A stretch of 64,000 bases of DNA from Mytilus galloprovincialis (lineage: Eukaryota; Mollusca; Bivalvia; Mytilida; Mytilidae): NCBI RefSeq assembly GCF_965363235.1, contig NC_134840.1, positions 86,090,916-86,154,915 on the forward strand. The letters are read 5' to 3'. Positions 1 to 64,000 of this stretch are shown here, piece after piece. The stretch's first letter is position 1, and each line of letters begins with the position of its first letter. The notes beneath the pieces are model-generated. The model worked only from the letters and a program-made list of their open reading frames with translations. It was not told where the DNA came from and did not search any database. Made by a program: the position numbers and the translations under genes.

Positions 1-446
1 TTTTTGAAATATTTTTGAAGTTTTATTTAAAGGTAATTTTCTCAGATACGCCATAGTTTTCTTTAAAAGAACAATTTTATTCATGTGAAATAAAACAAAT
101 TGGATGAATTATCCATAATATCCATCATTATAGTACATGTAGAAATTTATAAAGAAAAATATTATAGGGCCAAACCAGTTCTTCCTATTTTCCAATATTT
201 TGATTTAAGAGTTGCAGTATGCTTATCAAGACAATGAATGCAATTTGTTGTTATTTGACCGCAACAATTTGTGGCTATATACTGATATGGTGATGTCCAT
301 AACATTGCTTCATGGACAATTACTAGAGTATATGGATCTTTATTGAATTGTGCCATAAGGTTTCATACCACAAAAAGAAGCTTGGAATTGATGTTAGGGG
401 TTATGCCCCTAATTGTTTAAGAATTTTTTGGGAAAAGGAGCAAACA

Positions 447-562
447 TGAGCCAAGGCTCTGTGTTGAAGATCATTCTTTGACCTATAATGGTTTACTTTT
501 ATAAATTGAGACTGGGAGGGAGAGTTGTCTCATGGGCACTCATACCACAACTTCTTATATCT
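447..562 (-). repeat. Mussel dispersed repeat M1, copy 1
   Basis: M1 is my label for a family present about eleven times in this window in both orientations. Its best conserved block, read in the forward sense, is 'gatgtggtatgattgcc' followed by 'aatgagacaac'. This copy reads in reverse, from 'gagccaaggctctgtgttg' to 'cacaacttcttatatct'. It has no coding capacity. The family type (SINE-like or MITE) is not decided by the sequence. Confidence 0.75.
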
Positions 563-1538
563 ACCGGTATTTGTCTGCTTTCCGGACAGTAACATGATTA
601 TAAGTGTTTGGATTTGTTTGAAATTGTAACACAAGGTTTTATACCATAAAAGGAAGGTTGGATTGCATTTAAGGGGTTAAAGCCATATCCACTTAGGAAT
701 TAGGGGGCAAAAAAGGGGTGAAAAACAAGCAGTTTGTTAAACTTTGTATATATTGCTTATTTATTTCCAATTTTAATGAGGTTTATATAAACTTGAAATA
801 TTTGGGTTCTTTGATTTTCTCAATCTTACTGTGTATTGTGAACTTTGATTTTGAACTGTTTTCAAATGGGTCCAAATAAGGGTGCAAAATTCCACATTGA
901 TTGATTAAATTAATGCTGAATCTGAAAACAAGTTCCTCCATATTGACATGTCTGTTCAAAGGGAATAACTAAAACCACAATTAAACAATAATCCACTCTC
1001 AAACACAGAACAAAAATGTCACTATCTGATGTCTATTCAGATCAATTTTAACTACAAATTCACAAATATAATTAAAATAACATCACAACCACTTAGAATA
1101 AAAATCTGATAAGCCACAATTATTGATGCATGCCACAATTTTATCCCATATTAATATCAAATTTTGTAATAAAAATCGAACAAAAAAACTTTTGTTCAGT
1201 ATAATATAATTCTATTATGAAATCTAATAAGTATAGTTTTATTCTCCATTTCATTTCCACTACATCGTTCATCTCTAAAATTGCTAAATTATCAATGTTA
1301 ATTTCTAATTAAATGCTAACAGATTAACAATGTTGAAAAAAATGAATTTCCTCCTCTTTCTCATCACCCAAAGTCGCAATATGTAAACTACTATCATTAC
1401 AAATTAACCTCACTACCATATACATCAGTCTGTACCCCACTTGCACAAAAAAAAATAATTCATAAAGGTTTCCTACAAATTACAGCTTGAACTAAATTCC
1501 CTTACAGAGCATTTGAAAAACTTAGCTAATATTGTCCA

Positions 1539-2324
1539 TTACAGCTTTTACATTAATGCTAGCAAGACAAATCTTTGTTGGCTTGCTTGCTTTGTTTGAA
1601 TCAGTGTTTGCTCAAGCATGGCAATTGAGATAGGCGGGGTTTCAGCTTGTATACATCATAGCTATTCGAACACATCTACTCCGATTTTGTGATTCATTAG
1701 ATAAGTATTTCATTTGACCCATATATTTCATCTTTAAGTACTGTGATTTTTTTATGTTTTAAAGTCAACCTGTAGCTTTGCTATATAAAAATGATAGAAT
1801 CTGAAGCGAGATGATGTATCAAATACTCTTGCTTTGTACGTTTTCAAAACAAAATATTCATCTCAAATACACCCTAACATAAAAAAAGTACACTCAATTT
1901 TATCTTTTCGATACAATTGTTACCCATTTTTTGGAATTTTTTCTTGAGTCACATAACGGAAGGGTAGACACGAAAATAACAGAAATAAAAGTTCATAAAA
2001 ATATAAACTTTTTTTTTGTACTCAGCGCAAAACTGTGGAAGGCCAGTTTTTCAGCCTCATACAAGAAAACAAGTTTATATTTTCTTTTATTGACCAATTA
2101 TTGTATTTTTACAGATAAGGAAACATGTGAGAATATTTGTCATGTGATGTTTTAAAATTAAGTGTCCTTAACCTCAAAAATAACGTCCAATAAAATCTAA
2201 GTATGATGTATACAAGCTGAAGCCCCGCCTATCTTAATTGCCATGCTTGAGCAAACATTGATACAAACAAAGCAAGCAAGCCAAACAAAGATTTGTCTTG
2301 CTAGCATTAATGTAAAAGCTGTAA
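1539..2324. mobile_element. Non-autonomous element with ~122-bp inverted ends
   Basis: The left arm (1539-1660) begins 'ttacagcttttacattaat' and is repeated as its reverse complement in the right arm (2202-2324), which ends 'attaatgtaaaagctgtaa'. The arms match over about 120 bp with only a few mismatches and one small indel; both contain a 'gctcaagcatggcaatt' block. About 540 bp of AT-rich sequence without a credible reading frame separates them. The layout is that of a long-TIR MITE or foldback element. No clear target-site duplication is seen outside the arms, so the superfamily is open. Confidence 0.7.
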
Positions 2325-2601
2325 TAGATAAATAAATGAAGTTCATGGGTGTACTTGAATATGCTGAATTTAACCATGTATTTAGATGTGGATACTGGAC
2401 AATATTAGGTAAAAATCCAATGTATAATTTTCTTCAATTTTTTTACTACATTCTTTCTGTGTCAGAAGCCTTTGCTGTATCAAATACATTTTGTGTTTAA
2501 TCACAAACTATACTTGCCCCAAATGTTCATGGTTCAACCTCTGTGGTCCTATCAAGCTGTGCCCTGCAGAATATTTTATTGTTTATCTTAGAGGTATGGT
2601 A

Positions 2602-2811
2602 CTGTGGATTCATTTATTTTCATGGGTACCAATTTTCGTGGATTGAGGAAAACATGCATGTTCTGGGATATTTAATTTTGTGGTTTTGCCAAAGTATGCT
2701 TACAAGTCCTATGGAAAAATTTGGTATTCTTGAACATTTAATTTCGTAGTTCACCTTTTCCCAAGAAATCCACAAAAAATTGGTATCCAACAAATAATAA
2801 GGAATCCACAG
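2602..2811. mobile_element. Foldback MITE with TA flanks
   Basis: The left end 'ctgtggattcatttatttt' and the right end 'aataaggaatccacag' are inverted relatives. The similarity continues inward through 'ggtaccaatttt' and 'aaaattggtatcc', so most of the 210 bp folds on itself. TA dinucleotides lie directly outside both ends, as expected for a Tc1/mariner-type target duplication. I recognise this palindromic element as common in bivalves. No protein is encoded; the frame across it is a by-product. Confidence 0.7.
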
Positions 2812-3237
2812 TATATGTATTTCTTAGAAATTTCTGTTATTTTGTTATAAAATAAAAATGTTTTCTCTCAATAAACAGCAGTTTGAGGAGCATCAGCTCT
2901 TTACTAGTTATAAACTGGTTCGTTTCTCTGACATTGCTCTTCTTTATCAAAACACAGTGATCCAATTACCTTAAGACCCATTATTGGAAAGCTATGCACG
3001 ATATGAGAACATTTTCTTGAATTTATCTCATGCCTTATTTAAGGTTAATAATTACTTAAATCCAAACATTTTCCTGTTCTTCTGCTTACAACCTTACATC
3101 ATGCATTTAATTAAAATATTTAAAAGACAATTGATTAACTCCATTGTAGGCTGCTTGATTGGATTTAGGGATTTTTTAGCATAATAAACTGAAATATGAG
3201 AAGTGATGTCTTTTAATTACAGTAACTTTTTTTTAAG

Positions 3238-3822
3238 GTGAATGGAACTGCCTGTGCTGTACCAAGATTGATAATGAATATACTAGAAACAAATCAAACA
3301 GCAGTAAGTGCTAGTAATACTAGTAGTATCGTTTTAGTATAATCAGTTTATCACAAAAACAGATTTTATTTGTATACTACTTTGAAATGCTACTCTTAAA
3401 TGAATCGCAATTGTATTTTCTCCTTTAAAGTATGATATATCCATTGTTTGAGAAACTATAATAGTTTACCACGCTCAAGCTCATAATACAAGGTTGTCCA
3501 AATAAATATAGCAATATTCTTTGCTTAGACCATTAGTTCCATTTTTCAACATCATGAGACTTTCAAACAGAACACAAAAAAGATGTATAGATTTAATAAT
3601 CATCATGTAATAACTAGTTCAAAACTGCTTTTCAGAAGTTGTACTAATTTATAACAATGCATTGTATAATCTTACTCTATGTAATATGTTTTATAGGATG
3701 GAGATGTTCTGATTCCAACAGTATTACAGCCTTACATGGATGGGAAGGAAAAACTGACAAAAATAGACAAAAGAATAAAATTCATACCAGCTAATAAGTT
3801 ACACAGAATGATACAAAAATAA
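3238..3822 (+). CDS. SARS2: Mitochondrial seryl-tRNA synthetase, C-terminal two exons (partial)
   Basis: This is the 3' end of a gene for the class II enzyme that charges mitochondrial tRNA(Ser) with serine in the matrix. Exon A (3238-3303) follows an acceptor ending in AG and reads VNGTACAVPRLIMNILETNQ plus two residues, then a GTAAGT donor. Exon B (3697-3822) follows TTATAG and reads DGDVLIPTVLQPYMDGKEKL and a basic tail to a TAA at 3820-3822. The join is phase 0. The 'NGTACAVPRL' run is the class II motif 3 region, with its conserved arginine, and 'DG.VLIP..LQPYM' is the usual C-terminal strand of seryl-tRNA synthetases. The lengthened basic tail favours the mitochondrial over the cytosolic paralogue. 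Upstream exons with motifs 1 and 2 are not in the window. Confidence 0.85.
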
Positions 3823-3990
3823 AAATTAAAAAAATAATTTATTTAATTACCGGTAGTGTATTTCTGATTTTCATATATGACCTCCTGTATTTTGTAAAAT
3901 CTTATGATTCCTATCAAATAATATTTTAAATCTTAATTATATGGTTTTTTTTTTAACTTTGATGTCACTATACTGCTATATAAACAATAA

Positions 3991-4112
3991 GCTTGTTGTT
4001 CAGTGTGAGCCAAAGCTCCGTGTTGAAGGCCGTACATTGACCTATAATGGTTTACTTTAATAAATTGTTATTTGGATGGAGAGTTGGCACTCACATCACA
4101 TCTTCCGATATC
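3991..4112 (-). repeat. Dispersed repeat M1, copy 2
   Basis: Reverse-sense copy running from 'gttcagtgtgagccaaagc' to 'cactcacatcacatcttcc', shortly after the synthetase stop codon. It lies between that gene and the minisatellite. Confidence 0.75.
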
Positions 4113-4206
4113 CAAATAACTTCAAATGTAACTTAATTTTTATCAAACTTAGTCTTAAACAAAACACTGAACAATAATAAAAAAACAACAAATAATTCTG
4201 AATATA

Positions 4207-6123
4207 ATGATGGGTGTACAGAACTACAACACATGATGGTTGTTCAGATCAATAAAACATGATGGGTGTACAGACCAATAAAAAATGATGGGTATAAGAC
4301 CAATTAAAACATGATGATTGTACAGATTAATAAAACATGATGGGTGTACAGACCTACAACACATGATGGGTGTACAGACAAATAAAAACATGATGAGTGT
4401 ACAGATCAAAAAACATGATGGGTGTACAGACCTACAAACATGATGGGCGTACAGACAAATAAAAACATGATGAGTGTACAGATCAATAAAACATGATGGG
4501 TGTACAGACCCATAAAACATGATGAGTGTACAGATCAATAAAACATAATGGGTGTCTAAACCTACAAAACATGATGGGTGAACAGACCTACAACACATGA
4601 TTGGTGTACAGGCCATTAAAACATGATGGGTGTATAGACCTACAAAACAAGATGGATGTACAGACCTACAAAACATAATGGGTGTACCAACCCTAAAAAA
4701 TGATGGGTGTACAAACCTACAAAACAATGGGTGTAAAGACCTACAACAAATGATGGGTGTAAAGACCTTCAAAACAATAGGTGTACAGACCATTAAACTT
4801 GATGGGTGTATAGACCAATAAAACATAATGGGTGTACAGACCAATAAAAAATGATGGGTGTACAGACCAATAAAAACATGATGATTGTACAGATCAATAA
4901 AACATGATGGGTGTACAGACCTACAACACATGATGGGTGTACAGACAAATAAAAACATGATGAGTGTACAGACCTACAAAACATGATGGGTATACAAACC
5001 TACAAAACAAGATGGGTGTACAGACCAATAAAACATGATGGGTGTACAGACCAATAAATTATGATGGGTGTACAGACCCATAAAACAATGGCTGTATAGA
5101 CCAATAAAATATTATGGATATACAGACCTACATAACAAGATTGGTGTACAGACCAATAAAACATGATTGGTGTACAGACCAACAAAACAAGATGGGTGTA
5201 CAGACCAATAAAACATGATGGGTGTACAGACCCATAAAACATAATGGCTGTATAGACCAATAAAATATTATGAGTATACAAACCTACAAAACAAGATTGG
5301 TGTACAGACCAATAAAACATGATTGGTGTACAGACCAATAAAACATAATGGCTGTATAGACAATTAAAATATTATGGGTGTACAAACCTACAAAAAATGA
5401 TTGGTGTACAGACCTACAAAACATGATTGGTGTACAGATATACAATCATGATGGGTGTACTGACCAATAAAACATCATGAGTGAACAGACCTACAAAACA
5501 TTATGGGTGTACAAACCTACAAAACATGCTGGATGTATAAACCTACAAAACATGATGGGCGTACATTCCAATTAAACATATTGGGTGTACAGACCTACAA
5601 AACATGATGGGTATACAGACCAAAAAATAAAACAAGAGTGTACAGACCAATAAAACAGGATGAGTGTACAGACCAATAAAACAAAATGAGTTTACAGACC
5701 TGCAAAACATAGTTGGTGTACAGACCAAAGAAACACGATGAGTGTACATACCAATAAAACAAGATGGGAGCATAGAACAATAAAACATGATGAGTGTACA
5801 GATCAATAAAACGTAATGGGTGTACAGATCAATAAAACATGATGGGTGTACAGACCAATAAAACATGATGTGTGTACAGACCTACACAAAATAATGGGTG
5901 TACAGATCAATGAATTAATGATGGGTGTACAGACCTACACAAAATAATGGGTGTACAGATCAATGAATTAATGATGGGTATACAGACCTAAACAAAATAA
6001 TTGGTGTACAGACCAATAAAACAAGATGGGTGCACAGACCAGTAAAATGTTATGGGTGTACAGACCTACAAAATATGATGGATGTACAGACCAATAAAAC
6101 AAGATGGATGTACAGACCAATAA
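4207..6123. repeat. 26-bp minisatellite, left block
   Basis: About seventy tandem copies of a 26-bp unit close to 'gatgggtgtacagaccaata' plus 'aaacat', with single-base variants and occasional length changes. The array was originally continuous with 10943-11080; the retrotransposon at 6124-10942 splits it. Because 26 is not a multiple of three and the unit has few stops on the minus strand, long minus-strand frames run through it repeating blocks such as 'FYWSVHPSCFIGLYTHH'. These are artefacts of the repeat, not genes. Confidence 0.95.
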
Positions 6124-6276
6124 AAATGTAATTTCAACCGTTTGAAGGAACTGAATTAGATTGAAATTAATTTCTTCTAGTTGTCTCCCATAGATCGTTA
6201 GTTGTTTTCCCGCGCTTCATGGGATATAGCCATTCAGCACGACAGGGCCGACTCGAATAGACGTGTTTCTCAGTTG
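6124..6276 (+). repeat. Split direct repeat A1 (left end of the retrotransposon)
   Basis: A 153-bp block starting 'aaatgtaatttcaaccg' and ending 'gtgtttctcagttg'. It recurs without a visible difference at 10551-10703. As the 5' terminal repeat of a YR retrotransposon it should hold the promoter and transcription start; ORF1 begins nine bases after it ends. Confidence 0.93.
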
Positions 6277-6284
6277 TACTAAAT

Positions 6285-7013
6285 ATGGATTCCGATACAC
6301 CTCAAGAAGAAATATCTTTGCGGACAGTTTTAGACGCAGTTAACCGTCAAAAGCAGGATATTGAAGTTCTTGTTGACACAAAGATAAGTGAGAAGATTAA
6401 TAGTTTGCGCGACGAAATCCATGGCACAAACCAGAGCATGAAGTCTCAAGTTAAGAAGCTGAAGTCTGACTCCCAGTACAAATGGCGTTCTGAAGGTAAT
6501 AAAATTCAGTTCAGTCATAATACAGAAAACCTTGAAGTTTTAACCCAAGCTATTTGGGCTATTGACAATGGCAAAGTTGATTATGCTAGAGACATTGTTG
6601 CATCCTGTACAAATAGGCTTAAACATAGAAATAAGCTCATAAAGATCGCGGATACTTCTGATGGAGGGTGGGATACAGCTCGCCAGTACGAAGCAAACCC
6701 TATTGCTAGCGATTCCGAAGATGAGTCCAAGATTATAAGGGCTGAAAACAGGGCCATTAGGAAGAAAAAGACTAAGAGCAAACCAGCAGCTAAACAGCAG
6801 CAGATTCCTGCCACCGCTAGCTCTAGCTTCTCCTCTCAACAGCCCTTTCGAGGGGGCCAGCCGTCTTGGTATGGAGGTTTCCCGTATGCCCAGGACCAGT
6901 ACGCTGGAAAATCTCAACGGGGACCTTGCTTCAACTGTGGGTCGTACAAACATTGGAGAGTTAACTGCCCCTTCCAAAACAACAAGACAGCAGCATCACA
7001 CAACAGAAACTAG
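6285..7013 (+). CDS. Gag-like ORF1 of the YR retrotransposon
   Basis: A 242-residue nucleic-acid-binding protein expected to package the element's RNA. The N-terminal part (about 15-70) is helical and charged with coiled-coil character. The middle (about 65-160), from 'YKWRSEGNKIQF' to 'GGWDTARQYE', resembles the ORF1 of invertebrate DIRS-order elements. A basic stretch (RKKKTKSKP) and a glutamine- and serine-rich linker lead to one CCHC zinc knuckle near residue 220, 'CFNCGSYKHWRVNC', with C-x2-C-x4-H-x4-C spacing. The ATG at 6285 is the first after repeat A1. The 3' end overlaps ORF2 in another frame. Confidence 0.88.
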   Translation: MDSDTPQEEISLRTVLDAVNRQKQDIEVLVDTKISEKINSLRDEIHGTNQSMKSQVKKLKSDSQYKWRSEGNKIQFSHNTENLEVLTQAIWAIDNGKVDYARDIVASCTNRLKHRNKLIKIADTSDGGWDTARQYEANPIASDSEDESKIIRAENRAIRKKKTKSKPAAKQQQIPATASSSFSSQQPFRGGQPSWYGGFPYAQDQYAGKSQRGPCFNCGSYKHWRVNCPFQNNKTAASHNRN

Positions 7014-9036
7014 CTTTGTAAAAGATGAGTATAATTTTGACATTAGTTCTTTAGATAATGAGTATGCTCAAAATTTTACACATGATTATTACGAGTATGA
7101 GCAAGAAGGTACTGATATTATTGTTAAGGGTAGGCTGAAGGAAAATATACAATTTTGGATAGATATTGGTGCATATGACTATATAATTGATACTATAAGA
7201 GATGGCTATAAGATACCATTTTATTCTACTCCTCCGTCTACGTATTTATTCAACAATTTATCAGCTTTGAAAAATTCCGATTTTGTACATACAGCTATTC
7301 AAGATTTATTACATAGAGGGTTAATAGTTCAGTGTGACCAACGACCTTTTGTTGTTAATCCTCTTACTGTAGCGGTTCAGTCTAATTTAAAGAAAAGATT
7401 GATTCTTGATTTGAGAGCGGTAAATAAACATTTATGGAAACAGAGCGTTAAATTTGAGGACACGAGGACTGCTCTACAGCATATTAAATTAGATTATTCC
7501 ATGTTTAAGTACGATGTTCACTCAGCTTATCACCATATTGACATTTTTGAACCACACACAGAGTATTTAGGTTTTTCATGGATCATTAATGGCTGTCCTA
7601 CATTTTTCAAATTTCTTGTTTTACCATTTGGTTTGAGTACAGCTTGTTTTATTTTTACTAAACTGACTAGGCCACTTGTAAAGAAATGGCGATCTGAAGG
7701 TAAGCAAGTTATAATGTATCTTGATGATGGTTTGGGTATAGAACAAGATCAAGAAATGTGCAAGATTGTGTCAGAGCAAGTTAAGCTAGATTTAGTTAGA
7801 AGTGGCTTTGTACCCAAGGCTGAAAAGTCATTGTGGGAACCTACTAAACGTTTGGTTTGGTTAGGTACATTTATTGATACAGAAAATGGTTTTTACAAAA
7901 TACCAGATAACAGAATAAATAAGATGATACATTCTATTGATGACATTATATCTTGTTTGACTGGGCGTAAAAGCGTGTTTGTGAAAAAAGTTGCATCTGT
8001 TGTAGGTCAGATTATATCTACATACTTAGTTATTGGAAATTTAGTTTATTTAATGACTAAACATTTAACTATAGACGTGAACACATCTGCGTCTTGGTAT
8101 TCTTATATTAAACTTTCAGAATCTAGTATTGAACAGTTACAATTCTGGAAACTGTATATAAGTGAAGTTAATGTAAAACATTTCAGTGTTGATGAATCAT
8201 GTCATAGTATTATCTACAGTGACGCTAGTGATACAGGTTTTGGTGGTTATATTGTGGAAGCACCACAAAACATTGCACATGGTATGTGGGTTGAATCAGA
8301 ACGTAGTAATAGTTCTACTTGGAAGGAACTTTCAGCGGTAAAGAAAGTTTTGCTGTCCTTAATTAACATTATATCCGGAAAAAGGGTTAAATGGTTCACA
8401 GATAACCTAAATGTTGTGAGCATTGTTAGCAAAGGAAGTACGAAAACTATTTTACAGAATTTAGCGTTGGACATATTTAGCGCATGTTTGAAGTACAATG
8501 TCAACATTGATATAGTTTGGATACCTAGAACACTAAACGAAAAAGCTGATTTTCTAAGTCGTATCGTTGATCATGACGATTGGGGAATATCATATTACAT
8601 TTTTCAATTGATAGAATCTTTATGGGGCCCGCATGAAGTAGATTGGTTTGCTTCTGATCACAATTTCAAGTTACTAGTATTTTATTCTAGATTTTGGAAT
8701 GAAAATTCTTCTGGTATTGATGCGTTTACAGTAGATTGGTATGGGGTCAACGGTCTTTTTGTACCACCTGTATTTCTTATACCACGTGTAATTAATTACA
8801 TGAGACAATGCAACGCTGTAGGTACATTGATTGTTCCTTGCTGGCCATCCGCAAGTTATTGGCCTATGTTATGCCCAAATGGGGGCGATTTCACAGATCA
8901 AGTTATTGGATATGTACAATTACCAAGCGGTAAGGAGTTTTATATTCCTGGTAAAAGCAAGAAGGCCATTTTTGGTAATACTGATCTTACATTTAAGATG
9001 TTAGCTTTGAGGCTAGATTTCAGAATAAAATACTGA
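6871..9036 (+). CDS. Reverse transcriptase-RNase H polyprotein of the YR retrotransposon
   Basis: Up to 721 residues. Reverse transcriptase blocks are present: 'LILDLRAVNKHL', 'KYDVHSAYHHIDI', 'LPFGLSTACF' and the catalytic 'MYLDDGLG' (Y283-D286). RNase H follows with D451 (YSDAS), E486 (WKELSAV), D511 (WFTDN) and D560 (EKADFLSR). The C-terminal ~150 residues ('WGPHEVDWFAS', 'PPVFLIPRV', 'PCWPSASYWP') match the extra domain that follows RNase H in Ngaro and DIRS elements. The frame opens inside the zinc-knuckle part of ORF1, overlapping it by about 140 bp, so the true start may involve a family-typical translational or splicing mechanism rather than this ATG. Confidence 0.92.
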   Translation: MEVSRMPRTSTLENLNGDLASTVGRTNIGELTAPSKTTRQQHHTTETSFVKDEYNFDISSLDNEYAQNFTHDYYEYEQEGTDIIVKGRLKENIQFWIDIGAYDYIIDTIRDGYKIPFYSTPPSTYLFNNLSALKNSDFVHTAIQDLLHRGLIVQCDQRPFVVNPLTVAVQSNLKKRLILDLRAVNKHLWKQSVKFEDTRTALQHIKLDYSMFKYDVHSAYHHIDIFEPHTEYLGFSWIINGCPTFFKFLVLPFGLSTACFIFTKLTRPLVKKWRSEGKQVIMYLDDGLGIEQDQEMCKIVSEQVKLDLVRSGFVPKAEKSLWEPTKRLVWLGTFIDTENGFYKIPDNRINKMIHSIDDIISCLTGRKSVFVKKVASVVGQIISTYLVIGNLVYLMTKHLTIDVNTSASWYSYIKLSESSIEQLQFWKLYISEVNVKHFSVDESCHSIIYSDASDTGFGGYIVEAPQNIAHGMWVESERSNSSTWKELSAVKKVLLSLINIISGKRVKWFTDNLNVVSIVSKGSTKTILQNLALDIFSACLKYNVNIDIVWIPRTLNEKADFLSRIVDHDDWGISYYIFQLIESLWGPHEVDWFASDHNFKLLVFYSRFWNENSSGIDAFTVDWYGVNGLFVPPVFLIPRVINYMRQCNAVGTLIVPCWPSASYWPMLCPNGGDFTDQVIGYVQLPSGKEFYIPGKSKKAIFGNTDLTFKMLALRLDFRIKY

Positions 9037-9329
9037 TATGTATGTAGGTTGTAAACCTATTTTGTTTATGAAGCTGTGTATGCTTATCTGTTTTTTTACA
9101 GATGATATGTTAAAGGCTGTAGTAGTGCCTTGATTGTGTACTAACGTTACAATGCATATCTGAATTGGTTTCAGATTTTGGCATTAAGGCTTTAAATGGC
9201 CTTGTTGAGAACTAATATACTAATAAATACAAATGCTAACGTCAGCATTAAGACTATTGTACATAGTCTTGTGAGATGTACTAACAAGTCTTTTTCTGTT
9301 GATAGTTTCTTACATTTAAGATTCTGCTA

Positions 9330-10361
9330 TTGTTTAATTATTGTTTATACATGTATTTTTGCAGGCCTTTGAATCTGAGATTATTTTTTTTGCCACCAGC
9401 TCTGCATACCAATGTTGATGTTCTTGTGGATTTACTTAGCGAATCTAAAGCTGACAGTACCGTTAAAACTTATCATGCAGGATTTATCCGTTGGAAAAAG
9501 TGGGCTGTTCATAACGGCATAAGTTGTTGTGATATTTTACCGGCAAAATCTTTGCACGTTGCACTTTATTTATCTTCATTAGTTCAGAACAGTCGCACTG
9601 CTAGTCCGGTTATTTCAGCTTTTTATAGTATACAATGGGCACATCATATGATTGGTCAAACGTCTCCTACTGTTAATCTAGTTGTGAAAAATGTTTTAGA
9701 AGGTGCAAAACGACGATTAGCGACTCGAATTGAGAAAAAGGAACCAGTTACTCCTGGGCTTCTATCTAAAATGTATAGTTCGTCATTTAAGGAATATAAT
9801 GTTATGTCACAGCGTATTATATGTGCGTGTTTACTCGCTTATTCAGGTTTTTTGAGAGTGTCCGAGCTATTAAATATACGGAGATGTGATATCAATTTTG
9901 AATTAGGTTATATATCTATATTTATTCCGAAAAGTAAAACTGATATATATCGTGATGGCAATTCTGTAGTAATAGCCTGTATGGATTCCGATTTGTGTCC
10001 AGTTAAGAATTTAAAGTTATATTTGTTGTGGGCTGATATTTCGCCGGAATCAGAAGAATTTATTTTTAGAAATCTAACAAAATTCAAGGATAGATATGTG
10101 CTTCGAAAGGAAAATAAATCATTGTCTTACACACGTATGAGAGAATTATTTATTGAAGCTTTTCAACCATTTGTGTCAGATATTAAGAAATATGGATTGC
10201 ACAGTTTACGTTCTGGCGGAGCTACAACTTGCGCTAATTTAGGTATTTCCGATCGATTGTTCAAAAGACATGGCAGATGGCGTTCAGAGACGGCCAAGGA
10301 CGGTTATATTAAAGATTCTTTAAAAGACAGATTAATTGTTTCTGAAAATTTAGGTTTATAA
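9330..10361 (+). CDS. Tyrosine recombinase (integrase) of the YR retrotransposon
   Basis: A site-specific recombinase that inserts the circular cDNA of the element without DDE chemistry. The frame is open from 9330 and the first in-frame ATG is at 9351; numbering from 9330, the catalytic residues are R176 (YSGFLRVSEL), H291 and R294 (HSLRSGG), H314 with W317 (HGRW) and the nucleophile Y326 (DGYIKDS). An N-terminal core-binding region (about 30-130) contains the expected 'STVKTYHAGFIRWKKW' block. An acceptor-like 'tatttttgcag' precedes 9364, so a spliced ORF3 message is possible; some DIRS-order elements are thought to use splicing. Confidence 0.92.
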   Translation: MFNYCLYMYFCRPLNLRLFFLPPALHTNVDVLVDLLSESKADSTVKTYHAGFIRWKKWAVHNGISCCDILPAKSLHVALYLSSLVQNSRTASPVISAFYSIQWAHHMIGQTSPTVNLVVKNVLEGAKRRLATRIEKKEPVTPGLLSKMYSSSFKEYNVMSQRIICACLLAYSGFLRVSELLNIRRCDINFELGYISIFIPKSKTDIYRDGNSVVIACMDSDLCPVKNLKLYLLWADISPESEEFIFRNLTKFKDRYVLRKENKSLSYTRMRELFIEAFQPFVSDIKKYGLHSLRSGGATTCANLGISDRLFKRHGRWRSETAKDGYIKDSLKDRLIVSENLGL

Positions 10362-10441
10362 CCTGGTATTGACTTTTTATTTACAAAGTGAATTAAGTTC
10401 TATAAGCAAGATAAAAAATTTATTTCCCGTTCTTTGTAGTT

Positions 10442-10552
10442 TCAGCACATGGCACTGTCGTGTGGGTATTTAATTTGAACTTTAGTTTGGTTTTTTATTA
10501 GTATTATGTGCTTAGAGTTGGGTAGTCTATGGGTGTAGTAATTGTAGAAGAA
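10442..10552 (+). repeat. Split direct repeat B1
   Basis: A 111-bp block beginning 'tcagcacatggcactgtcg' and ending 'aattgtagaagaa', abutting A2 with a two-base overlap. It recurs at 10832-10942 with one difference. In split-repeat elements the internal B1-A2 junction is the sequence a circular intermediate would carry at its recombination point. Confidence 0.92.
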
Positions 10553-10703
10553 ATGTAATTTCAACCGTTTGAAGGAACTGAATTAGATTGAAATTAATTT
10601 CTTCTAGTTGTCTCCCATAGATCGTTAGTTGTTTTCCCGCGCTTCATGGGATATAGCCATTCAGCACGACAGGGCCGACTCGAATAGACGTGTTTCTCAG
10701 TTG
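10551..10703 (+). repeat. Split direct repeat A2
   Basis: The internal second copy of the 153-bp A block, apparently identical to A1 at the left end. Identity argues for very recent insertion, provided the A copies are regenerated from one template at transposition as in related elements. Confidence 0.93.
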
Positions 10704-10831
10704 AAATTTTTTATCTTGCTTATGTGAATTTATTTGATGTTATATGAAATGTTTTGATTTCAGTAGTAATTATGTATTACTTGACTATATTTTGTCGACA
10801 TGATATTATGTATCATAATGTGCAATTAAAA

Positions 10832-10942
10832 TCAGCACATGGCACTGTCGTGTGGGTATTCAATTTGAACTTTAGTTTGGTTTTTTATTAGTATTATGTG
10901 CTTAGAGTTGGGTAGTCTATGGGTGTAGTAATTGTAGAAGAA
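10832..10942 (+). repeat. Split direct repeat B2 (right end of the retrotransposon)
   Basis: The terminal B block. It ends 'ttgtagaagaa' and the minisatellite resumes directly with 'caagatggatgtacagacc'. It differs from B1 at one position, early in the block. Confidence 0.92.
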
Positions 10943-11080
10943 CAAGATGGATGTACAGACCAATAAAACAAGATGGGTGTACAGAACAATAAAACATGAT
11001 GAGTGTACAGACCAATAAAACGTAATGGGTGAACAGACCTACAAAAATAATGGATGTACAGATCAATAAAATAAGATAGG
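10943..11080. repeat. 26-bp minisatellite, right block
   Basis: Five degenerate units continue the array interrupted at 6123. The first unit is in register with the sequence left of the element, showing that the element landed in an existing array. Confidence 0.92.
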
Positions 11081-13534
11081 TAGAACACATAGACTGGAAA
11101 TGAACTACGCCCTACACAGGTTCAGTCGATACAGACGGCTATTTATTCCAGTATTTTTAAATTCCCATCAGAAAATAGAACCTAATCTTCCAAACATAAC
11201 TCGAATACCGGAACTTAGTTCCAATGCAACATTCGTACAGCTAACATTGAAAAAGATGAAATGGTTTCCTTGCAGGTGTTGTGCCTATAGCCAGCTATAG
11301 GCTTCTTAAGACGTAATACTTGCCGGAACTGACCAGTGGATGGCTTAATGGTCAGTCAAGGTTTATTCAAATTAATCAGACTGTGGTTACAAAAAATATA
11401 GTAGATTTGTTTCCTATATAACGGGCACTATCAGCTGACTGAAAATTCTACCACTGAGTGTTGCGTATGCAGTCCCAAATGATAATTGAAAACAATGGTT
11501 CTGATAGAGTTAAAATCATTTATTCGATTGTTTTTTTTTTTAAATTGTAATGTAGGCATATATTGTGGTAAGTGGTAAGGCATTCTGTTTTACGAATGAT
11601 TTGTGACAGTAAGAAGTATTCCTTTAATCCATCCGAGCTGTTTGTTTATGTTTAAATTTCTTTTTAGGAATTCAATATTTGAATTTGTTGTTTGGAAGAT
11701 GTTGCTCGCACATCATTCTTTCAATTTGGCTATGATGTCATAAAAATTCGAGTACGATTATCGTGTTCAAACTCAGTATCGGGTAAATCAACCATAATAC
11801 CGAAGAAGTTGTAAGCACAGAAAAATACAGACTGGCTGTTGGTTAATTGCGTAAGCTTTAACCAGCGGTCCTGAATGTAATGGACACAATCGTTTTCAGT
11901 GGTGAGACTTTATTTCTTCTGTTGTAATTTCTGAATGTTGAGAATAATTTTCATTCTCCGTGATTTTCGATAATGCTACCATAACTGGAAGTATTAAAAT
12001 GGATCCACATATATTCAGTATGATCTCTTCCGACCTTCATGAACATGACGGTGAACTGCTTTGTATTTTTTTTATCGTCCTATTTATCATGAGATTTCTT
12101 TATTCTTCCTTTGTCCCTCTTTCCTTCTATTGATTTTCATGTATATGAAAATACATACTCTAGGCACGGTGTAAAAAAAACTCATCAAAAGATACACGAA
12201 CCAGGCTTATAATTTGTTATGCTAAAAGCATTTTTTGTCCACATAAGACTCGTAAGTAATCACTTGAATCAAAGCAATTAGAAAGCCAAATCAAATATAC
12301 CAAAGTTGAAGTGCAGCTTGATAAAATTTTATTGGGTGTAGATAAAAAAAACATCACAAAACACATGCAATTCAAGTCTCAAGTTTGACTTTTACGCACC
12401 ATTTATGATTTCATTCCTTAAATCAATTAAAAAAAAACAATTGAATGATAAGGCAGACTTTGTTTCATAGAAAAAAGTGTTGGTCCTCTGTTAAACAATT
12501 TGCTACTTTAATCATGTAAGACTGACTTCACACAGGAACTGCGCTGAAGAAATGAAAAGAAAACTAACATTTTCCTTGAATTTCACTCTCCGTTAAACAG
12601 TCGCTAAATATTCATACGTTTGATTAATATGTTGAACGCATATATCCAATCGAACTTGAAAAATGAATACCACGTACGCAGTTAAGTCTGTCTCATATCT
12701 TGGCTTCTATTTGAAATTAATATTGAAGGTCGATGGTGAACTAAATTTATAACAAAAAAAGATGATTTCAGCTTTCTTAATTGTTTCCTTTTCTGTGTAA
12801 TAGAATATATTCAACACCTGCATATGGAGAATACATGTCTATTTGATACGATATAACAGATTTGCGTGATAGAGAGTTTACAAGAAAGATATTTAACCAA
12901 GGGTTCCTTGTGCTAAAGTTTATTTCGTCCCTTTGAAATGTTTACAAAAGCCATCCTGATTTAGTTAGTAAATCAACCAGTATGAAGTATTATATATCAC
13001 AGACTGAGTTGAGCATGGATAGGCTAAAAAAAAAAGAGGGGTATAACAAATAGACTTCCGAACTCACCAAACGAACAAATTGACAAAGCTACGACAAAAG
13101 ATAAGAAAAACCGAACGAAATTCAAACACAGTTTACAAAACACAAAATACAAAACTGAACAACACGAACACCAAGGGGTCGCAGGGGGTCGCAGCAACGA
13201 TCCAGTCCTCTTGTCCTCGGTTATGACTTATTAGTAACCGAATGTGTACTTGTCATTTGCAATACAGAGGATGTTGATATAGAATTTGTTTATTCTTTCG
13301 GATAACTTGATATTGTCATCTTTTTTGTTAGACACGTGTTACTCAGACTTTATGTTCTGTAGAGTTGTATAGACTCTTTGTCTATTCGAGTGTTTTCGTT
13401 CTTGACTATTCACATAACAATCAAAGTATCCCCTTGGTATATTCTGGCATTTTTTTTCTGATTTCTGGCTCTTTTTGTTTGTACCGATAGAAGTTGCAAG
13501 AAGGTTACAGTCCTAATTCTAAATTCTCGTTAAT
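11081..13534. other. Non-coding stretch, no gene seen
   Basis: AT-rich sequence with no reading frame longer than about 66 codons and no exon I can recognise. The short frame at 11100-11300 has no family resemblance. A low-complexity, repeat-like patch at about 13030-13200 ('acaacacgaacaccaagggg') resembles the 3' side of the M3 repeats described below. Confidence 0.6.
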
Positions 13535-13612
13535 ATAAAAAAGAAGATGTGGTATGATTGCCAATGAGACAACTATCCACAAAAGACCAAAATAACACAG
13601 ACATTAACTCTC
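13535..13612 (+). repeat. Dispersed repeat M1, copy 3 (forward)
   Basis: A forward-sense copy containing the 'gatgtggtatgattgccaat' block and the following 'gacaactatccacaaaagacc'-like stretch ending in 'cagacattaac'. Confidence 0.75.
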
Positions 13613-15299
13613 GTTAAGGTTATTTGTCTGAGTAGCTTTGGTTAAGTGATATAATATTCACTTAAATATGGTGTTGTAGACAATCAAGTAAGCTGTAAGA
13701 TTTCTTTTAAACTATAAAATCAACTTCTGAACCTGCTTTTCTTCTGTGTTTCACATGGTCTTTGTTAGAATTGTCAAATTTCACTTTTGTATTTTTATAA
13801 AATGATTCAATTTCGAGCTTGTTTAGATACTTGAAATGTGATGCGTTTTCTCTTTTTGTCACGAGACTACATTTAGTTGATCTGTCTTAAGACTTTCCGT
13901 TTCAGACGTTTAAATGGCATCAAGTCAATTGCGGTAATGTTTTTGAGTGTTCTTCGGTTCATATACATCCTTGGCTTTCACATATTCAGCTTCGGGAGCT
14001 CTCAATGAAGATAAATTGAGAAAATTGCTTCGGAAGACGGAACTTTATAACGAGTTGTTTTCATTTTTATTTTTTTTCAAAAGAGAAACAATAATATGTT
14101 CTTTTTAATGTAGAGTCAACATATTTCTAAAGTAGTTATACATTGCTCGACGTGGTGTAACGTTTAGAAGAATGATAAAGCTCTTCTCTTAGTTAATCGT
14201 AGAGATTCTTGATATCTTTTATTTCCTCCTTTTTGTATATGGAACGTCTTTGCTTATGAAAGGAGAGGCATTATTAATCGTCAAACTGTTAAAGTTTCTG
14301 TAATCAACACATGTTCTTATTTTCTTACTTATTCACATTCGAAAATAAGTCTTTACGTTAATATCGAATTATCTTGACTATATTTGCCTAAGGGATCATT
14401 TTACTTTCGATGACCATAGAAGAATAGACGGTTTAAGTATGTTTGCCGATGCTTTTCTTATATGGTTCATTTATATAAGAAGATAAATAAATGGTATACA
14501 AGTATTTATGCCAGGTCTGTAGATAACAACTATCACTTAATGGATAAATAGCGATAGACGATTACAAGTGGCAATCGAATACAATTAATCGAATAAAAGC
14601 AGATAACATCATTGCAACACAATCACGAAATAATAAAACAATCCACAAAACACTACTTCGAAAACCAGACTGAACACCAACAAACCTACTAAAAATCATA
14701 AATGCATCAGTCTATTTTAGCATTGTTCTCTGTTCGTACCAGCATAGATTTATTTAAGTTATTGAAGAACTATTTTAACTATGCTAACTTAAGTTGGAGT
14801 TTTATTTATGGGGAGCAAAATGAATCTCAGTGGAAAAAATGCATACAAAAAAGAAATAGCAACCGCGTAAATCTATCAGGAAAAAATAAATGATATTGAT
14901 TTTAGGATAATTAATTCGATGGTTTACGTTTACTAAATTTAACTTTTATAATTCTTATTTTCAAAGCAACTCGTGTTGTAAAAAGGCGTTTGGTATGGAC
15001 ATTGCTTTATTGATTTGTGTGAAGTCTGTATATGGATAAAACCTGATCAAACAGATAATAACGGATTTCTGGATTTTCATGAATTTTATCTACCATCCTA
15101 TTGTTACAATCCCTTTAAAGTATAAAGTCTGTAAAAGCAAATTGGCTTATTCGATCAGTAACTATCCTAATAATTTTCTAACATAATGTATTAAAACCTT
15201 CAGTTCTTCAATCAAGTATGTAACTGCACGGAAGGTTATAGAATAAATTTAAGAGTCAGCTGCACCTAAAAAACAGGATCAATAAAAATCAGTACGTAA
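13613..15299. other. Non-coding stretch, no gene seen
   Basis: No supported exon, repeat or RNA gene was found here. A 63-codon frame at 14702-14893 has no features that suggest a protein. Confidence 0.55.
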
Positions 15300-15465
15300 A
15301 TAAAGGCAACAGTAGTATACCGCTGTTCAAAACTCATAAATCCATGGACAAAAAACAAAATCGGGATAACAAACTAAAACCGAGGGAAACGCATTAAATA
15401 TAAGAGGAGAACAACGACATAACACTAAAATGTAACACACATAGACAAAATCCCACGAGAATAAT
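15300..15465 (-). repeat. Dispersed repeat M5, reverse copy
   Basis: M5 is my label for a family whose sense strand ends 'cggtatactactgttgcctt'. Here it is reversed, from 'aaaggcaacagtagtatacc' through 'gggaaacgcattaaatataa' to a tail. Related copies lie at 41320, 45836, 49760, 56512 and 56768. Confidence 0.75.
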
Positions 15466-15604
15466 ATATATAACATCAAAACCAAATACATGAATTTGGG
15501 ATAGACAAATACCGTGACACGTCTTATCGCAATGTGAATTTACACTCAAAAATAAGAGAAAACAAACGACACAACGTTATAATGTAATACACACAGAAAC
15601 GAAC

Positions 15605-15720
15605 TATAATATAACAATGACCATATTCCTGACTTGGTACAGGGCATTTTTAAAGGAAAAAATGGTGGGTTGAACCTGGTTTTGTGGCATGCCAAACCTC
15701 GCACTTTTATGGCCATGTGA
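15605..15720 (+). repeat. Partial copy of repeat M2
   Basis: M2 is my label for a long family with the block 'catattcctgacttggtac' followed by 'gaacctggttttatagctag'. This fragment keeps the first block and the 'ttgaacctggttttgtgg' part. Confidence 0.65.
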
Positions 15721-15769
15721 AATATAACATCAAAATGACAGCACAGGACTACAATATAAATAAATTGGA

Positions 15770-15985
15770 GAACACAATTGACAAAGAATCACACGAACAA
15801 CAGCCAACAAAAGGCAACAAGTTCAAAATTCCAATACGCCAGAAGTGTATTTTGTCCACACAAGACCTATGTGTGACGCACAGATACAAAAGTTTGAAAG
15901 CCGAAACGAGTACAAAGTTGAACAGCATCGAGGACCAAAAGATCAAAAAGGTTGTGCCAAAAACGGCAAGGGTTTTCTGTTAAGT
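15770..15985 (-). repeat. Old, degenerate retrozyme-like repeat
   Basis: On the minus strand this contains a decayed version of the hammerhead core region: stem I strands 'gcgtca' and 'tggcgta' survive around 15837-15881, but the catalytic boxes are altered. The flank 'aagttgaacagcatcgagga' corresponds to 'aagttgaagagcattgag' in the copies at 29593 and 30818. The 99-codon plus-strand frame across it is probably chance. Confidence 0.55.
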
Positions 15986-16185
15986 TACCAGAAAATCCCT
16001 ATAATTTAGAGTAATTTATACTTTTGCAAACAGTAAATTTAATAAAATGAATATTCAAAAGATGTACATGATAAAGCTGAAGTATTAACTAATTACAGGA
16101 AACAACTGAAATATATTTACATAACCAGACATTTGAAACACAAAAGTAGACACATCCGAATACGTTTAAACCTCTACGCCAAGTG

Positions 16186-16272
16186 ACGTCCTATTTGAAA
16201 CTGAAAAATGACGAAAAAATGACGTCATTTGAATTAGTAAAACAGAGCATCAAAAAATGAAAAATGACGTCA
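16186..16272. promoter_or_regulatory. Cluster of three CRE-like sites
   Basis: TGACGTCC at 16186-16193, TGACGTCA at 16220-16227 and TGACGTCA at 16265-16272 occur within 87 bp. TGACGTCA is the palindromic cAMP-response element bound by CREB/ATF bZIP factors. No gene start is recognised nearby, so this could be an enhancer or part of an unrecognised repeat. Confidence 0.3.
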
Positions 16273-17389
16273 CATAAGAATGAATAAGATAGAATTGGGA
16301 TTAATTTAAGATTATATATTTGAACTAAATACTGATATTGCATTTAATAACAAAGCACATTTTAATTCTTATTAATATAAAACTGAGGTAGCAATTAACT
16401 ATATTATAAAACTATATCCGGTTTGTTATGAATCTAACTTCAAACGTAAAATATCGTACTGATTACTTTGAACGAAATCAAATCTGATAAATGAAGGCGG
16501 TGATTAATTTTCTTTACCATAACACATAAATATAATAGAAAAGACGTCAACACATTTGACAAAATCCGATGAGAATTACAAATATAACATAACGTAACAA
16601 TGCAATACTTTTTTCGAAGTAATACTATATGACTATAACTGAAAAATAACACTTAGTAGAACTTTAAACTATTTACAGACAGAAAGAAAGTAAAAACTTG
16701 CAGTTCCTTCGTAGATTATGATCCGTGTTGAATAAAACTCAGTTTGAGCCTAACGTCAATGGGCATATGGCTCAATCTTGACAAGTCATTAAAGGCTATA
16801 TTAATTCTACTATACAAAAATATCACTTTTAAAATCCAAATCAATATCAAAATAAGATGTAGTGAATGAAACGACTTTCCAAAATGGAGTATATGAAGAC
16901 AAAAGAACAATGTCCGGTCTTCACACGGCCTTCATCGATGAATTACATTCATATTGTATCACAGGCTACAAAAGGTCCATGAATAGCAAAACGTGAAATA
17001 ATTCAAAAGGGACAATTATGGGGACTCAGTAAATAGCAAAATACGAAAATAAATTATGGAAGATAATTGGACTGGACTACATAATCCTTCCCTGGAAGAA
17101 AAATTGTTATGTTCAATTATACTCCTAAAATATATGTGTGTGAACTAGTCAAGACCTATCCTCAGTGACTTATTTTTTTTATTTTATTTTTCTGTAGTCA
17201 CATACCTTTTTGTGTTTAGATAAGTCACCGAGACTAAGGCTGGACTAGTTTCTGAACATGAAACCCTTCTCCTGACATACACACTGATGTTACAGTAAAA
17301 TTAAGGGCAAACTGTAAAAATCGATTAAAAAGGGCCTTGCTCATTTGAAACTTACTAGTTGTTCGTTAGTTCAAAGACTAATTCTAATT

Positions 17390-18130
17390 AAAATGTAAAA
17401 TCACAAAAATACTGAACTCCGATGAAAATCAAAAACGGAAAGTCCCTATCAAATAGCAAAATCAAATGATCAAACACTTCAAACGAATGGGCGTTTGAAT
17501 GGTTTTACACTAGTAATTTTGGGACCTTTATAGCTTTTTGTTCGGTGTGAGCCAAGGTTCCGTGTTGAAGGTTGTACATTGACCTTTAATGGTTTACTTT
17601 TATAAATTGTTATTTGGATGGAGAGTTGTCTCATTGGCACTCACACCACATCTTCCTATTTCTAACAACTGTCATATTCCTGACTTGGTCCAGACATTTT
17701 CTTATGTAAAAAATAGTGGATCAAACCTGGTTTTATAGCTAGCTAAACCTCTCACTTGTTTGACAGTTGCATCAAATTCCATTATCTTGACAACGATGTG
17801 TGAACAAAACAAACAGACTAAATTCGTAGAAATGTTAAAAATGGGGGTACAGCAGTCAACATTGTGTTATAATCTTAATCACTATAAAACAAATAAATAT
17901 GTAACAAAGTAGCCGAAAAATGCATATAGACAATGCGTATTAGCAAAAATGAAAGACAAGAATACGAAAAAAATTTAGCACAATTATATGATAACGGGAT
18001 GTATAGGTACAGAGCCACGTCATATGTATCAAAGAAACACAAATAGGCATGAAGACAAAGCACATTAGCAAAATTAAAGACAAAAATACAAATATTATTG
18101 GAACAATATCACAACGAGGGATAAATAAGT
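17390..18130 (+). repeat. Long copy of repeat M2 with nested M1
   Basis: It starts 'aaaatgtaaaatcacaaaaa' and 'actgaactccgatgaaaatc', is interrupted by an M1 copy at about 17488-17663, then continues with 'gtcatattcctgacttgg', 'ttttatagctagctaaacct' and 'cagcagtcaacattgtgtta'. Its right part (about 17880-18130) contains diverged tandem units of about 120-130 bp with the words 'aatgcatatag' and 'gggatgtataggtaca'. The family is non-coding. A conserved left part followed by internal tandem repeats recalls bivalve pearl/Helitron-related elements, but no Helitron terminus was proven. Confidence 0.65.
17488..17663 (-). repeat. Dispersed repeat M1, copy 4 (nested in M2)
   Basis: The longest M1 copy, reverse sense, starting 'gggcgtttgaatggttttac', with 'ttgttcggtgtgagccaagg' in the middle and ending 'cacaccacatcttcctattt'. 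Its insertion splits the M2 copy and so is the younger event. Confidence 0.75.
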
Positions 18131-19284
18131 ACCAAGTCTTGTCTAATGGATATCACCAAAAACAAACCGAACAGAAAACTAATGTTCATAAAGACAAATA
18201 AAAGAAAAAAATACATGATATTAAGACGATAAACAACGCCAGTACCAAGCATCTATAATTTAAGACCATCGTGTTACTCAAGCGACAATCAAGCCTGTTT
18301 CAAGCAGAAGGCGTTTCATTTTCAATTGTTTGTTTTTACAAATTAGAGAAAACAATAAATCTGGTATTGCATGCTGATAAACCCATCATCTCAGTAAAAT
18401 CATGAGTCATACAATCTGTACACAGTTATACAGTATAATTATGTGATGAAATATTAGAATGTACTTAAATGAAGTTTTGATCACATTGTCTCTATATATA
18501 TTTTTATCTTGAAATTAACTTTAAAATAGATTTACGGAAACTTTTGAGAATGCACACAGATGTTAAATATTCATGTTGAAAATACAAAGTTACAAAATTG
18601 TAGATGAAAAGGTAAGCAATTCCCTGTCTTTAATTATTTATCCATTTTTTAAACATCTGAATTAGTTTTAAAAGGAAATATTAAATTCTTTTTATTGTTG
18701 TCCAGATAACTGCAGTATAAGCAAAAATTTTATTAGATTTGTACTTTATTTGTTTAAAATGAAATATCATGGAATATAAAAAAAATGCAAATATTGAAAT
18801 GTTTTAAAAAATACTAAGGAAGGATGATGATATTAGCAAATATTTGCAAATCATTCAAAAACTAGCAGAGGTAATTTTAAAGGTTTTTTCTAATTCAGGT
18901 TTTATTTAAACATGACAAGAAAGAAGAACGAAAATTAGTGAAATGGTAAGTAGTTTGTATTACTATTTAAAACAATAATAGGATTTTTGAAATTTGGTAT
19001 CAAGGTATATATATAATCGAGCTATACTGTGGGATATGTTTTCATTTCATCACGTACTAACTTCCTATTTTCCGAATAAATAAGTATAAGAAAAGAAGTG
19101 GGCTGTGAAATATTTTGAGAAAATTCTTTGAATAAGCATTCGAAATCATAGAATGTTTTTACATTGTTTCAACTAAAAATATTACTCAAAATCCTTTTAG
19201 TTTAAATCCAACAACAAGAAAGGTCTTTGTTTTAAACCAAAAAAACAAACTGAAGGTGGTTTTTTTTTAGCTTTTTGTAGAACT
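18131..19284. other. Non-coding stretch with one exon-like segment
   Basis: Mostly featureless. A 48-bp segment at about 18899-18945 is flanked by 'ctaattcag' and 'gtaagtag' and reads VLFKHDKKEERKLVK in one frame. It could be an upstream exon of the broken gene at 19285, but its phase does not obviously fit the next segment. Confidence 0.35.
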
Positions 19285-21779
19285 TAAATCCTCTGCCAGC
19301 ACTTAAAGAGAGCTACCTTTTGAATCAGATGAGCATGGCAAATTTTATTGAACTTGGGAATTTTGCAAAATATTTTGGAGAAAATGGATATCAGTCTGAT
19401 ACATCTGGTATTCGAAAAGGCAATATTCAACACCAAGTTTCGAGATTTAAAGATGGTATTAAGCTAAATGGAGGGATTGAACAATTACCTGTGGAATAGG
19501 TACATGTTCCATTATATTGATGATTTTCAGTATGCAAAAAGTTCTGTAATGAAATAGTAGATGTAGCTCTTGGAAAACAACCTTTGAAAACTCCAAGTTG
19601 TAACTTTGCACTTTATAATGAAATAGTTGAAAATGGCTTTTCCATCTTCCAAAGTTTAGTTTCTGATGAGGTCAACATTGACATTTGCAACCTTGAATAT
19701 CTTGGTGAGACATACAAACCAAATTTTTCAACAAGTGACTGGAAAAAGATTCAGTTGTTTGAATGGCATTTTCAAACATATTACAAACTAAAAGTAGGCT
19801 CAAGTTATGACAATATTTTAAAAAAGAAGGAGGAATTTCTGAACTTGTGTAAGTCAACAAAAACCAATGCACAAATCATCCATGGTATGGTTGGTAAAAC
19901 AATCGAAAAAAATCGTTTGAGGAAATGCTTAACAGAAGCCCTAAATGGTATTCAGCTACAAGTTGGAGGTATCAACCATTTGCAAGAAATTATAGAAGTT
20001 GACACCATGAACTGCATAACAACATATTTATCAGAGAACACTAATGTTCTATGTGTAGACTGCAAATCAAAATATAATCATGATCATGGAGTTCACATTC
20101 TTGTTAATCTTGAAAAAAACATCGAGATTACTATTCTAAATGATGCATGTGTTATCATCAGAGCAGTACTAAAACCAAAACATTTTGTAAATACACCCGA
20201 AATAATATTATCGTTCCTTCAAAGAGTCAATTCCACCAAGGTTTAAAATTCGTGACCAACTGAAGATGGGTGCTTTGAGTGATAACATACATCACATATC
20301 TAAATCACATGATAAGATGATGGAACCTGAAGAGTTTATAAAACCAAACTTATGTTCCACTTGCTTCAAGGATTTAGATATCTCAATTATCCTTTAGACA
20401 TAGATCATTTCAACGTTACCAACAAATGGCTCAAACATGTTTCTATACCAGTACAGATATTTTTAGAACACACCTACATAAGCAAAGATGTTAAAGCTAA
20501 CAATATTATCCAGATAAGACCAAAAGTAGCTTCTCTATATTGTCAGTTTGAGGCACACCTGAAAACTCTGAATCAAGCATATTGTGGAATTATTCAAGAT
20601 ATTTACACTGATGAATTGATAGTCAACTATCACAACATTTCGCTAACTTCACATGCAGGGATATCCCATAGTCAAAGAACCGGAAACCGGCGTCTAAGGA
20701 AGAGATCCTGAGCTCTGTTATTTTCGGACTTTTATGAAACGATATTCCATTGTTTATAGAGAAGTAAACGAAGAGATGGAAAACGAACACAAGATATCTA
20801 TAAAGGAGTGTCATTTAGCATTACTGATGGATAATCTTGTACATTTAACGATGGCAGTGGATCCATGTCATGGACAATGCAGAACAAATCAATTGTTCAC
20901 TCTTCCTTTAACTGTCAAAGGAATTCCAAAGAATGCATATATAACATCTAATTGGCATTTAGACAATTGTGATGGGTCGTCCAGTCATTGCTCTTGTATG
21001 CATCAGACACAACTTGAAAAAGATGATGTAAGTCTTTTTGGAACTAACAGCAGAACAGCAAACAACCAACAATATTTTCAAGGAAAATATGTCATGGGGA
21101 TTCCAAAGTCTTTTTGGAGTGCACTGTATAAACATGCTTATCGAAAGTTACTCCATGTTACAAAGAGTTTAGAAAAGAAAACTTGCCTCAATCGGTAATT
21201 GGCCATTATGAAGAAGACATTGATCAACTGAACAAAACAATGGAATTCATTAATTTGAACAGTGGCAATACAAGCCTTGACGATACTTTACCAATTGAAT
21301 ATCCAGCTCCTGTTTCTGAAATAATGATATCTTCAATGAAACATCTCCGGAGTCTTTGCATAGTTTACTAGAGGAAATGGATATATCAGTAGAATTAAAG
21401 GGGGATAGCAACTTAAGTATGCAACATTCAGAGGATGAGAGATTGTCTTTAGACATATCTGAAATTCAAAGTCACTCAACAACATTGAGTCTTGAAAATG
21501 TCGAGCTTGCTAGCCTTCAAGATGATGAGGAGGAAGAGAATATAGAGGGACTACTAAATGCCATTCTGCCAAATGATTTTGGAAGTTTTACACTTGAAAG
21601 GATTGATCAGTCTGCAACAGAATCCCAACCTTCAGTACTCCCTGTGTCTTCTCCGCCACCATTATTATGTAGACATCCTCCTCCAGCATCAGGTAGAGAT
21701 GACGATATTGTGGTTTTAAAAAAGGTGCTCGATGACATCCTGATCAAAACAGATGTTACTTCGGTACTGGCATGAAAAT

Positions 21780-22025
21780 ATGGATTTTTTGTGTTAATAA
21801 AATTTGCCTTTACAAAATGATAGAAATTATTGTAAATTAAGGAATGTATCTCCCTCATGCAAAGCTCTGATTTGGCTATACCTTTTGGACGTTTTGGATC
21901 ATAGCTCTTCATCTTTTACATAAGCTTTGGATTTCAAATATTTTGGCCACGAGCATCACTGAAGAGATATGTATTGTCGAAATGTGCATCTGGTGCAAGA
22001 AAATTGGTACCGTTAATTTTATGTT
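21780..22025 (+). mobile_element. Hammerhead-bearing repeat inserted in the broken gene
   Basis: Non-coding sequence interrupts the protein-like region between two parts that both look coding. It contains 'gctttggatttcaaatattt', 'tggccacgagcatcactgaa' and 'gcatctggtgcaagaaaatt', a block I recognise as very common in mussel DNA. Its 3' half carries a type I hammerhead motif (21953-21996). It is a diverged relative of the retrozymes at 29593, 30818, 52493 and 57920. Edges are approximate and no target duplication was identified. Confidence 0.7.
21953..21996 (+). ncRNA. Type I hammerhead ribozyme, divergent family
   Basis: Core boxes CTGAAGA (21959-21965, matching CUGANGA) and GAAA (21979-21982) are in place. 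Stem II is GATA/TGTC around a TGTAT loop. Stem III is ATG/CAT with a two-base loop, ending in the cleavage triplet ATC at 21988-21990. Stem I pairs GCATCA (21953-21958) with TGGTGC (21991-21996), six pairs including one G-U. Relative to the other family in this window (GCGTCA with TGGCGT; ACGC with GCGT) stem bases change in pairs while the catalytic boxes stay. Cleavage is predicted after 21990. Activity is inferred from consensus only. Confidence 0.75.
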
Positions 22026-24605
22026 AATGTGAAAGAAGACAGAAGTATATTTGCTCCAGATTATAAGATCGCCAAGAACTTACTGAAACTTATTGACTCT
22101 ACAGAAAAATAAAAGAAAGTTTTTACTCCAGAATTTCCTATTCTTCACCTTCGAAAATCCAAAATCACTAACTTGATATCAGCATATAAAGCAACGACAA
22201 AACTTCTGACAATTGAAAATATTGAAACAGCTACACGAAATATCTGGAGATTATCAGTGGCCCTTCGTCTTTCCTTTTTCGTATGTTTTTTTTCCCCACC
22301 CTTTCAGAAGAAAATTCAAGAAGTATTATGAAATTATTGGATGAATCACCAACAGAAATGCATCCACAATGGCGAGAACATTTTGACAGGTTTCTGCAGA
22401 AAGGACAAAGCCAAAATACGACATTTTGTCTGCATGTAGAACTCATGGGGCATTGTGATGAAATTGTTGCTATTGCCGTGTCAGAAAGGATTGGAGGAGA
22501 AAAGGGCTATAATCTGATGTTGGCAAATGTAAAATCATCACTACCATTCTCATTTCTCAATAATGCCTCCAGCTATCCTGGATTTTGCATAAGGTTAATG
22601 TTGTCACATTATAACGCTAGTCCGTTTCATCAGAAGTCAAACAATGAAGAGTGTAACTATTAATAGAAGCAGGTGCCAAAAGAAGACGGAGAAAAAACCG
22701 GAACACACCAGAATAGAAGAGAAGAGACAACAGAAGGTTAAAGGCTGACCAAAGAAATTTAATGTTTTAGCTCTATACAAAGTACATGTGATCCAATTGT
22801 AAAGCCCGATTGTACAATATCTACTACTGTAACTAACAAATCACTTGGAGTTAAAAAGGCCTTTGCAATTGACTTCTCTTCTGAAGATATGTCTAACAGA
22901 ATTAACTACAAATCCTTCTACCAGTGAGGAAATCTTGCCATATATTAATGATTTACGGATATTTGATTTTAAATGCGTCCCTAACCATATATCATCTAAT
23001 ACAAAGGTGGCAATCGTAGAGTTTGCAGCGGCCAAATTTAAAACCTTTGCAACAACAGGAGAAAGCTACATCAAATATGTGACGGGAAGAATTATCAACA
23101 AGCTACTCAGAGATTTACAAAATTTGCAAAGAATAATCATTTGCGAGGAAAAATACTCATTCACTCCAGACGTCTTCAAGGCTGCAACCAGACAAATCGC
23201 CAAACAAAAGATCCTGTAACCATAGCCCACCTCAAGAAGAAGGATGAAATCATCAGCAGAGACAAGTTCAGCAAAAAGGCTGCTATAACAACAGGATTAG
23301 GAATGAAAGCAGTGAGCACTTATCTTGGTAAACATCTGACAGAATTGGATATACAGGCAGATATAATTATAGATGTGGACAGTGAGGCTGTATATGGTCA
23401 ATGTGAATTTGAAGATTCGGATAAGTGTACTTGTCCCTTGTTTACAACACCAGTTAGGACTGTTTTCACATAAGGTAATGGATTGCAACATTCTGAAAAT
23501 TTGACCATGATCAAGCAGCGAAAGGTTGAAGCAGAAATGTCTGAGGCTGATTTGTTAAAGGATGTACAACTCCAACTTCATGATGGGGAATGTGTTATAA
23601 ACTATGTGACATCAGCGAACATAGACACTAATAGTATTCAGATCTTTGCAGTTAGTCTTTACTGGCCAAGAAATCCAGATGGCACTTTCAAATTTCCGGT
23701 ATATGTATGGTTGCAAAAACAAAAGCCCGAAATATATAACATCACAGGAATACTGACTATACTTGAAAGAGCATATATTCATGGTATTTCACATGAGAAG
23801 CTACTGAACAATGTTTTTTTCAGAACCTGCCTGGTATTGTTCACTCCTGAAATTCAAAGAAATAAATGAGTCTGGTGCTAAGAGATTTAAATGCACCATA
23901 AATGTTGATCAGTATGTTAAACTTTATTGGAAACTTTATTATCCTAAAAACGTGGAACAAGAGAAGTTAACTTTGAGGAAGTGCGCCAACATATAATTAA
24001 GATCCCAGGAAAGTCTGATTTTAGACTCCCCCAAACATAGATGCCACCAGAAAGTTCGTTGAGACAACTAGCAAAGCTAGTGCAATGCCAAGTTGACTAC
24101 CTATTAACTGTATTTGATACAGGAGCAAACTTACCAAATTTCATGACATCAGGGAGTTTGAAAGTAAGACAGGATGGATCAACAATTTTTAATATGGGAC
24201 CTAACTGTCATATTGACAACAGGGATAACCTTATTACTGTTCCAGAGGAAACACTCGCAGACAAACTTAAGGCACATACGATCCCTCTAAATAGAAAGTC
24301 AGGGAAAAGACAGTTAGATGACACACCACAGAAAGGCAAAAACAGCAAGAGACCACCAAAGATGTCTACACCAAGGTAAGTGTATATAATATACTTTATG
24401 ATATTGTTTTTCTTTACGTGGAAAAATAGTTTTTTTTTTATTAACAGTTTTACACCTGAAAATACTTTTCACTTTCTCTTTATAAAATGAAATGAATTTA
24501 TAAAAGTCATGGTTTCTAATTTTCACTTTATATCTAAACAGAGACAAGCAAAAAAATCCTTCAAAAGAATTTTATTTGTTAAATATTGACTTTGAAACCT
24601 GACTG

Positions 24606-26003
24606 TTAACGTTCAATGGAGTCAAAATATGGTAATGGCAAGCAACAAAAGATGTTATTGCTTCCCCCTGTTATGACATAAGGGAACAGACCAACACATC
24701 AATCACAAATTTTATTGACCACTTAATAAAATGCATATAATTCTATATATATCACCAAAATACAATGTTTTCCCATTTTACCAATGTGACGACCAATTCA
24801 CCGAAGAAATGAGGATTAATAAAGAAAATATGTTTATACAAAAGTACAAACCAAACTAAACAGATAAGACGTTACTATTGTAAGGGTTACGTCCCTTTAA
24901 TGCATTGTTACAGACTTATTATCGTGACGTTACGTTACCGTTAGTTACATTCATCCATGATTATCACAAAGATGTGAAACCGGTTGGAGAAAAATGTAGA
25001 GAATAAAAGGACTTTAAGAGCATTTTGAAATTTAATTTTATTTATATATATATACAGATTGTAACAATTAGTTATTCTTATCATATCACTAACTCTCCTT
25101 AAAATGATAATGATGACCTTAACACCTGTTAGACAAATTCCAGTGTCAGTTGCTGAGGATTATATTACATGATACGAACTTTGACTGAGAAATTTGAATG
25201 TCAATCAAATTAATGGTTTGGTTTGCTTAAATTGAGTAATACAGATTTAGTTTGTCGCTGGAATTGTGTTTTATTTGTGAATTAGATATGGAATATTTAT
25301 CAGCAAGGTCTTAGTACCTTCCGATGAACTTTTTTTTTTAGAAAAGGACAAAACGTTCTTTGAGATACCCCTGGTTCATCAACTTTCTCATCAGACACTG
25401 GTGAAGTTTTACAAAATCTGATTAGGAGCTGCAAGCTCTTGAATACCGAATAATCTGGGAAATAGTAATAGATCGATTTATATACCTGAAACTGATTTAG
25501 GGTGAAAACGTAATACGAAGCCGAAGAAAAATATGTGAAATGAAAAAAAAATATTTTACAAACAGGGCAGGAGTCAGAACCAAATTGGGCGAATAAAATA
25601 TATCAAATTATCTACTTCCTTTACATTTCTAGGAACATGATGGGTTAAAGTAACCGCTTTGAGACCTTGTAGATTTCGTAGATTTCGTATTAGGTTAGTA
25701 TGCAGGGTTTATTTTAATTCATGGTTAGAAGTGATGTTACGTCTTTTTTTAAATACAAGGCATTGAGGAAAAATTTGAAAGGTTTCAACAGACGCAGAAA
25801 TTGATGGTGGACTAATGAAATAAATCCATAAAACACATTTAAAGCTAACACGTTGTTATTGTTGGCATTTGTTTTATATACACAAATGGAAGTAGCTTCT
25901 TGATACTAAGTATGTATTGAAGACTTAATCATTTTGATAGGCCACTAGTATATATACCACAAGTTGAGTTAGTCGGTAATACAAATTAGTTACAATTTGA
26001 TAA
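24606..26003. other. Intergenic stretch, no gene seen
   Basis: AT-rich sequence with short homopolymers and no recognisable exon, repeat family or RNA gene. Confidence 0.55.
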
Positions 26004-26107
26004 TGACCTAATACGATATATATGGGGTCAGTAAATTCCATATGGGGATTGGAGCTTTGCTCTCACCTTTATGGAATTTACAGACACCATATATATCATA
26101 TTGGTCA
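26004..26107. repeat. Hairpin repeat
   Basis: 'tgacctaatacgatatatat' followed by 'ggggtcagtaaattccat' (26004-26041) is mirrored, with a few mismatches, by 26071-26107, which reads 'atggaatttacagacaccat' and then 'atatatcatattggtca'. The arms are about 37 bp with a loop of about 30 bp. It is a small foldback element that I recognise as recurrent in bivalve DNA. Confidence 0.65.
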
Positions 26108-26659
26108 CTAGAACACTGTGTAACTAATATCAGTAATATGCTTTGTTATGCATTAGAATATTGACAGTTGAAAAATATTAACAATAAAATCGAAATTGGT
26201 ATCCATAAAGATAATATTTATAGATCTTTTAATAAATCTTAAATTGCTATCCTTTATTAAATTTATCTAAAGTGCTTAAATATTAATATGAATCGTTTTC
26301 CAATATGAAAGCTAAATAAACAATATTACCACAACCATTGCCTCCAAGGAGCCTCGGGTTCATAGCTAAATGAATATCTTAAGCACAATTTAAAGTGTTT
26401 CATACAGACATGCTTTACTTTTACAAATTGTTCTTTAATGACAAATAATGCAGAAATGGCTAATAACTGGGGGAAACTGGGATAATATATAGTTTCAACT
26501 TTCCAATTGTGAAATTTCAAGTTCTATGTAGCAAAATTCCATCAGCGCCTGCATATAGAGTAAATATCTCCAAGTTCATACAAAATTACAGAGCTTGTAT
26601 TTCCTATTAGGATTTCATTGATAGAGGGTGAAAAGGGAGCTATTACGCCAATAGTTTCA

Positions 26660-26760
26660 AGTGATGAAGATGGAACGTACTCTTCGGAAATTTTACAGAC
26701 GTTATCACGAGTTGGTTGTCCTTTACAAAACATATGTTTCGTAGTAACGACGGGTACGCT
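26660..26760 (+). mobile_element. 3' scrap of a Penelope-like element
   Basis: The plus strand reads KMERTLRKFYRRYHELVVLY and a few more residues to a stop, matching the C-terminal end (LRKFYGRHHDLV-like) of the bivalve Penelope-like reverse transcriptases recognised at 56885-59130. Only this end remains. The 97-codon minus-strand frame over it is spurious. Confidence 0.5.
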
Positions 26761-26789
26761 TAAATCTTTGTAAAAGTAAAATAACAAAA

Positions 26790-26960
26790 AAACAGACCTG
26801 CAAGCAAAATTCAAAATGGAACAGTCCCTAATCAAATGGCATAATCAAAAGCTCAAACACATCAAACGAATCGATAAAAACTGTCATATTCCTGTCTTAG
26901 TACAGACATTTTCTTATGCAGAAAATGATGGATTAAACCTGGTTTTATAGCTAGTGGATC
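26790..26960 (+). repeat. Partial copy of repeat M2
   Basis: It runs 'caagcaaaattcaaaatgga', 'atggcataatcaaaagctc', 'actgtcatattcctgtctta' and ends 'aacctggttttatagctagt', the standard left half of M2 without the internal tandem units. Confidence 0.7.
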
Positions 26961-27420
26961 AGAATTTGTTTAGCCTTTCAGAGTATCTGAGATCACCACG
27001 GATTCTGGTGAATTAAGTTCATGTTATTCAGTGTTTGGTTTTCTAAGTTTTGTTTTGTATGCTGTTGTTTGTCATTGCTTTATCAGATCGCTTTTAAATG
27101 ATGAGTTTTATATCCCTTTGATATCACTTTACAAGAACGAATATATAAATAAAGGTTTGTCTTAGATATTATATGAATACTCTAATCATGCCAATTAATT
27201 TTATTGTTGAATCGTACCTTTATATTGACATGGAGAAATTAAATACACCTTTTTCCAATTTTTGAGACATTTAGAGGTATAATTATTTTATTATCTGCAC
27301 TCGCTGAAGAGGTGTAGTTCATAGTGTATCATAGTTGTTCAACATTTTGAATCAAGATTAATATATAAGGGACACTATTGTTCGATGAGCTTCCGTTTTC
27401 TGCATTCCTTCTTTTTTTTT

Positions 27421-27440
27421 GGGGGGGGGGGGGAGGGGGG
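27421..27440 (+). repeat. Poly-G tract
   Basis: Thirteen G, one A and six G follow a T run, in otherwise AT-rich DNA. Such a run can form a G-quadruplex and is also prone to assembly or length error. Confidence 0.85.
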
Positions 27441-27444
27441 CTTG

Positions 27445-28602
27445 CTTAGAATAAATGACTGTAAACAATACTATTTTTTCTTTAGTCGAATACTAGTATT
27501 TGGAAACTATAATCAAAATATTAATCAAAATATTCATATATTTGTCAAATTAGATTTTCTTGTTTGAAATATTCAAGACATGCTTTTGTTCACTTACAAT
27601 TTAATATCTGAAACTTGTATGAAAAATTTGTTTATGGATTTACAAGATAAGTAAAAGAGGTTCTTTGATCTTTTATAAATTTGTAAATGTTAAAATTTTT
27701 ATTGCATAAAATGTTTATGGAAAAATGGAATTCGTTTTAACGGATACCAATTTTTAATAGATAATCTGACAATAAAACCAATAAACTGGTTTAAAATGAA
27801 ATTTATCATATTTGATATCTTCGTATTTATTGTGAACAGACCGTTAAGCTAATTTAGTTTTTTGAGTAGCCATGCGTAATTTGAGAAGAAAAATGAAACA
27901 GAAAGAGGCGTGAATGAGGTTTCTACTTTCTACTTATAAATTCTATTTCCAATTTAAACAATTATTTACCTTTCATTGAAATGGATTTGTAATATGACAT
28001 GTGTTCTCATTTAAAGGTATTGATATTTTGGAAGTTGACATTCCCGTATTAAAGTTTTTCTATAATTACATGCTATATCAATGTAAGACCTTCGATTTCA
28101 TTGTATATTCGATGACTCCCTGTTGGTAAATTTGTTAATGTGATTGAAATATAATTCATACTTTTGTTGCATTTAAATGTCAAAACGTGTATCCCTTTTC
28201 TCACCGTTTAGATGCAGGTTTCGATTGTTACGCACCACTATCAATCCTGCGCGCGGTTGTGGTATATATTTTTTTCTTTCCATGGTAAAAGCACACCCCA
28301 ATCTGAAGAGCAAACACAATACTATATTTGTTTTAAAACTTCCGTACCTGATCTCATAGTATGAAAAGTTAACAGATCTTTAAAGGGTAGAAAATTTCAC
28401 TTCACGAATAGACTGTGAAGTGCTTTGTTTATAGATATTAGAAAAGGTATCCGGTGATTAGATATTTATTTTCAAAATAAACTTTAGAGAAAATGCTATT
28501 TTACTTTTATTTAATGGATATTTAATGGATTAGTTTTACTTATAAGTATATACATTCAATAATCAGACTTATCTAGTATATTGACTGGATTATACTGCTG
28601 TG
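27445..28602. other. Upstream region of the cyclic-nucleotide-binding gene
   Basis: No exon or known repeat is visible. The sequence before the gene should contain its promoter and any untranslated first exon, but no TATA-box or initiator is convincing enough to call. Confidence 0.4.
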
Positions 28603-28732
28603 ATGGCGCAGCTTCAGCATCGAGTTGTGGAATTGATCTCAAAGAAACCTTCTTTAAGAAGAGACAGCGATATACAAGTTGTGTTACCATGGCTTAGGCG
28701 GAAAAGTGATTTACTGAAGGATCTGGATAATA
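28603..28732 (+). CDS. CNBD2: CNBD2-like gene, exon 1 (start)
   Basis: Encodes residues 1-43, starting MAQLQHRVVELISKKPSLRR, with the leader helix 'VVLPWLRRKSDLLKDLDN' that precedes cNMP domains in this family. It ends in phase 1 at 'AATA|GTAAGT'. The intron that follows is 9.1 kb. Confidence 0.85.
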
Positions 28733-31700
28733 GTAAGTGTTTATAAAATATTGAAGTAAATTTTGAATTATCCTTATATACAATTTCATTTTATATTTTA
28801 TTAACATATATTCTAGTCTTGGTATCTGACCGCTTTTTGGTCATCTCATTTTTTTTTTTTAATTTTTTTTTTTTTTTAATTTTGTAAACACTGATTCTAA
28901 TTAAGCAGTTGATCGTTCGATATGTTTGTTAAATATTTTAACCTTTCATGGATTATTTTTGCTTATACAATGTTTAGATAAAAATAAATGTGCATGAGAT
29001 ATGTTACATTAATGCCACATACCTTTACCTAAAATAATCAAAATTAGGGTTTCTAAATGAACAACTTTTTTTGTATATTTTTTTTAAATTATAGGCTCTG
29101 TACTGATAAGCAACCTAAAATATTGAGAAGAATTGTACAAATTGTAATTTGTATTTTGACTTTGTACAACATTCACTTATATCTTATACGATATTCTATA
29201 GTATGGATTTCGTTTTAAAAAAGCATTACACATGTATAGAATTTTTATTCAATGACCACATCATAAACCTAATTTTTAAAATACAAAAAAATATCCAGAT
29301 GGAGACAGGAAATGTAATTGATACATGGATGCCAATTAATGCTGATAGCATAATAGAACTTTGCCCCAGTAACAGTTCTGATAAAATGAAAATTACACCC
29401 AGTGACAATTCTGATAGTATTATAGGAATTGGCTCAAGTGAAAATTCTGATATTATAATAGAAATCGGCCCAAGTGAACATTCTAATGGTATAATAGAAG
29501 TTAGCCCAAATGACAGTCAGATTGGATGACACTGACTTTGAAACACCAATGATACATGATAGGAAGCATGCACTATATGGCCAACAGTTCCAAATAAACT
29601 CATCATAAATACCAGGACTAAATTTTATATATACGCCAGACACGCATTTCGTCTACAAAGACTCATCAATGACGCTCGAATCCAAAAAAGTTATAAAAAG
29701 CCAAATAAAGTATGAAGTTGAAGAGCATTGAGATCCAAAATTCCCAAAAGTGTTGCCAAATACAGCTAAGGTAATCTATACCTGATGTAGAAAAGCCTTA
29801 GTATTTAAAAAAATTCAAAATTTTGTATACAGTTGATTTATAAATATAACAAAATCAATGATAATTCATGTCAGCACAAAGAATGCTGACTACTGGGTAG
29901 GTGATACCCTCGGGGAAATAAATCTCCACCAGCAGTGGCATCGTCCCAGTGGTTTTTAATAAACTCATCAGCCCAACATCTAACCAATAAATCAAAACGG
30001 AAATTATTAGAACTTGCTGTGTCACTATATCTATTCCTCGGTATGATTATTGAATCTGATGTAGTTTGATACCGCATTGAGACAGCTGTAGGAACTTTAA
30101 TAAGATATTTGACGAGAAATCAAATTGAAGCTGTAAAAGACACATCTTTATTCGCAGTAACGATTCCTGATCTGCAACATTAGCGATATGAAGCAGTTAA
30201 AACCTTTTGAAAACTTGTTGTTTGAGGGTTCTTTCATGTAAATGAAAAGAGGGTGCAGCATTTCAAAGAGTAAATGATGTTGTGCAATTTCACTAGCCAT
30301 AGTTCGCTCACATGCTCAAACAAATGAAACAGAACTATTTTTGTATTTTGTAAATAAGGTTTATTGTGTGGTCATTGAATACAATTTCTATAGTTAAATT
30401 GAATGTTTATTTATAAAAAAAATCCATACTATTAATTGTGTACAAGTTATAAGTGAATTTTAGTCCAATGCAGTACAAAATGTAATTTCTACCAGCACTT
30501 TTTGTACAAAGTCAAAATGCAAATTATAAAGTGTACAAAATGATAACTTGTACACAACATATATAAAATACGTTTTAATCACTACGTTTTAATCACAATG
30601 ATTGTGCCAAGCCTTATTTATTCTGTTCTCAGATCTCTCCCGAACAAAAGAAAGAAAACATAAGGATAAATACACAAACTTTACAAATATAAATTAAACG
30701 AAAACTACAGTTCCTTGAAATATTTTTTATTATTAAGAACATTTCTAAAAAGAGAGACGTTTCCTCAAAACACCACCTTCAAGACGATTCCTTATTTTTT
30801 TCTGGTAATTTGTGAATAAACTCATCAAAGATACCAGGATTAAGTTTTGTATTTAGCCAGACGCGCGTTTCGTCTGCAAAAGACTCATCAGTGACGCTGG
30901 AATCCAAGAAAGTTAATAAGGCGAAATAAAGTACAAAGTTGAAGAGCATTGAGTACCAAAATTCCTAAAAGTTTTGCCAAATACAGCTAAAGTACTCTAT
31001 TCCTGAGGTAGAAAAGCCTTAGTATTTCAAAAATTCAAAAGTTTTGTAAACAGTTAATTCATAAATATCACCATATCAATAGTAATTTATGTCAGCACAG
31101 AAGTGATGACTACTGGGCTGGTGATACCCTAGGTCTGCAAAAGACTCTTTAGTGAATGGAGTTCTTGATGTCCCAAATATGCAGAATTGTATTCCACTTT
31201 ATTGAAAATAGATCAAGCTCTAAACACTTAAGGACGTGATCTCATGTGTTCCAGAAGGGTAAGCAGATCATACTCTAAAAACGGCACTAGTCGACGAATT
31301 CCCAGTATAGGAAATGAGGATGGGATTATGAAAATAGTATTTTATTCATATTAAATTCGAATTAAATTAACCAGAGTGACTGTAGCTTCAAACGATCAAA
31401 ATACCGGAAATACTTTATGCTAAACTAGAGGAACTTAATGTTAAATATTGACTGGAAATACAAAGGATATCGGAATGGCTATTGGATACACAACTTAAAA
31501 ATAAAAAAAATAATAAACCAAAGTCACATAGCACTGGTCATAGCGCCCCAAGTGTAGGACATTTGTATTTAAGTATACATAAAGATCATAAAAGACTAAA
31601 TTAATGTGCGAGAGATGAACCAAAAAGTTTATTTAACTTAATAAAGGGAGACGTACAGACAACAAGGGTTATAACACTGAAAGAAAGAAATATAACATAT

Positions 31701-34700
31701 GCATAATAGGCCTTACGCTGACCTATAGTTGCTAACGATTACGTTAGTAGGTTTCTGGTGGAGAGTGGTCTCATTGGCAATCATCCCACATCTTCTCATT
31801 TTTAAAATATATTCTCATAGGTACAATGATTGATATAAAGAATTATCTTGGACAACCAAAATTATAATTGCCATTTATTTTAACTTTACAATTATATCTA
31901 GCAAATTATAGAAACGGAGTAACTGTAAGGAATTTAAACAGAGAAAAATATTTTTCATTTCGTCGTTTGTAAATAGATACTTGTATTGTTCATGTGAATT
32001 TTTGAGGTATTACAAGTACACATTCTTTTGTGCACACACACGTTTCTATCTTGGCGGACATAAAAGAGGGACGAAAGATACCAAAGGGACAGTCAAACTC
32101 ATAAATCTAAAACAAACTGACAACGCCATGGCTAAAAATGAAAAAGACAAACAGAAAAACAATAGTACACATGACACAACATAGAAAACTAAAGAATAAA
32201 CAACACGAACCCCACCAAAAACATAACAGACGTCTTCTTTGTGCCTAATGAAGTAAAAGTACAAAAATACTGAACTCAGAGGAAAATTCAAAACAGAAAT
32301 TCTATAACCAAATGGCAAAATCAAACGAATGGACAACAACTGTCATATACCCGACTTGGTATAAATAGATAATGCTCAAATATTTTTTTTTTAATATAAA
32401 TGTAACTGAAAAACTCATAAACTGATTAAAACATATTAAGGTCCATGCCAAATTATTTACTTCGTTTCTGGAAAGTTGATTACTTAAGTTAAAAGTAAAC
32501 AATATGTGAACAACTATCAAATAATAATTACTATGCACCAAAACAGTATTTGATATTCGTTGAAAAAATATTTCGAAAACATGTTCATTTGTTCCAATCT
32601 GATGAGTCATATCATTTCTCACTTCTATAATTTTTGCGATTTGGTATAATGTTCTACTGTAACTCCGCTCCCCCGGGTTGCGATTTGTTTTAAAAGGTAT
32701 ACTTTTTAAAATACAGAAATACATTTTAAGCTGTCTTTTTTAACGTTGAATTTTGTTAGAATGTAGATTCAGGTGATTTCTACAGATGGGTCAAATAATG
32801 TATTTTGATTATGATCGATAAAAACAATTTGTTTGCTACAATTTAAAAAAAGAAGATATTGTATGATTGCCAATTAGAAAACTCTCCATTAGGAAACTTA
32901 ATGCCGCAGAAATTAACAACTACAGGTCGCCGTTTGCTACTAGTGTTTCATATTACACATTTCGTTTCTATTTTGAAGGCAAACACAACGTTGTGTTTAA
33001 AGACGAATTGTGTATATTTGTGTATTTGCTTATAATTTTGTCTTAGATTGTTTTTTGTTTTCATCTGATGTAAACATGTAAAAATGTTCTCTTCAAATGA
33101 AATTAGTTGCAATATATAGTAAATTTTTGTACCAAAAATTAAACTTCACATCATTTGAACGCTTCATTAACATTAATTTAATAGACTTATAAACCTGTAA
33201 TAATTATGCGTTTATGGGTACCAAGGTGTCGAAATCCTACAAGAAATAATCCCACATTAATTTATTTCAACTAGTTTTATAGATATACATATAAATAGTA
33301 GATAAAACAAGAATGTGTCCATAGTACACGGATGCACCACTCGCACTATCATTTTCTTTGATCAGTGGACCGTGAAATTGGGGTAAAACCCCTATCTCGA
33401 CATTAAAATTAGAAAGATCGTATCATAGGGAACATGGGTACTAAGTTTCAAGTTGATTGGACTTCAACTATATCAAAAACTACCTTGACTTAAAACTTTA
33501 ACCTGAAGCGGAACAGACGAACGAACGAACGGCCGAACGGACGGACGAACGGACCCACAGACCAGAAAACATAATACCCCTCTGCTATCGTAGGTGGGAC
33601 AAAATGAAAATAGTTAACATGTTTTAAATCGTTTCCCTATCTTCGAAGAGTAAGAGTAGTAGTGCTGCTTGTCATCTTTCTTCAAATTTTCTGTAACTTA
33701 TAAATCTGTAGTTACATGAAGAGGATAAAATAACAGTTGACAAAGTATTAAGTAATACATATTTAGGGGAAGAGGGGTAATAAAAAATAGGTAGTTGAAG
33801 AAAAACAAAGACGAACAAGAATGTGTCGGATGCCCCACTCGCACTATCATTTTCTGTGTTTAGTTGACCGTGAAACTGGGGTAAAAACTCTAATGTGGCA
33901 TTTAGATTAGAAAGATCATATCACAGGGAACATGTATACTAAGTTTCAAGTTGATTGGACTTCAACTTCATCAAAAACTACCTTGACCAAAAACTTTAAC
34001 CTGAAATTTGCACTATCATTTTCTATAATCAGTGAACCGTGAAATTGGGGTCAAAACACTAATTTGGCATTAAAATTAGAAAGATCATATGATAGGGCAC
34101 ATGTGTACTGAGTTTCAAGTTGATTGGACTTCAACTTCATCAAAAACTACCATGACCAAAAACTTTCACCTGAAGCGGGACGAACGGACAGACGGACGGA
34201 AGGACGAACGAACGGACGCACAGACAAGAAAACATAATGCCCCTTTACTATCGTAGGTGGGGCATAAAAAAGTAAAAGAAAAATCGGGTGATAAAAAATC
34301 ATGCTGAAAATTTATGATTACGATATCTTAAATCAGGTTATGTTAATATGTTATAAACAAGACAAAAAAATAAAAATAAAAATCGGGTGAATTAAAAAAC
34401 ACCATTCTGAAAATTAAGATATCTTAAATCAGGCTATAATATGTTATAATGAAAACTTTAGCTTAAAACAATGTTTATGTTAGTCATAGCGAACGAAGTA
34501 AAGGGACCCACATACATAAACAATGGTCAAAGAGTTGCATTAATAGAATAATTTCCACCTATAAGTAGGTATATGTGTTAAATATTTGCTTAAATTATAA
34601 AATGGGTCGATTCTACCTAGTCAACGCTTTTCAATTCGATTATATAGCAAATATTTATGCAAGAAACCGTTCACAACAAGTTTAAAGGGCACCCAACCAG

Positions 34701-37700
34701 AAGATGTTAAACATTGATCTTACCACTATCTTAAGTATTTTAGAGATTTATTTATTCATAATTAGCCTTGATATTTCCTTTCAGGACAATTTTTTTTAAG
34801 TGTTGACATGAAATTTCGTAGATGCTTAAGTGCCAATTAATTCGAATCAACTCCTGTATCGATGCACGTTTACGAAATATTAAAACGCAATAAAGTTACT
34901 TTGACCTATAATGGTAAATACTTTTATAAATTGTGACTTGGATGGATACTTGTATCATTGGTACTTATACCACATCTTCTTATATCTATAAAATAGATGT
35001 TCTGACTGTGGTAATTTTCTTCCTAAGATAAACGACCATATACTGCTTTCGAAAAGTTTCATAACATATATTTTGAAAGTTAAACTTTAAATATTTTTTA
35101 TGGTTTTTAGTTTTTTGGCCAAACAAAAATTGGTGCACTATTTGGTTGAATATTTGTTAACAATAATCTGTTTATGTCTGTTTGGGTTTCTCACAAAAAA
35201 AGTATGACAGTGTTTTCCGTTTCTTGTTTTGTCAAGTTTTATTAACACCTTTTTTTATATGTAGCTTGGAGTTCGGTATTTTTCAGTTAATAAATTATTT
35301 AGTCTATTTTTTTTTTTTAAATATTTTGGTTGTTTATTTTTGAATTTATATTTATTTTAAGATTCTATAAATCCATATTCATGTACTATTTTCGATTAAT
35401 ATATTTACTTAAGCACACTATATTTATAAAGTCCTATAGTAGAAAATAAAAGAAAACCGATATAATTCCATACGGATATATTTTATTTCACTTTTGCACG
35501 GCCGTTAGTCCAGTTTAAAAATGAATAGAAGGAAATGTAGGAGCAGTGAAACTTTTTAGACAGTAACTTACTGCCATAACTTACAAAAAGATCCGTATAG
35601 AAGTTAATAATAAGATATCTTAAGACTGAATATAATATTCAGTCTTAAGATATCTTATACAACATGTAGACTAAAGCTCTAAATAGTCCTAAGTTTGAAA
35701 ATTTGCAAATAATTCAAAAAGAGACTTTAAAAAACTACTTCTTACAATCTTTCATTACGTTGCACATTGTTGCAATCATTTCTTGTTTGAAAAGTCAGTC
35801 TTTTAACTGCTATTGATTAATATTGTGATACCTAAACAAAAATCTTTAATATCAGTTGAATAAAGATAAAGTGTTAATTTCATAGGTATCGTTATCTAGT
35901 CGACCGATCAGATAAATTTAATGCAAACAAAACATTTAGAAAACAATAAAACCATTATTTCACAGTTATTTAAAACAAATTATCCCGTAAAAGCTCAAAC
36001 TTCCATTAAATATCTTCAAATCGTGACATTTATTAGTTTAAATGGATTGTTTCTACTGTTATAACATTTTAAAATAAATTTCAAGTGTACTTAACAAATA
36101 TTTTAAAAACCTCGAGAGAGCAGAAAATGATAGTGAAATGATCGATGCCACATACACTGCCATGTCTTTGACTTTTAGAATTACTTAGTCAGAACCGCGT
36201 TTGATTTTTTACTCTCACTGATTCATATACATGTTAGTATAACTATATCAATTACCAGAAGTCCATTAGTAGGGACCCTAATAAGGGACTTTTGTGGGAA
36301 TTTCTGATAGGCAACCTACAATGACAAGTTAAAATAAAGTGTTTTGTCATGTTGTAATTATTTTATGGTTTTTGACTTGAAGAGAGAGCAATAATTTTAA
36401 TTTAAATTCAAAATTCTATTGTTATATAAATCAACTTCTATGATTTATACAAAAAATCCACAAAGCAAAATAGTAAGTACTACAAACATGTATATTATAA
36501 ATAACAAGAAGAATAAGTATGATTAAACAAACTTTATTAGAGTTTACAATTCAATTACGAGTCCTGTTTTTATGTACAAACGACTGATTCATTTATAACG
36601 TTACGTATATAATATATATAATCTTTATTCGCAGAACCATTTGATATCATTCGGTTTTTGTGTTCATGAACAGAAAATATTTTTATTTTTTTTTAAACTA
36701 TATTAAAACGCGCAAAAAATAAGAAAAAAGGGGTGTTCATTCCCCAAGCGCCTGTGTAATTTTAATGCTTATTTTATATGAAGTTAGAACAATTGTTATT
36801 AAAAATATCACAAGCTCGGATCAAAATAATTATATATGAACCAGTCACTACTACGGGGGTTGAGGGAGAGAAACGAAATTGACTATCAATACCGGACATG
36901 AGGGTCTCGCACGGTAGAATAGGATACGGAAAATTTAAATACGATACAAAGTAATACGTAGTAGCACTTTACATTTATATGCACAAAACACAAACAGGTT
37001 TGTTAGTCTTGTATGATTTTTAATTTTAGTTACTTGTGTATAATTCGGAGTTTAGTATGACGTCCATTAGCACTAGTACATATTTTTTAAGGGGCCAGCT
37101 GAAGGACGCCTACGGGTGTGGGAGTTTCTCGCTACATTGAAGACCTATTGGTGGCCTTCGGTTGTTGTCTGCTCTATGGTCGGCTTGTTGTCGCTTTGAC
37201 ACATCCCCCATTTCCTTTCTCAATTTTATATATAATGTTAAAAGGCAGATAATTCAAGTAAGAAAGTGCACACAAATAAACGGATCAACTTCATATTTCC
37301 CAAAAGTAACAAGTTGTTATATAGATATATAACATATAATAAATTCCTGGTCTATAAATGCCAAAGATTTTTTTCCAATGCATGTGTTACGAAAAAAAAA
37401 AAGTAGAAATGGATACATTTTTTAAATACTTAAAAAAAAAATCATAGACGATTAGGACGTCGCAACAGAAAATATTGTATCTTAATTAGGAGATATCATA
37501 CTATGTTGAAGTTATATAAACACAAAAGGTGTATTTTATTTTTGGACTAAACGATTATTTAAACCAATACTCCTTTGAGGTCAATATGACGTGTGTTCTT
37601 TCCCTTTCAATCAGCTATTTCTGCTACGAAAACGATAACATATATCACAAATATCAACGATTGATTAATTGTTTATTGGCTGCTTAACGTCCAGTGGCAT

Positions 37701-40700
37701 ATATTTCATGCATGTTCAGGACGAAAAAAAAAAGATTAATTGACAGAACTGAAAAGCACTGGCCTTACTGCATTATAAAACATAAACAGGAGAAATGATT
37801 TAAATAAGAAAACCTTTTAAATTATGAAGCATTTGATGTGTTTTGTTTAAGCAAGCTTTCAAACTTTGTTTCAGCTGTCCTGACGGATGTGATTAGGAAC
37901 TGTGATTACACAAAAGCTTGTCGAGATGATGTTGTTATTAAGCAAGGCGACACGGGTGACAGGTATGTCATATGTTCCCTAAATGTTTAAGTATGACTCT
38001 TTAAAAAAAAAATTAACATACTTTGAGCAATATTATATTTATAGTGATTTCGATATGATTTACTGGGACAAATCCTTTTGGCCGAATCTTTGACTGAAAA
38101 ACAAGTGATAATCCACAAAAGCAACAGAATCATTTATAATTTTGTATCCATGGATATGACTGGGAGTCATGGAATCATCAAACAAAAACTCATATTTTAC
38201 CATTGCTTTGTATAAATTAACTAGCAACATCTTCCCTTTCATGAATGTGACTTACCGAATTAGACTATTTACCGGATTTGTTATAACATAAGCAACGCGA
38301 CGGGTGCCACATGTGGAGCAGGATCTGCTTACCCTTCCGGAGCACTTGAGATCACCTCTAGTTTTTGGCGGGGTTCGTGTTGCTTATTCTTTAGTTTTCT
38401 ATGTTGTGTCATGTGTTCTATTATTGTTTGTCTGTTTGTCTTCTTTCATTTTTAGCCAGGCGTTGTCAGTTTATTTTTGATTTATGAGTTTGACTGTCCC
38501 TCTGGTATCTTTCGTCCCTATTCTAAGTTTATGCCATCCTGAAAACTATAATAAATAGCAGGGGCGGACCCATATTTTGTTTAGGGGTCACCAAAAGAAA
38601 GTGACAAAACAAATGATAACACATAGTTTTCAAAATTTATTCCAATTACCAATCGGTGATTAAGTGAAAGTGTACTCAGCTCAAGTGCACGTTTAACAGT
38701 CATCATCATTGTTATGCAAGCAAAAGTAACCGATCATATTAAAGTCTAAGTGGGAGTCATAGTGCACGTGCATCAGTGTTAGTTCTTTTAGTAATTTCTC
38801 TATTATTGTTGAAACATTATCAGGATTATAAGGTCACTATTAGAATGCTTACTTTCATAACTAGTTATTATCATGTAGGCAATTTTACGAAGAAATTCAG
38901 ATTGTCAAACGTAACATGTCGCAGTTCTTAATGCTTTCAGTTGCTTACTATTTCACTGTTTCTTTGTACTTTGCAAAAAATTTAAAACAAAATACACACA
39001 TTTTTTCATATCGGAAGACAGACCACAAAGTTGTAAAAATCAAGACAGTTTTAGATTATCGCGCCATGACATGCTATATGAAAATTAGGAAATGTGGTAT
39101 GATTGTCAATAAAACAGCTATCCACCAAAGTTCAAATGAAACGTTTAAAATTGAAAATGACTCATCTTTTTCATACCTCCACATGAAAGGCATCGAATTA
39201 GCAGTTAACGATCGGTAAAACACATTTATTGTATAAAACTACATGTCAAGGTACATGCTTTGCCTTAAAATCAATTATATTGGAAATAACGACTAGCATA
39301 TTATCAGTGTTTGGATTATAATTGGAAAAATAATCAAAAAAAAAGGCATATCTTTCGGGATTATGTCCTTAAATTTCTTTAACGTTTTTTTTTTTTTTTA
39401 TCTTTCCTGCTGGAACTGGACGAAATTCTGAATCTAGAGTTGTCCCTGAAAGATGGCTCCCTCTAATTGTTTAAATATTGCATTCTTTTGATAGATGTGC
39501 ATTTTAGTGTTAAGAAGTTTCGGTCGTAAGGATATGATCGTTAAATAATCGTATTTTAACAAATTAATGTTAAAATGAATTGTTTTAAAAAAAATGTTTT
39601 TAATTTGGAATAATCAAACAATCATATAATGTTTTATTCGTGTGCTTAATCATAATTTAAATTTTGAATTTAAACCAAATATTGATTTCCGACGCATAAT
39701 AGAACGTTTTAAACTTAAGGTGAAAGGAAAACTGATGATAGGAACTAATAAAATGATAATGTATCCTTTTGCAATTCACTCTATTTACAGGACTAATTTA
39801 GCAAGCGTCATATGTCTCAGCAGTTTACTTGACGTAATAATACCTTTACGAAAAAAATTATATGCTTCTTAGTATTTTTAAAGCACGAGCAATTTAAAAT
39901 AAAGAAAACAAAATATATTTTGATCGTGTTTGTACTGGTACTTTGTCATTTAATTATAAGGTACCCAGGTTAAACATTTTATTCTCACCTAAAACCAATC
40001 ATGTTTTCCAAAAAGCCATTAATTTGTATCAACAAATTCCTATTTCTGACACCAAACAAACAAAGAAAAATATAAACGCTTTCAATATATTAAATTATCA
40101 AAATATAAAAACACATTTAGAGACCTTTGTGAAAGTCATTACTTTTTAAATTAATGACAAGAACATGTTGAAATTCTCAGGTTTTTCATTATGCTTACTG
40201 GGACGACATCCGTGTACATCGATACGGTGAAATCGGACGAGGAAAATGCTGTGGTGGCGGAGGAGATGTCAGAGAAAGATATCATCGAAAAGATGTTAGA
40301 AGAAGAGACTGGGAAGAAGAAAAAATTGGATAGGAAAAAATACGGAAAATTTATTCTCCACTACGGTAAGAGAAGATGTTTCTGTCTGTTAGAACTAGAG
40401 ATTCGTGGAATTCAAAAGCTCATTTTGAAGAATTCGCTAACATTTATTTACAAAACAAAGTTTCTCCGGTAAGGGACAGTTTTTGTTTTGTCTTTTAGAC
40501 TTTAGCATCGTGTTGACAGATCATAGATGCTTTCTGAATTCCCCTGAATTGGTATTTAAAAAAAAACCAGTCTTCACTAAAATTTTCAATATGGAAGCTT
40601 AATTGGTGCATTTTCAGTTTATGACAACATATTGGAGCATTTCTGAATAAAATACCAATTGATAAAATTAGAATGCATGAAGAGGAGTTCAAACTTGCTA

Positions 40701-43700
40701 AACCGGATTTTAGAACATTTTACTACCTATCATAATTATGCTAGATTTGGTAATGTCTCGAACGATGAATGTAATTTCGTTCCAGAAGATATTTTCAATT
40801 AAACACTAAGAAAGGACAATTTTTAATAATAAAAAAAGTACCATTGTGAATGGATCACTTATTTTTAAAAATCCAAATCCTGAAACAATTCGAATAATAA
40901 AGTACTTACATGTTATACTCATTTTTAAATATAACCTGCACGGCATAGCGTATTTTTAACAAAGATTTGTATTATATGATACTAATACTAAAGTAAAAAC
41001 ACACAAAGAAAACAGACACACAAATAACAAAAAAAGGGAAAAGAAAAACAAACAAACAAACAAAGCCCTGTGTTGAAGGCCGTACATCTATATATATAAT
41101 TGTTTACTTTTAACACATTGTGACTTGGATGGAGAGTTGTCTCAATGGTTTACATTGTCATATAAGCTAGATGTTTGGTTAGTCATAAAACCAGGCTCAA
41201 CCCACCATTATTCTTAAAATGCCCTGTATCAAGTCAGGAATATGGCAGTTGTTATCAAGTAGTCCGTTTCTCTGTAAAATTTGTTGGCGTTCTTTTTGTA
41301 GCAGTTCAGTGTTTCTGTAGTTTCGGGGTTTATTTTTCTTATAGTCGATGTGTTCCCTCAGTTTAGTTCTGTAAACCGGATTTATTTCAGTTGTTCGATT
41401 TATGACTATTGAACAGCTGGTATACTACTATTGCTTTTATTCACCACATTTTCTTATTTCTTTAAAAAATGGAATGTCCTCCTTTTATTTTAGTAAATTG
41501 ATTTAATGTTCAATAATCATGACTGCCTTTAATGACCAACAATCTATTTCTTGAAAACCGTAATAAATTCACCATTAAATAAAGCAATAAAGTTAATATT
41601 TCATTGTTAGATATCGTAATACACTTGAAATGATCAGTGTACAATAAAATGTTGTTCCATTGTTTTGAGTTCTGTCAAGTGCGTGTACGGAATTTATGTC
41701 ACGAATTTATATACAACATCCCTATTTTATTATTATAAAACTCTTGTGAAATGGAAAATTATAACTTGAGCCATTTTCATTGAAAATATAGTTTGTGATT
41801 AATAAGAATGCTGAGCATAACAAGTGGTAAGTAGACTAGACTATACACTTGAAGTATTCAGCTGCTGCCTAGATGGGTTTTTTGTTATTTAAATGCGTGC
41901 ATGGATTTTTGTCATATACAATACCCCCTTTTCCAATTTTAAACCACTTCTGTTAAGGATAATTATTAAGGCATTTTCTAAATATGCTTTTTGATTAATA
42001 AGAATACCGATCATGACATTTGGTAATATATGTAGACTAAACATTGATGCCATCGTTACGTGCACGTAAATGGCCATTATTTCAACTACAATAACACGTA
42101 AAGGGTCATTATTTCAACTACATAAACCCATGTTAAATTTATTTTACATGTGTTTCCAAATGTATCCTTACGTAGCCGTTTCATATCGTTTTTTAATTAC
42201 ACAATGTATTGAATTATAATTCTATTAAATCTTTTTTAAATTCCATAAGGTATTTTTAGTTCAGAAAAAAATGAAATTACATCTTTTATTAGGAGAAATA
42301 AAGTTAACATTTTTATGTAATTTCTTTTTATACTGTGATTATTTATGTCCCATTCCGATCCAATTACAAAACTTTTCGGATTTATGAACAAGTTAACCGT
42401 CTGTATAAAAATTCAATACACTTGATAACATACTGGTAATAATAAAATTACTCATTCTATTGATGATATAGCAAGAGATAATATATATAGAAATTTCAAT
42501 CAACATATTAAATTTATCTACCCAGTAAGACGTTCAAGTTATTAAATGATACAATACGATTTTGTGTGGATGTTTACGTCTGTTCGTTGGTATGGATCCC
42601 TGAGCAGAATATAAATTATTTTTGGTTTTATTTATAGAGGCAGGAAAGAGTTTTGGTGAAGTTGCCCTGATGAGTGAGGATGCTGTAAGGAATGCGACGG
42701 TCATTGCCGATGAGGAAACTGACCTCTTGGTTGTTAGCAGGGAGTTGTTTAATAGATCTATGAAGGTAATGATTTTTTTAAATAAAACCTTACAACTGTA
42801 TCAATTTGTATGATATAACTCTGCTTTAAGATTATATATAAATAATTATTTTGACATTTAAAATGAAATTTGATTAAAGCAATAAACGGGTAATAAATAG
42901 TTTAAATAAATAGTACTCAAGTTGAGGATATTTACACATGGAAATTGAAAAGTACATACTAGTATACTATATTCAGTGTCATGTCCCTAGTTTCAAGTGG
43001 CAATTTTAGTTGCACATTACATAATTTTAAAATGTTTAACAAAAGGAAAAGCAAGTTATGGAAAAGCAGCTAAGATATGCTACTGTTTGATTACGTTTTA
43101 AAACATATAAAAGAGGAACTGAAAGGGGGTTACAGACTATAGAGGAAAATGATAAAATTGAGGTGCAGAATACAGAACAAACAAAATCCAGACCACAAAA
43201 ATTGTTAAGAAAAGGCAAAGAAAGGATAATTATGGGTGCTGAAATATGAAGAATAGGGAATATCTTGGCAAAACTGGACAAAGAATAGAAAACAAGGGAA
43301 CATGCTCTCGTCCAATATTAGAAATCAAATCGGGAAAATTATATGTTTCCTCAAAATAGTCTATATAGTCAAATAATGTTACTTTTGAGGTCATGAATGC
43401 ATCACGGATTCTGATTATTCAAATATGACGTTAAAACATTTTCTTGGTAGCCATACTAAAATATAATTTACATTTTAGGCAAAGCAAGAAGAAGAGTATA
43501 AAGAAAGAGAAGACTTTATACAAAAATGTCCTCTCTTCAGATCTTGGACCTCTAGATTTAAAAGGTTATTGGAATTAAGTATAAGAAAAGAGACGTTCCC
43601 GTTTGGTACCGTTATTGCTCGTCAAGGAGAACCGGTTTCTGGTCTTTTCTTTATTCTAAGGTAAATAAATGTTCAAGTATTACTGCAAACATGTCATCTT

Positions 43701-46700
43701 GAAATGAATCTTATTCAAGAAGAAAATAAATACGAATGTCAAGGTGTGAAACGCAACATGTCTAACGTGTACAGATAATTGCATGTTATTCAACTTATTA
43801 TTTACTTTATATTTAAGACGAACGTGGTTAAGGTGCATTTGCATTTATATATGTTATACTAATTATATTCGGAGCATGCATGCTGTGAATCTGTTGACGC
43901 CTTTTGAAATTTTCATTCTTTTGTATAATAATTTTACAGGTAACATTTACAATATAAGGCCTCTCCCTTTTCATGTTCACATTCAAATTTGTCTGCATGT
44001 GTATTGTTTATATTTATCGTTCTGACTTGCTCTGAATATAATTGTAACACCTATTCATATGATTGTAGACATGTATTTGTATTTCCTAGTTACGAAACCA
44101 AATCACGTTACTTGAATACCCTAATCAGACATGATAGTTCCTTTTCAATTTACATAGTATGAGATTTAACTGAAACCCCCATATGAATTAATTTATCATT
44201 TCATCTTACAAGTTTTACAATTAAAATTCTAGACAGTGACTTTATATGATGATTAAAAAGCATATGCATTTGTAAATGCACGTTTTAACTTAATTTTAAA
44301 CACCATATCCTAAGGGCTATGGTGTTAGTACTTTTTTTTTTAACTGTATCGGTTTATTGATATGCGGAGCCTTTTTGGCAAATAAAAACGTATTTATATA
44401 TATAAAAAAGGAGATGTGGAATGATTGCAAACATAGCAACATTTAAATTCCCAACTTCCATTGAAGCTGTTACCAAACATTTCTATGGGTAAAAAGTAAA
44501 AACCACAAAAATACTGAACTCAGAGGAAAATCAATTCGGAAAGTCCATAATCACATGGCAAAATCAAATAACAAAACGCATCAAAAACGAATGTACAAAA
44601 ACTTTTTTACTCCTGACTTGGTACAGGCATTTTCAAATGTAGAAAATGGTGGATTGAACCTGGTTTTATAGCTAGCTAAACCTCTCACTTGTATGACAGT
44701 CGCATCAAATTCCATTATATTGTCACCGATGCGTGAACAAAACAAACAGACATAATGGGTAAAAATGTCAAAAATAGGGGCACAGCAGTCAACATTGTGT
44801 TATCATCTTAATCACTATAAAACACCAAATGTAACGAAGAAGCACAAAAAGGCATACATCAAATTAACATCCTCATTTTGATTATATTATACGATTTTAT
44901 TTGTCTATGTAAAATGCACCCATCAAGGAAGGAGGGTTTTGAGTACTGGTGTAAAATTGCGCGTTTAAAATTCGCACAGGTAGACATGAAATAATTTTGT
45001 CGTTCAAAGTATGACGGGATGCATAAATACAGTCACGCAGAAAAGATATAACAAAAACTGACTTAACAGTTAAAGTAATAATAATAAATAAAATAATAGT
45101 GTGGTTCAAAGTATGACGGGATACATAAGTACAGAGTCACGTCAAATGTATATCACAAAAAAGTTGGTTAACAGTAAAAGTAATATTAATAAATAAAATA
45201 ATTTTGTCATTCAAAGTATGACAAGATACATAGGTACAGAGTCACATCATAAAATAATTTTGTCATTCAAAGTATGACCAGATACATAGGTACAGAGTCA
45301 CATCATAAAAAAACACTTACAAAAAATGTCCCAAACTATTTACAATGTACTTGTGTTCGCAGTTTAAGCATTGTTTACAATATTCTCAATACATGCAAAC
45401 CGTTCACTTTGGTTTAATTTTTTTGAGTGGGAAGAAAATTAAAATCGTCTTATAATTCAGTACTCATGGTTAATGTTTCAAAAAAGCGACAGTGATCGAG
45501 TGGTTTCAACTTTGAAAAGCCTAAATTCACCTTTTTTTACTTTTGACTTGTCATTTAAACAACTACATGCCATTCCTTTTTTGAAAGTTATAAAATTCGG
45601 TTAACTGCATGAAACATCTTTACAAACCAAATTATTGGCGTCGGAGTACTTGAAATGCCAAACGCAGATTTTGATGGTTTTATGTTATGATCTGTTAACT
45701 ATTGTTAAAGAAAACTTTCATCTTATTTGTTATTGTTTTGTTCTATGATTTTTTAACGCTGATTCTTATGCTGATTGAAGAAAATATGTGTTGCTATGCA
45801 TGTTAGCTGGTTTTCTTTTGTTCACTTCAGTGTTCCTGTTGTTTGTTTGTTTTCCTCTTTTCCTAATGTGGTTGATGTGTTTCCCTCGATTTTAGTTTGT
45901 AACCCGGATATTTTTTTCTCTCAATCGATGTATGACCTTTAAATACCGGTATACTACTGTCGGCTTTATTTAGAGACTTTAATTCGTGTTAAAGAATACA
46001 GCCAGTTTAATGGAGAGGAATTTTGAATGATCTGTGATTATACATTACTATTTGTTTTTAGTGGTCAAGCCAAATCAACTGTCCAGCCTGCACTACATCA
46101 CCAACAGTACCCACAGTTAATGAAACTCGATGTAAACGAGGTTGCTGCTGAACTTGGGAGGTAGGTTCTGATTGATGGATCATGTCTATATTTATATAAT
46201 CCGCTGACATGAAACTGCATCGATAACATTTATAAAATATTGAAATTAATGGAATCACTAGGATTTTTTTACCCTCAGAAATAAGCCATTTCGGTCATAA
46301 CAAGTTGGGCTTTTAATGCACTTCCTAAGATGAAACGCGCGTCAATTAAATTGTAATACAACAATTTGGTCAATTGGAATGTTGGTGGACGCTTCATACC
46401 AAAGGGTGTATCTAGCCTAGAATTCAGCATTTCTGTGCTAACATAGAATATCTCTGAAGCTATATATATATATATATATATCATTTTTTAAATATATATT
46501 TGATGTTGAATCAAATGTTTTAATAATTCTAAACATAAAGACTTTCGTACTTTAAAGACATGGTTTTTCTTAGCCATATTAGGCATACTAGTAATATTTT
46601 AGAATTTGTGGTTTTAATGCCCTTCAAATTAGTAATTGATTTTGCATTATAACTACATTGATTCGAAATCCCCTTTGTTTATTCTTTGTATACGTGTTAT

Positions 46701-49700
46701 ATATGTGTCATTGCTTTTAAACATATTGCAGAGAAAATTACAATAAACTGGTACAAAAGAAAGAAAAAGATCTGACACAGGAACAGATCAAAATTCGACG
46801 GAAAGAAGGCTATGCTGCAGCAGAGAGACATAGAAACCAAAGTAGGATTGAACTTTGTTCTATAGAAGAAAATGATCTCATAGGTAGGCTTTATCATAAT
46901 ACAGTATAAAATGTTTTCTCAACCAATAAAAAATGGCCACCATGATAAAGCCAATAGTACTGAAAGTTTCGTTATAAAACAATCAATGCAAAGTTCTTTT
47001 ACTTGGCTTGCCTACCAAACTTACATTGACCGTACTTATCCAGCAGCTTTTATAAAACAATACAGAATTTCAGCTTCTTCTTTTTTTTTAGATATCTACA
47101 GCATTATTTTTTCCTGATTTAATTAACAATATCCTTATATTTATTTTCATACTGACATATTTTATTATCTGTGTCTTTCAATTGACATTTTATACGCGGG
47201 AGTTGTATTTGTTTCGTTAAATATCAAATGTATTAGACCATTTGCTAATTTCAAATTAAACATAAAAAAGAGAATTAACATATTGTTATCACAAAATAAC
47301 TAAGATGTTGTAGATGATAACAAGTAGTGCAAGTTTACATATAAAGTTGGTTAAAGCAAAATTCTTGATAAAATATTAACTGGATTTATTTATTTTCTAT
47401 CATCATGTTATCACTTTCCAAACTCAAGTTCGTTCCTTGGTATAAAAAGTGTAGGGGAATTTGAAACTACATATTTTATGCATGCCACTAATAAATTTAA
47501 TTTCTTATTCAGGGGACTTAGAAATGGTGCTTGATTTAGAAACAAATTATAGTACCATAACATGTACTGCAAACACTGTTGCCATGGTACTGGATGCCAA
47601 AAATTACGATCGTCTGGTTGCTAAGAAAAACCAACAAACAGTCATTAAAATGTGCCAAACTGCAGCCCAGAAAATGTATTATAGACTTTATGCTTACAAA
47701 GGAGACCAAATTCCTTTTCTTAAATGTGCCTTAAAGAAGTTGAACGAAAAACTTCCAAGAAGACCCGAGTCAAAATACCAACGAAAACCAGTAGCTACAG
47801 ATAAATCAAAGATCATGGAAACTTTAATAGAATTATTTCTTCAAGGAAAAGGACCTTTGATAGAACCGTATGTCCCAGATTCTTTGTACTATCGGAAAAT
47901 GTCAGCACGAAAAGCTAAACACATGGAACAAAGTAAGAAACTAACTGAACGCTTGCATCCTGTAAGAAAACGTAGAACCATACCAAGGAGTCTCAAACAG
48001 CTAAAACGAATGGACGCAGAAAATGAACTTTTACACGTACCTGTCAGTCATGAAACAACGATAGTAAGATCTTTCGTTCGACCTGGAACGGCTTTAGGCA
48101 TTAAAGGTACAGAAAGGCCGAAGGAACATACCAAACTAAGACCAAAAACAGCTACTGAAAGGAGTACTGGCTTCTTTATCACAGAAGTAGATGGCGAATA
48201 TACAACTAATGTCGCCAAACCTTTTGACTCGCCACAAATATTTGAACAAATGGACCAAATACAACATGAAAAGTCTGAAGCACGTTCTAATGTTATATGC
48301 ACACTATCAGCTAAAGAGGAACTTAGAAATTATATGAAACAAACTGACCATGGAACAGAATCAACGGTAGATGGTTTATCTAATGACGATTTTTTCGATT
48401 GGGAAACGAGTGATAGTAATCTACGAACACTAGAAGATAGATTGAAAGATTTCTGCTCACAGTACACAAGTACTACAAGAGGTCCTCCTTTGTTAGCAGA
48501 ACTCAAACGCTTTTATATCAAAGATGAGAGAGAGGTAATTCTTATATTTAATCATGATAGCTAGCATTTGCCTAATCCCGATTTACAGTTGCTTACTGAA
48601 ATCTGTATCATGTGGACCTTGGATGTGTTCTGCTTCTTCATCAGGTTGTTGTCTCTTTGAAACATCCACCGTTTCCATTCTCTATTTTATCATACACGTA
48701 AAAAGTAGTAATTTGACGAGGGACTCGTTGATTTGAATTTTCCTTGGAGTTCGGTATTTTTATTATTTTTCTTTTTTTCCCACTAAACACAAGTATTATC
48801 ATTGGCAAACATAACACATCTCATTATTTTTATAGTCATTAAATTTAAACACCATTAAAAAGTAATAAGCACTGCCCTCAAATCATGGTACTAGTATTAT
48901 AAATTGGGAGTAAGTATTAAAAAGTCTTTTTTTCCAATAATTTCGTTATCGAAATTACTTTTCTATCAAAAAAATATCAAGGTGTTATATTAAATTAAAC
49001 GTATACCATACATTGTGTCATCAACCTCTGAGAGTGCAAATCAGATATAAACTTAATGCATTTGGTTGTTGGAAGTTGACGTTAACATTTCAATTTCATA
49101 ATTCACCTGGGTGTGATTAGAACCTAATATGTCACTTTGAAGTGGATGTTTACATCAACACTTTTAGCTTATATATTATTGATTACATGCTTATTCAAAT
49201 TTAATGCATTTATAAAAACAGTCTAATCATAGGTGATTAGATATAAATAATAATCATCAGTTTGAAAAGGTATTTTAGGTATAAGATCACAGGTGCATAG
49301 GCTCTATGAGTAAGATTTGAGTAGGGGCTAGAATTGCGGGATTGTACAATCATAGCCCAATGTCTCACCTGGTCTGTCGTTTTTGTTGTGCATTAGATTC
49401 CGATTGTTTCTACTATGTATAGGAGGAGAGTCTCAGATTTATAGTTGATTCGTGTCGTTAAGGCTTGTAAAACGTTGGAAGTCGTATTTTTTCAACAAAG
49501 AAACGGCACTGTGGGGACCAAATGTACTCTCCTTGAATGTTTTTTTTTTATTAATGTGAGGAGCTACTTACAGGAGCTTTTTAGAAAGAAAGAAACAAAG
49601 CTTTCATTGTCCTTTAAATTCACTTATAGTACAGAAATGACATTTAGGGGTAAAATAAAACCCATAATCGCACCTTAACTATGTGAAATTAGGGTAAATG

Positions 49701-51458
49701 TTTTCGTTTGTTAATGAATAATCTGGCTACTCCAAAGTTGTGTTAAGAAGGAAACAAACAAAATCAAGGCGACAGTAGTTTACCGATGTTAAATCCCGAA
49801 AATCGATTAGAGGAAACAAAACAATACTTGCGGTTATCTCATAAACTTGAAAAGAAGCGAGATCGGGTGCGTTTCCTGCAATGTAATAACAAACAAAAAC
49901 AACGAAAAACTAGAGAAAACAAAGGTTCGATATAACAATTCAAATATAAGAAAGCAATGAATGAGGTTGTTAAATTTGTAATATGCCTTTTTGTGCTTCT
50001 TTGTTAAATATTTGTTTGTTTATATTGTGATTAATATACTTGTGCTACTTGTACATCCTGTCATTATTGTTTATGATATTCTCGTATTCTTGTCTTTCAT
50101 TTTTGCTGATGTGCTTTGTCTATATGCCTTTTGGTGTTACTTCGATGCAAATGGCGTGGCTCTTTACTTATACATCCCGTTATTGTGCTATTGTAAAACT
50201 TGTTTGTTGCTTGTCGTCCATTTTTGCTATGTGCTTTGTCTATATGCCTTTTTATGTTTCTTTGTTACATATACGACGTGGGTTTGTACTTATACATCCC
50301 GTCGTCATTGTGTTATTTTACTATTGTTAATTTGTGTATTATTGTCTTTATATTTTGCTAATATGCTTGGTCTATATGCCATTTTGTCCTTCTTTGTTGC
50401 ATTTTTTTAGTGATTAAGATTATAACACAATTTTGACTGCTGTATTTTTGACATTTTACCTATTATGTCTGTTTGTTTTGTTCACGCATCGTTGTCAATA
50501 TAATGGCATTTGATGTGACTGCCATACACAAGTGAGAGATTTAGCTAGCTATAAAACTAGGTTCAATCCACCATTTTCTACATAAGAAAAAAATTCCTGT
50601 ACCAAGTCAGGAATATGACAGTTGTTATCCATTCTTTTGGTGTGTTTGAGCTTTTGATTTTTCCATTTGGTAAGGGACTTTCCGTCTTGAATTTTCCTCG
50701 GAGTTTCAGTATTTTTGTTAGTTTACTTTTTACAAAACACTACATAAAAAAGAGAAACAAACACCATATTAAAACAACATAACATAGAAAAAGCGAGAGC
50801 CAAACAACAGTTCAAACCAAATACCGTTGTTACAAACCACTCTATGGAAGACTATATACCGAGAGTAATCTCGTGTGGTCCTGAAGGGTAATCGTATTTT
50901 TCATAATAAATTCTCAGAAATATCATGCCATTATCTTAGTCTTTCCTACCTTCTTGTTGAAAAGCCCAACTTATAAGGGTGATCCTCTGTGAGTCTTAAA
51001 TTTTTTTCGATAGATGCGCGTTTTTCATACGAGTTGTAAGATGCGCTTGAGGATAAAAAAAAAGTTGGTAGGGTAGGTCATAGCATTTATTTCGTTGAAG
51101 AGCCCTGTCCAACAAACACTCTAAATATTTTTGAAATGATTTGATCAATTATTACGTATTGATTTTTTTTATCCACATTTGCATTAATTTGATTGTTTTT
51201 TAGGAGGAAAATGCATTTGAGTTGAAAGTACCACGACCTGGCGGGACTGTCTATGTACGGACAAAACAGTGTGATGGTAAAACCGATTCCCATAGTGGCG
51301 AGCATCACCATGTCAGACATTACGTAATCTCGCGTGACGATAAACTGGACACGTCTGCCATGCTTCCTCCACGCCCAATACGTATGGCGAGGAGTAGCGA
51401 ATCTGGCAGTAGGGCATCGTCTAGACGATTGCCGCGAGCAACTAGCATTACACATTAA
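28603..51458 (+). CDS. CNBD2: CNBD2-like protein with two cyclic nucleotide-binding domains, nine exons
   Basis: Spliced from nine exons: 28603-28732, 37875-37962, 40181-40365, 42638-42765, 43479-43660, 46062-46160, 46732-46883, 47513-48534 and 51204-51458. All introns are GT-AG, every phase matches, and the joined frame gives 746 residues. Residues about 38-177 form a cNMP-binding domain: 'VVIKQGDTGDRFFIMLTG', a charged insertion, then the phosphate-binding cassette FGEVALMSEDAVRNATV with E142 and R152, the residues that hold cyclic nucleotide. Residues about 190-360 look like a second such domain with 'FGTVIARQGEPVSGLFFILR', but its cassette is 'IGDLEMVLD' and lacks the arginine, so it may not bind ligand. 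A basic linker and a serine/arginine-rich tail follow. In mammals CNBD2 binds cAMP and is needed for sperm function; that role here is inference. The ATG is the first after an in-frame TGA 21 bases upstream. Confidence 0.85.
29323..29520 (+). repeat. 36-bp tandem repeat, open in one frame (intron 1)
   Basis: About five units of 36 bp encode a 12-residue repeat: SSDKMKITPSDN, SDSIIGIGSSEN, SDIIIEIGPSEH, SNGIIEVSPNDS. The whole 126-codon frame runs 29149-29529 and an acceptor-like 'atatccag' sits just before the ATG at 29300. It lies in intron 1 of the CNBD2-like gene. It may be an unrecognised alternative exon or simply a minisatellite with an open frame. Confidence 0.45.
29593..29970 (-). mobile_element. 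Retrozyme copy (minus strand), about one monomer
   Basis: It begins at 'aaactcatcataaatacc' and a second start-like 'aaactcatcagcc' appears near 29958, about 365 bp on, which fits one monomer of a tandem element. Inside are the hammerhead (29633-29675), 'gaagttgaagagcattgaga' and the terminal 'gactactgggtaggtgatac'. It is non-coding and lies in intron 1 of the CNBD2-like gene. Reading frames over it are spurious. Confidence 0.75.
29633..29675 (-). ncRNA. Hammerhead ribozyme relic
   Basis: Read on the minus strand: GCGTCA, then TTGATGA in place of CTGATGA, stem II GTCT/AGAC, GAAA, a short stem III and the cleavage site before TGGCGT at 29638. The first base of the catalytic box is changed, so cleavage is probably lost although stems I and II are intact. 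Confidence 0.7.
30434..30560. mobile_element. Small inverted-repeat element
   Basis: 'ttgtgtacaagttat' at the left is repeated inverted as 'ataacttgtacacaa' at the right, about 125 bp apart. The inner 'ttgtacaaagtcaaaatgca' is the reverse complement of part of 29140-29175, so a second, rearranged copy lies nearby. It is non-coding. Confidence 0.5.
30818..31135 (-). mobile_element. Retrozyme copy (minus strand)
   Basis: Runs from 'aaactcatcaaagataccag' to 'actactgggctggtgatacc'. It is clearly homologous over its length to 29593-29970 and, in reverse, to 52524-52867. It carries one hammerhead at 30854-30897. It lies in intron 1 of the CNBD2-like gene. Confidence 0.8.
30854..30897 (-). ncRNA. 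Type I hammerhead ribozyme
   Basis: On the minus strand: GCGTCA, CTGATGA, stem II GTCT-TTTGC-AGAC, GAAA, stem III ACGC/GCGT, C17 at 30860, then TGGCTA. All catalytic boxes match the consensus. Stem I is shorter than in the best copy because the 3' strand is TGGCTA rather than TGGCGT. The 'GACGAAACGCGCGTC' run closely resembles the published Schistosoma satellite hammerhead, from memory. Confidence 0.82.
31700..31803 (-). repeat. Dispersed repeat M1, copy 5
   Basis: Diverged reverse copy with 'tggtctcattggcaatcatc' and 'ccacatcttctcattttt'. Confidence 0.65.
32058..32230 (+). repeat. Dispersed repeat M3, forward copy
   Basis: M3 is my label for the family with 'gggacagtcaaactcataaa' and 'aactgacaacgccatggct'. 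Reverse copies lie at 38290 and 54618. The 67-codon frame over it is not a gene. Confidence 0.75.
32255..32365 (+). repeat. Partial copy of repeat M2
   Basis: 'caaaaatactgaactcagag' through 'caactgtcatatacccgact', the left part of M2, directly after the M3 copy. Confidence 0.7.
32848..32940 (+). repeat. Dispersed repeat M1, copy 6 (forward)
   Basis: 'agaagatattgtatgattgc' followed by a diverged 'caattagaaaactctccatt'. Confidence 0.65.
33304..33605 (+). repeat. SINE-like mollusc repeat, copy 1
   Basis: About 300 bp from 'acaagaatgtgtccatagta' to 'ctatcgtaggtgggac', with the internal 'caagttgattggacttcaac' and a run of 'gacgaacgaacgaacgg'. I recognise the family from many mollusc genomes. A second copy follows at 33815. 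Confidence 0.75.
33815..34268 (+). repeat. SINE-like mollusc repeat, copy 2, internally duplicated
   Basis: Same family as 33304-33605, but the central 'gcactatcattttct' to 'actttaacctgaa' segment (about 170 bp) is present twice in tandem, giving 450 bp instead of 300. It ends 'ctatcgtaggtggggcataa'. Confidence 0.75.
34269..34455. repeat. Diverged ~100-bp tandem duplication
   Basis: 'aaaaatcgggtgataaaaaa' to 'taatatgttataa' is repeated as 'aaaaatcgggtgaattaaaa' to 'ataatatgttataatg', both with 'gatatcttaaatcaggytat' inside. Confidence 0.6.
34901..34987 (-). repeat. Dispersed repeat M1, copy 7
   Basis: 'ttgacctataatggtaaata' to 'ataccacatcttcttatatc', reverse sense. Confidence 0.7.
35610..35658. 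repeat. 49-bp near-perfect palindrome
   Basis: Two 24-bp arms, 'ataagatatcttaagactga' plus 'atat' and its exact reverse complement, flank a single central A at 35634. There are no mismatches and the symmetry stops abruptly at both ends. It lies in intron 1 of the CNBD2-like gene. Such a sequence can extrude as a cruciform, or form a 24-bp RNA hairpin if transcribed. Confidence 0.9.
37085..37235 (+). repeat. Dispersed repeat M4
   Basis: 'ggccagctgaaggacgccta', 'gaagacctattggtggcctt' and 'cacatcccccatttcctttc'. I recognise it as abundant in mussel DNA. A diverged copy is at 48590. Confidence 0.65.
37875..37962 (+). CDS. CNBD2: CNBD2-like gene, exon 2
   Basis: Follows 'tttgtttcag' and ends 'GACAG|GTATGT' in phase 2. 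Reads VLTDVIRNCDYTKACRDDVV and IKQGDTGD, the first strands of the first cNMP-binding domain including the 'G-D-x-G-D' turn. Confidence 0.87.
38255..38525 (-). repeat. Dispersed repeat M3, reverse copy (intron 2)
   Basis: Contains 'cttacccttccggagcactt', 'gggttcgtgttgcttattct' and 'atgagtttgactgtccctct'. It parallels 54618-54818 in the same orientation and 32058-32230 in the opposite one. Confidence 0.75.
39088..39130 (+). repeat. Dispersed repeat M1, copy 8 (fragment)
   Basis: 'gaaatgtggtatgattgtca' and 'acagctatccaccaaag'. The 100-codon frame crossing it is not supported as a gene. Confidence 0.55.
40181..40365 (+). CDS. CNBD2: CNBD2-like gene, exon 3
   Basis: Follows 'gaaattctcag', begins FFIMLTGTTSVYIDTVKSDE and ends 'CACTACG|GTAAGA' in phase 1. 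After the domain's beta strands it carries a lysine- and glutamate-rich insertion (EEMSEKDIIEKMLEEETGKK) between the early strands and the phosphate cassette. Confidence 0.9.
41064..41150 (-). repeat. Dispersed repeat M1, copy 9
   Basis: 'ccctgtgttgaaggccgtac' to 'ggagagttgtctcaatgg', reverse sense. It is followed by reverse M2 and then M5 sequence, a repeat cluster in intron 3. Confidence 0.65.
41175..41260 (-). repeat. Partial copy of repeat M2 (reverse)
   Basis: 'ataaaaccaggctcaaccca' and 'gtcaggaatatggcagttgt' are the reverse complement of the diagnostic M2 blocks. Confidence 0.65.
41320..41445 (+). repeat. Dispersed repeat M5
   Basis: 'gatgtgttccctcagtttag', 'gttcgatttatgactattga' and 'gctggtatactactattgct'. 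Confidence 0.65.
42638..42765 (+). CDS. CNBD2: CNBD2-like gene, exon 4 (phosphate-binding cassette)
   Basis: Follows 'ggttttatttatag' and ends 'ATGAAG|GTAATG' in phase 0. Encodes AGKSFGEVALMSEDAVRNAT and VIADEETDLLVVSRELFNRS. This is the cAMP/cGMP contact loop, with the glutamate (E142) that binds the ribose and the arginine (R152) that binds the cyclic phosphate both present, so ligand binding by this domain is likely. Confidence 0.93.
43479..43660 (+). CDS. CNBD2: CNBD2-like gene, exon 5
   Basis: Follows 'aatttacattttag' and ends 'ATTCTAAG|GTAAAT' in phase 2. Begins with a charged helix (AKQEEEYKEREDFIQ), then 'CPLFRSWTSRFKRLLELS', the usual linker helix, and 'FGTVIARQGEPVSGLFFILR', the opening strands of a second cNMP-like domain. 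Confidence 0.92.
44403..44470 (+). repeat. Dispersed repeat M1, copy 10 (forward)
   Basis: 'aaaggagatgtggaatgatt' followed by a diverged remainder. An M2 copy begins directly after it. Confidence 0.6.
44490..45315 (+). repeat. Long copy of repeat M2 with internal tandem units
   Basis: Left part 'atactgaactcagaggaaaa', 'ttggtacaggcattttcaaa' and 'agctagctaaacctctcact'; then four units that each contain 'ttcaaagtatgac' at 45002, 45105, 45210 and 45266, spaced 103, 105 and 56 bp. The tandem block differs from that in the copy at 49960, so the internal units evolve quickly. Confidence 0.7.
45836..45976 (+). repeat. Dispersed repeat M5
   Basis: 'ttgatgtgtttccctcgatt', 'ttagtttgtaacccggatat' and 'ataccggtatactactgtcg'. 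Confidence 0.7.
46062..46160 (+). CDS. CNBD2: CNBD2-like gene, exon 6
   Basis: Follows 'tttgtttttag' and ends 'CTTGGGAG|GTAGGT' in phase 2. Encodes GQAKSTVQPALHHQQYPQLM and KLDVNEVAAELG, a histidine- and glutamine-containing loop inserted in the second domain. Confidence 0.85.
46461..46483. repeat. TA microsatellite
   Basis: About eleven TA dinucleotides in intron 6. Confidence 0.85.
46732..46883 (+). CDS. CNBD2: CNBD2-like gene, exon 7
   Basis: Follows 'aaacatattgcag' and ends 'CTCATAG|GTAGGC' in phase 1. Encodes a strongly charged helix (ENYNKLVQKKEKDLTQEQIK, then IRRKEGYAAAERHRNQSR) before 'IELCSIEENDLIG', which leads into the degenerate second cassette. Confidence 0.9.
47513..48534 (+). 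CDS. CNBD2: CNBD2-like gene, exon 8 (large)
   Basis: Follows 'aatttcttattcag' and ends 'GATGAGAGAGAG|GTAATT' in phase 0. It completes the second cNMP-like fold with DLEMVLDLETNYSTITCTAN and 'TVAMVLDAKNYDRLVAKK', where the arginine of a working cassette is missing. The remaining ~270 residues are basic (HPVRKRRTIPRSLKQLKRM) and then acidic (DDFFDWETSDSN), probably largely disordered, with a short helix 'LRTLEDRLKDFCSQY'. Confidence 0.93.
48590..48700 (+). repeat. Dispersed repeat M4, diverged
   Basis: 'ttgttgtctctttgaaacat' and 'ccgtttccattctctatttt' match the 3' half of the copy at 37085. Confidence 0.55.
49760..49930 (-). repeat. Dispersed repeat M5, reverse copy
   Basis: 'aaggcgacagtagtttaccg' and the following AT-rich tail match the reverse M5 copy at 15300. 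It abuts the reverse M2 copy. Confidence 0.55.
49960..50730 (-). repeat. Long copy of repeat M2 (reverse) with ~130-bp tandem units
   Basis: Four tandem units are marked by 'tatatgcctttt'-like words at about 49983, 50121, 50241 and 50373, followed by 'cattttgactgctg'-like sequence, 'ttagctagctataaaactag', 'accaagtcaggaatatgaca' and 'gagtttcagtatttttgtta'. Long frames of 139 and 96 codons here are hydrophobic by-products of the T-rich repeat. It lies in intron 8. Confidence 0.7.
51204..51458 (+). CDS. CNBD2: CNBD2-like gene, exon 9 (end)
   Basis: Follows 'gattgttttttag' and runs in phase 0 to the TAA at 51456-51458. Encodes EENAFELKVPRPGGTVYVRT and ends in a serine- and arginine-rich tail (MARSSESGSRASSRRLPRAT) that offers basophilic kinase sites of the R-x-S type. 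A variant polyadenylation signal ATTAAA lies at 51498-51503. Confidence 0.87.
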   Translation, partial: EENAFELKVPRPGGTVYVRTKQCDGKTDSHSGEHHHVRHYVISRDDKLDTSAMLPPRPIRMARSSESGSRASSRRLPRATSITH

Positions 51459-51941
51459 TTGATTATATAAAAAATATGGCTTCATCATAGACAGAAAATT
51501 AAATAGATTTAAAACATATTTGCTCTTATGGGTACAAGCTAGTGTCTCGGTGGCAGTGTAGTACTTAAGTCAGCACTGACATTGTGAATTCGAATGATGA
51601 CCACATAAAAAGTCCTGATACGTATTAATAACGTTTTTTGCATAGCTTACAGTCGAAACAATAAGTATAATTATCACCAGGGTGACCATGCATAGATGGC
51701 ATTAACCAGTGTTGGTGCATGTTCATAGAGCATACGGCACAGCTTTCATTCCATTGTGATTTGTTTAACAAAAAAAAGTTACACACTTGCAGTTTTATAC
51801 CTTATTAATTTAATATGTAATAAGAAATATACCAGATGAATTGGTTCGAAATTTGTGATTTTACTCTTAAACGAATTTCGGTTTTGTTTTACATTTCATT
51901 TATTTGGGTTTTTGTTCTGTTTCAAAAGATGAACATAATAT

Positions 51942-52015
51942 AAAAAAAGAAAATGTGGTATGATTGCCAAAGAGACAACTTCCCACAAGAGACCAAATAA
52001 CACAGAAATTAACAA
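51942..52015 (+). repeat. Dispersed repeat M1, copy 11 (forward)
   Basis: 'aaaatgtggtatgattgcca' to 'cacagaaattaacaactttt'. Confidence 0.75.
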
Positions 52016-52492
52016 CTTTTGTAAAAACTTTTTGTAAAAACTTTTGTAAAACGTGTGGAATATTCTTGAGATGCGTCTTCTAAATTTATGTAACATGTCT
52101 TTAAAAATAATACATACTATTATTATTTTTCATGAATTTAGATTTAAAAAAAAACAAACGCTGTATACAATTCCTACAAAATAAAACCAAACGTCATAAA
52201 AACAGGTGTCCGTTTACTCGTTTTCAAGCGTGTGGTTGACAATAAGTTGGATAAGATCGATTGGAAACGAAGTTGTAACTTTATCTAGGATCAGACTTCC
52301 ATTATGTAGTTATTTTTGACATAAGTGGTATTCTTGCCTCTTCTAACTTTTCACACAATAGGATAAAGTGTTCCATCATTTCATCTGCTTTACTACAGAG
52401 TTTACAAGTTGAGCTTATATGATTCTTTGAAAATGAAAATGGGTTTGTAGGATATAGTTCCCAGTTGAAATTTTAAGACGTACAGGAATTTT

Positions 52493-52915
52493 TGGTGAGT
52501 CTTTTGTAGACGAAGCGTGCGTCTGGCGTAAATATAAAATTTTAATCCTGGTAACTATGATGAGATTATTTACCACCACTGGGTCAATGTCACTGCTGGT
52601 GTAATTTTAATTTCCCGAGAGTATCACCAGCCCAGTAGTCAGCACTTCTGTGTTGACTTGAGTTATCATTGATATGTTCATAATTATAAATTAACTGTTA
52701 ACAAAAATTTGAATTTTTGAAATACTAAGGCTTTTCTACATCAGGAATAGATAAGCTTAGCTGTATTTGGCAAAACTTTTCTCTTTAACTTTGTATTTTA
52801 TTTGGCCTTTTTAACATTTTTTTATTCGAGCGTCACTGATGAGTCTTTTGAAGACGAAACGCGCGTCTGGCGTAAATGTAAAATCTTAATCCTGGTATCT
52901 ATGATGAGTTTATTT
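52493..52915 (+). mobile_element. Retrozyme, tandem partial dimer with two hammerhead sites
   Basis: A degenerate hammerhead (52493-52529, boxes altered) and a consensus one (52830-52873) lie in the same orientation with predicted cleavage sites after 52523 and 52867, 344 nt apart. After each comes the same sequence: 'tggcgtaaatataaaatttt' and 'aatcctggtaactatgatga' at the first, 'tggcgtaaatgtaaaatctt' and 'aatcctggtatctatgatga' at the second. This head-to-tail arrangement is what integration of more than one round of a circular RNA's cDNA gives, and is described for animal retrozymes. It is non-coding. The monomer includes 'ctgctggtgtaattttaatt' and 'cagtagtcagcacttctgtg'. Confidence 0.85.
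52830..52873 (+). ncRNA. Type I hammerhead ribozyme, best copy
   Basis: GCGTCA (52830-52835) pairs with TGGCGT (52868-52873) as stem I, six pairs with two G-U. CTGATGA (52836-52842) and GAAA (52856-52859) are the catalytic boxes. Stem II is GTCTT/AAGAC with a TTG loop. Stem III is ACGC/GCGT, too short for a normal loop, as in satellite and retrozyme hammerheads that may work best as dimers. The cleavage triplet is GTC, with the cut predicted after C52867. Confidence 0.88.
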
Positions 52916-52929
52916 ACTACAACTATCCC

Positions 52930-53890
52930 ATCACTTTAACCTGTACCAAGAAAATAAAGTAAAGGTCAGATGAACCAAACTGGAAATACATGTTGACCTT
53001 ACAATCATTTCATACACCACTTAAGCTTTAAATGTAGTTGACCTATTGCACACGGAAGAAACAAACAAAACCAAGAAAACTTAACATTGCGCAATACACC
53101 ATGAAAATGAGGACAAGGTCAGATGAACGCTGCAAGACATGTACACCATACAATCATTACTTGTTTAAAATAATGTTGACCTGTTCCATATAGTATCTAA
53201 GAAAGAAACCAAATCAGGAAAAATTAAGATTGGCCAATGAACCATGAAAATGAAATCATGGTCAGATGATAATTGCCAGACTAACATATAAACCTTTTAA
53301 TCATTCCATACACCAAATATAGTTGACATATTGCTAAAAGTATTAGAAAAACAGACCAAAAACAAAAATTTAAAATTGAGCAATGAACCGTAAAAATTAG
53401 GTCACGGTCAAATAAAACATACCAGACTATCATGTACACCGTAAAATATTCCTATTCACCAAATATAGATGACCTATTACATATAGAATTGAAACAACAG
53501 TTCGAAACACAAAAACTTAACTTTAACCACTGAACCATGAAAATGAGGTAAGGGCAGACGACACATGTCAGTTGGACATGTACACCTTACAATTATGTCA
53601 TAAACCAAACATATGAGACCTTTTGCTTATAGTATCTGATATATGGACGTAACCACGAACACTTCATCTTGTTCACTGATCCATGAAATGAGGTTGAGGT
53701 CAAGTGAAAAGTGTCTGACGGGCATGCGGACCTTACGCACATACCAAAGATAGTTATCCTATTATAAAGTAGAGAGAAATAAAGAATACAAAAAATCTTA
53801 CATTTGTTTTCAAGTAGTCACTGAACAATGAAAATGAGGTCAAGGACAATGGACATATAACAGGCGGAAACTTCATAACATAAGGCACCT
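52930..53890 (+). repeat. Satellite-like array, ~145-bp unit, about seven copies
   Basis: The phrase 'aaccatgaaaatgaggtcaa' and its variants recurs at about 53101, 53245, 53390, 53537, 53693 and 53828, a spacing of 135-156 bp, with the companion 'ccaaatatagttgacctatt'. Copies are well diverged. I recognise the unit as widespread in bivalves. It begins within about 20 bp of the end of the retrozyme. Confidence 0.8.
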
Positions 53891-54617
53891 ATATACAATG
53901 TATGAAGGATCCAGGTCCTTTACCTTCTGAAATATTAAGCTTTTAAGCGGTTAGCTAACGTCGTCAAGTTTGTTAACAATTATACTCTTTCATAATTTAC
54001 AATAATAATTATATCAAGGAAAATTCTTGTCCAAACAGACATGCAGATAACTGGGCTCCCCTCAAAACAATTGTGAACATCTTAGCTGGTTCTTCCATGA
54101 ATTACATCCAGGAGTAATATTCGGAGGTAGGAGGTTAAAATCTTTAATTGGCAGAAGTTGAATTTCAAAGTGTATATCCTTGGCGGAATTCTGAGAACAT
54201 TCTGACTGTCATTAGATGTTCTTTTGTGGTCTTTCAAAATATTCTTTTGATATTTTGACTTAATTATGTATATATTATCAAAATAAAATCAGTCTGAGCC
54301 AAAAATTATATAAAGTCATCAGTCACAAACCAATAAACCTTAAATAAAACCCCACTAAAAGTGGTATTATATTTGTATTGAATTAATTCATTCGTTCTTT
54401 AATTTTTCAATTTGGTTTATCGTAGTAAGGTTCTAATATTCCTTCCAAGCTGTACGATATTTTTCCAATTCTAAAGCTAAATAATGACCTGTATTTTGTG
54501 GTTTTTTTTTCTTCTCATGAGAAGATTTGTTCGCCGTCTTGTCTTATCTTGTTATCGGGTGTATTGGTAATCAAAAGATAACTAAAATTGGCAAATCAAA
54601 TATTGAAGAAAAAAGTA
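53891..54617. other. Non-coding stretch, no gene seen
   Basis: AT-rich sequence between the satellite and an M3 copy. No exon or RNA gene was recognised. Confidence 0.55.
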
Positions 54618-54818
54618 GGAACATTCCGGAGCACCTGAGATCACCCCTAGTTTTTTGGGGGGTTCGTGTTGTTTATTCTCTAGTTTTCTATGTTGTGTCA
54701 TGTGTGCTGTTTTTTGTTTGTCTTTTTCATTTTTAGACATGGCGTTGTCAGTTTGTTTTAGATTTATGAGTTTGACTGTCCCTTTGGTATCTTTCGTCCC
54801 TCTTTTGTATGCCTTTTT
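54618..54818 (-). repeat. Dispersed repeat M3, reverse copy
   Basis: 'cattccggagcacctgagat', 'ggggttcgtgttgtttattc' and 'tatgagtttgactgtccctt', closely matching 38255-38525. Short frames on both strands are by-products. Confidence 0.78.
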
Positions 54819-55155
54819 GTGACACAAATATAGGGAAAATATCAAGTCAACATATAACATCTGTCACAAACCTTTTAAATTCAAATATCACATTGAATGG
54901 AATACTAAAGTTTCATGGAGCATTGAACATCGCACTTTTTGAACGTTCTGTAAATTTTCTTGTTTTTCAAAACAAATTATGTAGATTTTTTAAAGCAAAG
55001 TTATGACTACATTTAAAAACACCTCTTAAGTCGAAAACAGACAGACAACGTCATTACAAACTAAACAGCTGTGCCATGAGATCACGATACGCTCGTCTCT
55101 TTTTCAGAGAATATAAGTTCAGTAACTTCTAAATGTCATATCAGAAATATATATA

Positions 55156-56031
55156 CTAGTCAACAAAAGAAACGATACACGACTTTTTTCAAATTTCAAA
55201 ATGAAGTTTTCCGTTTATAGGACTAATATTAAAGGTACCAATACTTAATGACAATGGAAATATAAATCCGTTGAAAAATGTTTTTTGGGCTTCCATGACG
55301 TCATTTGGCGAAATTATGTTTTGGGACAAAATTTACATAAATCGCAATTTTAAAAAAGCAGAAGTTCCAACTAATTATGCCAACTCATTTAAAGGTTAAG
55401 ACAATGTTTGCCATCAATTCTTTTTTTCTTTCTAAATCATACAGTTTCCTTGTTTATTGTAAAGCAAAGTTCGGGCCCACAAGAAATCGTTAAAATGTTT
55501 ACATTATCCATTGATCTACCATAGACAGTATGTGTAAAGTGAAACTAAAAAAAACCGGTAACAATCTTAAAACTAATCCGAAAGGTTCCAAATTTACAGT
55601 GTGTTGTTTTCATATCTAAAGCATTGATTTGAGACGAAAACATTTTTTTTTCTTTTCATTTTTTGAGATTCCAAAAAACACCTTTTTTTTAACCAAAAAT
55701 AAAAAAAAAAAACAATAATTTAACTCATAAGTTACAATATGAACATGACTTGATTAGCATATTGAATATTTTTAACCAAATTTGAAAATTCATTTAGTAC
55801 TTAGAAAAGTATGTGTCGATTTTTTATCCAACTTTCTGCAAAAATAATTTGCACCCTATGATCGTTTACACGGAATTTTGTTACTTTCCGATTAGTTTTG
55901 ATTTTCATTATCATATGTGCATACATTGCAAATAAAAACTTTTTAAAATAATGTATCTCATTTTGTTTTATATTTAAAACTTTTTGATAAATTTTATTCC
56001 AAAGTCGTGTATCGTTTCTTTTGTTGACTAG
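55156..56031. mobile_element. 876-bp MITE with perfect 30-bp inverted ends and TA duplication
   Basis: The left end 'ctagtcaacaaaagaaacga' plus 'tacacgactt' (55156-55185) is the exact reverse complement of 56002-56031. TA flanks both sides (55154-55155 and 56032-56033), the mariner/Tc1-type target duplication. No transposase is encoded; the 98-codon minus-strand frame at 55801 has no transposase motif. A CRE-like TGACGTCA lies at 55296-55303. Perfect ends suggest a fairly recent insertion. Confidence 0.88.
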
Positions 56032-56511
56032 TATATATGAAAAATAAAGGAATGTTATTTTAATAGATATAAACAAGTCTTCAAAGTTTAATAACAACTG
56101 CTCAAAGCACGTTTGAGTTTAAACTACTCAAAAGCATTGTTTAGTTACTGTCAGAAAACTAAAATCCTCCCTTTTTAATGAATAAAATGTCATAACTCAG
56201 AAACATACAATCTAAAATCCCTATAAATCGAATAAATAATACATATAAATAACTCATCAAAATTTCTTGCAAATTAGTGAAAGTGTTATTGAGTTACTAT
56301 CCACAAACTGGAAAATCATCCATTTTAATGAAACATCGGAAATTTGAATATGAAATTCATAAAATCGAATGGGAGCTAACATCAATAGATATTAACAATT
56401 CCCCAAAATTGCGTGTTTGAGTTATTGTCCGACATATTGCTTTATTTGTTATTTTCATCGGATTTTGTCTAATGTTTAGTTCGTTTCTGTGTGTTAGATT
56501 TTAATGTTGTG

Positions 56512-56628
56512 TCGTTGTTCTCTCTTATATTTAATGCGTTTCCCGCAGTTTCAGTTTGTATCCCGGATTTGTTTTTTACTATCGATTTATGAGTTTTGAA
56601 CAGCGGTATACTACTGTTGCCTTTATGT
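56512..56628 (+). repeat. Dispersed repeat M5
   Basis: 'tgttctctcttatatttaat', 'ttcagtttgtatcccggatt' and 'ggtatactactgttgccttt'. Confidence 0.75.
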
Positions 56629-56767
56629 TGACGACAGACCGACAGACAGACGGACAACGGTATGCCATAATAAAAACGGGCGTATAAAAAAAAGAAAGAT
56701 ACCAATATTAAAATCCGGTTAGGCACCCACTGTGTTGCTCACATGCGTAAATACAAACCCGATGATA

Positions 56768-56880
56768 AGTCTTCTCTTATATTTAATGCGTTTCCCTCAG
56801 TTTTAGTTTGTAACCCGGATTTGTTTTCTTCTATCGATTTATGGGTTTCGAACAGCGGTATACTACTGTTGCCTTTATTT
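56768..56880 (+). repeat. Dispersed repeat M5, second of a pair
   Basis: Same sequence as 56512-56628, about 250 bp away and in the same orientation: 'ttctcttatatttaatgcgt' to 'cggtatactactgttgcctt'. It directly abuts the 3' end of the Penelope-like relic. Confidence 0.75.
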
Positions 56881-57899
56881 ATTCGGTAGGTCACTTTTGA
56901 GGAAAAGGACGAAGGGATTGTGATTACAACGATTGGAACATATCCGTCGTCATCTGTGAAACAGATATTCCATAACTCGTTTTTATATGGTTCCAATTTC
57001 ATTACTTTGAACTCTTGATTTAATAGCTTTCTTAAGCTTGTGAGCAGCAACCCTCTATCAAGGAATTCCTGATATGAAACGCCAACCCTAGAATATCAAG
57101 TGGGGTATATGCACTCCATATGTAGGCGCTGTTGGAATGTTGCTTTCAAGAAATGGAAAGTTCACATTTATGATGTAAATCAAGATACGAGACCGTTTTA
57201 ACTGTATCTATTGTATTCTTAATTTCAAATCCAATGGAATACATGCGTTCAACATAGTCACCAACTTCGAATTATGTGGTGTGTTGACATCATCAGAAGT
57301 TAGGAGATACTTCTAACTTCGTTCAATTCTTCTTAAGATACTCCTATGGGAAGTCAGCTGCATGTGAAAAAAAGAACAAGTCTACAAGAAGGGGAACACG
57401 GTTGATTCCCATTAAAATTTCGATAAATTGTTGACACGTCCTCCAACATTTGGAACGTCCAAATAAAAAAATCAAGCATCTTTATAATGTCAGTTTCAGA
57501 AGAAAAAATATTTGTTTAAATCAAAGTGATTTTTTACAAAGGACGATGTGTCCCTCCTAAGACGAGATACTTGTATACGTTTTTATTAAACAAAGAAGGC
57601 CCACCCTTTTAATTTGTCTTTTAGTTTGGAATAGGGAATACTTGTGTAAAAGGTAGAAAAGTCAATTGTAATAATACTATTGCAGGATGAAAGAGTCTTA
57701 AATTGTATGTACTCTAAAAGATCTTTTAATATTTATTAGTATCCACATCTGGTTCACGCCCACTGTAGAATATGCAGTTTTGCAATAACTTTAAAGTCCA
57801 GCTTTGATTGCTGTTAAAACTGATGTAGATACTTTAGAAAGAGGATTCGTAGAGCAATATACCGTTGTTTGTTAGGACACTTTTCTACCAAAGGAATAC

Positions 57900-58162
57900 T
57901 TTACTTTTTATTTGGCACATTTTTTTTTAAATTTTGGATCCCCAATGCTCTTTAACTTGTATTTGTTTGGCTTTATAAATTTTGATATGAGCGTCACTGA
58001 TGAGTCTTATGTAGACGAAACGCGCGTCTGGCGTACTAAATTATAATCCTGGTACCTTTATTAACTAATTAACTAGTTTAGGAGTTTTGAGTCTTTTGTA
58101 GACGAAACACGCGTCTAGTGCAAATACACAATTTCAATCTTGGTATCTATTATGAGTTTATT
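57900..58162 (+). mobile_element. Retrozyme inserted in the Penelope-like relic
   Basis: Two hammerhead regions in the same orientation, a consensus copy (57991-58034) and a degenerate one (about 58086-58121), with 87 nt between predicted cut sites, so the intervening monomer is internally shortened. Each is followed by a version of 'aatcctggtatctatgatga'. Upstream sequence 'ccccaatgctctttaacttg' is the reverse of 'aagttgaagagcattgag' in the copies at 29593 and 30818. Penelope-like coding sequence resumes at 58163. Confidence 0.78.
57991..58034 (+). ncRNA. Type I hammerhead ribozyme
   Basis: GCGTCA (57991-57996) and TGGCGT (58029-58034) form stem I; CTGATGA (57997-58003) and GAAA (58017-58020) are the catalytic boxes; stem II is GTCT/AGAC around TATGT; stem III is ACGC/GCGT; the predicted cut is after C58028. 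All conserved positions are met. Confidence 0.87.
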
Positions 58163-59221
58163 TATGTAGTTTTGGTATCCAATATAGATGGAGGATCCAG
58201 TAATTCATCTTGAACAGACCAATCGTTATCTTGGATTCCCTCTTTAGAAAGTGTCGTGTTGAGTTTCCAACGAAACTGCCAATACCTAATTAATTTATCA
58301 AGCACTTTATGTAATGTGATCTACAAAAAAACGCTGTTGTGTGGGGCTTTATCTGTGGGGATAATAACATATTTGTCATGGAGGTAGGACAAGTTTAACC
58401 CATTTCCTGGCATAATCCTCGACTGAATCAATCAATATTTTGAGGTTGTGTTTCCAATTGACGGGTATAGACGCACGAGATTTCGGGCCTTTAGATAACA
58501 CATTTCGCAGACAAGTGTTATTGACAATGTATAGGTCAACGGTAATAACGTGTTCAACCGGATTATATATGAATGGGAAACTAGTACCGGTGCACTCAGG
58601 AGATTGAAACTTGAAGTCGTCAATATATATCTTTCAACACGTGTTTGTATTTGAAAATTGTACATGCAATTGATTTGGTATAGGTACAATGTATAAGCAA
58701 TGTTAAGTACAAACTGGTTTTTAAAATAGGGAGGTATTTTCAGGCGAACAGATTTCTGGTGTCGCAGTTCCCAATTGTCGAATCCAGTATATCTCTTTTA
58801 GTCCTAGGAGAGGCATTGCAAGATGAGGATTTTTGTTCTGTGATGTATTTTTTTGATACTACGAACTTCCATAGAAACGAATGAATTATCAGGCTGCTTT
58901 AAATGCTGGTCAATAATGTCGCTTACATTGTTGTTGATGTCTGATCTATGGCCGCAAACACGTTTGTTTAGCCTTCCTTTCGTTTCACCGACTTATACCA
59001 ATCCGCAAAGGTTACTCTCTAATCTGAAAGACGACATTTATAGATTTACAAATCAGATTATCTTAACCTCTGGTAAAATAAGACTGTTTAGTTTAATTTC
59101 TAGTGAATTGAGCATCTGGTATTAAAAGTTTTGCAGCCATTGACTTCACATTTCGAATTGAGATTTGTTTAATATCACAGCCTTAGTCTATTTAGAAAGA
59201 GCATATATATCATTTTGTTGC

Positions 59222-59335
59222 GTTTATCCCATTACGCTGGCATATTAATCGACTGAATCCATCAGTATTTTGAACTTATGTTTCTAATTGATGGATTAAG
59301 CCGCAGAATATTTCGGTCCTTTTGATTATCTATGT
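59222..59335 (-). mobile_element. Second fragment of the same Penelope-like family
   Basis: 'cccattacgctggcatatta' and 'cgactgaatccatcagtatt' repeat, with mismatches, 58395-58500 of the relic ('cccatttcctggcataatcc' and 'cgactgaatcaatcaatatt'). Either a second insertion or a local duplication left it here. Confidence 0.65.
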
Positions 59336-62300
59336 TATATATGTTGGAAGCATTTTGGAAGTCATTATAATATCTTCCTATTTTGGGGTCATAAAGGCTA
59401 ATGACTCATTTGGTAAAACTTTTACAGTATTCAATTTGAAAACAATTGATGTCTGATCGCATCCTTTTCATCAAATACAAAATTGTAGTAAACCAGTGAT
59501 CAGTCATTTTAAACCAATAGGAATAAAAACAAAATAGAAAGTTTAAAAGTGGTCTTTATTATAAACAACTGAACTTATTAAAACAAAACAAGGTAACATG
59601 ATTATAGTAACATTTTGATTAAATATCATAATTTAGAAGAAAATAACAGCACTTCAAATATTGTATGTATCTGCTACATGTATAGTTAGTATCTGGATGA
59701 CAATAGAATATAATGGTGATTAATTGTACTTTGGGGTAATTTTTTTTTAATATAAACTAAATCTACCATTAAACATGAGCAACCAGACATTTTTTTCATC
59801 TGTTTGAATCAGGTTAACATATGTTTTACCCTTTAGTATTCTAAAACAAACTAAACTTTCTATGAGATTAAAATATTGGTCATGTGTTGTGATATAAGTC
59901 ATTTCTGTGTGAATAAATTTTGTATAATTCTGGTATTTTTCTGCATTTAAATGGATTTGTTGTCATTGTTTTAAACCAGCAAATCAATATGTTTAACAAA
60001 ACTTGTTTCATGCCAAACTTCTAAAAAAACATAGAAGAATAAAGCACAAAATGGCATTTCTAAAACACTCATTTCTCTAAATCTAATATACTATGGTTTT
60101 GAATGAGTAAATATGTGCATAAAAGCCATTTTTATCTGCTTTGAATGCCTGGTATGAGGTATATAGTTTTTATAATGGGAGGATTTCAATGTTCAGCTCA
60201 ACACCTCTCATCAGGAAAATCCCCTTTTAAATGGCAAGTTAGAAGGTATAAATACAAGTATCTTAATTCATGATTTAAAAATGATCACTTTTGAAATACA
60301 TATCATTAAGGGCTGATGTATAAATGTAAAATTAATACTCATACAAAACAACTGTTTCAACTAGTAGAAGCACTTCATAGAGAGCAACATTCATATATAA
60401 CAGGCTATTATTTCAATACGGAATTATTTTCAATTGTGGAATTTGCACAATTTCTTGTGCTTGAAATTTTTGATAAATTACATGTTTATTTGATATTTTA
60501 ATGTTTTGAGGGGTTCATAACACTTTCAATGCATTTTGTATAGATAGTGTTGTGCTAGGCACAGTATATTCTATTGAAAAGATACTATCTTCTTTGTATT
60601 AATAGAAAGTGTTGTGCGCTTAACAGAACATTAAAGTACAGAATAAGTGTTGAATTTATTAATAATTTAAAATACATTGTACTAGAAATTATGCAAATTC
60701 CATAATTAAAAATAATTCCAAGTTCAAATAATAGGCTGTTATATGTACATTGAAAAACAAAATAAATTAAACATACTAATGGATATGAATTGAAAATAAA
60801 AACTTAAAACCTATACTTTGGTTTTGCCATGATTTTGGATTTACATGTAGTGCAAATCTACAAAAAAAAATGGGCACAAATAAAACATGATGGAAAATCT
60901 TGAAATGAATAAAGAATTAACACTGCCATACACCAGCACTTTAGTTTCTAAATTTAACCAAAGCTGTACATTTAATGGAAAAAATGCAAAGCATAAACTC
61001 TAACTAAATTTGAAACATTTTATCAGCATTATATAAATCATTGCCTGCCATTCCTGATTCAATTCAAGTTCAAAACAAGTACACTATTTATTATATTGAC
61101 TACATAAAAGAGTATTGTGGCATATATATATATCATATATGTCTATAATAATTAAATGGTTATTTATAAATCAAATACTAATAAATAATAAAAAAAATTA
61201 TGCATGGCATAATATAATATAGTCATACAGTTAACAAACAAAATTAAGCTACCAATGAACACATACTTCAGCAAATACCATATCACATATAACAATTTAT
61301 ATGATATTTTCTTTATAACATAATAAATTAAATCATGACTCATTTAGGATAATATATATATAAAGTTATAACCTAAACCATATACAAATGAATGTTTTGT
61401 GAACTTTTAAATAATTTTCTTGCAACTGTTCACTTCATAAAGAATGTTTGTAATGCTTCTTTATGTACTTTTATTAGAATGTAAAATTGTTGACCAAAGC
61501 ACATTTTGTATGAAAATGTGCAATCAAAAATACTTTTGCAACCCTTTAAAATTACAAAAAGATGCATTCAGTTCTTATATTTACAGTTATATATGCTACA
61601 TTTACGAGAATAACTAGTTACATTAAGATTTTGCTTTGTTTTGCTATGCATTGTAGTGACTTTTTCAAAAGACAACATGTGCAGTAATTAATGTTGAATT
61701 TTATTGAGAAATACAATTTGTTATTGGAATGCCTCCAGATTGCTTTTGGCAATCAAAAGTATGAATTCTTATGAACCATATGTGTAATATGGAACTATAG
61801 TTATATATGTCCATGGTTCAATAAAAGTTTAAGTTCATCATTTAGGTATTGTAATCATCACTCTTCTGATAAGGATATTTCTATAGAAAACTTACATGTT
61901 GATAACCCAAGTTCTACCAGAGCGTCCTTTGTCAGAGAGGCTCTAAAATGTATTGTTATCCACCCCAAAATGGAAAAGAAGCAGGAATGGGCAAATACAA
62001 AATTCACTAAATTTCATATATGCAAAATTCATTTTATAGCATAAAGTGTCCTTTGCTGTAAATGACTGCAATGTCACTGGACTCTATTCGTCATCTGATT
62101 TGTATGTGAATTTTTGTTACAGGTGAAATTTCTAAATAAATTGCAACAGTGATCAAATTAAAACAAATTTTGAATCATCTTTGTCATGTTACTCCCATTG
62201 TAAATTCACCTCGGAAGATGTACTGTAGATCTACTTGTGTTACACTAAGTAGTTTTCATTTTATTTTAGAAGCTATTAGTTTTTAATAGCTATTGTTTAA

Positions 62301-63540
62301 TTCAAGTTTTAGTGATTACTTTATAAAAAGAAAGTATAAGAAGAGATGATTAGTGTCTACTGTTCATTTAAATTATTTGTTAGCATGAATTATTTGATGT
62401 GTTCAATAATTAATGTGTATATTTCTTATTGTTTTGGAGAAGACGTTATTAAGCTGTAAAACTTTTGTTTAATTCATTTGTCATTTTGAACAATAAAATT
62501 TGTTTAACTAAACTATTGCATTAATATATCTCTCATTTGAATCAGTTAATCAATAATACATGCTGTAATTTTTTTAGTTTACGGTATCAAAACATCATAA
62601 AAAATACAAAAAATACACAAAGATATTCAGATTGATTAGTTAAATAACAGTAAAATAAAAATCTAGCATATAAAAAGTCTGATTACAAAGCTACTTACAA
62701 AGCTATATTTTACACTACAGTATCACAGACTAGTTATTGAGATCTTTGAACAAGTACAAATAAATGTTTCAACCACATGCAGCCCTGTATTCATATAAAA
62801 GTTTCACTTGATAGGGTGTGAAATACATTAAAAACATTTATGGCTTGAGAAAATACCAAAGTGATATCAAAATTTAAAGTAATTGAAATATTTTAAAATG
62901 AGTATCCATAATAATTTTTTGAAAAAATTGAATAGATAAATATTAACCTTTCATTTAAAAAGAATTTCCCTCTGTAACATAGCAGAGTTCACCATTGTTT
63001 TTCTAGCAAGTGTTCAATTCCATTTTTTTTTTTATTTCTTTAGTCAGATATTGAAGCTCAAATTTCTCATTAGGAATTAATCTTTCATTTCCTCTGAGCA
63101 ATAGTGATTTCAATACCTTACATCTGATCAAAATGCTGTTCATGAAATAAAAAACAAATTGGTTAAATTCAAGAAAATTTGTGAATAAATGTATGGTTGA
63201 TAGTGTAAAAAAAGTTCAACCATTTTCATAATCTGACACCAACTTGAATTGTTTGGATATACACTTTGTTAAATCATGTATATGGTCCATATATCTGTGC
63301 TAACATGTCTAGGATTATTTCCAGATTGAGAGTTGATATCCACAGAGAAATAAATCTCAGTAAAATCAAATTGCCATTTTAATTTTTGTCAGAGAACAAG
63401 ATATGTTTTCCATATAAAGAAAATAGTAATTTAAAACTCGGTGAATCCTGCTTCATATGTCATTTACTCTTTCAAAAATAGTGTTCAGAAGAGAGGACCA
63501 TTTAAATAAAAATGTTAGTGAATCATCTGAAGAACTTATA
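59336..63540. other. Gene-free unique stretch, possible 3' UTR of a minus-strand gene
   Basis: About 4.2 kb almost free of the dispersed repeats that crowd the rest of the window and without a reading frame above about 61 codons. A TTTATT (AATAAA on the minus strand) lies near 59556-59561. Low repeat density and AT-rich unique sequence would fit a long 3' UTR of a gene entering from the right, but no exon of it is seen. Confidence 0.3.
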
Positions 63541-64000
63541 TCATCATGGTGCAGCTTAAGGCTTACATTTTTACAGCATTATTACTTTTGATTAATTATA
63601 AATATCAGGCAAATCCAAATCCTTGGAAGCCTTCAGTGATCGCTGTTATCATACATTTATGCATCTGTTCCATTGAAGTATATGAAGGGAGACATAACTG
63701 GTTAAAACTGAAACAGAAGAAAACAAAATCATTACAGAAATATGTAAACTTTCCTGTTAACTCCTTCCAAATGAGCCTTATAGAAACAAATACTACAGAC
63801 ACTACAGTCGACTCTCGTTATGTCGAAGTCAGTCGCACCAGAGAAATATTTCGAGATACACGTAGTTCAACTCAAACGAACACCGGAAGTTCGACAATCT
63901 AAGGGACACAACTCTTGCTTAGCTTGGTAAAGCTAAAATAAATCCGGGTGAATATGGCAAGGGGATCGATATTCTAGTATCAGATCCATGTATTTGTATG
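63541..64000. other. Window end, no supported gene
   Basis: A 118-codon plus-strand frame (63546-63902) starts with a hydrophobic stretch (YIFTALLLLINY) but its last third runs through repeat-like sequence ('cgactctcgttatgtcgaag', 'gttcgacaatctaaggg') that I recognise loosely from mussel DNA. I do not call it a gene. Confidence 0.4.

Follow-up and report, generated by a model that had tools for sequence, protein, structure and literature searches.

The repeat at 52493-52924 on the + strand of the window (the whole 64-kb stretch of DNA that was analysed), hereafter copy A, is in all likelihood an old insertion of approximately 1.25 units of a non-autonomous metazoan non-LTR retrozyme, which would be cut once at most and would release no unit RNA. 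The sequence-only reading of this locus had proposed two same-strand hammerheads 344 nt apart; the spacing and the downstream ribozyme stand, whereas the upstream site proves to be half a site with no hammerhead covariance match.

Layout of copy A and its hammerhead sites

Copy A is bounded by an 88-nt direct repeat (52493-52580 versus 52837-52924) with 89% identity and an offset of exactly 344 nt, within which lies the tandem homology previously proposed to follow the two cut sites (52524-52570 versus 52868-52915). The predicted cut points, 52523/52524 and 52867/52868, coincide with GUC triplets in the sequence, in agreement with the coordinates first read. The features of copy A and of the adjoining DNA are as follows:

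52493-52580, + strand: 5' terminal repeat of copy A, running from about helix II onward and then through the post-cut stretch; half site, predicted dead
52524-52867, + strand: unit of 344 nt between the two GUC sites, from the sequence and the alignment of copies A, B and D
52578-52636, + strand: predicted hairpin 1, directly 3' of the insertion end point on the unit
52637-52658, + strand: predicted hairpin 2, with a comparable hairpin in copy D and none in copy G
52830-52873, + strand: type I hammerhead with a complete core (RF00163, 32.5 bits), predicted to be cut at 52867/52868
52837-52924, + strand: 3' terminal repeat of copy A, the second member of the 88-nt repeat
52868-52924, + strand: tail between the cut and the insertion's 3' end, which lies at +57 in copy A and at +48 to +50 in copies B, C2 and D (blastn)
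52942-53785, + strand: degenerate array of six 146-bp units, not part of the element

The G+C content of copy A is 34%, and no ORF of at least 110 aa is present between 52493 and 52924. Alignment of copies A, B and D reveals a gap of approximately 20 nt in the unit of copy A relative to the other two, and 344 nt is therefore probably a length private to copy A. Folded as a circle, the 344-nt unit has a predicted energy of -69.0 kcal/mol compared with a mean of -61.0 (sd 5.3) for 40 single-base shuffles, which is only mildly beyond chance, and no hammerhead is present in this predicted circular fold. The satellite reported beside the element is real, and its six units begin approximately 20 nt past the 3' end of copy A; no similarity was detectable between this array and the hammerhead repeat.

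A hammerhead core pattern is matched at five positions in the window when as many as three mismatches are tolerated, and exactly at three of these, compared with a mean of 0.00 in 100 shuffles; together with the length and identity of the 88-nt repeat, this rules out a repeat arising by chance. The downstream site is matched end to end by RF00163 (Hammerhead_1) at exactly 52830-52873, the span for which a covariance match had been anticipated, with an E value of 7.3e-6 in 1.4 kb and 3.3e-4 in 64 kb. Its score sits just under the Rfam gathering score of 34 bits, and for this reason a default-threshold scan of the 64-kb window returned no matches. Two further hammerhead matches in the window lie at 57991-58034 (33.0 bits) and 30857-30894 (25.9 bits).

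Helix III of the downstream hammerhead (ACGCGCGU) consists, beyond A-U, of a single C-G pair with a GCGC loop, and in the isolated 44-nt RNA another fold (-13.1 kcal/mol) is favoured over the hammerhead pairs (-5.5 kcal/mol) by approximately 7.6 kcal/mol. Amphibian hammerheads with a comparably weak helix III are reported to cut mainly as dimers (PMC7229834), and by analogy the downstream cut may be slow in a single-copy transcript.

The upstream site matches the core pattern with three mismatches, reading TTGGTGA for CTGATGA and GAAG for GAAA. The repeat begins inside the motif, and the 5' strand of helix I is consequently supplied by flank outside the repeat, which does not pair with UGGCGU. 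No hammerhead was found by cmscan of 52440-52560 at E values up to 10, the only match being a weak one to U4, and none is present in the free fold; the covariance scan and the free fold together rule out the upstream site as a working hammerhead. It is the 3' part of a hammerhead only. The core position that we take to be C3 reads U in copy A. In the PAc hammerhead, substitution of C3 by G abolishes cutting (PMC11167929). With a single competent site, copy A could be cut once at best and would release no 344-nt unit.

Family copies in the window and the ends of insertions

Nine more copies or pieces of the repeat, none of which had been noted before, were found in the 64-kb window by a profile search, giving ten in total (A, B, C1, C2 and D to I) on both strands. 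The search returned 12 rows, two of which are filled by copy A, and the twelfth, at 50998-51125 (E 0.065), is doubtful and was left out. With gaps excluded, the identity among copies A, B and D is 88-89% over aligned positions. Searches of phage, plasmid, E. coli, prokaryote-genome, viral and metagenome-contig collections returned no matches to the family. The other copies are:

12174-12316, - strand: copy H, an old fragment with a decayed hammerhead and tail
15834-16054, - strand: copy E, an old fragment
21758-21999, + strand: copy F, an old fragment
29592-29970, - strand: copy D, one permuted unit with TGATGAGTTTATT at each end, 365 nt apart; hammerhead decayed (21.1 bits)
30812-31154, - strand: copy B, comprising a 22-nt hammerhead piece, an internal deletion, a hammerhead (25.9 bits) and a tail
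46358-46666, + strand: copy G, an old fragment
53966-54057, - strand: copy I, an old fragment
57880-58058, + strand: copy C1, a partial unit with a full hammerhead at 57991-58034 (33.0 bits)
58088-58164, + strand: copy C2, a 77-nt piece that starts at about helix II and reaches the common 3' end, lying 3' of C1

Copy I lies approximately 180 nt beyond the far end of the 146-bp array, on the opposite strand to copy A, and the other eight copies lie elsewhere. Copies C1 and C2 stand head to tail (57880-58164, + strand), with C2 starting 16-30 nt past the 3' end of C1, as if a later insertion had struck the end of an earlier one.

Of the ten copies, six (A, B, C1, C2, D and H) retain the post-cut stretch. 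When compared with the continuing unit of copy A by blastn, the copies end at +48 (D), +49 (C2), +50 (B), +57 (A) and +33 (C1) relative to the cut, and nhmmer with the same query places the ends at +59 (D), +49 (C2), +51 (B), +58 (A), +35 (C1) and +54 (H, E 0.22). Compared with the 3' end of copy A, H ends at +48. Anchored extension with looser gap costs gives +49 for C1 and +54 for H and continues to +142 in D, the ends of C1 and D thus being method-dependent; by the same extension E and F end at +27 and +18, and G and I do not include this part of the unit. The four copies with clear 3' ends stop +48 to +59 past the cut rather than at the cut, those of C1 and H being less clear, and the family seems, from these alignments, to share an internal 3' end approximately 50 nt past the cut. 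On a random ring of 344 nt, four ends within 10 nt would be expected with p ~1e-4 and six ends within +33 to +57 with p ~1.2e-5, both values being post hoc and assuming independent insertions.

The 100 nt of flank past the ends of A, B, C2, D and H exhibit no local similarity to the continuing unit (p 0.22-0.96), under a scoring in which the positive control, A against D, reaches 110; the flank of C1, at only 16 nt, says little. The flank of D gives p values of 0.25 and 0.23 in this control, but global alignment of its next 60 nt with the continuing unit gives 0.57 against 0.47 +/- 0.03 for random sequence, 3 sd higher, and a 26-nt match to +65 to +90 of the unit occurs at 29384-29407, 185 nt past the end (E 0.004). 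This second match lies inside a 36-bp tandem array, and we take it to be a chance match, or possibly a remnant.

Three of the four copies with a placeable 5' end (A, B and C2) start at helix II or a few nt before it. The starts of A (52493) and C2 (58088) both lie near the beginning of helix II, and that of B is marked by the 22-nt hammerhead piece at 31154-31133, which was found by eye and differs from B's own hammerhead at two positions, compared with 6-8 mismatches for the best match in each of five shuffled windows; the true start of B is this piece or a few nt nearer helix II. Copy D starts at +35 and stops at +48, and is a whole unit with a short overlap (the 13 nt of TGATGAGTTTATT at its ends) that was opened near the common end and not at the cut. 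Copy A thus amounts to approximately 1.25 units, and B resembles it in length apart from the internal deletion. Anchored extension in the 5' direction with loose gap costs overran A, C1, C2 and E into A+T-rich flanking DNA, halted in B at the deletion junction (31133) and left the ends of H and F uncertain, and was used for D only. Target-site duplications are not demonstrable at A, B, C2 or D (p 0.83, 0.09, 0.02 and 0.22, respectively).

Two predicted hairpins lie directly beyond the point on the unit where insertions end, and together contribute -29.1 kcal/mol in the fold of 52568-52663. Comparable hairpins fold in D, the older copy G folds otherwise, and hairpin 2 of B has one mismatch (by eye), in a comparison with too few sequences for covariation. 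Pol III boxes are weak, with an A-box-like string at 52868-52878 (one mismatch) and a B-box-like string at 52581-52591 (two mismatches), both on the + strand. The former lies just past the cut and the latter just past the common 3' end.

Proposed origin of copy A and alternative readings

Copy A would have arisen as follows. Family RNA would be cut into units by its hammerheads and circularised, probably by tRNA ligase, and the unit RNA is thought to be reverse transcribed by the enzyme of another element, as published for elements of this kind. The first-made cDNA end of copy A would lie approximately 50-57 nt past the cut site, and copying would have proceeded once round the unit, passing through the cut junction twice, before stopping within the following hammerhead, close to where helix II starts. 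The product would carry a complete downstream hammerhead and half of an upstream one. Since the copies traverse the cut junction, the template would have been whole at that point, either as a re-closed circle or as an uncut multimer, and a linear multimeric template would give the same ends as a circle.

Insertions made by a Penelope-like reverse transcriptase have a fixed internal 3' end (PMC11167929), and this likeness suggests, though it falls short of proof, such an enzyme as the partner of this family. A more general proposal is put forward tentatively, as a possibility that is less probable than not: that the enzyme copying mussel-type retrozymes is a Penelope-like reverse transcriptase, which starts at one internal site approximately 50 nt past the cut and beside a hairpin, on circular or uncut multimeric RNA, and that the first or second pass often ends where the hammerhead is folded, a process of which the ends of genomic copies would be the record. 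If this were true, many new dimers would have a non-functional upstream ribozyme from the outset, and circles would come only from longer copies; the partner enzyme would be named, and a locus with one complete and one half hammerhead would be explained.

Pfam was searched with 10 of the 21 listed ORFs, and none of these matched a Penelope-type enzyme (reverse transcriptase plus GIY-YIG). A partner enzyme would usually lie elsewhere in the genome. The sole reverse transcriptase match among those 10 ORFs precedes a tyrosine-recombinase-like ORF, in an element at 6285-10361 (+ strand) that we take to be a DIRS-like retroelement; the reverse transcriptase ORF spans 6871-9033 and is followed by the recombinase-like ORF at 9330-10358, which has a Phage_integrase match just below the Pfam cut-off. 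Related 26-bp tandem arrays flank this element at 4207-6125 and 10941-11081. Elsewhere in the window, a one-strand run of ORFs of 110-220 aa occupies 19584-24379 (+ strand); none of the six scanned had a Pfam match at E 0.01, and the run is possibly a broken mobile element or gene.

Three other readings of copy A were weighed. That it is an active tandem pair, cut at both sites to release a 344-nt circle, as the sequence-only reading held, would account for the exact spacing, the 89% repeat and the one good hammerhead, but the start of the repeat truncates the upstream motif inside the ribozyme, leaving it without helix I and core bases, and the failure of this site to match the covariance model or to fold as a hammerhead makes the reading very unlikely; the downstream ribozyme could conceivably cut the upstream strand in trans. 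A fixed-end element of SINE-like or LTR-like type, with a terminal repeat of 80-90 nt extending from helix II to about TTTATTTA, is unlikely, if less so. In such an element a circle would be unnecessary, the inner edge of the 3' repeat would be where the hammerhead lies, and recombination would have left C2 as a solo repeat. Both the helix II start and the 3' end at +49 to +57 common to A, B and C2 agree with this reading, as does C2, which comprises a single such repeat; D, however, begins elsewhere (+35) as a permuted single unit, and the matches to the A and B boxes are weak.

Least probable, and highly improbable, is an origin from satellite-type tandem DNA in which recombination or gene conversion relocated dimers without any retrotransposition. 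The tandem arrangement and the satellite that adjoins copy A would be expected from it, but the copies are dispersed on both strands, four clear ones share a common end, and the adjoining satellite has no detectable similarity to the element. A retrozyme insertion that stopped within a second hammerhead is the reading retained here for copy A.

Comparison with known retrozymes and Penelope-like elements

The assignment of the locus to metazoan non-LTR retrozymes, made in the sequence-only reading, is borne out by the type I hammerhead, the dimer-like layout, the lack of an ORF of at least 110 aa, the low G+C content and the size class. Elements of this kind possess a type I hammerhead with a complete core, at least two same-strand tandem hammerheads 150-450 bp apart, a dispersed multicopy family and, when present, target-site duplications of more than 4 bp; they are non-coding and low in G+C, have no LTR, PBS or PPT, and yield linear and circular RNA of unit length in tissue. 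In copy A the complete core is found at 52830-52873, at a score below gathering, and the family is dispersed, with ten copies or pieces in 64 kb and one doubtful besides; the tandem pair survives only as a remnant, and copy A is therefore filed as a decayed relative rather than an active member.

In Mytilus galloprovincialis, repeats of 350-390 bp with approximately 5000 type I hammerheads have been described, together with circular RNA in abundance (Cervera and de la Pena 2020, PMC7229834). Copy A resembles these retrozymes in its type I hammerhead, small non-coding repeats, low G+C content and dimer-like layout, and the 365-nt unit of D falls inside their size class, whereas copy A differs in its single complete hammerhead and 344-nt unit. 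This likeness to the published Mytilus clones (MN642551-MN642576) is one of described features. The weak helix III, with one pair and a palindromic four-base loop, is shared with the satellite hammerheads of newt and axolotl (HHR_Amex1 in the latter; PMC7229834), from which copy A presumably differs in animal group and in unit sequence; according to the 2020 papers, helix III is firmer in most hammerheads of invertebrates.

The 2020 Mytilus paper (PMC7229834) regards Penelope-like elements as a strong candidate partner on other grounds, and a 2020 review (PMC7761336) states that animal retrozymes contain no conserved motif revealing their partner retrotransposon. A fixed 3' end of animal retrozymes is not described in the available portions of PMC7229834, PMC11167929, PMC7761336, PMC8490949 and PMC10886601, and may be in print elsewhere.

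The closest parallel for such an end is PAc. In the green anole, the PAc enzyme initiates at fixed stem-loop sites internal to its RNA and prefers AT-rich target DNA; the fixed start was shown in vitro, and genomic copies end at the start sites (PMC11167929). The cut is at position 26 of the ORF and the start sites are at 111-118, which by subtraction places the start sites 85-92 past the cut. The family of copy A has no coding region, and membership among Penelope-like elements is not claimed, the likeness being one of layout: both have tandem or partial-tandem copies, a hammerhead, and insertion ends internal to the unit and past the cut, at 85-92 in PAc and at +48 to +59 here. The locus itself is another decayed copy of a known kind of element, and the common 3' end is the more important part, as a fixed end would make the question of the partner enzyme testable from genome sequence alone, through the ends of copies.
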